IMG/VR virus record: IMGVR_UViG_3300024182_000011
Span: 1-43,376 of that record
DNA: 43,376 nt
Reading direction: 5' to 3' (one strand)
From: a virus
Below the pieces are notes generated by a model. The model worked only from the letters and a program-made list of their open reading frames with translations. It ran no database searches and was not told where the DNA came from. Both the position numbers and the translations under genes were made by a program. Position 1 is the first letter of the stretch, and each line of letters begins with the position of its first letter. Positions 1 through 43,376 of the stretch are shown one piece after another.

Positions 1-136
1 TGCGTTAAGACAGGAGTGCGGCCTTAATCAATCTGAGTTGGCGCGAAAAGCCGGACTTTCTGCGCCTACTGTATGGGCGTTGGAAAATGGGGAAACGAAG
101 ATGCCGAAGTATGAGACGTTAAGGGATATTGCCGCC
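1..136. repeat. terminal direct repeat (circular overlap), left copy
   Basis: These 136 bases are repeated at 43241-43376 with a single difference (T at 17, C at 43257). Such end redundancy marks a circular or circularly permuted molecule, giving a unique length of 43,240 bp. It is probably an assembly overlap rather than a physical phage terminus, because it lies inside the repressor reading frame. Confidence 0.9.
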
Positions 137-286
137 GCGCTAGGTGTATCACTTCCGGCCATCATGGCGGACGACCAGCCCAGCGACATAGACGATCAAC
201 TAAAAGCCGCCGCTGGCGCTCTGTCGCCACCTAATAAGGCCGCTCTCCTGGCAGCCGCCAAAGCCCTCCTCGATTCCCAAAAGTAG
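1..286 (+). CDS. XRE-family phage repressor (CI-like), 3' part
   Basis: This is the downstream part of the repressor gene that begins at 43212 and crosses the point where the circle was opened; the frame here starts at base 2. The whole protein is about 104 residues. An XRE helix-turn-helix lies near the N terminus (NQSELARKAGLSAPTVWALE), with a short alanine-rich C-terminal tail. There is no LexA/CI-type peptidase domain, so induction would not be by RecA-stimulated self-cleavage; release may need another protein. Here codon 17-19 is TGC (Cys), whereas the copy at the other end has CGC (Arg). It presumably binds the TAGGNNNNCCTA sites on both sides of the gene and keeps the lytic promoters off. 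Confidence 0.85.
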   Translation, partial: ALRQECGLNQSELARKAGLSAPTVWALENGETKMPKYETLRDIAAALGVSLPAIMADDQPSDIDDQLKAAAGALSPPNKAALLAAAKALLDSQK

Positions 287-338
287 GTAGTTTTTCATAG
301 ACGGCAGATGCGATTTCCGCAATTGTTACAATTTATTT

Positions 339-350
339 TAGGTGCGCCTA
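339..350. promoter_or_regulatory. operator 1 (TAGGTGCGCCTA)
   Basis: A 12-bp site with palindromic arms TAGG/CCTA, matching three other sites (365-376, 43140-43151, and 43175-43186 with one arm mismatch). It lies directly upstream of the -35 element of the rightward promoter. The string CGCCTATTGCTT (345-356) recurs at 43181-43192. Probable repressor/Cro binding site. Confidence 0.7.
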
Positions 351-380
351 TTGCTTTATTGTTTTAGGCGTGCCTATAAT
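351..380 (+). promoter_or_regulatory. rightward early promoter (-35 TTGCTT, -10 TATAAT)
   Basis: TTGCTT (351-356), an 18-bp spacer and a perfect TATAAT (375-380) precede the first + strand early gene at 426. The operator at 365-376 covers the spacer end and the first two bases of the -10, so bound repressor would block RNA polymerase. The cro promoter on the other strand has the same arrangement. Confidence 0.75.
365..376. promoter_or_regulatory. operator 2 (TAGGCGTGCCTA) overlapping the -10
   Basis: Second 12-bp palindromic site, 26 bp centre-to-centre from operator 1. It overlaps the -10 hexamer at 375-380. The surrounding TTTTAGGCGTGCCTATAAT differs from the cro-promoter sequence TTTTAGGTGTGCCTAAAAT at only two positions. 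Confidence 0.75.
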
Positions 381-384
381 TACG

Positions 385-405
385 TCACTGGATAGCAAAA
401 CACAC
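385..405 (+). repeat. duplicated leader segment, copy 1
   Basis: A 21-nt sequence (TCACTGGATAGC... to ...CACAC) is identical to 1061-1081. Each copy is followed by a CGGAGAG ribosome-binding segment and then a small phage gene (426 and 1095). It probably arose by duplication of a leader/translation-initiation module. Confidence 0.8.
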
Positions 406-425
406 CACCAAACGGAGAGCGGAAG

Positions 426-629
426 ATGAATACACCAGACGGCAAGAGCGCATTCCCATTAGGCGATATGCGCGGAGTTCCGGCTGAGGGTGGTATGACG
501 CTGCGCGATTACTTTGCGGCCAAGGCGATGCAGGGAATGGCGGCACGCGAAATACCGGGGACACCAAAAGAGTTCGCAGAAGCAGCCTATAGGATCGCTG
601 AAGCAATGCTCATCGAAAGGAATCAATAA
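426..629 (+). CDS. small early phage protein (67 aa)
   Basis: First gene behind the operator-controlled rightward promoter, preceded by CGGAGAG. The 67-residue protein has the pattern GMTLRDYFAAKAMQG followed by a helical AYRIAEAML segment. I recognise this as a common small protein of temperate phages without a known function. No signal peptide or membrane segment is visible. Its stop overlaps the start of the next gene (TAATG at 627-631), so the two are probably translated together. Being first in the rightward operon suggests expression right after derepression; a role in host takeover is possible but only inferred. Confidence 0.8.
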   Translation: MNTPDGKSAFPLGDMRGVPAEGGMTLRDYFAAKAMQGMAAREIPGTPKEFAEAAYRIAEAMLIERNQ

Positions 630-1048
630 TGACAACAGGAATTGCATATCGACGCCCGAAGAATATTTACAAGGTCGGCAGCATGCGCGTCTGGTCGGTC
701 ATCAATCCGCCGAACTCGCCGCGACACTATCCGGTGAACAGTTGGCAGCATGCGGCCAAACTAATTGAGGCGCTTGCTGATAGCCAGTTGCTTGATAAGA
801 ACATTCACTCCAATGCTTTCGGCTTAGAGGTTTTGGAAAGCGATGGCGAGTGGTGCGAGTGGGAAAACGACGAAGGCGACGACATAAGCACGATTGAGCA
901 CACGCATGAAAATGCTTTGCTCTCGGCGCTACAAGAAATATCCAAAGGCGAAGGCGTGTTCAGCAGAGACCCACTTGAGCATGCTAGCAACACAATAAAC
1001 AGCATGAAGGAAATGGCTCGCGCCGCAATCGCTAAAGCAACAACCTAA
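629..1048 (+). CDS. hypothetical early phage protein (139 aa)
   Basis: 139 residues, soluble, acidic in the middle (EWENDEGDDIS) and helical at the C terminus. I recognise no domain. Its ATG shares a base with the stop of the upstream gene, which argues for translational coupling. A later in-frame ATG before RVWSVINPP is an alternative start. The gene is followed by a 46-nt gap holding the second copy of the leader repeat. Confidence 0.7.
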   Translation: MTTGIAYRRPKNIYKVGSMRVWSVINPPNSPRHYPVNSWQHAAKLIEALADSQLLDKNIHSNAFGLEVLESDGEWCEWENDEGDDISTIEHTHENALLSALQEISKGEGVFSRDPLEHASNTINSMKEMARAAIAKATT

Positions 1049-1060
1049 TCACACATCGCA

Positions 1061-1081
1061 TCACTGGATAGCAAAACACAC
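1061..1081 (+). repeat. duplicated leader segment, copy 2
   Basis: Identical 21 nt to 385-405, located 14 nt before the ATG of the gene at 1095 and followed by ACGGAGAG. No promoter-like hexamers accompany this copy, so it probably supports translation initiation or mRNA processing rather than transcription. Confidence 0.8.
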
Positions 1082-1094
1082 ACGGAGAGACGAA

Positions 1095-1304
1095 ATGGCG
1101 ACACTAATACAGGTGCAAGAGGCGGCGATAGCAAAGCTCGATGTAACCCGCAGCAGCGTGCTCCGCTACACCAAGCTGCGCCGCTCTGTGTACCGCTGGT
1201 ATGCAAAACAACTAGCCGCGCTTGGCTACACGCAGCGCCAGGCCAATGAGACGTGGCGTGACGTTCGCGATATGTACGACCTTCGCAAGTGCGCCTCGGA
1301 ATAG
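1095..1304 (+). CDS. small basic helical protein (69 aa)
   Basis: 69 residues, rich in Arg/Lys and aromatic residues (RRSVYRWYAKQLAALGY), likely all-helical. A GGAGAG ribosome-binding site sits 8 nt upstream, part of the leader repeat. No domain recognised; the basic character would suit nucleic-acid or small-partner binding, but that is a guess. The next gene begins 4 nt after its stop. Confidence 0.7.
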   Translation: MATLIQVQEAAIAKLDVTRSSVLRYTKLRRSVYRWYAKQLAALGYTQRQANETWRDVRDMYDLRKCASE

Positions 1305-1308
1305 GCAC

Positions 1309-1734
1309 ATGAAGCGCCTTAGTGACTATCAGGTGGCGGGAATCGTGCTCACGGTGTTTGCCGAATACCGCGAGAACTATATCGCCCCTGCTGGTTACTA
1401 CGATGACTCCGCAGATATGAATGATGAAATGCTAAAGCGCGTCAATGCCGCAGGAGCCGCGATGACAGTTCGGCAGTTTAGCGCTCGCTTGTTTCGTATT
1501 TGTCGCAAGCTCGCACAGATCGGCGTGCTCTACGGTCGCACGATCTGCACTCAAAAAGAATATGTCGGAGAACCAATCATGGAAAGGCAATACCTTTGGG
1601 TCAAACCTTGGTATGCATTAAGACTGCGCCCAGACGGCAGTCATTACGCGCCACAAGGAACGCCGGAAGAAGAATTGAAATTTATGCTGCGACACTTTCC
1701 GGGCCGGCAATCTCGCCGCAAAGCCGCCACCTAG
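1309..1734 (+). CDS. hypothetical phage protein (141 aa)
   Basis: I place the start at ATG 1309, just after the previous stop, because the upstream extension of this frame reads through the preceding gene in a composition unlike the rest. The 141-residue product has an N-terminal helical part, a central basic segment (SARLFRICRKLAQIG) and a C-terminal stretch with aromatic residues (WVKPWYALRLRPDG). No domain recognised. Confidence 0.65.
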   Translation: MKRLSDYQVAGIVLTVFAEYRENYIAPAGYYDDSADMNDEMLKRVNAAGAAMTVRQFSARLFRICRKLAQIGVLYGRTICTQKEYVGEPIMERQYLWVKPWYALRLRPDGSHYAPQGTPEEELKFMLRHFPGRQSRRKAAT

Positions 1735-1758
1735 TCCACCCATCACACGGAGATATAT

Positions 1759-2205
1759 ATGTCACTTTCTAAACTAGCAGTACGCAGACTAACGAAACTT
1801 GCTGACTATATGGATGCGCTGCCGCCTGAAGCGCGTAGGCATTTCGATATGACGCACTGGCTAGGTCATGGGCGCAAACATACTCTTGAGCAACACGGAT
1901 TCAAAAGTGGTCAGCCAATCCGGTCAGCGGAGTCATTGCTTTCTTGTGGGACTTCAGCTTGCGCCGCAGGATGGGCTTCGACAATCCCATCGTTTAGACG
2001 CCTCGGATTCAGAATAGAAGTTGATTTAGATGATCCGTTTGGCGGCAAGCCTGTTTATTGCGGGCTTGAAGAAAATCAGGCGCTTTCAAGGTTTTTCGAT
2101 ATTCAGCGCGAGTCTGTTAATGAACTTTTCGGATACGACGTAAAAGCCCACACCCCGAAGCAATGGGCCAAACACTGCCGCCGCTTCCTGCGGGATAACG
2201 CTTAA
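1759..2205 (+). CDS. hypothetical protein with SCGTSACAAGWA motif (148 aa)
   Basis: 148 residues. A central cysteine motif, SCGTSACAAGWA, is typical of a small family of phage and bacterial proteins of unknown function that I recognise by this signature. The C-terminal third is basic (KQWAKHCRRFLRDN). The start is set by a strong leader, GGAGATATATATG (1749-1761), which recurs exactly before the next gene at 2210-2222. No metal-binding geometry beyond the two cysteines is evident. Confidence 0.7.
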   Translation: MSLSKLAVRRLTKLADYMDALPPEARRHFDMTHWLGHGRKHTLEQHGFKSGQPIRSAESLLSCGTSACAAGWASTIPSFRRLGFRIEVDLDDPFGGKPVYCGLEENQALSRFFDIQRESVNELFGYDVKAHTPKQWAKHCRRFLRDNA

Positions 2206-2219
2206 TTGCGGAGATATAT

Positions 2220-2615
2220 ATGACGAAAGCAGCGTTTACACAAGGAACGTGGATGGCGAGCGGCCCTACCGGACAAACGATGCAAGGGTATTCGCAACCG
2301 TGGGCAGTTGTTGTTCAGGAAAAGGCAACTCTGGTATGCGGGTGCTTTGGCGATACGTCAGGAGGGATAGAGGCCGCTGAAGCCAACGCCAAACTAATCG
2401 CAGCCGCGCCGGAATTACTTGCCGCTCTTGAGACCGCCTACGAAACGCTAGGCGCAAACAATCATCATTGGGTAGGCCGGAATACCAGCTTAGGTCAGGA
2501 ATTGCTTTCTGCGATGTGCTACGCGATTTCTCAGGCCACTGGACGCGATGCTCAGGACGTTCAGGACGATTACTGCAACAGATACCTACTCACGCGCAAC
2601 GTAAGAGGGGAATGA
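2220..2615 (+). CDS. phage early protein with AEANAKLIAAAPELL motif (131 aa)
   Basis: 131 residues. The segment AEANAKLIAAAPELLAALE is a recurrent motif of phage early-region proteins (Ead/Ea22-like and relatives); the function is not known. The N-terminal half looks like a small beta-rich domain with a VCGCFGD element. It is preceded by the repeated GGAGATATATATG leader. Its stop overlaps the next reading frame, for which the better-spaced ATG is at 2618. Confidence 0.7.
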   Translation: MTKAAFTQGTWMASGPTGQTMQGYSQPWAVVVQEKATLVCGCFGDTSGGIEAAEANAKLIAAAPELLAALETAYETLGANNHHWVGRNTSLGQELLSAMCYAISQATGRDAQDVQDDYCNRYLLTRNVRGE

Positions 2616-2617
2616 GA

Positions 2618-2806
2618 ATGGCTGAGAAGAAAACAGTTAAACGCGCGAAGCCGGTGAAGGCGTGGGCTGTCATTTCTAAGCATGACGAAAAAATCCACGT
2701 ATTCCGCGTGTGGGAGACAAGGGCCGAGGCAAGAAATAGCAACGCATGGACGCTAGGTCGTCCATCACGCATCGCCCGCGTCCTAATTACGGAGATACCG
2801 AGATGA
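2618..2806 (+). CDS. hypothetical small phage protein (62 aa)
   Basis: I choose ATG 2618 because AGGGG lies 7 nt upstream; an ATG at 2612 overlaps the previous stop and is also possible. The 62-residue product has a basic N terminus (KKTVKRAKPVK) followed by a compact alpha/beta segment with WAVISKHDEKIHVFRVW. It resembles small phage proteins of unknown function. Its stop overlaps the next ATG (ATGA at 2803). Confidence 0.65.
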   Translation: MAEKKTVKRAKPVKAWAVISKHDEKIHVFRVWETRAEARNSNAWTLGRPSRIARVLITEIPR

Positions 2807-3054
2807 GCCAAGCCCTGAGCCAGCGCCGCGCACTAGCCGACTTTGCTCCAAAGATGTATCGCAGAGCACGAAAACTTAGCCGCCTATGGACTCACATAAG
2901 AATCATCTATACCAAGTGGGATATAGGGAATAGTGACTCTGCCCTGTATCGGATGCACGGCGAACGTGAACAGGTAGACGATGCCATAGCAGCGGAAATG
3001 GTAACGCGCTGCAATCTGGTGGATGAGCTACGGCAATTGCAGGGGCGGCTATGA
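2803..3054 (+). CDS. hypothetical helical protein (83 aa)
   Basis: Start at ATG 2803 within an ATGA overlap and behind a GGAGA element. The 83 residues are predominantly helical, with a basic middle (YRRARKLSRLWTHIR) and an acidic C-terminal half ending in a probable coiled coil (DELRQLQGRL). No domain recognised. Its stop overlaps the ATG of the following membrane-protein gene. Confidence 0.65.
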   Translation: MSQALSQRRALADFAPKMYRRARKLSRLWTHIRIIYTKWDIGNSDSALYRMHGEREQVDDAIAAEMVTRCNLVDELRQLQGRL

Positions 3055-3236
3055 GCGCCTTTGTATTCATGTTTTTTTGCCTTATGGTTTTCGCGTGTCT
3101 CTGCGACGTCGTTAATCTTGGAGGTTCTCACCCGCGACAAAGAAAACCTATATCTGTAGGGCTTGATTGCACGGCACTCATTCTGCACTTAGCGACTGTG
3201 GCATGGGCCGCTTATCTACTGTGGGGGCGGCTATGA
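3051..3236 (+). CDS. small two-helix membrane protein (61 aa)
   Basis: 61 residues with two hydrophobic segments, roughly residues 3-22 (FVFMFFCLMVFACLCDVV) and 40-58 (ALILHLATVAWAAYLLW), separated by a short basic loop. It is a likely inner-membrane protein. Its place in an early operon, far from the lysis genes, makes a holin role unlikely; superinfection exclusion is one possibility but unsupported beyond location and topology. Confidence 0.65.
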   Translation: MSAFVFMFFCLMVFACLCDVVNLGGSHPRQRKPISVGLDCTALILHLATVAWAAYLLWGRL

Positions 3237-3388
3237 AATTCTTCTACAGCCTACGCCGCGCACTGGCGTTACTAAAAGCCTGCGACAAGGGAAGGCACGC
3301 ATTTGACAGAGCGGATCATCAGGACACTAAGCGATGCTTAATCTGCGCTCACGTTGCTCCTGTTAAGAGGCGGAGGAAGCCAGCATGA
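3233..3388 (+). CDS. small basic protein with CxxC (51 aa)
   Basis: Start at ATG 3233, overlapping the previous stop (CTATGA). 51 residues, strongly basic, with CLICAH near the C terminus and a KRRRKP tail. It could bind one metal ion with nearby His residues, but the number of ligands is too small to be sure. The end overlaps the next gene (ATGA at 3385). Confidence 0.6.
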   Translation: MKFFYSLRRALALLKACDKGRHAFDRADHQDTKRCLICAHVAPVKRRRKPA

Positions 3389-3675
3389 AAGTTAAAGTTA
3401 AGGTTTATATATACGCCAGAGTAAACCAATATTCTGACGACAAGATTGAATACATCCCGTATTACGTCGGGCCTGAAATTGGCGATCACATGGGCGCGTT
3501 TGTTTTAGAAACGGAAGTGGAATTTGATCCCCCATCTCGCGCCGACATTATCAATAAAACCGTTGCCGTTCTGAAGAATCAACAGCAATCCCTGCGTGCC
3601 GAATGCGAAACCAAAGTGCAAAACATCGAGCAGCAGATTCAGGAAATGCTCTGCCTGCCTGCGGCGGTCTCGTGA
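3385..3675 (+). CDS. hypothetical protein with C-terminal coiled coil (96 aa)
   Basis: 96 residues: a beta-rich N-terminal half (KVKVKVYIYARV...) and a C-terminal helix with heptad character (ECETKVQNIEQQIQEML). No known family recognised. It is preceded by GGAGG and overlaps the GTG start of the next gene (GTGA at 3672), so it is part of a tightly coupled run of six small genes. Confidence 0.65.
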   Translation: MKVKVKVYIYARVNQYSDDKIEYIPYYVGPEIGDHMGAFVLETEVEFDPPSRADIINKTVAVLKNQQQSLRAECETKVQNIEQQIQEMLCLPAAVS

Positions 3676-3923
3676 ACGCCCGCATCCAGGTATCCGTTTT
3701 CCAAACCGAGGCCGTTCTTAATGTCTGCGGTATTGAATCTCCACTGAGCCTTGATGTTCACTACACATGGCACCGTGGAATAGCCGGTAATAGTGTATCT
3801 CCTGAAGAACCTGCTGGAGTAGAAATACAGTCTATCTATAGGAACGGCAGGGCGATTGACGACAAATTATTTAGCGAGGCGCAGTTGGACGCGATGGCTA
3901 ATGAAATTTTGCAAAACCAATAA
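3672..3923 (+). CDS. hypothetical protein (83 aa, GTG start)
   Basis: Start assigned to GTG 3672 in a GTGA overlap with the preceding stop. The 83-residue product is likely mostly beta-structured, followed by an acidic helix (SEAQLDAMANEIL). No domain recognised. It lies directly upstream of the recombination ATPase, whose gene starts 11 nt after its stop with its own AAAGGA site. Confidence 0.6.
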   Translation: MNARIQVSVFQTEAVLNVCGIESPLSLDVHYTWHRGIAGNSVSPEEPAGVEIQSIYRNGRAIDDKLFSEAQLDAMANEILQNQ

Positions 3924-3934
3924 AGGAAACTAGC

Positions 3935-5161
3935 ATGTTAAAGAAAGCAACGAACAAGATGGCCTACGCCAAAACCGGCATCTACGGTACGGCAGGATCA
4001 GGTAAGACACGCACCGCTGTTGAAATAGCCATAGGCATCCACAAGGCCATCAAGAGTACCAAGCCCATAGCCGTATTCGACACTGAGCCAGCGTTTAGTT
4101 TCGTGCTGCCGCTGTTCAACGCCGCCGGTATCGAATTGCTGGTAGACGATGAAAGCCGCGCCTTAATCGACCTGATGAAGTTTATGGATGAAGCGGAAAA
4201 GCAGTGCGATATCGTCATTATCGACAGCATTACCCACGTATGGAGAGATGCGCAAGAGAGCTATTTGTCGCGCCTTAACAAGTCCCGCGCGGCGCAGAAC
4301 AAGAAGCCGCTATTCTCTCTGGAATTCCACCACTGGCGACCGATAAAAGCGGCGTGGGCCGCATTCACCGATAGGTTCCTATCCTCAAAAATGCACGTTA
4401 TTGTCTGCGGTCGTGCCGGGAACATTTACGAGTATCAGGACAAAGACGATGGTAGCGGGAAAAAGGAACTGATTACCACCGGCACCCGCATGGCAACCGA
4501 GAAAGAGTTGGGCTATGAGCCGTCGCTTCTAATCGAAATGATTGCTGACCGGCAAGACGGAAAAATCATCAACGTCGCCTTAATTCAGAAAGACCGCGCC
4601 GACAAGCTGAACGGCAAGGAAATACCGATGCCTACATACGCCAAACTCAAGGGGCATTTTGACAGCCTGAATATCGGCGGTGAGCACTTCGACAGCATGG
4701 ACAAGCGGAACTCGGAGGGCATGTTCCCTGAAGCGGTCGAAGGGTCGTGGGATGGCGAGGCCAGAAACCGAGACATCTACAGCGAGGAAATAAGCGAATT
4801 GATGAAAAAGCATTATCCATCGCAGTCCGTGGAGGACAAACAGAAACGCGCCGAATTGTGCGAAAAGCACTTCGGCACCCGTAGCTGGACAAAAATAACA
4901 ACCACCAACAGCGAAACACTCAAGCGCGGACTTGACGCACTCAAGGCTGATTTGGAAGGAAGCCCCGACAAGATGGCAGAGGTAAAACGTATTTGCTCCA
5001 ACGCCATCACCATTGCAGACGATGAGATTGCGTATCTGCGGCTTGACGATGCAAAAATCATTCTAGCCGAAATGAAGGAACAGGAACGGACGGCGGCAAA
5101 CTCAGAAATAGAAGCCGCTACCGCAACCATCAAAGCCCGTAAAGAAACTGTTGCTGCGTAA
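3935..5161 (+). CDS. RecA-fold phage ATPase, Sak4-like recombinase candidate (408 aa)
   Basis: A P-loop NTPase with Walker A GTAGSGKT (residues 18-25) and Walker B DIVIIDS (92-98), followed by a core typical of AAA_24/phage nucleotide-binding proteins and Sak4-type single-strand-annealing ATPases. The remaining ~170 residues are helical and charged, ending in a probable coiled coil. Known Sak4 proteins promote annealing or strand exchange together with an SSB; no SSB is recognised nearby. It is the largest early + strand gene, with a clear AAAGGA ribosome-binding site. Recombination could aid genome circularisation and repair. A different RecA-fold function, such as a replicative helper, cannot be excluded. 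Confidence 0.75.
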   Translation: MLKKATNKMAYAKTGIYGTAGSGKTRTAVEIAIGIHKAIKSTKPIAVFDTEPAFSFVLPLFNAAGIELLVDDESRALIDLMKFMDEAEKQCDIVIIDSITHVWRDAQESYLSRLNKSRAAQNKKPLFSLEFHHWRPIKAAWAAFTDRFLSSKMHVIVCGRAGNIYEYQDKDDGSGKKELITTGTRMATEKELGYEPSLLIEMIADRQDGKIINVALIQKDRADKLNGKEIPMPTYAKLKGHFDSLNIGGEHFDSMDKRNSEGMFPEAVEGSWDGEARNRDIYSEEISELMKKHYPSQSVEDKQKRAELCEKHFGTRSWTKITTTNSETLKRGLDALKADLEGSPDKMAEVKRICSNAITIADDEIAYLRLDDAKIILAEMKEQERTAANSEIEAATATIKARKETVAA

Positions 5162-5163
5162 TC

Positions 5164-5523
5164 ATGCTGTTGTCCGAACTACAACCAAGGCAAGTGCGTG
5201 GCGTTATATCCCCGCAGGACTTCCGTAGCGGGCCTATGACGCCGGAAGAACGCCGCCGAAGAAAGCGCGAACTAGAGCGCATTCCATGCCCACACAAGAA
5301 GGCTGTAATAGCCAAGGCTAGACGCGAACGGATTTTAGGCTACATCGTAACGGCGCGTCCCAAAGCAAGGGAAATCACGAAAGCCCTATCCATCCCGCGC
5401 AGCACCGTTTACGACGATCTGGAATATCTGCGCGAAAACGGTCTTGTGAATTGCGAGCCACCGGCAGACGTAAAACTAACTCGTAGGCACACCGAACGAC
5501 GCTATTTTTTACAGGTAGATTAA
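5164..5523 (+). CDS. winged-helix DNA-binding protein (119 aa)
   Basis: 119 residues with a basic N-terminal part (EERRRRKRELERI) and a C-terminal winged helix-turn-helix, visible as REITKALSIPRSTVYDDLEYLRENGLV followed by wing residues. It starts 2 nt after the ATPase gene. The layout suggests a regulator or DNA-binding partner of the ATPase. The neighbouring HTH may act on early phage promoters; no target site can be assigned. Confidence 0.7.
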   Translation: MLLSELQPRQVRGVISPQDFRSGPMTPEERRRRKRELERIPCPHKKAVIAKARRERILGYIVTARPKAREITKALSIPRSTVYDDLEYLRENGLVNCEPPADVKLTRRHTERRYFLQVD

Positions 5524-5721
5524 ATGAACATCCTATCCGAAGCCAAGCGCACCACATCCTCTCCACACATGATATTTACTAGAACTCACTATGAGGATGT
5601 GATTAAGGCTCTGGTTGAGTTAATCGAGCCGCCTAAATTCTGGCCGCACAGGTGCAAAGAGTTTTCCGGCGATGTGGCAAAGGGGCAAGAGTGTTCGTGG
5701 TGTGGGGCGAGGGAGGCGTGA
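5524..5721 (+). CDS. small protein with Cys/His cluster (65 aa)
   Basis: 65 residues; C-terminal HRCKEF...QECSWCG looks like a minimal zinc-binding cluster. No family recognised. Its stop and the ATG of the HNH gene share a base (TGATG at 5719-5723). Confidence 0.6.
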   Translation: MNILSEAKRTTSSPHMIFTRTHYEDVIKALVELIEPPKFWPHRCKEFSGDVAKGQECSWCGAREA

Positions 5722-6512
5722 TGGCTAAATCGGCAGAATCAGTCCTGAAACGTATAGCAGAAAAGCGCGGATTGACCGTAGTTCATCGCGGCAACGGCCA
5801 CTTTCAGATTATTGGCGGCGCGCTGCTGGTGAACTACTACCCTGAGAGCAACAAGCGTGCAGCCTACATTCAAGGGATGGCCTGCGCACATTATCGCGTC
5901 AGTCCCGAACAAGCAGTTGAAATGGCAGTCACTCCGCAAGGTCTACCGATAAAGACGAAACGGCGCGGCAAATACCACAATCGCAAGATGCTGATGTATC
6001 GCAAAAGCAATGTCTGCTACCGCTGCCAGCAACCGATACTGACGGCAGACGACGCGACCATTGACCACCGTGTGCCGCTATCTCAAGGTGGACTCGACCA
6101 CCACAACAACATGGTGCTCGCGCATACGAAGTGCAACCACGAAGCGGGCAACAAGATGCCCAGGAGCGAAGGAGCAACAATGACTGACCAAGCCAAACCG
6201 AGCGATGTATTGCAGTCCATTGCGGATGTGCTGTTGGGGTGTCCGGAGGTTTGGACGCAAGACGCAGACGCAGAAAATGTCTTTGGAAATGCGGTTCAGT
6301 ATTCATCGCCGCACGCGACTAAATGGTGCGCCCTTGGTTTAATGAAGGCATGCGCTGGATATCGTGGCGAAGATATATGTCGCCGCTACTTTATCAGCGC
6401 CATTTTACCAGCATCTATATCTTCTTGGAATGACATGCCGGGACGCACCGCCGCCGAAGTCCAAGCCGCCTTCCAGAAAGCGGCTGATCTTGCAAGGAGC
6501 GAGGGGAAATGA
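5721..6512 (+). CDS. HNH nuclease fused to DUF6197-like domain (263 aa)
   Basis: Start at ATG 5721, sharing a base with the preceding stop. Residues ~98-146 form an HNH endonuclease core: CYRC, then IDHRVPLSQGG, NN, and CNHEAGN. The C-terminal ~110 residues match the pattern I know from DUF6197 proteins (WCALGLMKA...WND...RTAAEVQAAF). At 6180 an in-frame ATG (residue 154) is preceded by GAAGGAG at good spacing, and its start MTDQ matches that of the next gene. The C-terminal domain may therefore also be made alone, or two adjacent genes have become fused by loss of a stop. HNH proteins in this position can be homing or recombination nucleases. Confidence 0.75.
   Translation: MAKSAESVLKRIAEKRGLTVVHRGNGHFQIIGGALLVNYYPESNKRAAYIQGMACAHYRVSPEQAVEMAVTPQGLPIKTKRRGKYHNRKMLMYRKSNVCYRCQQPILTADDATIDHRVPLSQGGLDHHNNMVLAHTKCNHEAGNKMPRSEGATMTDQAKPSDVLQSIADVLLGCPEVWTQDADAENVFGNAVQYSSPHATKWCALGLMKACAGYRGEDICRRYFISAILPASISSWNDMPGRTAAEVQAAFQKAADLARSEGK
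6180..6185 (+). promoter_or_regulatory. possible internal translation start inside the HNH fusion gene
   Basis: GAAGGAG (6168-6174) sits 5 nt before an in-frame ATG at 6180. The downstream product would be a 110-residue stand-alone DUF6197-like protein. ATGACTGACCAA at this site is repeated exactly at the next gene start (6509), suggesting a duplicated start module. Confidence 0.45.
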
Positions 6513-7192
6513 CTGACCAATCGAAAGTAAGCGTGAGCCGGGAGTTGCTGGAGGAATGCCGCGATTGGGTAGCTAATGACGGCTATGGAAACGTGGGACG
6601 TAGGGCATTGGTTGCGCGCCTTTCTGCCGCGCTCGCCCAGCCAGCCCCGGCGCAGGCAGACGGATGGATTGAGCATGATGGAAGTGGACTGCCTGTTGAT
6701 GGGCGATCTTTGGTAGAGATAAAGCGACGCAACGGAAGTATCGGAGCCGCTTTTAACGCGCTCGCTCTTTTTGGGTGGCTTCACGATAACAGCCAATACG
6801 ACATCATCGCCTACCGAATAGCTGAAGGCGCGAACGAGACCGCAGCACAGCAGGCTCCTTCGGGTAATCCCGTTAGGATCACAGCAAATGTCGCGCCTGC
6901 TGCTGCTGCGGCCCCCAACGCACAGGAGCCAGAGGCGAAGGCTGCCGAGAATCAACAACTACGCGATGCAATAACAGTTTGGCAGCAGGCGAACGATATA
7001 AAACGAGATAATTACGACAAGCTAGAGGCCGAACTCGCCGCGCTCAAGTCGAAGTTGGCCGAGCTGGAGGCGGATGCGGAAAGGCTTGATTGGCTGTGGC
7101 GCAAGCTGGCATCACAGGAATTTTTCAGACTTGTCGGAAACAATGCAAGGGAAGCAATCGACGCCGCCCGACGCGCAGGGGAGGCGGGATGA
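6509..7192 (+). CDS. phage early protein with coiled coil (227 aa)
   Basis: 227 residues. The N-terminal part contains WIEHDGSGLPVDG, a motif of many phage early proteins; an Ala/Pro-rich linker (VAPAAAAAPNAQEP) leads to a long coiled coil (LEAELAALKSKLAELEADAERLDWLW). The C-terminal pattern ERLDWLWRKL...AREAIDAARR is a recurrent ending in phage proteins of unknown function. Start overlaps the previous stop (ATGA) behind GAGGGGAA. No enzymatic motif is visible. Confidence 0.7.
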   Translation: MTDQSKVSVSRELLEECRDWVANDGYGNVGRRALVARLSAALAQPAPAQADGWIEHDGSGLPVDGRSLVEIKRRNGSIGAAFNALALFGWLHDNSQYDIIAYRIAEGANETAAQQAPSGNPVRITANVAPAAAAAPNAQEPEAKAAENQQLRDAITVWQQANDIKRDNYDKLEAELAALKSKLAELEADAERLDWLWRKLASQEFFRLVGNNAREAIDAARRAGEAG

Positions 7193-7431
7193 GCTATTCC
7201 AGAATGATCTGGTCGTGTTCGCATGGTAAGACTCTCAAAGAGGATTGCCAGCAGTGCGAAACTATTTGGAGCCGCAGCTTTATGACCGCAGAACAACGCG
7301 GCATGGCAGACTTTTACAACGTCAATACGAAGGATGAATTGATTGCGGCGCAGGCGCACCACATAGAGAAATTGCAATCTCGTTTGCCGCCACGAATAGA
7401 CGAGCAACCGGGCAGAGTGAGGGAGGGATAA
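7189..7431 (+). CDS. small Cys-containing protein (80 aa)
   Basis: Start at ATG 7189 within an ATGA overlap. 80 residues with WSCSHGKTLKEDCQQCE near the N terminus, which could coordinate zinc (C, H, C, C), and a helical C-terminal half. No family recognised. Followed without gap by the gene at 7432. Confidence 0.6.
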   Translation: MSYSRMIWSCSHGKTLKEDCQQCETIWSRSFMTAEQRGMADFYNVNTKDELIAAQAHHIEKLQSRLPPRIDEQPGRVREG

Positions 7432-7890
7432 ATGACCGAATCAGCGATGAGAAAGCGGGCGCACGATCTACTCGTGCAACACGGAATATTATTTTATTCG
7501 TACGGCGTTATAGATGCCATGCTCATCCTATCCGCCGAAGTCGCCCAGGCCGAGCGCGAGCGGTGCGCGAAGGCGTGCGATCACTGGGCTACGCAGAATC
7601 ACGTCTATGTGAACGGCGCTATCCAATGCGCAAAGGATATACGATCAAACTTTCTTGGCAACGAAGCCATCGAACAACTGCCGCCTGTGAGCGCGGGGGA
7701 TGTGGTTAGCGTGCCGAGGGAGCCGACTGCGGGAATGTTGCAAGCAGCGTGGAACCTTACTGCGCCTGATTCTGCAAACGAGATTCCGGCCCCAGCGTTC
7801 GCTAGCGCGATGACTAAAGCCTACAAAGCCATGCTCGTCGCCTCGCAACTACCCGCGCCCCCTGTTGGCGGGAAGGATAAGTTGGGTTAG
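7432..7890 (+). CDS. phage protein with VPREPTAGM module (152 aa)
   Basis: 152 residues with ERERCAKACDHWA, a helix found in many phage early proteins, followed by the VPREPTAGMLQAAW module that I recognise as a widespread building block in phage proteins of unknown function. The gene starts one base after the previous stop, behind GAGGGA. Probably soluble. Such modules shuffle among early accessory genes, fitting the mosaic look of this segment. Confidence 0.7.
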   Translation: MTESAMRKRAHDLLVQHGILFYSYGVIDAMLILSAEVAQAERERCAKACDHWATQNHVYVNGAIQCAKDIRSNFLGNEAIEQLPPVSAGDVVSVPREPTAGMLQAAWNLTAPDSANEIPAPAFASAMTKAYKAMLVASQLPAPPVGGKDKLG

Positions 7891-7894
7891 CCAC

Positions 7895-8200
7895 ATGCAC
7901 GATTGCTCAATTTGTGGGTGCGCATGTTACTGTCATGGCGACATAGATGATTGTCAGGTCGAGACTGTCGATTACAGCTACATGCATTGCGATGGATGCG
8001 GCTGTTCGGATGATCCTGACGATGGCTTTCTCGATGAGCGCGACGATTGGATCATCCCGCCGGATAACTTAAGCTCATGCCTATTCCCATCCTCCTGCTG
8101 CATGCCGGGAGAGCACTCGCCAGATGAATGCCATACGCCGGAAATGCTAGAGGCTGCGTATGAAGAAGCGCGCATACCGAAACGATGGCCCGCTCCGTGA
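7895..8200 (+). CDS. cysteine-rich acidic protein (101 aa)
   Basis: Start at ATG 7895, four bases after the previous stop; an upstream TTG in frame is less likely. The protein begins with HDCSICGCACYCHGD and has a second cluster HCDGCGCSDDPDDG and a third SCCMPGEHSPDEC, altogether 14 Cys in 101 residues with many Asp/Glu. This suggests zinc or other metal binding or, less likely in the cytoplasm, disulphides. No family recognised. Confidence 0.65.
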   Translation: MHDCSICGCACYCHGDIDDCQVETVDYSYMHCDGCGCSDDPDDGFLDERDDWIIPPDNLSSCLFPSSCCMPGEHSPDECHTPEMLEAAYEEARIPKRWPAP

Positions 8201-8607
8201 CCACCAGCGCCATTATGACGCCAGACGAACTGGCGGAAGTTACTGAGGACATCCGGCGTTATGCGCGGTTGTCGGCAAGCATCGGCAAAGAGAATCTTAC
8301 GCAGGAAGAAGCGGCGCACCATTGCGGCCTATCTATACGACAGTTTCAGGCTGTTTCCGCCAGTTACGGCATCCGATGCATAAAATTCGGCGGGAAGTTA
8401 CTATACCGCCGCACCGATCTTCAAAGGGCAATTAACCTCGAATGGCAACGCTCAGAGCAATTGACGGCGCATGGATCATCGACTGGCGGGACTCCGCAGG
8501 CAGGCACCGTAAAACGCTTGGGCGCATCGACACGCTCCCGGAGCGCGAAGCGAAGCGAATCCTCAAGCAGCGAAACCTCGAACTCGCCGCAGGTTACAGC
8601 ATCCTGA
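8185..8607 (+). CDS. putative excisionase / HTH protein overlapping int (140 aa)
   Basis: The N-terminal ~85 residues carry a helix-turn-helix like that of excisionases and AlpA-type proteins (TQEEAAHHCGLSIRQFQAVSASYG, then a wing IKFGGKLLYRRTDL). Its place directly before the integrase supports a directionality-factor role. The last ~55 residues, Ser/Thr/Arg-rich and low in complexity, are encoded inside the integrase gene in another frame (overlap of 166 nt). ATG 8215 is an alternative start, with no clear ribosome-binding site for either. Recognition as Xis rests on context as much as on sequence. Confidence 0.6.
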   Translation: MARSVTTSAIMTPDELAEVTEDIRRYARLSASIGKENLTQEEAAHHCGLSIRQFQAVSASYGIRCIKFGGKLLYRRTDLQRAINLEWQRSEQLTAHGSSTGGTPQAGTVKRLGASTRSRSAKRSESSSSETSNSPQVTAS

Positions 8608-9485
8608 ACCCGCAAAGAGCCATCACGTTCGGACAATTCGTTATGGATTACCTTCAATGGCACGCCGCCGAGTTTCCATCAAGCCACTACCGCACGGCGC
8701 AGATCGTTAATCAACACTTGCTGCCGGAATTCGAATACCTTGCGCTGGACGCCTTCAACCCGCGTCAGGTCGATCAGTGGAAGCATCGCCGTATGACGCC
8801 GCGCGAGGATCGGCCCAAGTCAGAGACCGTCGCCAAGGAACTTCGAACGCTCAAGGCGATACTTTCGAAAGCCGTGGAATGGAAGTCCATCAGGGAGCAC
8901 CCGATACCGCACGTTTCCGCCCCGCTGTCGCTGGATTCGAAGCCGCCCAGGTTCTTCACAAAGACCGAACTGGACGCGATCTACGCCGCCTGCAAGCTGG
9001 AAGTGAACGCAGGGGAAGGCCCGCAGCCGAACCCGTTGCACGCTTCAATATGGCGACTGTTCGCAAATACCGGGATGCGCCGTGGGGAAGGCCAGATGCT
9101 CAAACGGGCATGGATTGGGCAGGAAGCCATGAAGATACTCAGCACCGACGAGGAACGAACCAAGTCAGGTAAATGGCGGGAGATTCCCCTTACCAATGGG
9201 GCTAGGCGCGCGCTGGAAGAGCTGCCGCGCAAAGGGGCGCTTGTGATACCGCCGATGGCTCCTGCATCGCTGTCACGGGCCTGTATCAAAGATATACGCC
9301 GCGCTGAACTGGACGGCAGCCTGCATACCCTGCGCCACACCTACATCTCGCACATGGTTATGGCCGGTGTGCCACTTCGAACGGTTCAGAAGCTGGCCGG
9401 ACACTCGACCGTGGCGGTCACAGAGCGTTACTCCCACTTGGACCCCAAACACTTGCACGACGCGGGCCGCGCGATCAGCCTATGA
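8442..9485 (+). CDS. int: tyrosine-recombinase integrase (347 aa)
   Basis: Catalyses site-specific recombination between phage attP and the host attB in a tRNA-Glu gene. An N-terminal arm-binding region (residues ~1-60) and a core-binding SAM-like domain (~62-155) precede the catalytic domain. The catalytic residues are visible: Arg213 (TGMRRGE), Lys244, His295-x-x-Arg298 (HTLRH), His321 (LAGH) and the nucleophile Tyr330 (ERYSHL). Length and domain order are typical of phage integrases. The start at ATG 8442 lies inside the upstream putative xis frame. attP begins one base after its stop, so gene and site form a compact integration module. Confidence 0.95.
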   Translation: MATLRAIDGAWIIDWRDSAGRHRKTLGRIDTLPEREAKRILKQRNLELAAGYSILNPQRAITFGQFVMDYLQWHAAEFPSSHYRTAQIVNQHLLPEFEYLALDAFNPRQVDQWKHRRMTPREDRPKSETVAKELRTLKAILSKAVEWKSIREHPIPHVSAPLSLDSKPPRFFTKTELDAIYAACKLEVNAGEGPQPNPLHASIWRLFANTGMRRGEGQMLKRAWIGQEAMKILSTDEERTKSGKWREIPLTNGARRALEELPRKGALVIPPMAPASLSRACIKDIRRAELDGSLHTLRHTYISHMVMAGVPLRTVQKLAGHSTVAVTERYSHLDPKHLHDAGRAISL

Positions 9486-9516
9486 CTGCCCAAATCCTGC
9501 CCACTTCTGCCCAAAA
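9486..9516. repeat. attP left arm: three CTGCCCA direct repeats
   Basis: CTGCCCAAAT (9486-9495), CTGCCCACTT (9497-9506) and CTGCCCAAAA (9507-9516) are spaced 10-11 bp, one helical turn. Two further copies lie on the other side of the core (9651-9671). This is the arrangement expected of arm-type integrase binding sites. Confidence 0.7.
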
Positions 9517-9527
9517 ATCCCGTACTG

Positions 9528-9557
9528 TATGCGCCCGTATGCGCCTCTATGCGTGCA
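9528..9557. repeat. three 10-bp direct repeats (TATGCGCC-type) in attP
   Basis: TATGCGCCCG, TATGCGCCTC and TATGCGTGCA follow each other with exact 10-bp phasing between the left arm sites and the core. They differ from the CTGCCCA repeats and could bind the excisionase or a bending protein; this is inferred from position and phasing. Confidence 0.6.
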
Positions 9558-9574
9558 ATTTACCTATGAAACTG

Positions 9575-9622
9575 TGGCGTCCCCACGGGGATTCGAACCC
9601 CGGTTACCGCCGTGAAAGGGCG
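9575..9622 (-). other. attP core: 3' half of tRNA-Glu(TTC)
   Basis: Read on the minus strand, 9622-9575 gives an anticodon arm with loop CTTTCAC (anticodon TTC), variable loop, T-arm CGGGG-TTCGAAT-CCCCG, acceptor strand TGGGGAC, discriminator G and encoded CCA, as in bacterial tRNA-Glu. Upstream of the anticodon stem the tRNA identity stops, so it is not a functional gene here. Integration at the host tRNA would restore an intact tRNA. The crossover probably lies in the anticodon-stem or T-arm region. Confidence 0.88.
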
Positions 9623-9650
9623 CATGTTCAAGGGGCTACAGCACTAGTTC

Positions 9651-9671
9651 CTGCCCATTTCCTGCCCAAAT
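9651..9671. repeat. attP right arm: two CTGCCCA direct repeats
   Basis: CTGCCCATTT (9651-9660) and CTGCCCAAAT (9662-9671), 11 bp apart; the second is identical to the first left-arm repeat at 9486-9495. Together with the left-arm group they bracket the tRNA-Glu core, marking out an attP of about 186 bp. Confidence 0.7.
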
Positions 9672-9751
9672 TTCGCAGGAATCACCTGAATTTTACACCG
9701 CCGCACATCCTGTGCGCGGCGTCCGTACGTCCATAACCCAAGGAGAACAGC
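9672..9751 (+). other. gap after attP with a GC-rich hairpin
   Basis: An inverted repeat GCACA-TCC-TGTGC flanked by CGCC/GGCG (9699-9721) can form a strong hairpin with a small bulge, but no T-run follows. It ends with the AAGGAG ribosome-binding site of the next gene. It could be a weak terminator after int or an mRNA stabiliser. Confidence 0.4.
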
Positions 9752-10096
9752 ATGAACATGGATCAAATTGCCCGCGTTTGTCACGAAGTGAACCGCGCCT
9801 ACTGTCAGGCGCTTGGCGATAACAGTCAACCAACGTGGGAGGAAGCGCCGGAATGGCAGCGCGCATCGGCTCGCATGGGCGTAGACCTTCACTTGATGGG
9901 CGACTTCGGCCCCGAAGCCTCGCACATTAGCTGGATGCAACAAAAGGTTGATGAAGGCTGGAAGTATGGGCCGGTCAAGAATCCCGACGCCAAAGAGCAT
10001 CCATGCATCGTGCCGTTTGCGGAACTGCCGCGCGAGCAACAGGCGAAGGACTTCATCTTCCGTGCCGTTGTCCATGCGCTGAAAGGTCAATCATGA
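9752..10096 (+). CDS. RyR-domain protein (114 aa)
   Basis: 114 residues matching the RyR (ryanodine-receptor-type) domain as seen in phages and bacteria: ARVCHEVNRAYCQALGD, WKYGPVKNPDAKEHPC and DFIFRAVVHALKG. In bacteria this small helical domain appears as a stand-alone protein of unclear function; binding of a nucleotide-like ligand has been proposed for relatives. Strong ribosome-binding site AAGGAGAAC. Its place just beyond attP makes it a typical cargo gene that could be expressed in the lysogen. Overlaps the next ATG (ATGA). Confidence 0.8.
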   Translation: MNMDQIARVCHEVNRAYCQALGDNSQPTWEEAPEWQRASARMGVDLHLMGDFGPEASHISWMQQKVDEGWKYGPVKNPDAKEHPCIVPFAELPREQQAKDFIFRAVVHALKGQS

Positions 10097-10545
10097 AACC
10101 CACGCACCGCATAGCAATAATCTCAACCGTAGGCATAGTGTCAGCCTGCGCAGCGTTCGGCACGCCGCACGACGATTTCGTAAACCGCATGTATGACTGC
10201 GCGAATAAGAACAAGTGCATGAATTTTTGGCTGGACGAAGTTATGGCCGATGCGCCCAAGGCGTTAAACGGAGATCGTATCTACATTATTCCGATCAAAC
10301 CGGGCGACAAGGTTCCCATGCCACAGGGCGGCTTTGTCGGTGAAGGCGCGACTACCCTGTTAAGCAACTGGATAATTATCAGAGCGCAACCAAGCGCCGC
10401 CAGAATGATCGCCGTGCTGGAGGATGAGATTAGCCACCAAAAAGGCAAGCGCCACGAAAACGACACTCGCGGCATAGTGGTAGATGAACGCGCCGCAGCT
10501 TGGGCTAGTCAACGCGAGCGGGCGCTTAGTCGGGGGATGCCGTGA
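10093..10545 (+). CDS. predicted lipoprotein / exported protein (150 aa)
   Basis: Start at ATG 10093, overlapping the RyR-gene stop. A signal sequence (residues ~1-20) has a basic start, a hydrophobic core (IAIISTVGIV) and a lipobox-like VSAC, so the mature protein would be lipid-anchored at Cys. The mature part contains an acidic-Asn-rich segment and a helix with EISHQKGKRHEND. No domain recognised. Accessory exported proteins next to int often alter the lysogen surface; this is inference. Confidence 0.65.
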   Translation: MKPTHRIAIISTVGIVSACAAFGTPHDDFVNRMYDCANKNKCMNFWLDEVMADAPKALNGDRIYIIPIKPGDKVPMPQGGFVGEGATTLLSNWIIIRAQPSAARMIAVLEDEISHQKGKRHENDTRGIVVDERAAAWASQRERALSRGMP

Positions 10546-10781
10546 GAACAGAGTGCTGCCGTCCGGTGCCGGGAAGTATGCGGTGCGTCGATTGCCCGTA
10601 TACCGTGCCGTCATGCACGCACGAAGCGGCTCCGGTTTCGTTCGACAGCGCGGCAGCGCAATCTATGGATTCTTATGCTGTGCGTAAGCACTTCCCGCGC
10701 TTCAACGGCTATTGCCCTACGTGCGGCGTGCAACTTATCCGGTATGCGTCAATGGAGCACTGCGTTGCAGGTGATTGGTAA
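10542..10781 (+). CDS. putative zinc-binding small protein (79 aa, GTG start)
   Basis: GTG start at 10542 overlapping the previous stop (GTGA). 79 residues with three cysteine pairs: ECC...CVDC, SCTH and YCPTCG. The last resembles one half of a zinc ribbon. No further family assignment. A possible extended -10 promoter (TGCTATGCT, 10797-10805) follows the gene and may serve the next one. Confidence 0.6.
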   Translation: MRTECCRPVPGSMRCVDCPYTVPSCTHEAAPVSFDSAAAQSMDSYAVRKHFPRFNGYCPTCGVQLIRYASMEHCVAGDW

Positions 10782-10819
10782 CGCACCCCGCTCTAGTGCT
10801 ATGCTTATAAGGTGATTAG

Positions 10820-11050
10820 ATGAACCGAAGAAAACGCTCAACAATGACTGAAGCGGATTGCCTTGAAGCGTTGCGCGCTTTTTCGGGTAAGGTAAGGCGG
10901 CATGCAGAAACATCGGCTAGTGCGTTCCATGAGGAATTACCTAGAGAACGGCTGACCGTGGCATTTGAAATAGAAGGTAACTTTGGTGATGGCGATGACT
11001 TATTCGAGGCAATCCGTGTAATGAGTGGTAGAAAGTTGCCTGCGTTATGA
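10820..11050 (+). CDS. hypothetical protein (76 aa)
   Basis: 76 residues beginning with a basic segment (NRRKRSTM), then a helical part (DCLEALRAFSGKVRRHAE) and an acidic beta-like stretch (LTVAFEIEGNFGDGDD). No family recognised. AAGGTG lies 5 nt before the ATG. The preceding 38-nt gap holds a possible promoter. Confidence 0.6.
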   Translation: MNRRKRSTMTEADCLEALRAFSGKVRRHAETSASAFHEELPRERLTVAFEIEGNFGDGDDLFEAIRVMSGRKLPAL

Positions 11051-11075
11051 CCACCCGCCGCTCATTCCTGACTTT

Positions 11076-11306
11076 ATGAGAGAATGCAAAGACTGTTTTT
11101 ACAAAGCTAAAAGCGCTGCTACTGGCGACATTTATTGCGCGTCTCCAGATCGTAAGCAGATTTTTCTTGAGCACGAACGCGCAAAATCTAAGCACTCAGG
11201 ATGCAGGCCAGAAGGTAGGAATTGGAGGCCAAACATTCCCCTGAAAAACAAAGCGCGACGGCTTGGAGTAGATATACCAATATTCATTACTACCCCTACG
11301 CCGTAG
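11076..11306 (+). CDS. Cys-containing phage protein (76 aa)
   Basis: I favour ATG 11076; an in-frame GTG at 11025 overlapping the previous gene is an alternative. The pattern CKDCFY...YCAS...KHSGCRPEGRNWRPN, with four spaced cysteines and a C-terminal C-x-P-E-G-R-x-W, recurs in small phage proteins and suggests a single zinc site. No function known. No good ribosome-binding site precedes either start, so the start is uncertain. Confidence 0.55.
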   Translation: MRECKDCFYKAKSAATGDIYCASPDRKQIFLEHERAKSKHSGCRPEGRNWRPNIPLKNKARRLGVDIPIFITTPTP

Positions 11307-11362
11307 TGCTGTCTGCGCCGGGACTATTGAGGATGTGCGGGAGTTGGTGAAGGAGTGAGACT

Positions 11363-11707
11363 ATGAGATACGAACTAATGCAGCCTTTAGTATTGTTCTT
11401 CAAGGGACTCATGGCGCGTCCGGTAGCAAGGGATAGCGTCATGTTAAGGCACGACTTCTTGCAGATAAAAGAAGGAAGAATTGCCATGTGCGATATTAAC
11501 GCCCCGCTATATCGCAACTGCCTAATAACTGACTCAAAAATAGATATCAGCGGCGATTGCTACGGGTGCTTTTCCTCGGTCAGCTTCCTTAGATGCCAAT
11601 TATTTTTAACGCCGCACAACATGAAACCGTTTACGAATTGCCTGTTTGTAGAATGCAAAATGAATGACGAGCCAGTCGATAAAGACGGCAAAGTAATAAC
11701 GGAGTGA
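11363..11707 (+). CDS. hypothetical protein with short Cys/Asn repeats (114 aa)
   Basis: 114 residues. Phrases such as YRNCLITDSKIDISGDC, SFLRCQLF and FTNCLFVECKM give a repeating 'xxCxF' pattern, suggestive of a small right-handed beta-helix of the pentapeptide-like or pectate-lyase-like kind, but too short to be certain. A good AAGGAG site precedes the ATG. Its stop overlaps a GTG, but the better start of the next gene is ATG 11710. Confidence 0.6.
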   Translation: MRYELMQPLVLFFKGLMARPVARDSVMLRHDFLQIKEGRIAMCDINAPLYRNCLITDSKIDISGDCYGCFSSVSFLRCQLFLTPHNMKPFTNCLFVECKMNDEPVDKDGKVITE

Positions 11708-11709
11708 CT

Positions 11710-12120
11710 ATGATTACCCGCAGAGGACTTTTAGCAGCCTGTATCGCAACGTTCGCAGCACCGGCTATCGTTCGGGCTGGATCGCTTATGGCTTTGAGTG
11801 TGCCGAAGCTGGTTCTGTGGGGCGATGGTGTTCACGATGATACTGCCGCATTAAAGGGATTGATCGGCGGCGTCGATGTGCGGAAGCCAAACGGCGAAAG
11901 ATTTTTATACGTAGACGGCGTAGCTCAAATCGGTAGCGGAAATTTTCTCGTGAAGGACACGCTGTATATGGACAACAGCAAGGCGTGTTTTCTCGGCAGC
12001 ACATTTAACTTCAGAGAAATGCCTGTAGATAGCTATGGCATTGTTCTTATGAATCCTTGGCCTGAAGATAAACCGCCTTTCCGACATGCCAGCGTTTCTT
12101 TAGCTACCGCGAAGTGGTAG
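11710..12120 (+). CDS. Tat-signal protein with pectate-lyase-like N-terminal motif (136 aa)
   Basis: Start at ATG 11710, 6 nt after GGAG. A twin-arginine signal (TRRGLLAACIATFAAPAIVRA, residues 3 to ~23) directs export of a folded protein. The mature part contains LWGDGVHDDTAALKGLI, the N-terminal signature of pectate-lyase-superfamily beta-helix proteins, but at 136 residues the helix itself is nearly missing. It ends tail-to-tail with the endolysin gene, overlapping it by 17 nt. It may be a small phage-carried periplasmic protein or a truncated polysaccharide-binding/degrading protein. Confidence 0.65.
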   Translation: MITRRGLLAACIATFAAPAIVRAGSLMALSVPKLVLWGDGVHDDTAALKGLIGGVDVRKPNGERFLYVDGVAQIGSGNFLVKDTLYMDNSKACFLGSTFNFREMPVDSYGIVLMNPWPEDKPPFRHASVSLATAKW

Positions 12121-12634
12121 AACTCCCCGCCACGACATCGGAAAAGTCAGCAGGCCAAGCAATATCAGTAGGCCACTGACCTGTAGCGATCATGTTGCAG
12201 ATACGATTACAGCGGACCGGCCCGACATCGTTTGCCCACATTGAGTTTTTAAAGCCGATAGCCGCTCTGGTGTAATCCTTAATGGCGAAGGCTGCGAGCG
12301 TGTTTTTGAAGGTGGACAGCCCTTTATCTACACCGTTACCCCATCCCATATTAAACATGAGATTCGCAATGGTATTCTGGCGAACATCGTCCATGCCATG
12401 CCACCACGGACAGTGATGATTCAGGTCTGAAATGGCACCCTGTATATCAGTTTTGAACCATCGCGAGCGTACGTCAGCAGGGACTAAAACTCCTATCCTG
12501 TCAAATCCAGGCTCAGGGTGAGCTATCAGATTATGGCCCACCCCCCCGGTTAATATTCCCTTGGTATCGAGGTACGTGCGTGTCGGTGCGCCTTCCTCTA
12601 TAGCAAGCTGGATTTCTAGGCGCTGGAGGTTCAA
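12104..12634 (-). CDS. GH24 lysozyme-like endolysin (176 aa)
   Basis: Muramidase of the T4-lysozyme family that cleaves the MurNAc-GlcNAc bond. The catalytic triad aligns with T4 lysozyme: Glu14, Asp23 and Thr29 in EEGAPTRTYLD...LTGGVGH. No signal peptide or SAR segment is present, so release would depend on a holin. It is the last gene of the long minus-strand lytic operon and overlaps the convergent Tat-signal gene. A run of seven G codes for the GGV of the active-site loop. Confidence 0.9.
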   Translation of the reverse strand: MNLQRLEIQLAIEEGAPTRTYLDTKGILTGGVGHNLIAHPEPGFDRIGVLVPADVRSRWFKTDIQGAISDLNHHCPWWHGMDDVRQNTIANLMFNMGWGNGVDKGLSTFKNTLAAFAIKDYTRAAIGFKNSMWANDVGPVRCNRICNMIATGQWPTDIAWPADFSDVVAGSSTTSR

Positions 12635-12637
12635 GGC

Positions 12638-12841
12638 TTAGTCCGCGTGCAACTGATTTCGCAAGGCCATAATGCGGTTGTTCAGGTCATTCCATTCGGC
12701 CACGGTCGGGTCTCTCTTGTCCTTTTGCATGGACTCAAGGGCTTTTGTGCCGTCAGTGACGAGTGAGCTTATGTCTTTACCGGCCTGAACCAAAGCAGGT
12801 AGCGCGGACATCAGTTGTATTGCATAGGCTAGGGCAGGCAT
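12638..12841 (-). CDS. small lysis-region protein (67 aa)
   Basis: 67 residues: a hydrophobic N-terminal stretch (ALAYAIQLMSALPALVQAG), then a helical, polar C-terminal part. It could be a weak membrane-associated protein. It starts in overlap with the upstream lipoprotein gene's stop and ends 3 nt before the endolysin gene. No family recognised; position suggests a lysis or peptidoglycan-related role. Confidence 0.65.
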   Translation of the reverse strand: MPALAYAIQLMSALPALVQAGKDISSLVTDGTKALESMQKDKRDPTVAEWNDLNNRIMALRNQLHAD

Positions 12842-13185
12842 TATTTGCTCCCAATAGTTGAGGTTATGGAAAGAAAAGCCGCCAGAGCCGACTTTGCCGA
12901 GGCTACAGCGGTTGCCAGAATGTCCGCTCCGAAACCAGGGCTACGGACGGCGCTCTCTGCCGCGTCAAGGGCCGCTGCTGCTACGTCGTCGGCCTTTTTG
13001 AGTTGAGATATCACCGCCTTGTCCGAGCACGGCTGCGGGGCTTTGGTGCAATCTGGAAGGTGTTTATAGGCTACGGCTGCGGTCAGGGCTACGGAGTATG
13101 CAGACTTCGCTTGGAACACGCTTTGACTTGGCGACTCAGGAGTTGCGCATCCGGCTAGTAGAACTAGGATTGCTAGGTATTTCAT
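12841..13185 (-). CDS. lipoprotein of the lysis cassette (114 aa)
   Basis: A lipoprotein signal: MKYLAILVLLAGC, with lipobox LLAG-Cys13. The mature 102 residues are Ala/Ser-rich and helical, with one Cys pair (DCTKAPQPCSDK). An outer-membrane lipoprotein in a lysis cassette would fit an outer-membrane spanin, but it is longer and more helical than typical Rz1 proteins. Good ribosome-binding site AAAGGAACC. Confidence 0.7.
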   Translation of the reverse strand: MKYLAILVLLAGCATPESPSQSVFQAKSAYSVALTAAVAYKHLPDCTKAPQPCSDKAVISQLKKADDVAAAALDAAESAVRSPGFGADILATAVASAKSALAAFLSITSTIGSK

Positions 13186-13306
13186 GTGGTTCCTTTCGTT
13201 GTGGTAAGATTTAATTGCTCACCCCTCTCGGGCCGGTAGAGTTAGAGGGTCAGCCCAAACACTGCGTAGACTCGTCATAGTTTGGGTGGTAGACGAGGCA
13301 TGCCGG
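13186..13306 (-). other. gap with two inverted repeats
   Basis: No credible gene. Two inverted repeats are seen: CCCTCT/AGAGGG (13223-13228 with 13244-13249) and CCCAAAC/GTTTGGG (13254-13260 with 13280-13286). Neither is followed by a U-tract on the coding strand, so simple intrinsic termination is unlikely; an mRNA structure between holin and lipoprotein genes is possible. Confidence 0.4.
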
Positions 13307-13765
13307 TCAACCCTTCCCCTCCGTCTTGCCCGTGGCTTCCGCAGCAGGGATAACTCCATCGTGTGCTGCGGCTAGGTCGGGCGTTACTTGGGGCGGCACA
13401 TTCCGCGCTAAGTCCGGCGCAGATTTCGCAATATCGCCCATAGTCTGTGTCTGATCTTGGCTTTGCTTGCTTGAGCCTAGCCAGTAGCCCACGGCCAGCA
13501 GCGTTAAATTGATGATGGTTTGCAGCATCATTGAGCGTTCGGATTGATCGTTATTCCAGAACACCTGAACCGCCGTAAGCCCGAACTGAATCAGCAGGCA
13601 ATAAGTAACGGTGCGCTGTGTGGAGAACTTTTCTTGATCGACGGCAAACTCATGCTTTCCGCCAATGCAATCATCCTTACGCTTTTTCCTGCGCAGATTG
13701 GTTATGAACGCCGCGACTAATAGGCCGAATGAAAAGCAGAAAATCTCTCGCCAGTATTCGGCCAT
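13307..13765 (-). CDS. putative holin (152 aa, three membrane segments)
   Basis: Three hydrophobic segments: residues ~8-22 (IFCFSFGLLVAAFIT), ~53-70 (TVTYCLLIQFGLTAVQVF) and ~80-97 (LQTIINLTLLAVGYWLGS), followed by a polar tail. Three segments and a location two genes before the endolysin match a class-I-like holin, which permeabilises the inner membrane at lysis time. The sequence matches no holin family that I can name with confidence, so the assignment rests on topology and context. Confidence 0.6.
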   Translation of the reverse strand: MAEYWREIFCFSFGLLVAAFITNLRRKKRKDDCIGGKHEFAVDQEKFSTQRTVTYCLLIQFGLTAVQVFWNNDQSERSMMLQTIINLTLLAVGYWLGSSKQSQDQTQTMGDIAKSAPDLARNVPPQVTPDLAAAHDGVIPAAEATGKTEGKG

Positions 13766-13769
13766 GACT

Positions 13770-13904
13770 CTAGAACTTGCCCCAAATGGTAGAAAGCGCC
13801 CAAAAGAACAAACCTAGCCATCCGATGCTAACGGGTCCGGTCGGCACATTGAACGATGCAAGCAACAGCAAAATACAGGCTACGATTACGAGTGCGAGTA
13901 CCAT
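13770..13904 (-). CDS. 44-aa membrane protein of the lysis cassette
   Basis: A short gene with AAAGGA 7 nt before the ATG. Hydrophobic nearly throughout: an N-terminal segment (LALVIVACILLLLASFNV), a short loop (PTGPVSIG) and a second segment (WLGLFFWALSTIWG). It lies between the coiled-coil membrane protein and the putative holin with no room to spare. It may be a second holin or pinholin-like or antiholin partner; sequence alone cannot decide. Confidence 0.7.
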   Translation of the reverse strand: MVLALVIVACILLLLASFNVPTGPVSIGWLGLFFWALSTIWGKF

Positions 13905-13933
13905 TGTGATTCCTTTACGTTGTTTCCCTGAAG

Positions 13934-14251
13934 TCAGTCGCCGCGCCGATTCTCGCCCCTGCTGCGCAGTCTCATCTCACCCATAATTTCTGCCTGCTGC
14001 CTTTCAATCTCTCGAAGCATGGCGAAAATCTTATCAATGGTGTCTTTGGTCTCTCTCCGTCTGTTTTCCACATCAACAGGATTGGGTAACATCCCGCGAG
14101 TTTCATGGGCGAAATCCCTGATTGCGTAAATACTTTTATCAATGATGTCGAGGCGTTCATCCTGCTTATTGATGCGTGCGGATAGCATCCTCCAAACCAC
14201 GGCGAGTAGTCCCGTAACTGCCATCCACAGGATTTTTGCGAGATCGTCCAT
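13934..14251 (-). CDS. membrane-anchored coiled-coil protein (105 aa)
   Basis: An N-terminal membrane segment (LAKILWMAVTGLLAVVWRML) is followed by a long charged helix with heptads (QDERLDIIDKSIYAIRDF..., IDKIFAMLREIERQQAEIM) and a basic end. The topology resembles inner-membrane spanins or XhlA-type haemolysin-associated proteins. It opens the lysis cassette right after the tailspike gene. Assignment is by topology only. Confidence 0.6.
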   Translation of the reverse strand: MDDLAKILWMAVTGLLAVVWRMLSARINKQDERLDIIDKSIYAIRDFAHETRGMLPNPVDVENRRRETKDTIDKIFAMLREIERQQAEIMGEMRLRSRGENRRGD

Positions 14252-14259
14252 ATCGCAAT

Positions 14260-16182
14260 TTAGTGGTTATTAAGTTTCCAACCAAAAGAGCTTGTATCTG
14301 TTCCGCTGGAACTCGTAACCACGAATGACGTGCCTCCGGTTATCGTGCTGACCGCAAGTACTCCAGGAGTGCCGCCCGCAGTCGTGGGCGTCAACGTGAT
14401 AACATCGCCCGCTTGGACTTCAGCGGTATTAATAGTCACCGTTCCCCCGGTAAGAGTCGCGGTCCCGGCAGACACGCCAATGCTCAACTTGTTGTTGCTC
14501 TTGGTCATTGCCGTGCCTGTGTCATTCAGTCCTGAGGTCTGATTCTTAGACAGGGTATTACCTACTATCGTGCCGTAAGAGCCGGAATTGTTAATGCCCC
14601 ACTTCTGCCCTGTGGCCCCTGTGTTTACTGAGGTGTTATCGGATATGGTGGTGTAATCAGATACGTTCACTATTCCAGAATAGGTGTTGGCTCCCGATGC
14701 ACTGGAGTTCACCACGTTGTTATTGCCTATGTTGTTCTGGCTTCCGGCGTTTATATTTATGCCGTCTTTTCCAGAGTCATAAACGGAATTACCGGATATG
14801 TTTGAAGTGGTAAGACCGGAGAAGAACATCCCATACTCACTAGATGCCTGTATGGTATTACCAGTAACCATAAGACCGTTTTTACTTGAAACGTCCGAGT
14901 AGATTCCATGCACACAGTCAGAGATGGTGTTCCCGGATAAGGTTGTGTAATCGCAGGAGCCTCTGAGTCTTATGCCCTTAGTCCCCGCTGAAATTACCGT
15001 GTTACCAGATAATGTGTCGTAACCAGATGACGCAAGGCAAATCCCATCTTTGCCTGTCGTGTAAATCACATTACCTGTTACTGTCGAATATCCTGAACCG
15101 TCGCTGTTTATGCAAATAGCGCCTACTGGAAGGCTTGAATCATCTTGAGTTACCGCGGTGTTTACAAGCAGGTTCCCGGTGAGAGTGTTGAATACGCTAC
15201 TGGCAAGATAGATTCCACAGCCGTCTGTAGTGCTAACCAGATTAGATGTGATTCTGTTGTAATTGCTATGTGAGCCGTTATCGTCGTAAATGGCTATCCC
15301 GTAACCGTGGTCTTGATCTTCAGGTAGAACTCCGAATATGGCCGCTCCAAAGCAGGTGTTTTTATCTATCACCCCTTGGGAAAACACGAAGCAGATTATG
15401 TTGTATCGAACGTCTGTGGAGACGCATCTATTATTTATTAGATAATTCCCTACGTTAGTCCCTGTGTAGAAAACGATATCTCCGTACCCGTCGTTTTCTC
15501 CGGTTCCGTTGTCGTGTAGATAGTTGTTCTCAATTAAACAATTAGTGGCACCGTTAAGAAAAATTCCGCCGCTAAGACCGTCAGGGGCAAGAGTGGCACC
15601 GCTAACCTCGCAATTTCTGATCGTCACCTTTGTAACGTCAGTACCAAAAATCCCTCTCGCACACACGCCAGATAAAACAATTCCGTCAAGGGTCAAGTTA
15701 CTTGCGCCGTCAGGTATGGCTAGTCCGAGGTCTGTTACGTTCAACGTAATCATCGACCCCGGTTCCATCGTGATGATTCCGCTTGAAGGTAAGTCAAGTT
15801 GAGAACTGGCTGTGTAATCTCCACGGATTATTAGATTCTTCCCTTCAGCCGCATCAAATGCAGCCTGTAATGTCGGGTAGTCGCTGGAGTACAAAGTCTG
15901 TGTAGTAGTCAGCCCGATATAATCAAGCGTCCAGATCGTTACTCCTGCTGATGTTTTCAGAACGAATTTGTATAGCTTTGTAGAGTCTCTCCAGACAGAG
16001 GCGCGGCCTGACGCATCGCATTCAACGGGATTTTGATTCTGGTTATCTCCGCTTGAATCCGTCCATGTCGGGTAAGGCGTAGAACTGTCAGCGAGAAACG
16101 TATAGAGCAAAGCTCCGGGAGACGCTAAACCATCAGCGCCTATCGCCTGAAAGTTTGGGTTTGGAGTTTCTATGTAGGCCAT
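14260..16182 (-). CDS. tailspike with right-handed beta-helix (640 aa)
   Basis: Trimeric receptor-binding and probably polysaccharide-degrading tail protein. An N-terminal virion-attachment domain (residues ~1-95) is followed by a pectate-lyase/NosD-like parallel beta-helix (~95-530) with many 'NxIxxN'-type coils (TLSGNTVI, TVTGNVIY, NISGNSVYDSG). A C-terminal ~75-residue beta domain resembles caps found on other phage fibres. The catalytic residues cannot be named by eye, as beta-helix hydrolases use scattered acids. It lies between ejection proteins and lysis genes, as the last virion gene. Confidence 0.88.
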   Translation of the reverse strand: MAYIETPNPNFQAIGADGLASPGALLYTFLADSSTPYPTWTDSSGDNQNQNPVECDASGRASVWRDSTKLYKFVLKTSAGVTIWTLDYIGLTTTQTLYSSDYPTLQAAFDAAEGKNLIIRGDYTASSQLDLPSSGIITMEPGSMITLNVTDLGLAIPDGASNLTLDGIVLSGVCARGIFGTDVTKVTIRNCEVSGATLAPDGLSGGIFLNGATNCLIENNYLHDNGTGENDGYGDIVFYTGTNVGNYLINNRCVSTDVRYNIICFVFSQGVIDKNTCFGAAIFGVLPEDQDHGYGIAIYDDNGSHSNYNRITSNLVSTTDGCGIYLASSVFNTLTGNLLVNTAVTQDDSSLPVGAICINSDGSGYSTVTGNVIYTTGKDGICLASSGYDTLSGNTVISAGTKGIRLRGSCDYTTLSGNTISDCVHGIYSDVSSKNGLMVTGNTIQASSEYGMFFSGLTTSNISGNSVYDSGKDGININAGSQNNIGNNNVVNSSASGANTYSGIVNVSDYTTISDNTSVNTGATGQKWGINNSGSYGTIVGNTLSKNQTSGLNDTGTAMTKSNNKLSIGVSAGTATLTGGTVTINTAEVQAGDVITLTPTTAGGTPGVLAVSTITGGTSFVVTSSSGTDTSSFGWKLNNH

Positions 16183-18798
16183 TTATCTTTGTCCTTTTCT
16201 TTCTGCATCACTAACTAATGCCTCTTGCGAACGAGCAATATTTCCCGGATAGAATCGCGTGCCGAGCATGTATCGCGCTATCGGCCCTTTGGCGTCCCAC
16301 AGTAGGCTTGCACCTTCTTTGGTGCGGGCCAGCGCCGCCCCCGCCATGTTTGCCTGCCCTGCGTTTTGCGCCAGCAGAAAGTCTCTCAACCGCTTCGCCG
16401 TTTCCGGGTTGTGCAGCGCGTTTTCCATGATGTCGCTGAATTCCTTTTGCCCTAACTTCGTGGCGACTGGAGCGGCAAGATTGAATAGACCTGTAGCTAA
16501 TCCTTGGCGTCCGGCACTCGTGGCCCGGTATTGCGCCCACACAGTCGCGGTAGATACGCCGGTCATGTTTTTAACAATGTCCGGACCCTCAGTGGCAAGC
16601 GACCCTTTTACGGGGTTACGCTCGATGATCTTCATTGCCTTGGCTATATCCTCCAGAGCAGACACATGCTGCGGCGTAAGCGCCATGCTTAACGTCTTTT
16701 TGTTCTCAGCAATAAAGTCGGACATACCGGAAGCCCCGCCAGCATTGCGGGCACGATCCATCAAAAGGCGTTGAAACTGTTCCCTCGCGTCTTCGTTAAG
16801 GCGTCCAATGGTGTTCCCCATCACGCGCGGATTCTTGATTGCCGCATCCACCAACTGATCCACGGTGTCGAACTTCAGCCCCTTGGCGGTTTCCTGCATC
16901 CGTTGTCCGGCATTCATTACCTTGGCCGCTTCCGCGCCGATCATGGAAATATCATCAGAAGCATTGACGCCTGATTTTTTGAATGCCTCTAGCGTGTCTC
17001 GATGATCGGCAATGAACTTGTTATGCGCCGCCATATTTATGACGCCCGTGCTTTTGTCCACCACGGCATCCCTGTATCTATCGATAATTCCAGCCTTAGT
17101 CGCTGTAAGAGACTCGCTGTTTTTGCCGAAAAGATTACTGAACTGACTGGCGCGAGTCAGCCCGCCTTGACTGTCGGGCTTGAAATATTCCGATGTGAAT
17201 TTGTCCGGGAGTATCTTCGGCTCGTTTACTGAGTTTTCCTGAAACATGCGAAGGTTCGAGCCTTCCTTAAATCGCGGAACGAACTCAGTACGATACTTTT
17301 CAAGCGCGGCACGATATGCTTCTTTCGCTTCGGGCTTCAGGCCGCTCGTCATAACCGCTTCGTCAATCGTTTTGTGCAACTGATAGAGGTTGCGCAACTG
17401 CGTCGCGGCTACCGGGCTATTTGAACGACCAGCTTCAGCTATGTCGGCGTTGATGGCCTTTCTCAATCCGTCTATATCGCGCAAAGTCACGGTCGCGTCG
17501 CCGGGTTGTGCTGCTTTCAATTCCTGCGTGAATCCGAAGCCCGTAGGCTTAGTCTCTGGCGGCTTCAGTTTTTGTATTGCAGATATAGTGTTCGGTGCAG
17601 ACTCTGGCTTTACTTGGGAGAGTTTGGTTCCTAGAATTTCCTCCGCCTTGGTAATTACCGGAGAAAGGTCAACGGCCTTTGATGTGTCTGCGGCAAATGC
17701 TTTTTCATAAGCCGCGCTGATAGCCGGACGCGCAGCGGCTTTTTCTGACTCTGCGATATCTCCCATGCGCTGCCCAAGGGCGAGCTGATCCGTGGATGGA
17801 ACCCGACCTGCAACCGCCGTAGCCTGCGCCTGAGCCGCTTTTGCTTCGTCCGAAACACTTTGATTCACAGCAGAACGAACGGCAGTAGGCGCTCCACCTT
17901 GAGGGGCGTTAGCATCGAAATACTGATTTACCGCTGTCGTGTTTGCTTTGTTTCGCGCCGCCTCAGCGTTGAGGTTCTGCGGCGAACTCATGGCATACCG
18001 GCGCTGCATATCAAGCAATGCCGGTGTATCCGCCATCTCCCCTACGGAAGCCTTGAATCCCGGCAGTTTGCTTTGCAGGGTTAAGGCTTGGGTAATGTTC
18101 TCCGCGGCGTCCGGCGACCCCTGAACCGCGCGCTTGGTTTGCCCTTCTACAATACGTTCAACAAACGGCGCTGCGTTCGTTCTTGCTGCTGCAGCGGTAT
18201 TCCCATTCAGCAATTGAGACGCGCCCGCAGGGTATTTTGAGAGCATGGCGGGAGCACCTACACCAAGCGCCAAGGAACCAGCCAAGCGCCCAGCCACGCT
18301 ATCGTTTGTTACCTGCCCTCCCATCTCGCCGCCTGCTCCAGCAAGACCGCCGATACCCATAGACTTCAGCAAGTCCATCAATAGGCTTTTGCCAGCGCCA
18401 GTAGGTGATGCGAGACCGCCTGCTCCACCCTCTACGAGAGCGCCGGTTAGCTTTTCTCCAGTATTGCGTCCCTGTAGGTTTTTGACGCCAAACAGGTCTT
18501 TTAGGAATGTCGTGTTTACGTCAGTACCGAACGTCCCGGTTCTGGTGATTTCCGGTAATTCAGTCGGTCTGCCGGTGATGGCTGACACCGCCTGCGGTAT
18601 TCCAGTAAAAGCAGAAGATGCCCGCGCAAGAGCCAAGGCGCGAGGCACAACGTCCATAACATTGCCAACACCGCTTGCCAGTCCAGACTTTGCCTTGTCG
18701 ATATAGATGTCTGCTGCACTAGCGTTACCGCCGCCACCGCGCTGGATTTGAGCAGCAGCGTCAGCAGCAGCAAGTAGTTCTTGCAACGATTTATCCAC
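16183..18798 (-). CDS. large ejection / internal virion protein (871 aa)
   Basis: The largest virion protein here, long and helical. The N-terminal part has a Gly/Ala-rich hydrophobic stretch (residues ~120-185) able to insert in membranes; the rest is charged helix. Size, position after other internal proteins and before the tailspike resemble P22 gp16/gp20-type ejection proteins, which leave the capsid with the DNA and form a trans-envelope conduit. The GTG start shares a base with the preceding stop (TAGTG at 18796-18800). No lytic transglycosylase motif is recognised. Confidence 0.7.
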   Translation of the reverse strand: MDKSLQELLAAADAAAQIQRGGGGNASAADIYIDKAKSGLASGVGNVMDVVPRALALARASSAFTGIPQAVSAITGRPTELPEITRTGTFGTDVNTTFLKDLFGVKNLQGRNTGEKLTGALVEGGAGGLASPTGAGKSLLMDLLKSMGIGGLAGAGGEMGGQVTNDSVAGRLAGSLALGVGAPAMLSKYPAGASQLLNGNTAAAARTNAAPFVERIVEGQTKRAVQGSPDAAENITQALTLQSKLPGFKASVGEMADTPALLDMQRRYAMSSPQNLNAEAARNKANTTAVNQYFDANAPQGGAPTAVRSAVNQSVSDEAKAAQAQATAVAGRVPSTDQLALGQRMGDIAESEKAAARPAISAAYEKAFAADTSKAVDLSPVITKAEEILGTKLSQVKPESAPNTISAIQKLKPPETKPTGFGFTQELKAAQPGDATVTLRDIDGLRKAINADIAEAGRSNSPVAATQLRNLYQLHKTIDEAVMTSGLKPEAKEAYRAALEKYRTEFVPRFKEGSNLRMFQENSVNEPKILPDKFTSEYFKPDSQGGLTRASQFSNLFGKNSESLTATKAGIIDRYRDAVVDKSTGVINMAAHNKFIADHRDTLEAFKKSGVNASDDISMIGAEAAKVMNAGQRMQETAKGLKFDTVDQLVDAAIKNPRVMGNTIGRLNEDAREQFQRLLMDRARNAGGASGMSDFIAENKKTLSMALTPQHVSALEDIAKAMKIIERNPVKGSLATEGPDIVKNMTGVSTATVWAQYRATSAGRQGLATGLFNLAAPVATKLGQKEFSDIMENALHNPETAKRLRDFLLAQNAGQANMAGAALARTKEGASLLWDAKGPIARYMLGTRFYPGNIARSQEALVSDAERKGQR

Positions 18799-20006
18799 TA
18801 CTGCGTCCCGAATATCGCATTTGCATCTAACCCCATCGCCGCTGCGCGAGACTCTATTTCCTTGCGCTTTTGCTGGTTCTGGTAGTCCAGAGCCTTGAAC
18901 CTGTTATTTATGACTCCCCAAAATTCGGCGCGCGTTGCATCAGGCAACATACGGCCATTGATAAAACCTGAGATTGACGCCTTCACGCGGTCAGGCAAAT
19001 CCGGTTGCTGCAATAGCTGCCGTATGTCCAGATTGGATATCTGGTCACCCTTCGGATGCGTGAGCGCAACATACAGCTTTGTCAGTGCGGCATCGTCAGC
19101 GGCAGTCGCGCCGCTTTTAGGTATGGCTGCCATGTATTGCGCGGCCTGCGTGACCGCAGGAGCAATCGTGTTGTATTGCTTAACAGGCGGATGGTTTTCA
19201 TACATACGCGACAGAGAAAGCGCATTATTGTTGCCGGTACTCACTCCAGCGGACGGCATCAGAGGCTTGCCATCTGCTCCCATTACTGGCTTCGGTATGC
19301 CGTCCTCGCCTACCTGCATAATTCCTTGTGCTGTATTCAGGAATTGTTGGCGTGGAGGCGGACGATTAGCCGCCCTGTCAGCGGCAAGTTGCTCCTGCAA
19401 CGACATACGATCACGGGCTAAATCAGCCATCGTGATACGCTGGTCTCGTCTATCTTCCATGCGCTGCCCTAGTTCTTCAGCGCGGCGCGGGCCGGTTACA
19501 AGTTCGCCTATGGCGGCCTTGGGGTCTGCCTGTATCAACGCGCTCTGCAACTCGTTTGGCGCTGGAGCGCCGATACGAACAGGCAGCCCTAACTTATCTC
19601 TCCTCAGAGCCTCCTCAAGAGCTTGCTCCATAGAAGGAACGACTTTTGCAGCAGGCAGGCCATATTCCGCAGACGCACCCAAGAATGAGCCGGGTTGCGG
19701 ATTGAACAATGACATAAGGCGGTTTTGTCCCTCCATCTGACCCGCTGTGTTCAGCGCCTCAATACGCGACTTCGCCGCCGCCGCCTGATGTTGCGGAACC
19801 TGGGCATTCCTATCTTCAATGCCCGATTGCAAATACTGCAATTGCAGCGGCAGCATTTGTGTGTCGTGCTGCGTCTGAGCGTCCAAACGTTTATTCTGCT
19901 GAATCATGTGAACGATCTGCATAAGCGAAGCCAGCCCCGCCATAGGGTTCTGCTGCTGCTGTGGCGTCTGTGCGCCTAATGCAATCGAAGCGTCTATGGG
20001 AGGCAT
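18798..20006 (-). CDS. internal virion / ejection protein (402 aa)
   Basis: 402 residues; N-terminal Gln-rich segment (QTPQQQQNP), long helices (RMEDRRDQRITMADLARD...), and a basic-acidic C-terminal helix. No enzymatic motif. It sits in the middle of the ejection-protein triplet, which supports a DNA-ejection role as for P22 gp20-like proteins. Its start is 2 nt after the upstream gene ends. Confidence 0.65.
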   Translation of the reverse strand: MPPIDASIALGAQTPQQQQNPMAGLASLMQIVHMIQQNKRLDAQTQHDTQMLPLQLQYLQSGIEDRNAQVPQHQAAAAKSRIEALNTAGQMEGQNRLMSLFNPQPGSFLGASAEYGLPAAKVVPSMEQALEEALRRDKLGLPVRIGAPAPNELQSALIQADPKAAIGELVTGPRRAEELGQRMEDRRDQRITMADLARDRMSLQEQLAADRAANRPPPRQQFLNTAQGIMQVGEDGIPKPVMGADGKPLMPSAGVSTGNNNALSLSRMYENHPPVKQYNTIAPAVTQAAQYMAAIPKSGATAADDAALTKLYVALTHPKGDQISNLDIRQLLQQPDLPDRVKASISGFINGRMLPDATRAEFWGVINNRFKALDYQNQQKRKEIESRAAAMGLDANAIFGTQ

Positions 20007-20007
20007 G

Positions 20008-21366
20008 TTATTTACCCGTCAGTGTCGGCAGGAGCTTCATCAGTTCATCCCACTGGGTAGCTTGGTTGTATGAGTTGATCCCACCCTGAACCGCGTTACC
20101 AAGGCCCATGTAGCCGCTTGCACGGGCATTCCCTGCCCCGGTTATGTTCCCGGCTACACTGTTGCCTGTCTGAGCGCCAAGCTGCGCCCCTGTGTTAGTC
20201 GCCGTCTGCCCGATTCCAGCAAGAGCGGCATTCCGGTTGAACACGTTTCCAAACTCGTTACTGGCTATCCCCTGCGCGTATTCCTGCCCTGCTTTTAAGG
20301 CTCCGCCTGAGTAGAACTTGCCCGCAGCCCTCAGTCTGTTATCCAGTGCTTTCTGGCCCTCATCGAAGCGGAACTGATAGCCGGGGTCGAGTTGCATTGC
20401 ATCGAACTGCTTGCCGGGAGTCGTGAGATTGGTCAGATTCCCTAATGCCCCGTATCCAGCTTCACGGTAAGGAGCTAAGTCCGCCCTGTTCTGGTTGAAC
20501 ATGGACATCAGCATGTTGTTTGCTGATCCAGCGGCGTTCTGTTGAGCGCGGGAAGCTAAGAAGGACGAAAGCCCCTGTACGGTCGTTCCAAACAGTTGAG
20601 CGGCCATCTTTGGGCCAATGGCCTGAACGATCTTTTCGAGCATATTTTGCTCAGTCCATCCGCTCGTCCCGTCTGTCGCTTCAGCAGCCCCCCATCCTGT
20701 CAGGCCGTTGTCCACACCATTAAGCGCGTCCTCTGCTTCCGCTGCGCCCCATCCAGTCAATAAATCGTCCATACCGCCTCCATTCGCCCCTCCTGAATCG
20801 CCGCCGCTTTTCATCAATGACGACAGACCTTGAGTTGCCGCAGAACGCGCTAGACCTTCCGGCGTCAGTGAGTTGGATAGATAGTTCTTAATCATGTCAG
20901 TCAGGCCGCCGCTACCCTCGCCAACGGTTCCTGCGCCCGTTACGGCTGCGTCAGTAGTCGCCCCCGGTCCTGCTGCCTGCATACTCCAGTAGCTTTCAGG
21001 TAGTGCGCCACCGCTGACAGCTTCACCTCCGCCCAAGGCACCAGCCCCGCTCAACGCAATCCCACCAACACCAGCCATCATCAGAGCCGGGAGAATCGTT
21101 GACCACGGATCATTGCCCTTCTGCTGCGTGTCAAACCACTTCTGCATATTGTTTGAGTAAGTCTGGTATGTATCGTTATCGGCTATATACATTCCAGTTG
21201 ACGGGTCATACTGATGTGGCAACGTCCCGCCAAACATAATCGGGTCTATCTGCCAGCGTCCATCCGGCAATTGTTGCGCGCCGATGTTGAGCGGGTTTCC
21301 ATCGTCACCTAAACCTTTGTATCTAGGGGTCTCGCCAATCTGATAGAAGGGAGTTATGTCTGCCAT
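20008..21366 (-). CDS. DNA-transfer / ejection protein (452 aa)
   Basis: The N-terminal 75 residues look globular; then comes a Gly/Ala-rich hydrophobic stretch (residues ~93-118, ALMMAGVGGIALSGAGALGG) that may cross or insert into a membrane. The C-terminal half, with PYREAGYGALGNLTNL and helical ALDNRLRAAGKFYSGG, matches the pattern of phage DNA-transfer proteins that I know from podoviruses and prophages. It contains two near-identical LTGWGAAEA segments (about residues 203-231). Confidence 0.75.
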   Translation of the reverse strand: MADITPFYQIGETPRYKGLGDDGNPLNIGAQQLPDGRWQIDPIMFGGTLPHQYDPSTGMYIADNDTYQTYSNNMQKWFDTQQKGNDPWSTILPALMMAGVGGIALSGAGALGGGEAVSGGALPESYWSMQAAGPGATTDAAVTGAGTVGEGSGGLTDMIKNYLSNSLTPEGLARSAATQGLSSLMKSGGDSGGANGGGMDDLLTGWGAAEAEDALNGVDNGLTGWGAAEATDGTSGWTEQNMLEKIVQAIGPKMAAQLFGTTVQGLSSFLASRAQQNAAGSANNMLMSMFNQNRADLAPYREAGYGALGNLTNLTTPGKQFDAMQLDPGYQFRFDEGQKALDNRLRAAGKFYSGGALKAGQEYAQGIASNEFGNVFNRNAALAGIGQTATNTGAQLGAQTGNSVAGNITGAGNARASGYMGLGNAVQGGINSYNQATQWDELMKLLPTLTGK

Positions 21367-22188
21367 TTATGCAAACTCCCAAACACGTATGCATCCGTTA
21401 GCCCCGTTAGCGCCTGCGATGGCTGTAGATGAAGTTCCAGAACCACCACCACCACCCCCATAAACACGCCCTGCGGTTCCTGCTAAACCGCCTGTCGTTG
21501 CAACGGCACCAGCACCACCGGCTCCAAGAACAGCACTACCGCCCTGGCCGCCTGCGCCCTGAGTCGTGCCGGTTCCGAGTCGAATGCACCAACCGCCATC
21601 ACCGCCGCCTATCTTCAAATCTCCCGTACCTGAAGCAGCAAGACCACCAGCAACACCGGCAGAGGTAATCAGCGTATTTCCAGCGGCCATTACAGTGCCG
21701 CCAGCGCCGCCTTTAGCGACAATGACAGTTGTTGCCCAAGTAGAATCAGCACCGGCATTTCCTGTAGCTCCAGCAGCCGCACCGCTTCCGCCAGCGCCAC
21801 ACGCATAGGCCACGGTCGCGCTAACGCCCGTAATCCACGAGGCCGAATAACCACCGCCACCACCGCCAGCGCCGACGCTCACCTGAGTAGATGAAGTCGC
21901 GGCACCGCCACCCTGACCACCACCTGCCTGCACTTCGACGTAAGCAGCCCGACATCCAACTGTCGGCGTCCACGTTCCAGATGCAGCGGTAAGGACAGTT
22001 ACCTTTATCAGTCGGTAATCCAGCGTTGTCATACCGGCCAGAACAGCTACAACCCCGTTTTCGTCGCGAGCGCACAGCTTCGGAGTAGCCCCCGTATAAC
22101 CAGGAGGCGCGCTGTCGTAATACAAGGAAACTTTATTTGCCGCAGGACTGCTTGGCGATACCTTCTTATTAAAAGTGAGATCACTCAT
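21367..22188 (-). CDS. glycine-rich tail adhesin-like protein (273 aa)
   Basis: N-terminal ~75 residues form a beta-type domain (FNKKVSPSSPAANKVSLYYD) like that of fibre-associated proteins. From residue ~88 onward it is very rich in glycine (AGGGQGGG, GAGGGGGGYSAS, GAGGAGAVATTGG, YGGGGGGSG). Similar layouts occur in tail-fibre tip adhesins in which glycine segments form a polyglycine-II lattice with recognition loops between. It likely contributes to receptor binding. Short non-glycine loops differ in length, as expected of specificity loops. Confidence 0.7.
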   Translation of the reverse strand: MSDLTFNKKVSPSSPAANKVSLYYDSAPPGYTGATPKLCARDENGVVAVLAGMTTLDYRLIKVTVLTAASGTWTPTVGCRAAYVEVQAGGGQGGGAATSSTQVSVGAGGGGGGYSASWITGVSATVAYACGAGGSGAAAGATGNAGADSTWATTVIVAKGGAGGTVMAAGNTLITSAGVAGGLAASGTGDLKIGGGDGGWCIRLGTGTTQGAGGQGGSAVLGAGGAGAVATTGGLAGTAGRVYGGGGGGSGTSSTAIAGANGANGCIRVWEFA

Positions 22189-24153
22189 TTATGTAATCTC
22201 CATCGCCGCTGTTCCCGCTAATTCAATAGAAACGCCTGCGGCCAACTCGAAATGCTGCGGCACTATCACGCCCGTATTTGTGGCAATCACCGAGCTTTGC
22301 GGGGGGATGAGGCTCTCCGTCAGAACCCCGCCTACAGCGGTATCTCCGACTATCGTTGTGTCGTCACCAAAGCGAATTTTTCCCAAGCCCGTATAGATGG
22401 CACAATTCTCAGACGTTCCCGCCGTCTGATCTTCTATGTAAATGCCATAGTTGTTAGTTATTGATCCTGCGCCAGTATTGGCATTGGCCTGCATATACAT
22501 GCTGTAGGCGGCGGGAACAACGGCAGCGCCGTCGTTGTGGCAATAGGTGTAAAGGCCAAACATATAAGGAGTGCCGGTATCTGCAACATTCCTTGCTTCC
22601 ATGTAAAAACTAGTGGAAGCCAGCGCCCCTGCTTTGGTGCTAGTGTTGACGGCAAGCCCGGTTATATAACTGCCATCACCTTCAATTACTATTGATACTC
22701 CGGGAAGATAGTAGCTAGATGAAATACCCGCCAAAGTGTTACTGCCAGCTACATAAAATCCAGGCGTAAAAGAGCCGGAACCAGGGCCAACGGTAATTGT
22801 TCCCGTTGCCGTCAATGCATCGGTATTGGCGTTATAACTAAGTCCTGAATCAGTCGCAGGAGCAAGCGAACCCGTCTGAGAAGTCGCAAGCATTAACCAT
22901 GTGGTCGTATCCGAGGCTGCATCGGAAACGGTTACTGTGGCGGCATTTCCAGTTAAATCGCCAACAAACCCGCCTGTAGCTGTCAAGGCGTTCGTGTTTG
23001 CGTTATAGGTAAGGCCGGAGTCTGTTAGAGGCGCTTGTGAACCTGTCGCGCTTCCTGAAAGCAAAACTGAGGTCGTTGTATCGCCTGCGGCATCCACCGG
23101 GATAATGTTCGTTGCAGCAGCGGCAAGCGTGGAAGCAGATGCCGTGCCGGTGATATTAGAGACTGTGAGCGTATCGGTATTGGCGTTGTAGGTTATACCA
23201 CCGTCAGTTAATACTCCCTGCGTCCCGGTTTGAGATCCTGCCAGTAGAACCCATGTAGTTGTGTCCGATGCCGCATCGGTTACAGTTATACTCGTCGCAC
23301 TTGTGGAACTACCGGAACTCGTTGCGGTATCTGCGTTGCCATTCAGAGCGCCTACGAATGTTGTAGCCGTCAGCGCGTTTGTGGTTGCGTTGTACGTTAG
23401 TCCTGCATCGGTCAGAGGAGACTGTGTACCAGTGGCTGATCCAGCCAACAGAACGGATGTAGTTGTATCTCCCGCTGCGTCCACTGGAATGATATTTGTT
23501 GCTGCTCCAGCGGTTAAGGACGCAGCAGTACCCGAGATGTTCGTTCCTACTAAAGCTGACGGTGTTCCTGCGTTTCCGTTGTAAGTTATAAACGCGCCAG
23601 CGGAACCAACATTAACCGCAAGAGCCGTAGCTACTCCGGTTCCGAGTCCTGTAATAGAACCAATCGCAGGGGTAATGGTTACGCTTCCAGCGGCAGTGAT
23701 TAGACCCTTGGCATTGACCGTAATAGTCGATGCTTGGGTAGCACTTCCAAATGACCCCACGTTAGAATTCACAGTGGCAAGGGTTGTTGCGTTGCTTGCC
23801 TGTGGAGCCGTTATATCTCCAGTAAGAGCGGCTCTGGTAAGTAACGGTGTCGCATCAACGTAAACCAGCGTTGAGTCGATAATCGCCCCTATCGCGTCCT
23901 GGGCAATCTCTCTCGTGGTCGCGGTGTTTTGAAGTGTCGTTACCCCGGAAGTGGAAAGCGTTATATCTCCAGACACGGTTTGCTGTGTCGGAACACCCGT
24001 AGAACTGCCTATCCAAATTTTTCCCTGAGCAAGAGTAGCTAGAGTATTTCCAATTACTCCAAGGCTTTGAAAAAACGCATACCAGACCTTGCTCGCGCGT
24101 TGCGTGGCTTTCTCAAATAAATCAGACTGCGGCGTGGGTACTTTTATGCTCAT
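22189..24153 (-). CDS. repeat-rich tail fibre protein (654 aa)
   Basis: Elongated Thr/Ala/Gly/Ser-rich protein. Four imperfect repeats of ~45-67 residues (starting near 224, 291, 353 and 409) share the core D-A-A-x-D-T-T-T-x-V-L-L-A-G-S and L-T-Y-N-A-N-T-x-A-L-T-A-T. The first ~60 residues would attach to the tail. The C-terminal ~200 residues lack the repeats and may be the receptor-facing part. Composition and length fit a trimeric beta-structured fibre. The repeats can recombine to lengthen or shorten the fibre. Confidence 0.75.
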   Translation of the reverse strand: MSIKVPTPQSDLFEKATQRASKVWYAFFQSLGVIGNTLATLAQGKIWIGSSTGVPTQQTVSGDITLSTSGVTTLQNTATTREIAQDAIGAIIDSTLVYVDATPLLTRAALTGDITAPQASNATTLATVNSNVGSFGSATQASTITVNAKGLITAAGSVTITPAIGSITGLGTGVATALAVNVGSAGAFITYNGNAGTPSALVGTNISGTAASLTAGAATNIIPVDAAGDTTTSVLLAGSATGTQSPLTDAGLTYNATTNALTATTFVGALNGNADTATSSGSSTSATSITVTDAASDTTTWVLLAGSQTGTQGVLTDGGITYNANTDTLTVSNITGTASASTLAAAATNIIPVDAAGDTTTSVLLSGSATGSQAPLTDSGLTYNANTNALTATGGFVGDLTGNAATVTVSDAASDTTTWLMLATSQTGSLAPATDSGLSYNANTDALTATGTITVGPGSGSFTPGFYVAGSNTLAGISSSYYLPGVSIVIEGDGSYITGLAVNTSTKAGALASTSFYMEARNVADTGTPYMFGLYTYCHNDGAAVVPAAYSMYMQANANTGAGSITNNYGIYIEDQTAGTSENCAIYTGLGKIRFGDDTTIVGDTAVGGVLTESLIPPQSSVIATNTGVIVPQHFELAAGVSIELAGTAAMEIT

Positions 24154-25553
24154 TTTGTTTTAAGTTCCCCGCTTATAATCACGCGCTTAACCGGGTCAGT
24201 TACTTCGCACCAATAAACTCTTGCCGCAGGAGGTCTAACGCTTCCGAGCGGGCCAAATTTCAATTCCTTGTTGTATTCCCCCATCTTCCCCATGCTTAAC
24301 CAAATCTCATTGCTCCACTTATGCCCGTCGTCATCAGACCACTTGAGCATCATTTGCGGGTCATAACCTTGGCCGGAAGCCAAGCCAACGCCGGATTCAG
24401 GTTTAATGATAAGAAACGCATGACGCACAGCTTTATCGCTGGAGCCGCCTTGGATATGCCTACAAACCCTGATAGCCGGTAATGGGTCGCCATCGTCGTC
24501 ATAGAGGTCGGAACGCAACTCCATGATGCTGCCGTTCTGGTAGTCGCCTATCAGGTGTTTCCCGTTGGCATAGACGTAACAATTCGCCCTGTGACGGTTA
24601 TGCGCTCCTGTATCCGGGTCTCTGTGTACCCTGCGATGCCATCCAGACTTACCGGCAGCGGCAGCAGCTACGTCATACACCCATGTTTGATTTCCTGATG
24701 GGAACTGACACCAAATGAACGTATGCCCAATCTCCACCTGTGACCACATAATGCAATCAGCAAAACTTGGCATTTTGGATATTGCATACTCAATCGCGTG
24801 AGTAGATACCCGCACCCCGGTATAGGTATTCAACCGTCTGACAATCCCGTGCTGGTCGAGAAAAAATACAGTGTTGTCTGCGTTACATGAAGCGCCAACA
24901 CCGGCAAGACCGCACTTGATAGCTGATCTAAAAGACAAAGCAAACGATGCATCACCCGAATAAAACCACGCCTCGCTTATCTCTTTGCCGAATAAAATTA
25001 CTTCGTCGTCATCGGCTATGATTCCCGCCAAGTCGTCAGGGTTTGATTCCGCAGATGCAAAGTCAGCGGGACTCCACGATGTTCCAGTGGTCGATATGTA
25101 ATAGGTTTGCGTTCCCCCATCCGGCACCATGAAAGTGCCTTTAAGGACAGCAGCACTTATGGGATGAGATGGAAAGTCTGGGTCTGTTATCAACTCGAAA
25201 GTGCCAGTTGATAAAGTGAATGTGTAACCCTCAACCCCATCAACAATAAGAATCACAAGACCGTTAGTAACGATCTTTGCAAAACCTGTAGCTGTGTTAA
25301 GCGTCCCTAAAGTTGCTATGACGTTACCGGCGGTTTTCGAGTAAAACTTATTCCCAGTAACCCAATAGGAAATTCCCCGATACTCCATTGCAGCCCTTGA
25401 AGTTCCTCCAAGAGTGACTATGGTTGAACTTCCAGGAGTCCCATAAAGCCTCCATCCTTCGGGGTCTTTTTCGAGGTAATAGTTGATAGCCTGCTGACAC
25501 GCAGCATTTACGCTTCTGGCAGCATAGGCATCACCTACGAAATCGAAGGCCAT
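24150..25553 (-). CDS. P22 gp10-like DNA-stabilisation / tail hub protein (467 aa)
   Basis: 467 residues, beta-rich, with segments typical of the podovirus 'packaged DNA stabilisation protein' family: RAMEYRGISYWVTGNKFY near the N terminus, DDEVILFGKEISEAWFYSG, VFFLDQHGIVRRL and QTWVYDVA. In P22, gp10 hexamers close the tail under the gp4 ring. Length matches P22 gp10. It overlaps the fibre gene by four bases and shares a base with the gp4-like gene, as in P22-type tail clusters. Confidence 0.82.
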   Translation of the reverse strand: MAFDFVGDAYAARSVNAACQQAINYYLEKDPEGWRLYGTPGSSTIVTLGGTSRAAMEYRGISYWVTGNKFYSKTAGNVIATLGTLNTATGFAKIVTNGLVILIVDGVEGYTFTLSTGTFELITDPDFPSHPISAAVLKGTFMVPDGGTQTYYISTTGTSWSPADFASAESNPDDLAGIIADDDEVILFGKEISEAWFYSGDASFALSFRSAIKCGLAGVGASCNADNTVFFLDQHGIVRRLNTYTGVRVSTHAIEYAISKMPSFADCIMWSQVEIGHTFIWCQFPSGNQTWVYDVAAAAAGKSGWHRRVHRDPDTGAHNRHRANCYVYANGKHLIGDYQNGSIMELRSDLYDDDGDPLPAIRVCRHIQGGSSDKAVRHAFLIIKPESGVGLASGQGYDPQMMLKWSDDDGHKWSNEIWLSMGKMGEYNKELKFGPLGSVRPPAARVYWCEVTDPVKRVIISGELKTK

Positions 25554-26203
25554 TAGAAGTTTTGAAACCTAGTAACGGCGTTATCGACGCGCTCAACATT
25601 CAGATTACGAATGTTTCGCTCTGCCTGAACCACATCAGGCTTCCAGCGTAAAATTGTCTGCTCTGAAATGCCGAACTCATCGGCCAGGTCATAAGCAATA
25701 ATGTCTTTCAACCAGCGAAGCATTGATACTTCAACATCGGGTTGCGTGTTTTGTGCCGTGTCGTCGGCCACCTTTTCATAGACGAGTTTTATCGTCGTAT
25801 TGGCTATAGGAACCGGCCAGAAAATAAAGCTGCTGCTGCCGTTATGTAATGCTTTTGTAGGGACTCCCCTATCGCCTTTGTTCTCAATGTCCGAGTACTG
25901 ACGTATCCCGATAATCTCAATCGGATCGTCCATAGAACCGGCATGTAAGGTTATCGGGAACAGAACATCAGCCGCCGCACTTCCAGCAGTGGTATTTGCT
26001 GATAACGTGAATGAGAGAGGGGTTTTAGTGACCTTCCTCCAGAACGTCCCTAGCCTGTGCATTTCCTTCAAACGCAGATCAATAGCTTCCAAAACGATAA
26101 CGGAATCATCGTTGTTAGCTGTCTGACCTATGGCGAGCTTGCCCAACTTACGCAACACCATGTCGCGTAACTGCTCCCTCGTTCTGGTAAAAGCAATAGT
26201 CAC
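25553..26203 (-). CDS. P22 gp4-like head-tail adaptor (216 aa)
   Basis: Pattern of the P22 gp4-like tail accessory family: N-terminal TREQLRDMVLRKLGKLAIGQ, then IDLRLKEMHRLGTFWRKV, and VEVSMLRWLKDIIAYDLADEFG. Such adaptors bind below the portal and begin tail assembly. Some gp4 homologues also have peptidoglycan-hydrolase activity; no such residue set is visible here. It is translated from an ATGA overlap with the upstream zinc-finger gene. Confidence 0.8.
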   Translation of the reverse strand: MTIAFTRTREQLRDMVLRKLGKLAIGQTANNDDSVIVLEAIDLRLKEMHRLGTFWRKVTKTPLSFTLSANTTAGSAAADVLFPITLHAGSMDDPIEIIGIRQYSDIENKGDRGVPTKALHNGSSSFIFWPVPIANTTIKLVYEKVADDTAQNTQPDVEVSMLRWLKDIIAYDLADEFGISEQTILRWKPDVVQAERNIRNLNVERVDNAVTRFQNF

Positions 26204-26451
26204 TCACTGCCTCTACAAAAGCGAACATGCATGGTCAGCCCACGCGCGAACACGTTGCCGCATTTCGGGCAGGCATTCTCGTCAGCGATGGGCGCAGCTT
26301 CGCACTCTGGCGGGACGTAACGCAGGAAGTCTTTTTCTTTGGCAATCGCCTCTAACGTGCCTCTGTCTTGGATCGTTACAGGCTTGCCATTGCAGAAAAC
26401 ATAACCTCGGAACTCCCGATATTTGCCTGTGTAAACGTATTGCTCGTTCAT
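26200..26451 (-). CDS. zinc-finger protein in the virion operon (83 aa)
   Basis: 83 residues. The N-terminal part carries VYTGKYREFRGYVFCNGKPVTI, a beta-type segment; the C-terminal part has a CPKC...HVRFC element (C-x2-C-x10-H-x3-C), a C2HC finger. It is coupled by ATGA overlaps to the GT-like gene upstream and the gp4-like gene downstream. Zinc fingers of this size in head genes can assist assembly or bind partner enzymes; the function is unknown. Confidence 0.7.
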   Translation of the reverse strand: MNEQYVYTGKYREFRGYVFCNGKPVTIQDRGTLEAIAKEKDFLRYVPPECEAAPIADENACPKCGNVFARGLTMHVRFCRGSE

Positions 26452-27221
26452 GCCGCAGCCCTTTTTTCGTCAAACATGGTTTCATAAGCGTTCACCATGA
26501 CCTCGTAATCGTCCGGCCCCCATACAAGGGTCTGCCGTTCATTCCTGAATCCGAACTGACTGCCCTCTCCAAAGCCGGTGCTTTCCATAAGCATCACAAG
26601 GTCATAAGTTTTTTCTGTTGCCTTTCGTTTCGGATAGATGTTGAAAATCATGTACGGCGCTTCAGACATTGCGCACATCGACATCGGGCCGTTGTTCACT
26701 CCAAAATTCATCTCTGCCCCGGCGTAAAGTGCAAGCCGGTATTCAAGATCAAGTGGAGAGCGCTCGCATTCCTCTAACTGAACGACGCGCTTACCACGGC
26801 GCTCTAGGTAGCCCCTGAACTTTTCCCACTCGTGAACGTCAGAATTCCTATGCGTGTTTCTGAATGAGTCTCGCATCGTGATCGTCACGTACTGCGCTGG
26901 CTTCAGAGTGAATGTCGGCTTCAACAGTTCTACGTGCTTGTTTTTCTGGTACAGCTTTTCTACGTCGCCCCACGCATACGGGAACTCGAAGCCATCGGAC
27001 TCGTGTACTACAGAAAAATCCATTCCAGCCAGCGCGCACATCGGCACAAGGATGTTGCCGAACCGCTTCCAGGTAACGGTCTTTGGATACTTCCACTCAG
27101 CAACGCCATTACCTATTACAAACTGAACGTGATCGCAGCCAGCGGTTTTTGCCAACACCAGCCACGACGCAAAATCAAACGTGGTAGGCCAGCGTGACAG
27201 ATCGTATTTCGCGTAGATCAT
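26448..27221 (-). CDS. glycosyltransferase-like protein (257 aa, GT-B / GT9-like)
   Basis: 257 residues. The C-terminal part, ALYAGAEMNFGVNNGPMSMCAMSEAPYMIFNIYPKRK in shortened form AEMNFGVNNGPMSM, mirrors the nucleotide-sugar binding region of GT9-like transferases ('AD-VIG-x-TGP-H-AA'). The N-terminal half is an alpha/beta region with VQFVIGNG and WKRFGNILVPMC. It has no transmembrane segments. ATGA overlaps on both sides lock it to the TPR-glycosyltransferase upstream. It may be a partner or degenerate second transferase; donor and acceptor are unknown. Confidence 0.6.
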   Translation of the reverse strand: MIYAKYDLSRWPTTFDFASWLVLAKTAGCDHVQFVIGNGVAEWKYPKTVTWKRFGNILVPMCALAGMDFSVVHESDGFEFPYAWGDVEKLYQKNKHVELLKPTFTLKPAQYVTITMRDSFRNTHRNSDVHEWEKFRGYLERRGKRVVQLEECERSPLDLEYRLALYAGAEMNFGVNNGPMSMCAMSEAPYMIFNIYPKRKATEKTYDLVMLMESTGFGEGSQFGFRNERQTLVWGPDDYEVMVNAYETMFDEKRAAA

Positions 27222-28570
27222 GCTGCCATCGCTTTCTGTCCAACGAGTTCAGAGAGGTCATACCCAATTTTCTGAATAACCGGAATCCACGCATCCGGCG
27301 ATTCGTCGGTCTGCCGATAGAGGCGCACGCTGCGATACCACGGCATCCGACCTGAGTTCTGGTATCTCCACGCGGGGTTTTTAGGCGTCATCACCCAGCA
27401 CGGAACGCCCAGCGCCCCGGCCAGATGAATTACCGATGTGCAGCAGGAAATAACCAGATCGCAGGATTTCACCAGCTTTGCGGTCTCGTAGTAGTCGTTC
27501 GCTTTTATATCTGGAAACTGCTTGATGCTGTAACCCTCGCCTTCCACAATAGCTATCTCGTCCTCGCAGTCGGTGTACTGCAAAGAGACAAACTCGCAGT
27601 CGTTGTTGAGTATTGATTTCCACCACGACAGAGGCACGGTGCGTTTTCTTATACGGCCAGCTTTCATACCGCCTGTCCATGAGATGCCGACGCGGAATTT
27701 TTTGCCGCGCGGTGCGGATTCCGCTTTCAGGTATGGCGTCCCTGGAAAGGACTCAGACGAGCGCCTGTAGAACTGCCCAAGCGAGCCTATGGAAATTTGG
27801 TAGTCAAACTTATCTTCGGCTATCCACAACGGCGCTTCTTCTTCTCGCGTGCCGTAGCATGCAACGCCGAACGATTTAGCGAACAGAGTTTGAAGACGGG
27901 AATGACAGTCGAGAATGACGTTGTTCGTTTTCAAAACATCAGGCACGATCGAGGCGAACATGATTTCATCGCCCAATCCTTGCTCACCGTAAATCGCAAC
28001 TGTTCCAAGCGCTTTCCCGTCCCACTGCGGTTTTCCACCTAACGCCCTGTCAAGCCTCTGCTTGCACGCGAAGCCCCATTCGTATTCATCCCACGCCTTA
28101 TCCCATTTGCCGGTCTCCAACAGCATGAGAGAAAGGTTCCAATGTGCCAGTGGCAGCTTGGGGTCAAGAGCCAAAGCCTTTTTGCAGTAGCGTTCCCCGT
28201 TTGCGGGGTCTCCGGCCTCTACAAAAATGCTTGAATAGGTCGCAAGCGTCTCTGCGGTAGGATTTGTTTTTATTGAGCGGTCAAACCACTTGCGAGCCTT
28301 GTCGTTTTGTCCTGAATACTTATAGGAAAGTGCGAGGTTGCAGTAAATGTCTGACGGTACAGGCCCCTTGCACGTATCAATGGAACGATGCAAAAAAACC
28401 ATCGCAGTACCGGGTTGCCGGTTTTGCAGGCACAAAGTACCTACGGTCGCGAGCAATCCTGAATTGTCATGGTTCTGTGTTAAAAGCTGGTCATAGATGT
28501 CGCGAGCGCCGTCAAAATCTCCTGCGTTGTGCAGTTCCTGCGCGCGTTCCCACAGTTGCAGTTCAGCCAT
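27218..28570 (-). CDS. TPR protein fused to GT9/GT41-like glycosyltransferase (450 aa)
   Basis: Residues ~1-170 form about five TPR repeats (GDFDGARDIYDQLL, GQNDKARKWFDRSI, GDPANGERYCKKAL, GKWDKAWDEYEWGF). Residues ~190-440 match the bacterial TPR-linked GT-B fold: EQGLGDEIMFASIVPDVL, GISWTGG, FVSLQYTDCEDE, then DLVISCCTSVIHLAGALGVP and WVMTPKNPAWRY. In bacteria such TPR-GT proteins are predicted to transfer sugars to proteins, the TPR part choosing the acceptor. Placed directly after the capsid genes, its likely targets are virion proteins. It follows an intrinsic-terminator-like hairpin, so expression may be lower than that of the capsid genes. Confidence 0.8.
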   Translation of the reverse strand: MAELQLWERAQELHNAGDFDGARDIYDQLLTQNHDNSGLLATVGTLCLQNRQPGTAMVFLHRSIDTCKGPVPSDIYCNLALSYKYSGQNDKARKWFDRSIKTNPTAETLATYSSIFVEAGDPANGERYCKKALALDPKLPLAHWNLSLMLLETGKWDKAWDEYEWGFACKQRLDRALGGKPQWDGKALGTVAIYGEQGLGDEIMFASIVPDVLKTNNVILDCHSRLQTLFAKSFGVACYGTREEEAPLWIAEDKFDYQISIGSLGQFYRRSSESFPGTPYLKAESAPRGKKFRVGISWTGGMKAGRIRKRTVPLSWWKSILNNDCEFVSLQYTDCEDEIAIVEGEGYSIKQFPDIKANDYYETAKLVKSCDLVISCCTSVIHLAGALGVPCWVMTPKNPAWRYQNSGRMPWYRSVRLYRQTDESPDAWIPVIQKIGYDLSELVGQKAMAA

Positions 28571-28577
28571 AGAATAA

Positions 28578-28597
28578 GGGGCGGGTTTCCCCGCCCC
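28578..28597 (-). terminator. GC-rich terminator-like hairpin after the capsid block
   Basis: On the minus strand GGGGCGGG-GAAA-CCCGCCCC forms an 8-bp all-GC stem with a stable GAAA loop, followed by TTATTCT. It lies between the stop of the decoration-protein gene and the start of the TPR-glycosyltransferase gene. The short T-run suggests partial termination, which would lower expression of downstream genes relative to capsid genes. Confidence 0.7.
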
Positions 28598-28605
28598 GTC
28601 TCCTG

Positions 28606-29007
28606 TTAGGGGTCCATACTGAAAATTGCAGTCAACACGAAGCCCCCACTCGCGGCACCCGTCGATACCACAGAAACCTTGATATCAATGGTGTCGTCCG
28701 CAGAGTAGGTGTACGGCTGATAAACCGTGTTGATCGGTGCCATTGGCGCATTTGCCGATGCACCGTATCCGGCCAAATATCTTCCCGTACTGATGCCATC
28801 GCCAACCTTGCAGACTGCGGCACCGGAGCCGCTGGCGAGCCACACCTGAACAGGTGTAGCACCAGCAGGCACCTTAATCATCTGGATCACGTCGCCAGCA
28901 GACAGCGCCGCGCCCAGAGAGTAATTGCACTGCACTGCGACCAGACCAACGCGCAAGCCCTTCGGCATAACACCTGTCTGGGCTTTTGATGCGGTAATAG
29001 TAGCCAT
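28606..29007 (-). CDS. capsid-associated / decoration protein candidate (133 aa)
   Basis: 133 residues, beta-rich, with small residues and a pattern (SLGAALSAGDVIQMIKVPAGATPVQVWLA in outline, SGSGAAVCKVGDG) common in proteins encoded directly after N4-gp56-type major capsid proteins. No membrane segment. Position 13 nt after the capsid gene and length suggest a head-decoration or stabilisation protein; biochemical role unproven. Confidence 0.65.
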   Translation of the reverse strand: MATITASKAQTGVMPKGLRVGLVAVQCNYSLGAALSAGDVIQMIKVPAGATPVQVWLASGSGAAVCKVGDGISTGRYLAGYGASANAPMAPINTVYQPYTYSADDTIDIKVSVVSTGAASGGFVLTAIFSMDP

Positions 29008-29020
29008 TGTCAGGCCCTCC

Positions 29021-30115
29021 TTAATCAGCAGCCGCAGCGAAGAAGCCGGTCACAATCCCGTGATCCTTGGGAGTCGTGGTGTCAGCGCCCGCAGCAGTGC
29101 CAAAGCGAAGTTTTTCGATTGCGCGAATCTCCTGAACACCGACGCCGTGCAAGAACTCGTAGTCAGTGTTCTGGGTCGTGCTCTTGGTCCGTTGCGCCCA
29201 TGCCAAACCAATCGCCTGCGCACCGCACAGATAGACTGGCTGAATGTTCACGCCGGACGATGCCAGCGAAGATTCGAGCGATTGGATTTCAGGGATTTCG
29301 CGCAGGATCATTCCATCCCACACCAGCGAGTCGCCGGTAAAGATGGGGTTGTCCGTGTTGCGAGCGCGGGCGTCCCTGTTGGCGAGCGTCAGGACGTTGG
29401 TAGTTGGGTTGTTTTCCGTCAGGTCGCGCCAGCAAAGCGACGGGACGAATACAACGTACCACTCCTGATCCATCTCTTTGACCTGAACCGGCTTGATCTT
29501 CGGAGATGCGGCCTGCGCCATGCGCTTCATCAGCGAAAGCGTGAGAGGTGAACACTTATCTCCAGCGCTTATAGCAAATGTTGCCGTGGCGAACGTCGCG
29601 TTATAGTTCGCGGTCGTATCACCAAATAGCAGGCGATCCTGGTTATTAGCCGTCCATGTATTGCGCTGCGTCGGAGTCGATGACGTGAAGTTCACGCCGT
29701 CAATCTGACCCAGAGCATTTACGATGCCGTCGCGCAGTTTCTTTTGCGCCCATTCGCGCAATTGAACTTTTGCGGCGTCACGCAAATCAATAACGGATTT
29801 TTGCTCGTCCCAATCATCTACCGCTACGCCGTGGCGCAGCACATCGACTGTGACTTTGTGGGAACGCGAGTTAAGGCGTTCCTCGTTACCCATCAGTGTT
29901 GCGTTGCCGGTTACACCGTTACCGACAAGCTCGTTGACGAGTGCGAATGTGACGGAATCGCCGCGTTTTTTGGTCAAATCCTCCTTGAGTTGGATGATCG
30001 CATCTTGTTCGGTGCCCATGTAGCGCTTGAAGCGCGATGCACGGACGTAATCACGAAAGAACTCGTCATCCCACTGCTGGGGGGTTAGACCCGTTGCAGC
30101 CGTGGTAATAGCCAT
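29021..30115 (-). CDS. major capsid protein, N4-gp56 family (364 aa)
   Basis: Forms the icosahedral shell (HK97 fold). The sequence matches the N4-gp56-type capsid family that I recognise: TPQQWDDEFFRDYVRASRF near the start, SVTFALVNEL, LNSRSHKVTVDVLRHGVAVDDWDE, AQKKLRDGIV, and a C-terminal GVQEIRAIEKLRFG. Length of 364 is typical. Scaffold gene directly upstream and portal before it confirm the head-gene order. Confidence 0.9.
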   Translation of the reverse strand: MAITTAATGLTPQQWDDEFFRDYVRASRFKRYMGTEQDAIIQLKEDLTKKRGDSVTFALVNELVGNGVTGNATLMGNEERLNSRSHKVTVDVLRHGVAVDDWDEQKSVIDLRDAAKVQLREWAQKKLRDGIVNALGQIDGVNFTSSTPTQRNTWTANNQDRLLFGDTTANYNATFATATFAISAGDKCSPLTLSLMKRMAQAASPKIKPVQVKEMDQEWYVVFVPSLCWRDLTENNPTTNVLTLANRDARARNTDNPIFTGDSLVWDGMILREIPEIQSLESSLASSGVNIQPVYLCGAQAIGLAWAQRTKSTTQNTDYEFLHGVGVQEIRAIEKLRFGTAAGADTTTPKDHGIVTGFFAAAAD

Positions 30116-30152
30116 GTGGCCTCCAAAGTTTTAAGGGGTTGTTTTTCACGAC

Positions 30153-30244
30153 ACGCCCGAAAGTCGGCGGCACTAAAAAACGCCCGATAAAACCCGGCGA
30201 CGGCAACTACCAATCCACAACGCGCCCGTTCAGGTCGGCGGCAC
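30153..30244 (-). repeat. three related GC hairpin repeats between scaffold and capsid genes
   Basis: In the 136-nt gap, three related elements are visible on the + strand: CGCCCGAAAGTCGGCGGCAC (30154-30173), CGCCCGATAAAACCCGGCGA (from 30181) and CGCCCGTTCAGGTCGGCGG (30223-30241). A fourth lies at 31071. On the coding strand the middle one is followed by TTTTTT and may act as an attenuator or processing site ahead of the capsid gene. Confidence 0.6.
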
Positions 30245-30251
30245 CTTACTA

Positions 30252-31058
30252 CTACCTCGCTACGATTGATCCTAGCGGGGTTGGGCCACCCCATACAGGA
30301 CGGCCCTGCGCTCCAGTGGTCCCCGGCACTTCACTCAGGGACGACGGCAGCGAATTGCGCTTCAGTTCTTCAGCCTTCTGCTTTTCAGCAAGTTCGGCCT
30401 CCCACTTGGCGCGTAACTCAATTTCGCGTTTGGCAATAATCTGCTCAACACTACCAGCTTCGCGCAATTCTATACGGCTTTTTGCGGTTTTGTAAGCAAA
30501 ATCTGCCGGATTACGCGAAGCCATGAACTGTTGGGCTAGTCCAGGTATCTCCTGAACGGCCTTCGCGAATTCCTCTATCTTCACGTCGAAATCAGAATAT
30601 TTCTCTCTGGCTGTAGCCTCGGAATTCTGCATACGTTCAGTTAAGAGCATTTGCTGGAATTCCTGCTTCTGCGCTTCAATGAATTGGGTTTGCTGCTTCA
30701 AAGCACCGTCAGGGTCGTCCCAGAACTGCTTAGGCGGCTCTGCCGGTTTTTGGCGTAGTTGAGCAAGCTCCTGCTCCAATGCCTGCCGTTTCCGTGTTTC
30801 CTCCTGCGCGCGAGCGAGAAAAGCCCGTTCCTGCGGCGTCAATTCCTGCTTGGGCGCGACTGGTTGGGGGGTAGTCACACTAGTGGGCGGTGTCTCCCCT
30901 TTTGCTACAAATTTTCCGTCAGCACCGCGCTCAGGGGCCGCTGCGGGCGCTGGTGCCGCAGGCTCTGGCGTCGGCGCGACCACAGGCTCAGGCGATGCAG
31001 GGGCCGCTGCTGCTGGTGCCGGTGTTGCTTTCTCGTTCAATACGTCAGATAGTTCCAT
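30252..31058 (-). CDS. scaffolding protein (268 aa)
   Basis: Assists procapsid assembly and leaves before maturation. The first ~70 residues are Ala/Pro-rich and disordered (PAAAAPASPEPVV...), followed by long charged helices with Gln/Glu (QERAFLARAQEETRKRQALEQEL, QKQEFQQMLLTERMQ), and a C-terminal basic, coat-binding-like part. Composition and its location between portal and capsid genes are standard for podovirus scaffolds, which lack sequence conservation. Confidence 0.82.
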   Translation of the reverse strand: MELSDVLNEKATPAPAAAAPASPEPVVAPTPEPAAPAPAAAPERGADGKFVAKGETPPTSVTTPQPVAPKQELTPQERAFLARAQEETRKRQALEQELAQLRQKPAEPPKQFWDDPDGALKQQTQFIEAQKQEFQQMLLTERMQNSEATAREKYSDFDVKIEEFAKAVQEIPGLAQQFMASRNPADFAYKTAKSRIELREAGSVEQIIAKREIELRAKWEAELAEKQKAEELKRNSLPSSLSEVPGTTGAQGRPVWGGPTPLGSIVAR

Positions 31059-31070
31059 AATTCTCCTTTA

Positions 31071-31091
31071 CGCCCGATACCCGGCGACGGT
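31071..31091 (-). repeat. fourth copy of the GC hairpin repeat, between portal and scaffold genes
   Basis: CGCCCGATACCCGGCGACGG (31071-31090) closely matches the second element at 30181-30202, missing its AAAA loop. It fills the short gap between the portal stop and the scaffold start. The recurrence of the same element on both sides of the scaffold gene suggests a shared role. Confidence 0.6.
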
Positions 31092-33176
31092 TTAGTTTGT
31101 TGCTGGTTCCGGTTTTGCCGCGATCCGCATTTTTTCAAGTTCTATCTGCGCTTCAGCCTTTTCGCGCTCAAGCCTTATCTGCTCTGCCGCGCGGTCTCGT
31201 TCAATAGCCAGTTCTTCCTCAACTTTCTGTCGGGCGAGCAATAATTCCTGCTCCTGAATGAACTTTTTAAGAGTAAATTCAGCTTCCGCGCTCTCGCGGT
31301 CAAGTTTGAGTTTTTCGGCCTTCTCCGCTTTCTCAGTTTGTAATTTAGCCATTGCGTTTTGCTGCTGCGCCTGAACCTTGGCGACACCCTCAGCATCGTC
31401 GGTCTTTAATTTCTGGTTTTCTTCCTGCAACTTTTTCATTTCCTCCCGCATCTGCTGCATTTGCATCTTGACCTTTTCCGGTATCTCACCGTCGCCGCGC
31501 AGATTCTTCAGCACGCGCTCTTTGTGCGGGATTGCGGACGACATCACCATAACTTCGATCAACGCTGGAGGCGCACCGGACTTGATTACTTCTGCCAAGC
31601 CCTGAAACTGCTCAACTTCCATGCTTGGAACGTCTGGAGCGTCGGCAACCTGAATATCGACATCGAGTTCAGCGACGTTGTTATGAGTCATCGGTTGATT
31701 AAGCACAGGATTTTGCTCAATCTGAGCCTTCATCTGCATAAGGGCTTCAGGAGGAGCGCCCTTCTCCTTCGCGGCGAGCAGCATCAGGTCGCCTTTAGTT
31801 ATTTTCTTATTCAACCCTACAAACTTAATATTTTGCTCGTCGTCCGTGACTCTTATCCACATCTCATCCGTCCAGTACTTACGGATACAGTTCCAGACTT
31901 TTTTATAAACCCGCATATCGAAGTGTTTAAGCACTGCGAACAGGGGAGCCAGTTCAGTTTGGCCGGCCATCTGACGGGTTTTTAGGGCGACACCGGACTG
32001 ACTTCCTTCCAGTTTTCCAGAGACGGCGGCATTGAAGCCTACAGCGTCGATTTCCTGCTTGGCTTCGGTCAAAAGACTAAACTGACCAGTAGCCATGTCC
32101 CCTGTTTTGAGAATTTCAAACAGCATTCCAGGGGTCGTTTCTATTACGCCGTCAGGTTTTGCAAGCTCAGATTTAACTTTGTTTACATCATCAACAGCCC
32201 CGCGCTCAAGCTGAACCTGCCTGACACTGAGTAGATGTAAAGCCTTGCTGCGTCTTTTGTTGATTTCGTCCTGAACGTCAAGAAGCTGTTTTCCCGGACC
32301 GTACCTACCTCCATCCCGGTCCACGTTAGCACTTGCGAACTCATACGGCCATTCCGCCTCCCCTTCTTCGTTCACATAAGGCGAGGTCATCGGATCTTTT
32401 AGATACCCTCCTCTCGTGAAACAGCAATACTTAATCGTTCCAGACTCGCGGTAATACAGTTCGATGATCTTTACTCTACGTCTGTCGGCCTGCATCCATC
32501 TCGGCTTATCGTCGTAGGTCTGTCCTGTCTCTCCGAACATTGCTTCAAGGATATTTGCCTTATCCGTGTAGGTCGCTACCGCTATGTCGTAGTCCATCCA
32601 TACGACCTGACCTAACCACCTCGCATCGGAAAAGTCCTTACGCCTGCTATGAGGGTCATAAATAATCCGATCCCAAAAAACATGATTGATGACGATTTTG
32701 TAACTATCGCCTTCTTTCTTCGGCTTTTTTACGATGACCTCACAACCTCCGGTCCCTTCTATAGCAAGATTCTCAAATGCAGCAGAGCGTGTTTCACTGT
32801 AAAAATTATCCTGCAACACGAATCTAATAGCTTCGGTCGCTGCGTCGGCGTCGTGATCTTCTTTCGGGGTTCTCGGAAAACACTTTGCAGTAGTCCTCAT
32901 GGTCTTTTCCATACCGAAAAGACCGTCCATCTTCGGCTTGAAACGGTTTATGACTATCGCGGCCTGTCCGCGCTCTTTCAGTATTTTTGCCTCGGCGTCA
33001 GTCCACTGCTTGCTGTCGTTGTAGTCCCTGCATTTTTCTGAAGTAGCACGAGAGTCAGCCGTCACATCCTCGGCAGAATTGATCCACTTGATTAAAGTAG
33101 CGTGTTCGATGGTTCCATGTGAAACCGTCGAGACTTCAGGTTCGCTCTGAACGTCAGGCTGCTTTTTCTTTGCCAT
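31092..33176 (-). CDS. portal protein, P22 type (694 aa)
   Basis: Dodecameric DNA-entry ring. The family is recognised from WTDAEAKILKERGQAAIVINRFKP near the N terminus, GTGGCEVIV, FWDRIIYDPHSRRKDFSDARWLGQVVWM and KQLLDVQDEINKRRSKALHLLSVRQ. After residue ~560 comes a very long Glu/Lys/Gln coiled coil, as in the C-terminal barrel of P22 gp1. Length 694 is close to P22 gp1. It indicates a P22-like podovirus, which would package by headful. Confidence 0.9.
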   Translation of the reverse strand: MAKKKQPDVQSEPEVSTVSHGTIEHATLIKWINSAEDVTADSRATSEKCRDYNDSKQWTDAEAKILKERGQAAIVINRFKPKMDGLFGMEKTMRTTAKCFPRTPKEDHDADAATEAIRFVLQDNFYSETRSAAFENLAIEGTGGCEVIVKKPKKEGDSYKIVINHVFWDRIIYDPHSRRKDFSDARWLGQVVWMDYDIAVATYTDKANILEAMFGETGQTYDDKPRWMQADRRRVKIIELYYRESGTIKYCCFTRGGYLKDPMTSPYVNEEGEAEWPYEFASANVDRDGGRYGPGKQLLDVQDEINKRRSKALHLLSVRQVQLERGAVDDVNKVKSELAKPDGVIETTPGMLFEILKTGDMATGQFSLLTEAKQEIDAVGFNAAVSGKLEGSQSGVALKTRQMAGQTELAPLFAVLKHFDMRVYKKVWNCIRKYWTDEMWIRVTDDEQNIKFVGLNKKITKGDLMLLAAKEKGAPPEALMQMKAQIEQNPVLNQPMTHNNVAELDVDIQVADAPDVPSMEVEQFQGLAEVIKSGAPPALIEVMVMSSAIPHKERVLKNLRGDGEIPEKVKMQMQQMREEMKKLQEENQKLKTDDAEGVAKVQAQQQNAMAKLQTEKAEKAEKLKLDRESAEAEFTLKKFIQEQELLLARQKVEEELAIERDRAAEQIRLEREKAEAQIELEKMRIAAKPEPATN

Positions 33177-33426
33177 TTATTCTCTCTGCCTGTTCAAGAA
33201 CGAACTGCGCTACAGCCATATCACACCGCCATTGAATGTAAGGCTCAACCTCGCGCTGCATGTGTTCAGGAAGCGGATTCACGCCCACAGCTTTCGGTGT
33301 CGCGCAGATCGTACAAATAATGACGCCGTTATCATCAGTACCCCCACGACGATAGTACAGAAATGCCTTGCATTTCGAGCACTTCGGGTAGCTTTCGTCG
33401 GTGTAGTCAATTACGCAACCCGCCAC
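33154..33426 (-). CDS. zinc-ribbon protein between terminase and portal (90 aa)
   Basis: 90 residues with CSKC and CTIC spaced by 20 residues, a treble-clef or zinc-ribbon arrangement. GTG start near 33426 lies inside the end of the large terminase gene. It is conserved in position in some P22-like gene orders, but no function is recognised. The 23-nt overlap with the portal gene suggests coupling. Confidence 0.65.
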   Translation of the reverse strand: MAGCVIDYTDESYPKCSKCKAFLYYRRGGTDDNGVIICTICATPKAVGVNPLPEHMQREVEPYIQWRCDMAVAQFVLEQAERINGKEKAA

Positions 33427-34862
33427 GATTCACCTTCCGCTTCAATCCTGTCGAATATCCAATCCCGCGCAACAGGTTTCTTCTTCTCTACGTGCCTTAA
33501 CCACGGTCTACTGTTACAGGCGTACATGACTTCATCTGAACAGTGATCTTCCTGATCGGTGTCGATACTCTCAGACTGGATTCCGAACTTATGATCGTCC
33601 ATTACTAGATCAGGCATGGTTCTCCAAAAACCGGCATGACAGTTTCGGGTAGCAAAAAGCATCGGGCCGTCATCATTACCGGCTATTCTTGCTCTTACTT
33701 CTACATACCCGTTGTGTCTGGAACCTGGGCCTTTAGCTGAAGGTCTTAAAACGCATCCATGCTTATTAAACGTCTCGGCTATAGATGGGCCTCCATCTAC
33801 CTTCCACATCGAAGAATCTGCGATACGGTAGGCCATGTGAATACCGCCCTCTTTCGCTAGAATTCCTTTAGCTACCTCCGGTGCCTCCATCCTCAGACCT
33901 TCGTTCGGAGTTCCGTTCCATCCATACCACTCGTCAAAACGGATCATTGCCCCTCTTTGAATCTTCACCCCCCCAACGTCCATCTGGTCACCAGCTATCG
34001 CCCACATACCGTAACTGAAAGGTCTAGCACTTCCCCAATCCAAAGAACCGAACTTCAGCCATTCAGGAGGTATTTCAAACGGCTCAAGACAATGTGTTTC
34101 ACGTCTTAATTTCTCAAAGGCTTGTCCAGCAATAATGTTCCAATCTCCATCCAACATCGCCCTTACAAGAGACTCTGCACCAAGACCTCTAAGCCTGTTC
34201 GCATACTCAGGGTCGTCCTTGGTCAAATGCGGGTTATCAGCTAACTTCGCTGGAATAAATTGCCGTAACATCCCGCCTTCATCTGGCGATGTTTTCCATT
34301 TCTCCATAGGAGGTTTGGGAGAGATAAACGTACGCTTAACCCAAGCATGACCTATGCTTCCAGGATTACTGCCAGCTTCAATTCTTGGAAGTCTGTGCTT
34401 ACAGGCATCAGGAACTTTAAGACCAGCCCTACGAACCCGGCTTCTAAGAAACCGATACTGATACTCGGAAAAGTGGGTAAGCTCATCCATAATCAAAACG
34501 TGAATCTCAGCACCCCGGTACTTTTCAACGTCGTTCTCTGAATCGCAGTAACAAAGATGCAAAATGGAGCCCTGCGGAAACTCAAACTCATTTTCTACGC
34601 TTCGATACTTGACCTGTTTCGACTGAATCCCTTTATCCAGCATCACAAAGAAACTCGTCGGACCTCTTAAATGGTTGTCCCGTAAATCCGTCAACGTCCT
34701 TCTAAACAGATAAACCTGTATCCCCGGAACCTCCAGACACCACCTGATTGCAGATATCCGAAGATAAAAACTCTTACCCCCCCCTGCCGCCCCTCCGTAT
34801 AAAACCTCAGTGGCGTCGGTCAGGTACGCTTCTGTCTGCTTAGGTTCTAAATTAACTTCCAC
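33411..34862 (-). CDS. terL: large terminase subunit (483 aa)
   Basis: DNA-packaging motor: ATPase plus headful nuclease. Walker A-like GGAAGGGKS (residues 23-31), Walker B VLIMDE (122-127), then coupling motif near residue 165 (EAGSNPGS). The nuclease domain shows SLDWG with Asp275 and further acidic residues (IADSSMW, DEVMYA). Length is typical of P22/Sf6-type TerL. Confidence 0.93.
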   Translation of the reverse strand: MEVNLEPKQTEAYLTDATEVLYGGAAGGGKSFYLRISAIRWCLEVPGIQVYLFRRTLTDLRDNHLRGPTSFFVMLDKGIQSKQVKYRSVENEFEFPQGSILHLCYCDSENDVEKYRGAEIHVLIMDELTHFSEYQYRFLRSRVRRAGLKVPDACKHRLPRIEAGSNPGSIGHAWVKRTFISPKPPMEKWKTSPDEGGMLRQFIPAKLADNPHLTKDDPEYANRLRGLGAESLVRAMLDGDWNIIAGQAFEKLRRETHCLEPFEIPPEWLKFGSLDWGSARPFSYGMWAIAGDQMDVGGVKIQRGAMIRFDEWYGWNGTPNEGLRMEAPEVAKGILAKEGGIHMAYRIADSSMWKVDGGPSIAETFNKHGCVLRPSAKGPGSRHNGYVEVRARIAGNDDGPMLFATRNCHAGFWRTMPDLVMDDHKFGIQSESIDTDQEDHCSDEVMYACNSRPWLRHVEKKKPVARDWIFDRIEAEGESWRVA

Positions 34863-35055
34863 GAACCTTCACCCAAACGTCAGGACCGTCCGCAGCCCCT
34901 CTCCTGCACTCAACCCGCTTCTTCGTACCGTCACGGTCAAGGAATAAAGTAATTCCATCCCCCGTTACCCCCTCCCCACCAAGATACGGATACCGATCAT
35001 CAATAATCTTAGCTTCTGGTAAGTCCCAACACTCAGGAACGGTCTTAGGACGCAC
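34852..35055 (-). CDS. hypothetical protein before terL (67 aa)
   Basis: 67 residues, likely a small beta-domain (DGITLFLDRDGTKKRVECRRG). No family recognised. It overlaps the ATG of terL by 11 nt and the upstream gene by 11 nt, so the three genes are translationally linked. Confidence 0.65.
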   Translation of the reverse strand: MRPKTVPECWDLPEAKIIDDRYPYLGGEGVTGDGITLFLDRDGTKKRVECRRGAADGPDVWVKVRGS

Positions 35056-35341
35056 GGCGCTTCCTCATGTATTCGCGCATATAAGCGTTGTAGTCATCAC
35101 GGCCCCTTCTGTTCTGCGTCCTGCGTGAGACCTTTGGAAACAACGCCACGACTTTCTCGTTAATCGCAGCGGGCTTTTCTGGTAAAAGGCCACGGCCTTT
35201 CTCTGGTTCGTTAATCGCAAGCGGTTCTGGCGCAATAAAGGCTTTAGCTTCTCTGTTAATCGCAGCCTCACGTATCCTTCTCGCTACCGAGCAATGCATC
35301 AACGGCGAGTGTTCGTGCTTACAGAGCAGGCAAGGTCTCAT
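35045..35341 (-). CDS. small zinc-binding protein with basic tail (98 aa)
   Basis: 98 residues: an N-terminal CLLCKHEHSPLMHC zinc knuckle, a middle with three AINR/AINE elements, and a basic C-terminal DYNAYMREYMRKRRAS, a tail I know from small phage DNA-associated proteins. Three GTTAATCGCA copies (35159-35168, 35210-35219, 35255-35264) code for the AIN repeats and may also be protein-binding DNA sites. ATG overlaps the preceding short gene's stop. Confidence 0.65.
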   Translation of the reverse strand: MRPCLLCKHEHSPLMHCSVARRIREAAINREAKAFIAPEPLAINEPEKGRGLLPEKPAAINEKVVALFPKVSRRTQNRRGRDDYNAYMREYMRKRRAS

Positions 35342-35502
35342 TTATGGAAATTTGGTAGACGGGGATATACGCTCACGGCATCGGCCCTTGCGTCGTCTTG
35401 GTAGGACATCCCCCCCCCTATCGACCCGGGCAGGCATGAGGATGGGCCATAGCGGTCTTTATTTCTGCTCGCATCATCGTCATCGATCACTGTCTGTCTC
35501 AT
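35338..35502 (-). CDS. 54-aa microprotein with a nine-G run
   Basis: A short frame of 54 residues begins with MRQTVIDDDDASRNKDRYG, then CLPGSIGGGMSYQDDARAD, and ends in an ATGA overlap with the next gene. The G-G-G codons are a run of nine G (35410-35418 read on the minus strand), prone to slippage; a shift of one base would truncate the protein. No strong ribosome-binding site precedes the ATG at 35502, which makes the exact start uncertain. Confidence 0.6.
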   Translation of the reverse strand: MRQTVIDDDDASRNKDRYGPSSCLPGSIGGGMSYQDDARADAVSVYPRLPNFHK

Positions 35503-35613
35503 AACACATCAATCGCAATGCACCATTTATAAGTCATTGATTATTAACGATGTGTAAAAAACAACACTTCGTATAATATCCAGTATGTAAATGACACATA
35601 AATCATGAATACG
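35503..35613 (-). other. AT-rich gap between small terminase and microprotein
   Basis: About 110 nt, much richer in A+T than its surroundings. Several partly palindromic TGTGT/ACACA words are present (GTGTAAAAAACAACAC, ATGACACATAAATCAT). No convincing -35/-10 pair can be assigned. It may host a promoter or packaging signal, but nothing is proven. Confidence 0.35.
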
Positions 35614-36066
35614 TTATTTATCAACTGCTTGCGTTAACTCGCCCTCAATTATGTCAATGCTGCGCTGCGATTGTGCTGGTGCAACATTAGCCAGATTTAC
35701 CATGATTAGTGGGCCATTAGGCATGGTGTGCGCGATCTCCTGCTTCGGGCCGAAGTTTTTTGCATCACGTACGCCAGCCAGATGCGACCATGAACGATAG
35801 GCTTCGCGGGCACGCGCGAGCGGAAAGTCAGATTCGGCAGATTCAATCTGTTCATTCCAATAAATCAGCTTTTCAGAAAAGAATCGCGTTCTAGCGCCAG
35901 CGACATCCGGCTCTGACGTAATCCAGTTGCGTAGAGTCCGTCCTGTTATGGGCAGCTTTAGACGTTCCACGATGTCATCAGTAGGAACGCCCTCAGCGAG
36001 TAGTGCGGACACATCCTTGAGGATTGCGGCTTTATCGAGGCCGTGTTCTACGACTGCGTTACTCAC
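35614..36066 (-). CDS. putative small terminase subunit (150 aa)
   Basis: GTG start at 36066 in a GTGA overlap with a 17-codon frame. An N-terminal helix-turn-helix-like part (DIVERLKLPITGRTLRNWI) is followed by helices with a terminase-like run (EAYRSWSHLAGVRDAKNFGPKQE) that parallels Sf6/P22-group TerS proteins. TerS proteins bind the pac site, often within their own gene, and recruit TerL. The position at the head of the packaging cluster supports this. Confidence 0.68.
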   Translation of the reverse strand: MSNAVVEHGLDKAAILKDVSALLAEGVPTDDIVERLKLPITGRTLRNWITSEPDVAGARTRFFSEKLIYWNEQIESAESDFPLARAREAYRSWSHLAGVRDAKNFGPKQEIAHTMPNGPLIMVNLANVAPAQSQRSIDIIEGELTQAVDK

Positions 36067-36116
36067 GCTCTCAGCCTTTCAGGCACACGGGGCAACGAAG
36101 TGTTTAAACGTGCCAT
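36063..36116 (-). CDS. 17-aa leader peptide before the small terminase
   Basis: A short frame (MARLNTSLPRVPERLRA) starts behind an AAGGGG site and ends in a GTGA overlap with the TerS GTG start. It probably carries ribosomes to the GTG start, which has no good site of its own. A function of the peptide itself is not suggested. Confidence 0.55.
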   Translation of the reverse strand: MARLNTSLPRVPERLRA

Positions 36117-36296
36117 CCCCTTACCCCTTCCAGAGTATTAGGTGTTGCGCGCTTTGATTGCCCGATCTTGATGATCGTCGGCCTGTTCTCGTATCCGTGG
36201 CGAGCCGCGTATTTGCTCGCTTATGCGTGTTTCACGTTCTGGCTGCGCTTGCCGGTGGTCGCGTTGTGGCGCGATTGCACCCGTCCTGAAGCAAGT
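36117..36296 (-). other. 180-nt gap between HTH gene and terminase leader
   Basis: No coupled minus-strand gene is seen. GCGCAACACC and several GC-rich words occur, without a clear promoter or terminator. A + strand frame of 43 codons (36171-36302, hydrophobic product) exists but lacks a ribosome-binding site; I do not call it a gene. A late promoter or pac-related sequence might be here. Confidence 0.35.
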
Positions 36297-36539
36297 TTAT
36301 AAACCTATTTTTTCTTCTTGTGGGCTTGAGACGATTACAGTTGTAATGTCTGAGCAGTATTCAGCATGAATGGCCTTGAGCATTTCGCCCTCGATGTGGC
36401 GTGGCTCGCTCCCATCTATCCAGCGTTGCACTTGGATTAGCTGACGGCACATCATTACCGCTAGTTTGTAGGGTGTTATTCCCTTTGAGCCTAGTTCAGC
36501 TATCACCTTGGGCCAGTCTATGCGCTGCGGCTCAGTCAC
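36297..36539 (-). CDS. small HTH-like regulatory protein (80 aa)
   Basis: 80 residues with a helix-turn-helix-like run: WPKVIAELGSKGITPYKLAVMM...QVQRWIDGSEP. It is the last gene before the late packaging block and may be a late regulator or antiterminator; that is inferred from position. Start overlaps the stop of the methyltransferase gene. Confidence 0.6.
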   Translation of the reverse strand: MTEPQRIDWPKVIAELGSKGITPYKLAVMMCRQLIQVQRWIDGSEPRHIEGEMLKAIHAEYCSDITTVIVSSPQEEKIGL

Positions 36540-37273
36540 AATAAACTCACCTGTTCGTAAGATCGGGTTACCTCGTCATAAGCGTCAAATAGCGGCTCCT
36601 GCCTGTATGCGTTTGTGATGCGCTCGCAGGCGATTTCGTAGTATTTCGGCTCAATCTCAATTCCGATAAATGACCGCCCAAGCTGCGCGCACGCTACGCC
36701 TGTTGTGCCGCTGCCCATGAAGGGGTCTAGGATGATTTGCGCGTCACGCTGCGGTTCAATCAATTCCCGCAGTAACTGCAACGGCTTTTGGCTGTTGTGT
36801 CCCACGCTTTCAGGGTGCATCTTCGTCGCCACAGGAAACACCGTGAATACATCGGGAATCACATACGGCTTGCTTGGCGGCTTAGATCCTGTTGGACCAA
36901 TCCACACAATCGGCTCCCAATGCCATTTGAAATTGGCTAAGTTACCGGCGAGCACAAACGGCTTATGCCATATCAGCACTCGCCATATCGTAGCGATGTC
37001 CCGCATGTAGTCGCCCAATTCCCATACCCGCGCGTGGAAAGTAAACATTGCATACGGGGCTACCGATAACCACGATTTCGCCCATTCCGACAATTTCATT
37101 TTTACAAGAGAATCGTCCCATCCGTCGCGCGCCAACCCATACGGCGGATCAGTAATAACCGCGTCCACCTTTGGTAGAACCGGCAATATCTCAAGGCAAT
37201 CCCCAAGCAGCAGCACAGCATTCCCTATGCGCTCTATGCGCTTCCACGGGCCGGTGTCGGGTATGTTACTCAC
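36536..37273 (-). CDS. beta-class DNA amino-methyltransferase (245 aa)
   Basis: S-adenosylmethionine-dependent N6-adenine or N4-cytosine methylase. The catalytic motif IV TDPPYG (residues 41-46) precedes the SAM-binding motif I DPFMGSGTTG (183-192), which is the beta-class order. The target domain between them is ~130 residues. No cognate restriction nuclease is next to it, so it is an orphan methylase, likely protecting phage DNA from host restriction or tuning regulation. The sequence specificity cannot be read. The start ATG overlaps the upstream stop. Confidence 0.9.
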   Translation of the reverse strand: MSNIPDTGPWKRIERIGNAVLLLGDCLEILPVLPKVDAVITDPPYGLARDGWDDSLVKMKLSEWAKSWLSVAPYAMFTFHARVWELGDYMRDIATIWRVLIWHKPFVLAGNLANFKWHWEPIVWIGPTGSKPPSKPYVIPDVFTVFPVATKMHPESVGHNSQKPLQLLRELIEPQRDAQIILDPFMGSGTTGVACAQLGRSFIGIEIEPKYYEIACERITNAYRQEPLFDAYDEVTRSYEQVSLL

Positions 37274-37458
37274 GCCTGCCGCCTTCTTTGCGCCAATTCC
37301 ACCGCCATCGTGTACAGTTCCGCGATAGTTTCAGCAGCCTTAACCAAAGCGTAAAAGTCAGCCGGATACTGCTGCAATCCTGCAATGTCGTTTACGTCCT
37401 TTATAGTCTTATCCAGGTTCATGGCGTTCAATTTCGCTATGGCTTCTTGTGGGGTCAC
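37270..37458 (-). CDS. small helical protein (62 aa, GTG start)
   Basis: 62 residues, helical and acidic-basic mixed, starting with GTG in a GTGA overlap. It contains ALVKAAETIAELYTMAVEL, a probable amphipathic helix. No family recognised. The coupling at both ends marks it as real. Confidence 0.6.
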   Translation of the reverse strand: MTPQEAIAKLNAMNLDKTIKDVNDIAGLQQYPADFYALVKAAETIAELYTMAVELAQRRRQA

Positions 37459-37745
37459 GCCGCGACTTCTTTAGCGAGATATTCATTCACCCAAGCAAGC
37501 AAGCCCCATTCCCGCTCATGCGGTACGCGGTACATTGAACAGAAAGCCCGCTCTTTTAACGTGTGAAAGCCTGTGGCGCCCTGATGGTGTTCCCGGCATA
37601 GTCCAGCAGTCAGAAAGTCATTACGCTTGCTTGAGCCTTCGCCTATGTGATGGACTTCGCAAGGGGTATAGCCATACCCTAACTTCCTGCAAACAACGCA
37701 GCCAATAGAGGCTACGCGCTCCATGTGGTCACTAGCCGCGCTCAT
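37455..37745 (-). CDS. Ref-like RecA-dependent HNH nuclease (96 aa)
   Basis: I place the start at ATG 37745, 9 nt after GGGAG and inside the end of ninB. The 96 residues carry CVVCRKLGYGYTPCEVHHI, then LTAGLCREHHQGATGFH, the pattern of the P1 Ref family, whose HNH-type domain cleaves DNA within RecA D-loops. Shorter than P1 Ref, lacking its N-terminal tail. It adjoins ninB, suggesting a joint role in recombination. Confidence 0.75.
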   Translation of the reverse strand: MSAASDHMERVASIGCVVCRKLGYGYTPCEVHHIGEGSSKRNDFLTAGLCREHHQGATGFHTLKERAFCSMYRVPHEREWGLLAWVNEYLAKEVAA

Positions 37746-38229
37746 GGAATTGGACTCCCAACTTAGCCCCGAACGCTGTAACCTGCTCCATGAACTCGCC
37801 AAAACCGAACTTGGTTAGCTGTGTCGTGCTCCCGATGCAAACTATGTTCTGATCCGGGCAGGAATCCCACTTGCGATAATTCGCAGGGTCTTTAACCCGC
37901 AACTCCAACTCGTGCCGGTCGCATGTGTTTTCATCAGGCAAAAACCTGTTTTTAAAATACTCATGCAGGACTTCCGCTGAATACTGGCGTCCTTCTACCC
38001 ATGCCTGTTCAGCAATCTCCCTAAGTGGCCCCGCCCAATAAGCCGCGTTTTGATCCAATGAACGCGCTTTCGGCTCCTCACCCACAGTAACCAGGATCGG
38101 CCTATGCGGATCAATCGGCATGTTTTGAATCAACGCTACGGCTAAGTCTCGTTGGTCTACCCCGATTATTCTTATCCTACGAGTCTGGAATTTTGGACGT
38201 AGCTGCTTGGCGTCGGACATATTGCTCAT
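37732..38229 (-). CDS. ninB: NinB recombination mediator (165 aa)
   Basis: Matches phage lambda NinB (Orf): RSLDQNAAYWAGPLREIAEQ, followed by the conserved EVLHEYFKNRFLP segment. NinB binds single-stranded DNA and SSB and can replace bacterial RecFOR in phage recombination. Length of 165 is normal. The ATG overlaps the previous stop (ATGA). Confidence 0.88.
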   Translation of the reverse strand: MSNMSDAKQLRPKFQTRRIRIIGVDQRDLAVALIQNMPIDPHRPILVTVGEEPKARSLDQNAAYWAGPLREIAEQAWVEGRQYSAEVLHEYFKNRFLPDENTCDRHELELRVKDPANYRKWDSCPDQNIVCIGSTTQLTKFGFGEFMEQVTAFGAKLGVQFHERG

Positions 38230-38450
38230 GGCTTAATCGGCACCATTTCGCCTTCCATCGAATCCGTCATGATTAGCGTCATATTCGCGGCCTTCGCCGT
38301 GGCCTCAAGGTCGCACGGACAGAGGCAACCATCCTCCGCAAACGGCTCTGCATACCAGACCGTATCCAGCAAGGGAGTAACGCCTATCAATTTCGCCAGT
38401 TCCGCCTTAGTCGTGGCAAACTTATCGCCGACTTTAATCTCAACGCACAT
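38226..38450 (-). CDS. hypothetical protein (74 aa)
   Basis: Start either ATG 38450 (overlapping TGATG) or GTG 38453. The 74 residues include KVGDKFATTKAELAKLIGV and an EDGCLCPCDLEATAKAA segment with two Cys. No family recognised. Coupled to ninB. Confidence 0.6.
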   Translation of the reverse strand: MCVEIKVGDKFATTKAELAKLIGVTPLLDTVWYAEPFAEDGCLCPCDLEATAKAANMTLIMTDSMEGEMVPIKP

Positions 38451-38656
38451 CACGCCACCTTCCCATACTTGCGCCAGTTCTCGCGCTTACAGGTTAAACA
38501 TCGAATACACGGATAGCCCTGATACATAAAAATGTAGGTATTGGCCTCGTCTTTTACGTGACCACAGCGGAATAATTTATCGGACTCGAATTCATACACG
38601 GCCCACTGTTGGTACGGTTTGTGGGTGTCTTGGATGTGTGGGAACCAGGAATTCAC
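38450..38656 (-). CDS. Cys-rich small protein (68 aa, GTG start)
   Basis: GTG 38656 is set by GGAGG 7 nt upstream and a GTGA overlap. The 68 residues show FRCGHVKDEA and YPCIRCLTCKREN, four cysteines probably binding zinc. No function known. Confidence 0.62.
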   Translation of the reverse strand: MNSWFPHIQDTHKPYQQWAVYEFESDKLFRCGHVKDEANTYIFMYQGYPCIRCLTCKRENWRKYGKVA

Positions 38657-38883
38657 GGTTCTACCTCCGGTTCGTCCGCGCTCTGGTACGGGTAAAGCGG
38701 GCATTTCAGCGCCGTGCAGTTCTGAACGTCCATCCGGGTATATCCAACACAACGCAGACAAAACGCCTTGATTCCGGCCTGCCTGCTGTTCCCGGTAAAG
38801 GCTCTTAGAAAGACTCCCTGATACATCGGCGGCACTTCCTCCATGACTTCGTGTTGTGCCTCAGTTAATTCGCCTGTTTTCAT
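38653..38883 (-). CDS. phage protein with CxxC zinc knuckle (76 aa)
   Basis: 76 residues. MYQGVFLRAFTGNSRQAGIKAFCLRCVGY then NCTALKCPLYPYQ, a pattern I know from many phages and prophages, with four cysteines forming a zinc site. Function unknown. ATGA overlap with the short frame upstream. Confidence 0.72.
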   Translation of the reverse strand: MKTGELTEAQHEVMEEVPPMYQGVFLRAFTGNSRQAGIKAFCLRCVGYTRMDVQNCTALKCPLYPYQSADEPEVEP

Positions 38884-38999
38884 GACTTAAACCTCAAGTT
38901 ATCCGGCAGATAACGCCGGGAAATGAATCGGACTGCCTTTGTCGCTACCGGCATACGTCCAAAAACGGAAAATGGGCTGCGGATTGCGTTTATTGGCAC
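38880..38999 (-). CDS. 39-aa basic microprotein (GTG start)
   Basis: A short frame from GTG 38999 ends exactly in an ATGA overlap with the next gene, as other neighbours do. The product is basic and contains FSVFGRMPVATKAVRF and RRYLPDNLRF. No good ribosome-binding site is visible; coupling to the preceding nuclease gene (6 nt before) may supply ribosomes. Confidence 0.45.
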   Translation of the reverse strand: MPINAIRSPFSVFGRMPVATKAVRFISRRYLPDNLRFKS

Positions 39000-39005
39000 T
39001 TTGGA

Positions 39006-39491
39006 TCACAACAGCGCCAATTCAATTTGAGACAACGCCCGCCCTGACTTAACCATTTCCGGCGTAAATCTAAGCAACCTCCATCCAGCCAGCGACAGCG
39101 CGTTGTATTTCAAACAGTCATTTTCAAAGCCCGCGCCTCTGGTATGCCGTCCGCCTGTCCATATGCCGCCTTCAATTTCCACGGCCAGCATCTTGTCAGG
39201 CCAAGCGAAGTCAACCCGCCAGCGCCTAGGGGGCGAAAACCTGTATTCCCGCTTCCAATCCCCGATCTTCTTGACGTGTAGCTGCATGGCAAGCATTTCC
39301 TCGCCTTCGCTGCCTTTTTTGGGCGCAGATACCTTCAGAGGCTTACCGCGTTGCTGTGGCGCGTTCTGGCGCGATTTAGGGGGTGTTTTGGACTCCCCGA
39401 AGTCAGGGTAAATATCGCCCTGCCTCCAAGCATCCTTGTTTTTCTCGCTCTTAGCCTTTACCGACTCTGCGGATTGGAAAAGCCTTGTCAT
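39006..39491 (-). CDS. Vsr-like PD-(D/E)XK endonuclease (161 aa)
   Basis: Start at ATG 39491 in an ATGA overlap with the methyltransferase stop, with GAAGGA upstream. The catalytic core is seen in EYRFSPPRRWRVDFAW...LAVEIEGGIWTGGRH, i.e. Asp and E-x-E of a PD-(D/E)XK nuclease, followed by YNALSLAGWRLLRF, like the end of Vsr (GWRVL). E. coli dcm and vsr also overlap. It may repair T:G mismatches from deaminated 5-methylcytosine, or nick DNA otherwise. The N-terminal ~65 residues are basic and disordered. Confidence 0.72.
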   Translation of the reverse strand: MTRLFQSAESVKAKSEKNKDAWRQGDIYPDFGESKTPPKSRQNAPQQRGKPLKVSAPKKGSEGEEMLAMQLHVKKIGDWKREYRFSPPRRWRVDFAWPDKMLAVEIEGGIWTGGRHTRGAGFENDCLKYNALSLAGWRLLRFTPEMVKSGRALSQIELALL

Positions 39492-40231
39492 TTCAGTCCT
39501 TCGGCTTGCATGATTGCGCGTCCGATGATTTCGGGGATTTGCGGGACGACGGAGTTTCCGAGGGCGGTAAGCTCGTCCATCCATTCGGGAAGCCCATAAG
39601 CCACTCGGTCATTCTCGGTGTCTGCCGGCGCCCAAGTTTCGCAAGGGCTACTCCCAAATACGAACCCATTCTCACCCCACGCCTTGCATGACTTTCTACT
39701 GCTCTCAAAAAACTCTGTTGAGATATATTGTTGCGCTTGCTCCCGTCGCTCGCATTCGGGGTAGGCAATAATCCACGCCCTATCTCTGATATGCTTGGCG
39801 CCAAGGTAGGCAGCTGGTATGCAATGCCACTCCGCGTCATACCCGAACGAGGCCAAGTCTGCGAGAACTCTGCCAATTCCCCTTGTAAGCAAATCTGCTG
39901 AGTTTTCCACGATGACGAAGCGCGGTCGTATTTCGCTAATAACGCGTGCGTATTCACCCCATAATCCGCTTTTGGTGCCATCAATGCCGCGTCTATTGCC
40001 GGCCGGCGAAATGTCCTGACAGGGGAATCCGCCGCAGATAACGTCAACTCCGGAAACATCTGCACCTGTGAACTTTCTGACATCATCAAAGATCGGGACA
40101 TCGGGCCAGTGTTTTCGCAGGACGGCGCGGCAGAATGGCTCAATTTCGCAGAAGGCAACGGTGCGCATTCCAGCTCTTTCGAGCCCGAGGCTAAAGCCGC
40201 CAATGCCTGAGAACAAATCAAGGACATTCAC
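39488..40231 (-). CDS. C5-cytosine DNA methyltransferase (247 aa)
   Basis: Transfers a methyl group to C5 of cytosine. Motif I DLFSGIGGFSLG (residues 5-16), motif IV GGFPCQDIS with catalytic Cys71, motif VI VENS (ENV normally), motif VIII RDRAW (149-153) and motif X GNSVVPQI (225-232). The target-recognition part (~155-215) is short compared with the family (total often >300). GTG start in a GTGA overlap with the upstream gene. Much of the gene is also open in another frame on the same strand (39493-40227), see that entry. Confidence 0.92.
   Translation of the reverse strand: MNVLDLFSGIGGFSLGLERAGMRTVAFCEIEPFCRAVLRKHWPDVPIFDDVRKFTGADVSGVDVICGGFPCQDISPAGNRRGIDGTKSGLWGEYARVISEIRPRFVIVENSADLLTRGIGRVLADLASFGYDAEWHCIPAAYLGAKHIRDRAWIIAYPECERREQAQQYISTEFFESSRKSCKAWGENGFVFGSSPCETWAPADTENDRVAYGLPEWMDELTALGNSVVPQIPEIIGRAIMQAEGLK
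39493..40227 (-). CDS. second open frame inside the cytosine methyltransferase gene (244 codons)
   Basis: The +1-like frame of the methyltransferase gene is open for 244 codons with no stop. The product contains LPTPNASDGSKRNN, SQTWPRSGMTRSGIAYQLPTL, and MTEWLMGFPNGWTSL, phrases that I recognise in stand-alone phage proteins of unknown function found next to cytosine methylases. This makes genuine dual coding possible. No separate ribosome-binding site is evident near its start, so ribosomes might enter from upstream. An artefact of codon bias is the alternative. Confidence 0.4.
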   Translation of the reverse strand: MSLICSQALAALASGSKELECAPLPSAKLSHSAAPSCENTGPMSRSLMMSESSQVQMFPELTLSAADSPVRTFRRPAIDAALMAPKADYGVNTHALLAKYDRASSSWKTQQICLQGELAEFSQTWPRSGMTRSGIAYQLPTLAPSISEIGRGLLPTPNASDGSKRNNISQQSFLRAVESHARRGVRMGSYLGVALAKLGRRQTPRMTEWLMGFPNGWTSLPPSETPSSRKSPKSSDAQSCKPKD

Positions 40232-40383
40232 TTAATCCTCCACTGAACCGGCGCAGGAATGGCTACCACCTCGCGCACAGGAATTTCCCTTGAAAAGTCC
40301 AGCCAACAATCAGCCCGCGAACATCCGGTAACTTTATTTTCTCCAGATAAAGCCTTGTGGCAGATGCGGCAGGGGACTGTCAT
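40228..40383 (-). CDS. 51-aa zinc-binding microprotein
   Basis: A coupled small gene: its ATG overlaps the stop of the gene at 40380, and its TGA overlaps the GTG of the methyltransferase. The product has CRICHKALSGENKVTGC and DCW: four cysteines plus His, consistent with one zinc site. GGAGG near its end serves the next gene. Function unknown. Confidence 0.7.
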   Translation of the reverse strand: MTVPCRICHKALSGENKVTGCSRADCWLDFSREIPVREVVAIPAPVQWRIK

Positions 40384-40595
40384 AACTGCATTGCCTCAAT
40401 CATGCGTTTAGCCCGCGCCTGCTTACGTGGCGAACCGCTTTGCTTGAGCGACAGAAGTTTGGCTACCTGCTTATTGCCGCCGTACAGAGCTATCCCTAGG
40501 TTGCAACAGACAATAGCTACTGGCGCATACCCGACTCCAATATCAACGTAGTGATACGGGTCTCGCTTGCAAAACGGGCAACGCTCTTCGATCAT
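40380..40595 (-). CDS. Lar-like zinc protein (71 aa)
   Basis: 71 residues starting EERCPFCKRDPYH, and VCCNLG, akin to the restriction-alleviation (Lar) family in its CPFC start. Lar-type proteins modulate host type I restriction; the match is partial, since the second CxxC is replaced by CC. Coupled by ATGA overlaps to neighbours. Confidence 0.55.
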   Translation of the reverse strand: MIEERCPFCKRDPYHYVDIGVGYAPVAIVCCNLGIALYGGNKQVAKLLSLKQSGSPRKQARAKRMIEAMQL

Positions 40596-40729
40596 TTGAT
40601 TTTCCTCTTAGCCTTACTCAATGCGTTTTTCCGCGCTCTTTTCTCGCCCAAGTTTTTAAGGTGTTCCAGGTATTCGCCAAACCTGCTGCGCTTACCGAAA
40701 AGTGGGAGTGAGGTAGGAGCGGAACTCAT
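40592..40729 (-). CDS. 45-aa basic microprotein
   Basis: A 45-residue frame locked between neighbours by ATGA overlaps at both ends. Sequence outline: SSAPTSLPLFGKRSRFGE, then EHLKNLGEKRARKNAL and a KAKRKIK end. Strongly basic, probably helical, possibly nucleic-acid binding. Confidence 0.68.
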   Translation of the reverse strand: MSSAPTSLPLFGKRSRFGEYLEHLKNLGEKRARKNALSKAKRKIK

Positions 40730-40932
40730 GCGCCCCACCGATAAGTAACAATCCTCTTTGCTTTTAAGCCGCGAAGTAATTTAGCTCCGGGATTACGCTT
40801 GCCGCGCAGAAAATCGCTCAGATATTGCTCGCTTACACCCAATTCCTTTGCCGCAGATTTATGGTTTGGATAGGCAAGTTCAATCCAGTTGGAAACCGCA
40901 TACACGAATTGCTCTTTCGTATGAATGCTCAT
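40726..40932 (-). CDS. XRE-like HTH protein (68 aa)
   Basis: 68 residues with the helix-turn-helix HKSAAKELGVSEQYLSDFLRG, an XRE/Cro-like fold. Third XRE-type regulator of the genome besides the repressor and Cro. It follows the tRNA-like element and may control downstream genes. Target unknown. Confidence 0.75.
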   Translation of the reverse strand: MSIHTKEQFVYAVSNWIELAYPNHKSAAKELGVSEQYLSDFLRGKRNPGAKLLRGLKAKRIVTYRWGA

Positions 40933-40942
40933 ATAATTTTCA

Positions 40943-41056
40943 TCGCCCGTGGCTCAGACACGAATTCCGGCATATATTGAAACCGGATAGGCGGCAGCCG
41001 AAAGATAGAGCGTCCCCCGCAAGGGAAGGTCGTGGGTTTGATCCCCACCGGGCAAC
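40943..41056 (+). ncRNA. tRNA-like multi-branched element (degenerate or novel)
   Basis: On the + strand: outer stem TCGCCCG (40943-40949) with CGGGCAA (41049-41055), 6 of 7 pairs; a T8-like base; GCTC (40952-40955) with GAGC (41008-41011) as a D-stem; a hairpin TCCC/GGGA (41013-41026); and a T-arm GTGGG-TTTGATC-CCCAC (41032-41048). The 'D-loop' is 52 nt and holds two more hairpins (TCCGG/CCGGA, 40965-40986; GGC-GGCA-GCC, 40990-40999). The anticodon-like loop lacks U33 and no CCA follows. It is a tRNA relic or a tRNA-like regulator, not a normal tRNA. Confidence 0.5.
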
Positions 41057-41088
41057 ATTTCATCCCGCCCCCTTCTTCACCAGCAATT

Positions 41089-41436
41089 TCATGCGGCCTC
41101 CTCATACCTGCGATTGGCAAACTTGCGCACACCGTTCCTCACAAAAGCTCGCATACGCGCAACGTGTTCCGCTGTCGTTTCATCAGGTAATTTCGCCATG
41201 CCGTACTTGTCCAGATTTGCATGGGCTTCGTCTGCATAGTGCTGGTCGTAATGCTTCATGCAGAGATTGGCCCATCCTGTTTTTGTCTGGATTTTTACCT
41301 TTGCCGTGAACGTGCAGGCATGGTGAGCACACGGAACAGTAGGGTTAGATTCAAACGCCACATTAGCGGGACGCTTCCAACCACAACCGCAATACTTTGA
41401 ATTTCCAATCTCGCCGCCACACTTCCCGCATTGCAT
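41089..41436 (-). CDS. zinc-ribbon phage protein (115 aa)
   Basis: Start at ATG 41436, 7-8 nt after AAAGGAG, which lies in the end of the replication gene. The sequence begins QCGKCGGEIGNSKYCGCGWKRP with four Cys in a zinc-ribbon arrangement; further Cys/His (PCAHHACTF) form a second cluster. The C-terminal half is helical and basic. Next to the replication gene, a helper in replication is possible but unproven. Confidence 0.7.
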   Translation of the reverse strand: MQCGKCGGEIGNSKYCGCGWKRPANVAFESNPTVPCAHHACTFTAKVKIQTKTGWANLCMKHYDQHYADEAHANLDKYGMAKLPDETTAEHVARMRAFVRNGVRKFANRRYEEAA

Positions 41437-41440
41437 AGCA

Positions 41441-42148
41441 TCACTCCTTTGGTTCAAACAGGTCGGCCCAACCGTTCATGGCGCTTCGCATAAGAACCTG
41501 TGCCGGTTCATGGCCGCGCTCGCGGAAGTTCTCTAACTTCCGAACTGCAAGCTGTAGCGCGTAGGTTGTCGGCGGTTTTCGGGTTTTCTTGCGAGCCTCT
41601 ACCCATGCATCCCAATGCTCTTTTGGAATCCACTCCGGAACGACAAAGGGCGCTTGCGCCGAAGCCGTTGCCCTTGTATTTGTTTTTGAAGTACCCCCAA
41701 CCCCAACCCCAACCCCAACCCCAACCCCTACCCCTCTCGAAGCGTTACTGGAGGCCTGCGGCAGGTCTGCGCTAGGATTTTTTGCAGGCGCTTGATTAGA
41801 TTCAGAATGTTTATTTTCTGGATACGGAGATTTCGGACATTTGCGAGACCAGTACCTGCGTGAGTTCTTGAAGCGCGGGATGTGCCAATACTCCTTTCCG
41901 CCGACTTCGTAACGCCTCAAAAGGTCGGCGTCTTGCAGGTCGCTCAGGAGCTTGGTTGAATCCACATCGGTTTTAACCTGCGTGAAGCCATGCATCCAAC
42001 GGAACATCTTGCGGGTTCCGCCCTCCAAGTTTCCGTAATCGTCGGCCAGTAAAACCATGCCTATAAACACCAGACGATGAGTGTCGGTAGGTAGATCGAG
42101 CCAGCGTGTAGATTCGAGAATCTCATTGCGGATTATTCGATCAGGCAC
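41441..42148 (-). CDS. O-like replication initiation protein (235 aa)
   Basis: N-terminal winged-helix domain (residues ~1-105, MPDRIIRNEILESTRWLDLP..., SDLQDADLLRRYEVGGKEYWHI) as in phage replication proteins; a linker with a run of alternating Gly-Val (near residues 139-153); C-terminal domain (KEHWDAWVEARKKTRKPPT... QVLMRSAMNGW) like DnaT/primosomal proteins. Probable initiator binding the origin and recruiting the host helicase. The Gly-Val run is encoded by the hexamer array at 41694-41734. Confidence 0.75.
   Translation of the reverse strand: MPDRIIRNEILESTRWLDLPTDTHRLVFIGMVLLADDYGNLEGGTRKMFRWMHGFTQVKTDVDSTKLLSDLQDADLLRRYEVGGKEYWHIPRFKNSRRYWSRKCPKSPYPENKHSESNQAPAKNPSADLPQASSNASRGVGVGVGVGVGVGGTSKTNTRATASAQAPFVVPEWIPKEHWDAWVEARKKTRKPPTTYALQLAVRKLENFRERGHEPAQVLMRSAMNGWADLFEPKE
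41694..41734 (-). repeat. hexamer array (CCCCAA on +, TTGGGG on -) in the replication gene
   Basis: Five perfect CCCCAA units, then CCCCTA and CCCC: seven C4 tracts on the + strand, seven G4 tracts on the minus strand. It codes for Gly-Val repeats. The minus strand could form G-quadruplexes, and length can change by slippage in steps that keep the frame. An AT-rich patch (41789-41820) is close by, together resembling an origin inside an O-type gene. Confidence 0.85.
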
Positions 42149-42592
42149 TTACTTTCCCTCTGCCTGCGCGCCCATAATTGCGGTTACATCATCAGGTGTG
42201 AGCGCGAACCATTCTCCGCGTTTGCGCTTTGCTTTATAGGCGCGATGCAAGCGTTTTTCTAATGCCGCCGCATCCGTGGTTTCAAAGGTCGCTATAACCT
42301 TTGCGGCAAGCGGCAACTGCATTCCGCGAATTCTTTTCTCAGGACTAACGCTACGCCCAATCTTGTAGAGCGAGCCGCACTTAATTAGATAGACGTGGTT
42401 TTTCTTAGTCGTTACGTTCGGAGCATCCAGCGACGCGACAGCCATACCAACGTGATACGCTCTACCGTGTACGCATTCCTCTACAATGCGCCTCACGTAT
42501 CTACCGACATCGACGCCCGCAGCCATTGCGAGCGCCTTTATGGTGTTCATGGTCTCGGACTTCAGACGCACATGGACGGATTTTTCGCTCAT
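42149..42592 (-). CDS. RHH-MUG113/GIY-YIG-like fusion protein (147 aa)
   Basis: Start at ATG 42592 in an ATGA overlap. Residues ~1-45 form a ribbon-helix-helix-like DNA-binding unit (KSVHVRLKSETMNTIKALAM...). Residues ~65-140 match MUG113/T5orf172, a GIY-YIG-related nuclease-like domain (NHVYLIKCGSLYKIGRS, EKRIRGMQLPL, EKRLHRAYKAKRKRGEWF). It may be a DNA-binding nuclease or regulator. The GIY-YIG motif is represented by VYLIK...YKIG. It precedes the replication gene. Confidence 0.72.
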   Translation of the reverse strand: MSEKSVHVRLKSETMNTIKALAMAAGVDVGRYVRRIVEECVHGRAYHVGMAVASLDAPNVTTKKNHVYLIKCGSLYKIGRSVSPEKRIRGMQLPLAAKVIATFETTDAAALEKRLHRAYKAKRKRGEWFALTPDDVTAIMGAQAEGK

Positions 42593-42819
42593 TTCCGTGG
42601 GCCTCCGCCTGTATCCGCAGATTTCCGCAATGTTCCGCAACGCTCCATGCGCTCACGCATTAAAGTGAACTCATGGTATTCGCCAACAATTGCCTTCGTG
42701 AGCAGTTTTTCCCCGAGAGCGGCCATGTTGCCTTCGGTGTGAAATTCAGCCATGACGCGCAGCATGTCGTGTATGTCGGGGTCGATTTCCGTGCGGAAAT
42801 CCTTGCCGCGCATACTCAT
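42589..42819 (-). CDS. small regulator-like protein (76 aa)
   Basis: 76 residues, with FRTEIDPDIHDMLRVMAEFHTEGNMAAL, suggestive of a ribbon-helix-helix or short helical regulator, and a disordered C terminus. It is the first gene after the terminator that follows cro, the place of cII or an antiterminator in lambdoid phages. An ATG two codons downstream is a possible alternate start. Confidence 0.6.
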   Translation of the reverse strand: MSMRGKDFRTEIDPDIHDMLRVMAEFHTEGNMAALGEKLLTKAIVGEYHEFTLMRERMERCGTLRKSADTGGGPRK

Positions 42820-42847
42820 TTAGGTTCGCTCAATCACGTCTCAGTAG

Positions 42848-42877
42848 AAAATGCCCCGATGCCAGAAGGCACCGAGG
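42848..42877 (-). terminator. tR1-like intrinsic terminator after cro
   Basis: Minus strand: CCTCGGTGCC-TTCT-GGCATCGGGG forms a 10-bp stem (two G-U pairs) with a TTCT loop, followed by CATTTTC. It lies between the cro stop and the next gene, the position of lambda tR1. Readthrough or antitermination would be needed for the rest of the lytic operon. Confidence 0.72.
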
Positions 42878-42918
42878 CGAAGCCGCAAGCGTCAGGGAGG
42901 GGAGCGCCCGCGGAGAAG

Positions 42919-43128
42919 TCATGCGGCAGCCCCCAACAGGCCGCGATACTTCTTAATAATGGCCGGATCAGCCTTGAGCGCCCCGCCTGTGAGCTTCTGG
43001 AATTCGAGCTGGCGCTGTTCTGGTACGCCGCTGTCCTGCCACTCGCAAACGGACGGTTGTTTTAGCCCTATGGCCTCGGCAATCGCGCCCTGTGTCTTGT
43101 AATGCTTGATTAGGTCAGAATAATTCAT
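42919..43128 (-). CDS. Cro/YdaS-like repressor (69 aa)
   Basis: Start at ATG 43128. 69 residues with a YdaS/Cro-type helix-turn-helix: TQGAIAEAIGLKQPSVCEWQDSGVPE, followed by RQLEFQKLTGGAL. First gene of the minus-strand lytic operon, transcribed away from the repressor gene. No clear ribosome-binding site: the -10 element ends only 7 nt before the ATG, so the mRNA is probably leaderless. It likely binds the same TAGGNNNNCCTA operators. Confidence 0.82.
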   Translation of the reverse strand: MNYSDLIKHYKTQGAIAEAIGLKQPSVCEWQDSGVPEQRQLEFQKLTGGALKADPAIIKKYRGLLGAAA

Positions 43129-43135
43129 AGGCGCT

Positions 43136-43165
43136 ATTTTAGGCACACCTAAAACCAATGGTCAA
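43136..43165 (-). promoter_or_regulatory. leftward cro promoter (-35 TTGACC, -10 TAAAAT)
   Basis: On the minus strand TTGACC (43165-43160), an 18-bp spacer and TAAAAT (43141-43136). The operator at 43140-43151 overlaps the end of the spacer and the start of the -10. The ATG of cro begins 8 nt after the -10, leaving no leader. Confidence 0.75.
43140..43151. promoter_or_regulatory. operator 3 (TAGGCACACCTA) over the cro -10
   Basis: With flanks it is TTTTAGGCACACCTAAAA (43137-43154), the longest palindrome of the four sites. It covers the cro -10 region as operator 2 covers the rightward -10. Probably the main site for repressor control of cro. Confidence 0.75.
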
Positions 43166-43174
43166 GAAAAATCT

Positions 43175-43186
43175 TAGCCACGCCTA
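43175..43186. promoter_or_regulatory. operator 4 (TAGCCACGCCTA), imperfect
   Basis: Differs from the TAGG arm in one base. Followed by TTGCTT (43187-43192), the same hexamer that follows operator 1. Spaced 35 bp from operator 3, in front of the repressor gene; it may support auto-regulation. Confidence 0.6.
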
Positions 43187-43211
43187 TTGCTTCCGGCAGG
43201 ACAATCCGGCT

Positions 43212-43376
43212 ATGCTTGCTTATTCCCCAGCAAAAATTATTGCGTTAAGACAGGAGCGCGGCCTTAATCAATCTGAGTTGGCGCGAAAAGCCGGACTTTC
43301 TGCGCCTACTGTATGGGCGTTGGAAAATGGGGAAACGAAGATGCCGAAGTATGAGACGTTAAGGGATATTGCCGCC
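43212..43376 (+). CDS. XRE-family phage repressor (CI-like), 5' part
   Basis: Start at ATG 43212; the frame runs off the window and continues at base 2, giving a 104-residue product. N-terminal outline: AYSPAKIIALRQERGLNQSEL, the beginning of an XRE domain. Only a weak Shine-Dalgarno is visible (GGCAGGAC), and a TTGCTT/TATGCT pair (43187-43192, 43211-43216) would put transcription start beyond this ATG, so the promoter for the repressor is unsettled. Arg at codon 43257-43259, against Cys in the other copy. Confidence 0.82.
   Translation, partial: MLAYSPAKIIALRQERGLNQSELARKAGLSAPTVWALENGETKMPKYETLRDIAA
43241..43376. repeat. terminal direct repeat (circular overlap), right copy
   Basis: Matches 1-136 except C at 43257 (T at 17). 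It shows that the molecule is closed and that both ends belong to the repressor gene. Confidence 0.9.

Follow-up and report, generated by a model that had tools for sequence, protein, structure and literature searches.

Genes for sugar-attaching enzymes lie directly behind the capsid and decoration genes in many phages of unrelated head families, an arrangement that points to phages coating their own particles with sugars. We analysed it in an uncultured phage represented by a 43,376-base IMG/VR virus record (the window), in which two contiguous genes code for a TPR protein with a GT-B domain (TPR-GT) and for a second glycosyltransferase-like protein (GT2). We consider it rather probable that these two proteins constitute a protein O-glycosylation module, encoded by the phage and working in the cytoplasm, whose targets are the structural proteins of the phage itself, most likely the decoration protein. 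Virion self-glycosylation, as put forward in the original prediction, is the best explanation of the folds, the position and the accompanying glycan genes, and stands as an explanation rather than as a proven activity.

The late genes of the window are all located on the minus strand and contain a complete and ordered P22/Pam1-like podovirus head module. The gene for the terminase large subunit (33411–34862; phrog_979, 5.3e-41) is followed by those for a portal protein of the P22 type (31092–33176; PF16510, 4.6e-103), a protein assigned to the scaffold position by its order in the late block (30252–31058), a Phage_capsid_3 major capsid protein (MCP) of the P22/Pam1 type (29021–30115; PF13252, 1.7e-53; PDB 9vye_A, 6.8e-76, and 7eel_A, 1.1e-56) and a decoration (cement) protein of 133 aa (28606–29007). 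Next come TPR-GT (27218–28570; 450 aa), GT2 (26448–27221; 257 aa), a small pre-adaptor protein of 83 aa with a C-terminal CxxC...HxxxxC zinc-finger-like tail (26200–26451), a gp4-like head-tail adaptor of 216 aa with a GTG start (25553–26203; PF24175 SU10_adaptor, 2.7e-6, above the cut-off) and a gp10-like head closure or stabilization protein (24150–25553; phrog_578, 1.5e-78). TPR-GT, GT2, the 83-aa gene and the adaptor gene overlap in turn by ATGA, ATGA and GTGA. The open reading frames thus contain everything that had been described at this site between the capsid block and the adaptor, namely a TPR-GT, a GT-B-like protein and a C2HC protein joined by ATGA overlaps. The gene at 28606–29007 had been overlooked as a decoration protein; its product aligns with a family (L118) of which one member matches the Pam1 cement protein 7eel_H (1.2e-10). 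The window also encodes an integrase (8442–9482) and two DNA methyltransferases.

An AlphaFold model of TPR-GT, built from a 28-row alignment (pLDDT 93.9), contains TPR helices at residues 2–167 (superhelix at about 1–165) and then a GT-B domain, and Pfam TPR matches and Foldseek comparisons agree with this union of TPR repeats and GT-B domain. The top PDB matches of the model were SPINDLY (3.5e-12), OGT (8.6e-10) and a bacterial OGT (2.7e-8). Since full-chain TM-scores to these GT41 matches are low (about 0.35–0.44) and the TPR part adds to the OGT match, TPR-GT is described, on the strength of its model, as having the same architecture as OGT and SPINDLY and not as a member of GT41. It shares with the GT41 enzymes OGT, SPINDLY and XcOGT a TPR superhelix with a GT-B domain behind it; unlike them, it is shorter, encoded by a phage and lacks a significant sequence match of its GT domain in the PDB, where a profile of this domain alone retrieved nothing up to E = 1. 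A GT41 catalytic domain was not recognised by Pfam and NCBIfam, which returned TPR-type families only, and neither TPR-GT nor GT2 matched the Pfam family Glyco_transf_9 (GT9). The GLGDEIMFAS and DLVISCCTSVIHLAGALG blocks that had been singled out in TPR-GT are conserved across 46 viral sequences, and since they persist over deep divergence they are not due to chance. In these 46 sequences the motif G194-E195-Q196-G197-x-G199-D200-E201 (GEQGxGDE) is invariant, and R309, D370, T377 and H381 show little or no variation. The C-terminal CTSVIHLAGALG region of TPR-GT aligned with a protein that matches Pfam GT9 and comes from a related cassette, with an hhalign E value of 2.5e-4 (probability 43%).

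When bacterial genomes were searched, 77 of the 80 best loci of the TPR-GT family were without a detected capsid gene; the other three were prophages with the phage arrangement, in Reyranella, a Thiotrichaceae MAG and a Bradyrhizobium MAG. As the family is common outside phages, TPR-GT is probably of bacterial origin. Flagellin was found near the bacterial homologues in two of the 80 loci, as judged by a simple motif only. Judged by the three prophage carriers, the host of the window phage, which had no close isolate among the relatives found, is probably a proteobacterium.

GT2 had no sequence match in Pfam, PHROGs or PDB. Its AlphaFold model (pLDDT 93.1) shows the WaaC/TibC-like GT-B fold of GT9 heptosyltransferases, the best Foldseek matches being TibC (1.1e-4) and WaaC (3.2e-4), both with a probability of 1.0 and a TM-score of about 0.45. 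TibC is a protein heptosyltransferase. GT2 is shorter than these enzymes and falls below recognition as GT9 by sequence; homology between TPR-GT and GT2 was not found by hhalign (probability 1.9%). The GT-B folds expected for the two proteins were therefore obtained in confident models, and the proposed label of GT9/GT41-like holds by fold, with TPR-GT resembling SPINDLY and OGT and GT2 resembling TibC and WaaC, but not by Pfam GT9 or GT41 sequence. The GT2 family has 23 members. In larger siphophage-like contigs, its relatives lie between or beside the gp6-like connector (PF05135) and the head completion protein (PF05521), in neck loci that also hold FkbM, UDP-galactopyranose mutase, cytidylyltransferase and radical SAM genes. 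These loci are a third head-neck context for phage GTs. Other GT2 relatives adjoin TerL.

These models and the gene order bear on the proposal that the target is a glycan on the host surface (LPS or capsule), altered in the course of infection or lysogeny in the manner of gtr systems so as to exclude other phages. GT9-type enzymes often build the LPS core and the phage may be temperate, given its integrase; however, the cassette is placed in the late morphogenesis block, about 17 kb away from that integrase, and has no flippase or membrane GT of a gtr-type system alongside. Both models are, in addition, compact soluble folds, and the layout of TPR-GT is that of protein glycosyltransferases. 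We regard modification of a host glycan as quite improbable.

In order to establish how widely the arrangement recurs, 2.9 million viral contigs were scanned with a four-sequence TPR-GT profile, which yielded at least 564 confirmed relatives, and the nearest 80 were analysed. These 80 loci were picked by similarity of TPR-GT and not by neighbourhood, and are mutually related nearest relatives only. Among these best 80 of 564, an MCP gene was found within 1.4 kb upstream of TPR-GT in 68 of 69 assessable loci, with 358–1333 bases between the end of the MCP gene and TPR-GT. P22-type capsids (PF13252) account for 48 of the 68 loci and SU10-type capsids for 20, the identity of the latter resting on PF17236 (3.3e-94) for one locus (L004). 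After clustering at 90% identity, the MCP gene was in place in 50 of 51 assessable clusters (37 P22-type and 13 SU10-type), one was without MCP, and nine were truncated. The two capsid families with TPR-GT behind the MCP gene are unrelated. The loci come from metagenomic contigs, most of which have no host assigned. As to the three-gene order next to the capsid genes, the place of TPR-GT proved constant in these clusters, but the content of the second slot differs among relatives and the C2HC gene is independent, so the idea of a conserved GT trio was rejected.

TPR-GT is thus the constant gene, and the gene or genes in the second slot are exchangeable. This is already seen in the clade of the window itself (MCP at least 73% identical), in which TPR-GT is followed by GT2 relatives in L102, L109 and L116, by a GT8-like enzyme in L105, by a methyltransferase-like and a GT8-like protein in L111, by a cupin, a C-methyltransferase, a Gfo/Idh oxidoreductase and a GT-A protein in L003/L101, and by the small pre-adaptor gene alone in L106. 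In the SU10-type locus L004, TPR-GT precedes GT2, a GT9 protein that matches Pfam Glyco_transf_9 and another GT-like protein. Most relatives lack GT2 or have other genes in its stead, and, the small pre-adaptor gene aside, the genes accompanying TPR-GT are mostly glycan-building.

This variation downstream of TPR-GT would also be expected if the locus were an insertion hotspot for assorted cargo, unconnected with the virion genes around it, and the isolate Pan3, with its adaptor directly after the MCP gene, the endonuclease-annotated genes nearby in the podovirus genome MW202512 and the GT2 relatives beside TerL could be read in the same way. We give this explanation hardly any credence, as TPR-GT itself is constant, its enzyme family holds the corresponding position in phages with an unrelated capsid, and the interval genes other than the small pre-adaptor gene are mostly glycan-related. 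The sugar-modifying enzymes in the cassettes of relatives, needless for a scaffold, likewise bear on the suggestion that the two proteins are catalytically dead scaffolds or assembly chaperones, or that they glycosylate phage DNA or a base. TPR domains often serve as assembly scaffolds, the GT activity of TPR-GT is predicted only, and the two DNA methyltransferases of the window are in keeping with modified DNA; against this, GEQGxGDE is invariant in TPR-GT and a hydroxymethylase-type gene was not noticed among the genes scanned. Such roles appear very improbable. The claim that virion proteins are the natural targets is, on the other hand, sustained by the GT-B folds, the fixed place behind the capsid genes and the glycan-building neighbours.

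The 83-aa gene is not a cassette gene; it belongs to the head module, as an old gene that precedes the adaptor. Its homologues precede the adaptor gene in phages without any GT, in which the tail of the protein is AT-hook-like (KRRGRPPK), and in several TPR-GT carriers the tail is a C2HC finger. A hairpin with an 8-bp GC stem and a GAAA loop (GGGGCGGG-GAAA-CCCGCCCC; 28578–28597, minus strand) is located between the decoration gene and TPR-GT. This terminator-like hairpin had been proposed to keep the dose of the enzymes low. The structure is real (z = -3.44 against shuffles), with a weak T tract (TTATTC) in the window, and one is present at this spot in 37 of 38 TPR-GT loci, in many of them with a clear T tract. 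Most non-carriers have one too, however, and stems of at least 7 after the decoration gene occur in 33 of 38 loci with TPR-GT versus 32 of 45 without. A dose-lowering device specific to TPR-GT was consequently rejected, and since most GT-free relatives have a similar hairpin behind the decoration gene, it is probably an ordinary capsid-operon terminator. Its folding could bring a Shine-Dalgarno-like AGGAG, read from the sequence at 28600–28604 (minus strand), to a distance of about 9 nt from the TPR-GT start codon.

To determine which structural protein might be the acceptor, the divergence of TPR-GT was compared with that of the MCP and the decoration protein. In the MCP tree the TPR-GT carriers form two separate lineages, and a single origin of carriers was rejected on the MCP data (p_AU 1.2e-6). 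In the decoration tree, the carriers fall in one clade (SH-aLRT 97), with five non-carriers branching just outside, and the two nearest MCP relatives without TPR-GT (L103 and L107) have the other subtype of decoration protein. Among 37 carriers, the partial Mantel correlation between TPR-GT and decoration protein with the MCP effect removed was 0.70 (p = 0.0005), and that between TPR-GT and MCP with the decoration effect removed was 0.34. These comparisons suggest, short of proof, that the decoration gene and TPR-GT were transferred together; the tree favours this, but an MCP-like topology forced on the small decoration data set was not rejected by the AU test (p 0.11 and 0.24). One locus (L210) has a decoration gene of the carrier type with the adaptor gene directly behind it and no TPR-GT, and among the deepest lineages there are some whose decoration gene is highly diverged or escapes the profile. 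Covariation, moreover, need not mean contact, because adjacent genes are co-inherited. Since the divergence of TPR-GT tracks that of the decoration protein once the MCP effect is removed, the latter is the leading candidate acceptor and the one best supported by comparison; the AU result, L210, the non-carriers close to the clade and the effect of adjacency keep it a candidate rather than an established acceptor.

The same evidence was weighed against tail proteins as targets, in which case glycosylation of S/T-rich fibre-like or tailspike-like proteins would alter receptor binding and the place beside the capsid genes would be an insertion spot. The fibre-like protein encoded at 22189–24153 (654 aa) contains 27% S+T, with windows up to 47%, a C-terminal stretch of the product of 14260–16182 reaches 45% S+T, and the tail genes downstream of the adaptor share the late block. 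However, TPR-GT is kept directly behind the MCP gene and the small gene that accompanies it in both capsid families, and it diverges in step with the decoration protein, which makes tail targets unlikely.

For modification of the decoration protein, we propose a mechanism whose catalysis, sugar donor, acceptor, dosage and benefit we infer. The acceptor would sit in the TPR superhelix while the GT-B domain takes a sugar from a nucleotide-sugar of the host and attaches it to Ser/Thr; GT2, or the other GTs, methyltransferases and deoxysugar enzymes of relatives, would then extend or modify this first sugar. Placement of the enzyme genes behind the terminator-like hairpin would give abundant head proteins and scarcer enzymes within one late period.

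Virion glycosylation by phages is already known; a report of TPR-GTs placed behind capsid genes was not found in a search of literature mostly outside the subscription journals. According to two later articles, both citing Freeman et al. (2023), the capsid and tail tube subunits of mycobacteriophages, which are dsDNA phages, receive glycans from GTs that the phages encode (PMC12619734; PMC11256854). In Maravista, a relative of the glycosylated Che8 and Rita, the GT genes are close to the 3′ end, apart from the structural genes (PMC11256854). In both cases GTs are encoded by the phage, and the likeness would be one of role. As far as these articles describe the mycobacteriophage systems, the differences are that here the cassette is fixed behind the genes for MCP and decoration protein, both in P22-like and in SU10-like phages, and that GT2 relatives occur in siphophage-like neck modules. 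The window resembles podoviruses of the Pam1, Pan3 and GP4 type in its MCP (7eel_A) and decoration family (7eel_H), followed by adaptor and stabilization genes; unlike the window, Pan3, of the same head type, is without a GT cassette. Similar in arrangement, too, is the podovirus ctDrO704 (MW202512, Manatee Spring), with MCP, a decoration homologue, TPR-GT (34% identity), FkbM and galT-like genes and then the stabilization gene; its MCP, in contrast, is only about 27–28% identical, and although the genome is annotated, no virion-glycosylation interpretation of it was found.

More tentatively, the loci might represent a convergent head glycosylation island of environmental tailed phages, spanning at least three head types, in which an OGT-like TPR enzyme, its own decoration subtype and exchangeable sugar genes would give each phage a different capsid glycan coat; we hold this broader view to be possible, with the balance somewhat against it. 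Both position and divergence tie TPR-GT to a capsid decoration gene in deeply separated lineages, and the sugar genes that follow it are exchanged from one relative to the next. If self-glycosylation is true, enzyme and candidate acceptor are both named and hence form a testable pair, and surface sugars would be a common and rapidly varied trait of phage heads in water and soil.

The sole assessable TPR-GT gene (encoding a TPR and GT-B glycosyltransferase-like protein) without a major capsid protein gene in front was that of the related viral locus L024 (3524-5017), in which the portal gene follows downstream of it. Within window positions 28570-28604, a 20-nt hairpin stands between an AGGAG and the TPR-GT start codon; judging from the sequence, its folding would place the AGGAG about 9 nt from the ATG, as in hairpin-bridged ribosome binding sites. 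The small pre-adaptor protein (window 26200-26451) and its relatives are similar in their N-terminal half; several TPR-GT carriers have a C2HC finger as the C-terminal tail, and in phages lacking TPR-GT this tail is AT-hook-like.

Homologues of GT2, the second GT-B-fold protein, also occur immediately before the terminase large subunit gene (L104:3608-4432; L110 and L111:38-226), and this spot is a second GT2 position, within the packaging block. In siphophage-like contigs, the connector/head completion genes are the site of large sugar-gene islands (L089:3364-14000; L095:3980-14328; L087:7582-10250), containing GT2 relatives, FkbM, UDP-galactopyranose mutase, cytidylyltransferase and radical SAM genes. 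Proteins of the 'VGHGPS'/'IASGPS' type adjoin TPR-GT or GT2 (L070:4734-5147; L072:7939-8583; L081:8122-8652; L089:3960-4661) and, by eye, resemble sialyltransferase-type glycosyltransferases; in Pfam, the L072 protein had no match and that of L089 only a weak MptE-like one.

The window also encodes a 654-aa fibre-like protein (22189-24153; S+T 27%) with repeated LTDSGLTYNANTNALTA-like units. Since an integrase and two DNA methyltransferases are present (8442-9482, 36536-37273, 39493-40227), the phage is probably temperate.

Follow-up and report, generated by a model that had tools for sequence, protein, structure and literature searches.

The locus described here raises the question of why a viral gene resembling those of C5 cytosine methyltransferases is open in a second frame of the same strand over almost its entire length, and whether that frame encodes a protein of its own. 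The window, that is, the whole stretch of DNA analyzed, is a 43,376-base virus sequence, and both long frames lie on its minus strand. A second frame of 244 codons within the methyltransferase gene had been described in the original prediction, and both open reading frames, here called alpha and beta, were confirmed.

Reading frames and motifs of the locus

The following features were located in the window.

39488..40231, minus strand: alpha, putative C5 cytosine methyltransferase subunit (247 aa, GTG start)
39493..40227, minus strand: beta, putative second protein within alpha (244 aa, ATG start, +1 frame relative to alpha)
39574..39624, minus strand: motif-IX segment of beta, QTPRMTEWLMGFPNGWT (beta residues 202-218; hhalign, beta profile)
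39742..39918, minus strand: conserved core of beta, SSSWKTQQ ... TWPRSGMTRSGIAYQLP ... GLLPTPNASDG (alignment of 115 beta proteins)
40196..40225, minus strand: motif I of alpha, VLDLFSGIGG (located in the sequence)
40007..40033, minus strand: motif IV of alpha, GGFPCQDIS, with the catalytic Cys (located in the sequence)
39899..39913, minus strand: motif VI of alpha, IVENS (located in the sequence)
39773..39787, minus strand: motif VIII of alpha, RDRAW (located in the sequence)
39512..39565, minus strand: motif X of alpha, ALGNSVVPQIPEIIGRAI (located in the sequence)
40225..40241, minus strand: common start region, GGAGG-ATTAA-GTG-A-ATG (from the sequence)
39006..39491, minus strand: ORF 3' of alpha, weakly similar to DUF559/Vsr-like nucleases (PF04480, E 0.002)

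Alpha matched the PF00145 profile with an E value of 6e-42 over residues 2-163 only, reaching position 168 of the 324 profile positions, and M.HhaI, for which structures have been solved, over residues 3-156 only. Its score against TIGR00675 is above the cut-off and, as with PF00145 and HhaI, the match covers only the first two thirds of the protein. The segments corresponding to motifs I, IV (PCQ), VI (ENV-like), VIII, and X of C5 methyltransferases are all present in alpha (one analysis behind this motif check omitted L375 and L429 and shortened L400), and motif IX, which was sought in the alpha chain, is absent from it.

A single Shine-Dalgarno-like GGAGG at 40237-40241 precedes both starts, with the alpha GTG at 40229-40231 and the beta ATG at 40225-40227, i.e., four bases past the alpha start. 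An upstream 51-aa ORF (40228-40383) ends in a TGA that overlaps the alpha start, and the start of the ORF at 39006-39491 overlaps the alpha stop. The match of the latter to PF04480 (18.4 bits) is under the cut-off of 20.6; together with alpha, this Vsr-like ORF recalls the dcm-vsr pair of E. coli. No restriction gene was recognized in a scan of eight neighboring ORFs.

Stop codons and substitution rates in the second frame

The open second frame is not a matter of chance. In the window gene, the +1 frame was stop-free in 0.14% of 20,000 synonymous-codon shuffles (mean, 4.4 stops) and the +2 frame has 17 stops; this single-gene effect is modest and would be compatible with a non-coding by-product of the amino acid conservation and codon use of alpha. 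Relatives were collected by the alpha frame only, so that no selection was imposed on beta. Across 80 such loci, the +1 frame contains 414 stops versus 670.7 expected and the +2 frame 1009 versus 976.5, and at least 80% of the gene length is open at 45 of the 80 loci in the +1 frame and at none of them in the +2 frame. The first set comprises 58 non-redundant genes, in which codons 91-220 contain 1 stop in the +1 frame versus 177.3 expected by synonymous shuffling and 366 versus 381 in the +2 frame. Codons 1-60 of these genes, with 145 +1 stops versus 147.3 expected, and likewise the gene end are not depleted; apart from codons 91-220 of this set, and thus also in the two sets that follow, the +2 frame is not depleted but shows more block-to-block variation. 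Set A, a second subfamily of 50 genes in which beta is open gene-wide, has 1 stop in the +1 frame versus 255.6 expected over codons 11-290, and a third alpha-selected set of 57 genes has 1 versus 127.5 over codons 101-180. Near-duplicates were dropped before these block counts at 85% identity for the first set and at 80% for the other two. The near absence of stops from three alpha-selected sets, with the +2 frame as a control, argues against the by-product, which is furthermore not seen in single-chain relatives of E. coli Dcm (84 stops in the +1 frame versus 99.4 expected, 6 distinct genes).

The HMM similarity of beta was also compared with that of synonymous shuffles, and the real sequence scored above every one of the 50 shuffles in each of the 29 genes tested, in the +1 and +2 frames alike (median z of 10.2 and 7.9, respectively). 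This comparison was set aside and not used as evidence because the +2 control passes as well, so that mainly shared ancestry is measured; such inflation of shuffle-based similarity, the +2 frame included, counts in favor of a by-product.

Changes at the third positions of alpha codons alter beta. In close pairs of homologues (35, 39, and 26 disjoint pairs), the ratio of third- to first-position change in alpha is 0.81, 0.55, and 0.76 at the beta motif IX, about 1 in the variable region, and 2.85 and 3.05 in the N-terminal region of two sets, where beta is unconstrained. The codon-position substitution rates thus show constraint on beta, and with their reversal the by-product is hardly credible. 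The original prediction had dismissed a chance overlap in favor of real dual coding or overprinting and had called for an alignment of homologous genes that would reveal constraint in both frames; dual coding is strongly supported by the +1 stop depletion together with these rates.

The start codons also bear the mark of both frames. In set A, the alpha start reads ATGAATG in 46 of 50 genes, and alpha codon 2, where it encodes Asn, is AAT in 48 of 48 cases, in contrast to 213 of 518 later Asn codons; without this T, there would be no beta ATG. Many beta starts in set W relatives (e.g., L078, L084, and L092) lie about 55-60 codons inside alpha instead of at +4, and these internal starts are MSEQLTLFA-like, often with a purine-rich stretch upstream. 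Selection acts to keep both frames open.

Motif IX in beta and in single-chain relatives

The C-terminal part of beta contains the motif-IX segment TEWLMGFPNGWT, and the most conserved stretch of the protein, LNPxWVEWLMGFPxGWT, resembles motif IX of C5 methyltransferases. In the local mode of hhalign, beta residues 185-234 aligned to motif IX of the single-chain enzymes (P 7.7e-5, probability 62%) with a template of only 7 sequences; the global mode, beta versus single-chain enzymes, returned nothing. A database search with the 244-residue product, as had been proposed, gave phrog_1008 (E 3e-23), which is matched by 114 of 115 beta proteins, and no family in Pfam or NCBIfam. Because motif IX is found in beta and not in alpha, the locus was assigned to the two-chain form and not to the single-chain enzymes.

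The position of motif IX was compared across 99 genes selected with single-chain queries, a sample that overlaps contigs of the earlier sets and includes the truncated or degenerate rows L354, L369, L412, and L426. Motif IX lies in alpha in 13 genes, whose +1 frame contains stops, and is not in alpha in 86, whose +1 frame is open; it is never in both places. The 86 genes contain 7 stops in the +1 frame versus 339.2 expected, and the 13 contain 87 versus 141.0, a single-chain count that is still below the shuffle expectation. A regular expression recognized the beta motif IX in 71 of the 86 genes and in 0 of the 13, giving no beta motif IX for 15 of the 86. Alpha thus lacks motif IX and beta contains it, and the two locations are mutually exclusive across relatives.

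In L333 (a genome contig) and in ten viral loci (L371-L380), a beta-type motif IX with the sequence LNPDWVEWLMGFP or one close to it is located in alpha between the variable region and motif X, and the beta frame contains stops. The alpha of a Candidatus Megaera plasmid (L481) likewise carries a beta-type motif IX, with stops in the beta frame. When a tree was built from motifs I-VIII of a chosen subset of rows, the re-fused single chains grouped together in a single clade (10 rows, 100/97) inside the dual-coding genes, and the canonical single chains L353 and L365 fall outside them. Given this nested position, the likeliest course would be that motif IX moved back into alpha and that beta was lost afterwards. 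The AlphaFold2 model of the L333 single chain is confident apart from residues 167-261 and therefore does not cover the target-recognition region; its residues 1-320 match M.HhaI with a Z score of 24.5 and an rmsd of 2.7 over 237 residues; in a phmmer comparison, the L333 motif-IX segment falls on that of HhaI, at only 3 bits.

A probable two-subunit enzyme and its alternatives

Based on these comparisons, the locus very probably encodes a heterodimeric C5 cytosine methyltransferase, whose two subunits would be encoded by one DNA stretch in different frames, with beta giving motif IX in trans, and an M.EcoHK31I-like two-subunit enzyme is the best reading of its type. One mRNA with two starts would yield two proteins. 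Alpha would contribute the SAM-binding and catalytic motifs (I-VIII) plus motif X, and beta, which would be initiated at a separate ATG four bases past the alpha start, may bind alpha and complete the small domain with motif IX. The dimer could then methylate the phage DNA, probably for escape from restriction, and beta may also form part of the target-recognition region. Beta thus appears to be the second subunit of this methyltransferase, a function that goes beyond what had been proposed for it.

Alternatively, beta could be a real overlapping protein with a separate function, e.g., as a regulator or an anti-restriction protein. About 100 conserved residues upstream of motif IX (SSW..., WPRSG...) have no recognized counterpart, which is consistent with such a function and is not explained by a simple model of beta as a motif-IX donor; on the DNA, the conserved core coincides with alpha motifs VI-VIII. 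No structural match for beta was obtained either: its AlphaFold2 model from 115 sequences is of low confidence (pLDDT 59.6, pTM 0.27), and neither a Foldseek search with this model nor a profile-based search against PDB sequences gave anything useful. On the other hand, beta overlaps alpha in the +1 frame at 110 of 110 beta-containing loci (30 viral or phage, 80 genome contigs) and stands alone at none of them, the beta frame decays where motif IX has gone to alpha, and the beta motif IX aligns with the canonical one, so that a separate function is improbable.

Programmed ribosomal frameshifting from alpha to beta before motif IX and back to alpha before motif X could also place motifs I-VIII, IX, and X on one polypeptide, as in L333. 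This would require two opposite shifts about 25 codons apart. The openness and constraint of beta extend far upstream of motif IX, and beta has its own starts (+4 in set A, internal elsewhere), several with purine-rich upstream sequence. Furthermore, in L251 and L028, motifs IX and X both lie on beta and thus in a frame other than that of alpha. Frameshifting is thus highly improbable, and the two-subunit reading is preferred.

The choice of target may lie with either chain. L333 suggests that the alpha variable region can set the target, and L251, L028, and L027 suggest the same for the beta variable region. In L027, everything (a beta-like variable region, IX, and X) lies in one chain, and its branch is long (1.91), so that its placement in the tree is unsure. 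A wider interpretation is that a conserved dual-coding gene family, widespread among phages and prophages and in contigs from many bacterial phyla, encodes its target-recognition region on a single DNA stretch in both frames, that indels or recombination would change both subunits at once, and that beta would help to choose the target in addition to donating motif IX; this remains tentative and is rather doubtful. Downstream of the split methyltransferase of L028, a second cassette (L028:3348-3908) combines a beta-like variable region with motifs IX and X and is possibly an alternative specificity subunit. Both frames of L244 (551 aa for alpha and 503 aa for beta) have very long variable regions, and WPTP-like units are repeated in its beta.

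In the two-subunit C5 methyltransferase M.EcoHK31I (YGGCCR), the small-subunit ORF is nested within the gene of the large subunit in a different frame and both subunits are needed for activity; the nesting of beta in alpha resembles this arrangement. The motif layout is also alike: as outlined in PMC3404938, which cites Lee, Kam, and Shaw (1995), the large subunit of M.EcoHK31I has motifs I-VIII and X and the small subunit has motif IX alone, and in the window, motifs I-VIII and X are on alpha and motif IX is on the second chain. The likeness concerns gene and motif layout, the former being an E. coli restriction-modification enzyme in contrast to the phage gene here. M.AquI (CYCGRG) is another C5 methyltransferase divided between two polypeptides (PMC3404938); its small subunit has motifs IX and X, unlike the window, where motif X is on alpha, and L251 and L028 look AquI-like. 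The single chains Dcm and M.HhaI share motifs I-VIII with alpha, as seen in the PF00145, TIGR00675, and HhaI matches, but carry motif IX in the same chain, and Dcm relatives have no open +1 frame. The PHROGs family phrog_1008 appears to represent the beta frame, or proteins containing beta, but is labeled 'DNA methyltransferase' with no mention of an overlapping frame. In a search of open-licence PMC papers, which is weak evidence of absence, no description of such an overlap among phage methyltransferases was found. M.EcoHK31I is already a known case of a two-chain C5 methyltransferase whose second chain bears motif IX; against the open-licence literature, the breadth and conservation of the overlap in phages and its loss upon re-fusion seem to be new.

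Full-length same-strand dual coding has rarely been proven in bacteria and their viruses, and the evidence here comes from three alpha-selected sets and from natural controls that have shed the overlap where the enzyme has become a single chain. The apparent absence of motif IX from such methyltransferases would be explained, and the annotation of a common phage gene, whose beta has no Pfam or NCBIfam family, would be corrected. Alpha cloned and codon-optimized alone would lose beta and probably activity. In addition, the origin and loss of overlapping genes become testable.

The alpha/beta overlap is common and almost never annotated. A tblastn search with beta returned 151 phage records and 10 plasmids, and scanning genomes with an alignment of 18 beta sequences returned 80 loci from many bacterial phyla and one archaeal MAG. 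In 12 phage records, alpha is annotated in six, beta in five, and both in none, the remaining one being frameshifted (L007). The three phrases highlighted in the original prediction, including PTPNASDG, are found in beta, and the 'independent phage proteins' to which they were attributed are most likely the same frame annotated in place of alpha; since databases annotate one frame or the other, an apparently independent family is explained. Dual coding thus stands, and a separate stand-alone family arising by overprinting is not supported, given that beta overlaps alpha at every locus. One phage version was matched at the DNA level in 4 of 5,426 E. coli genomes, and the two matches examined both annotate alpha only. 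Both overlapping frames of mycobacteriophage Seabastian (L007, 1419-2178) are broken at about one place by a frame change, and this record, like those of several related mycobacteriophages, annotates two methylase genes. The alpha of E. coli PCP07014 (L478, 2500-3261) has an internal stop and is recorded as a pseudogene, and its beta has a stop near the same place; L007 and L478 look like broken copies.
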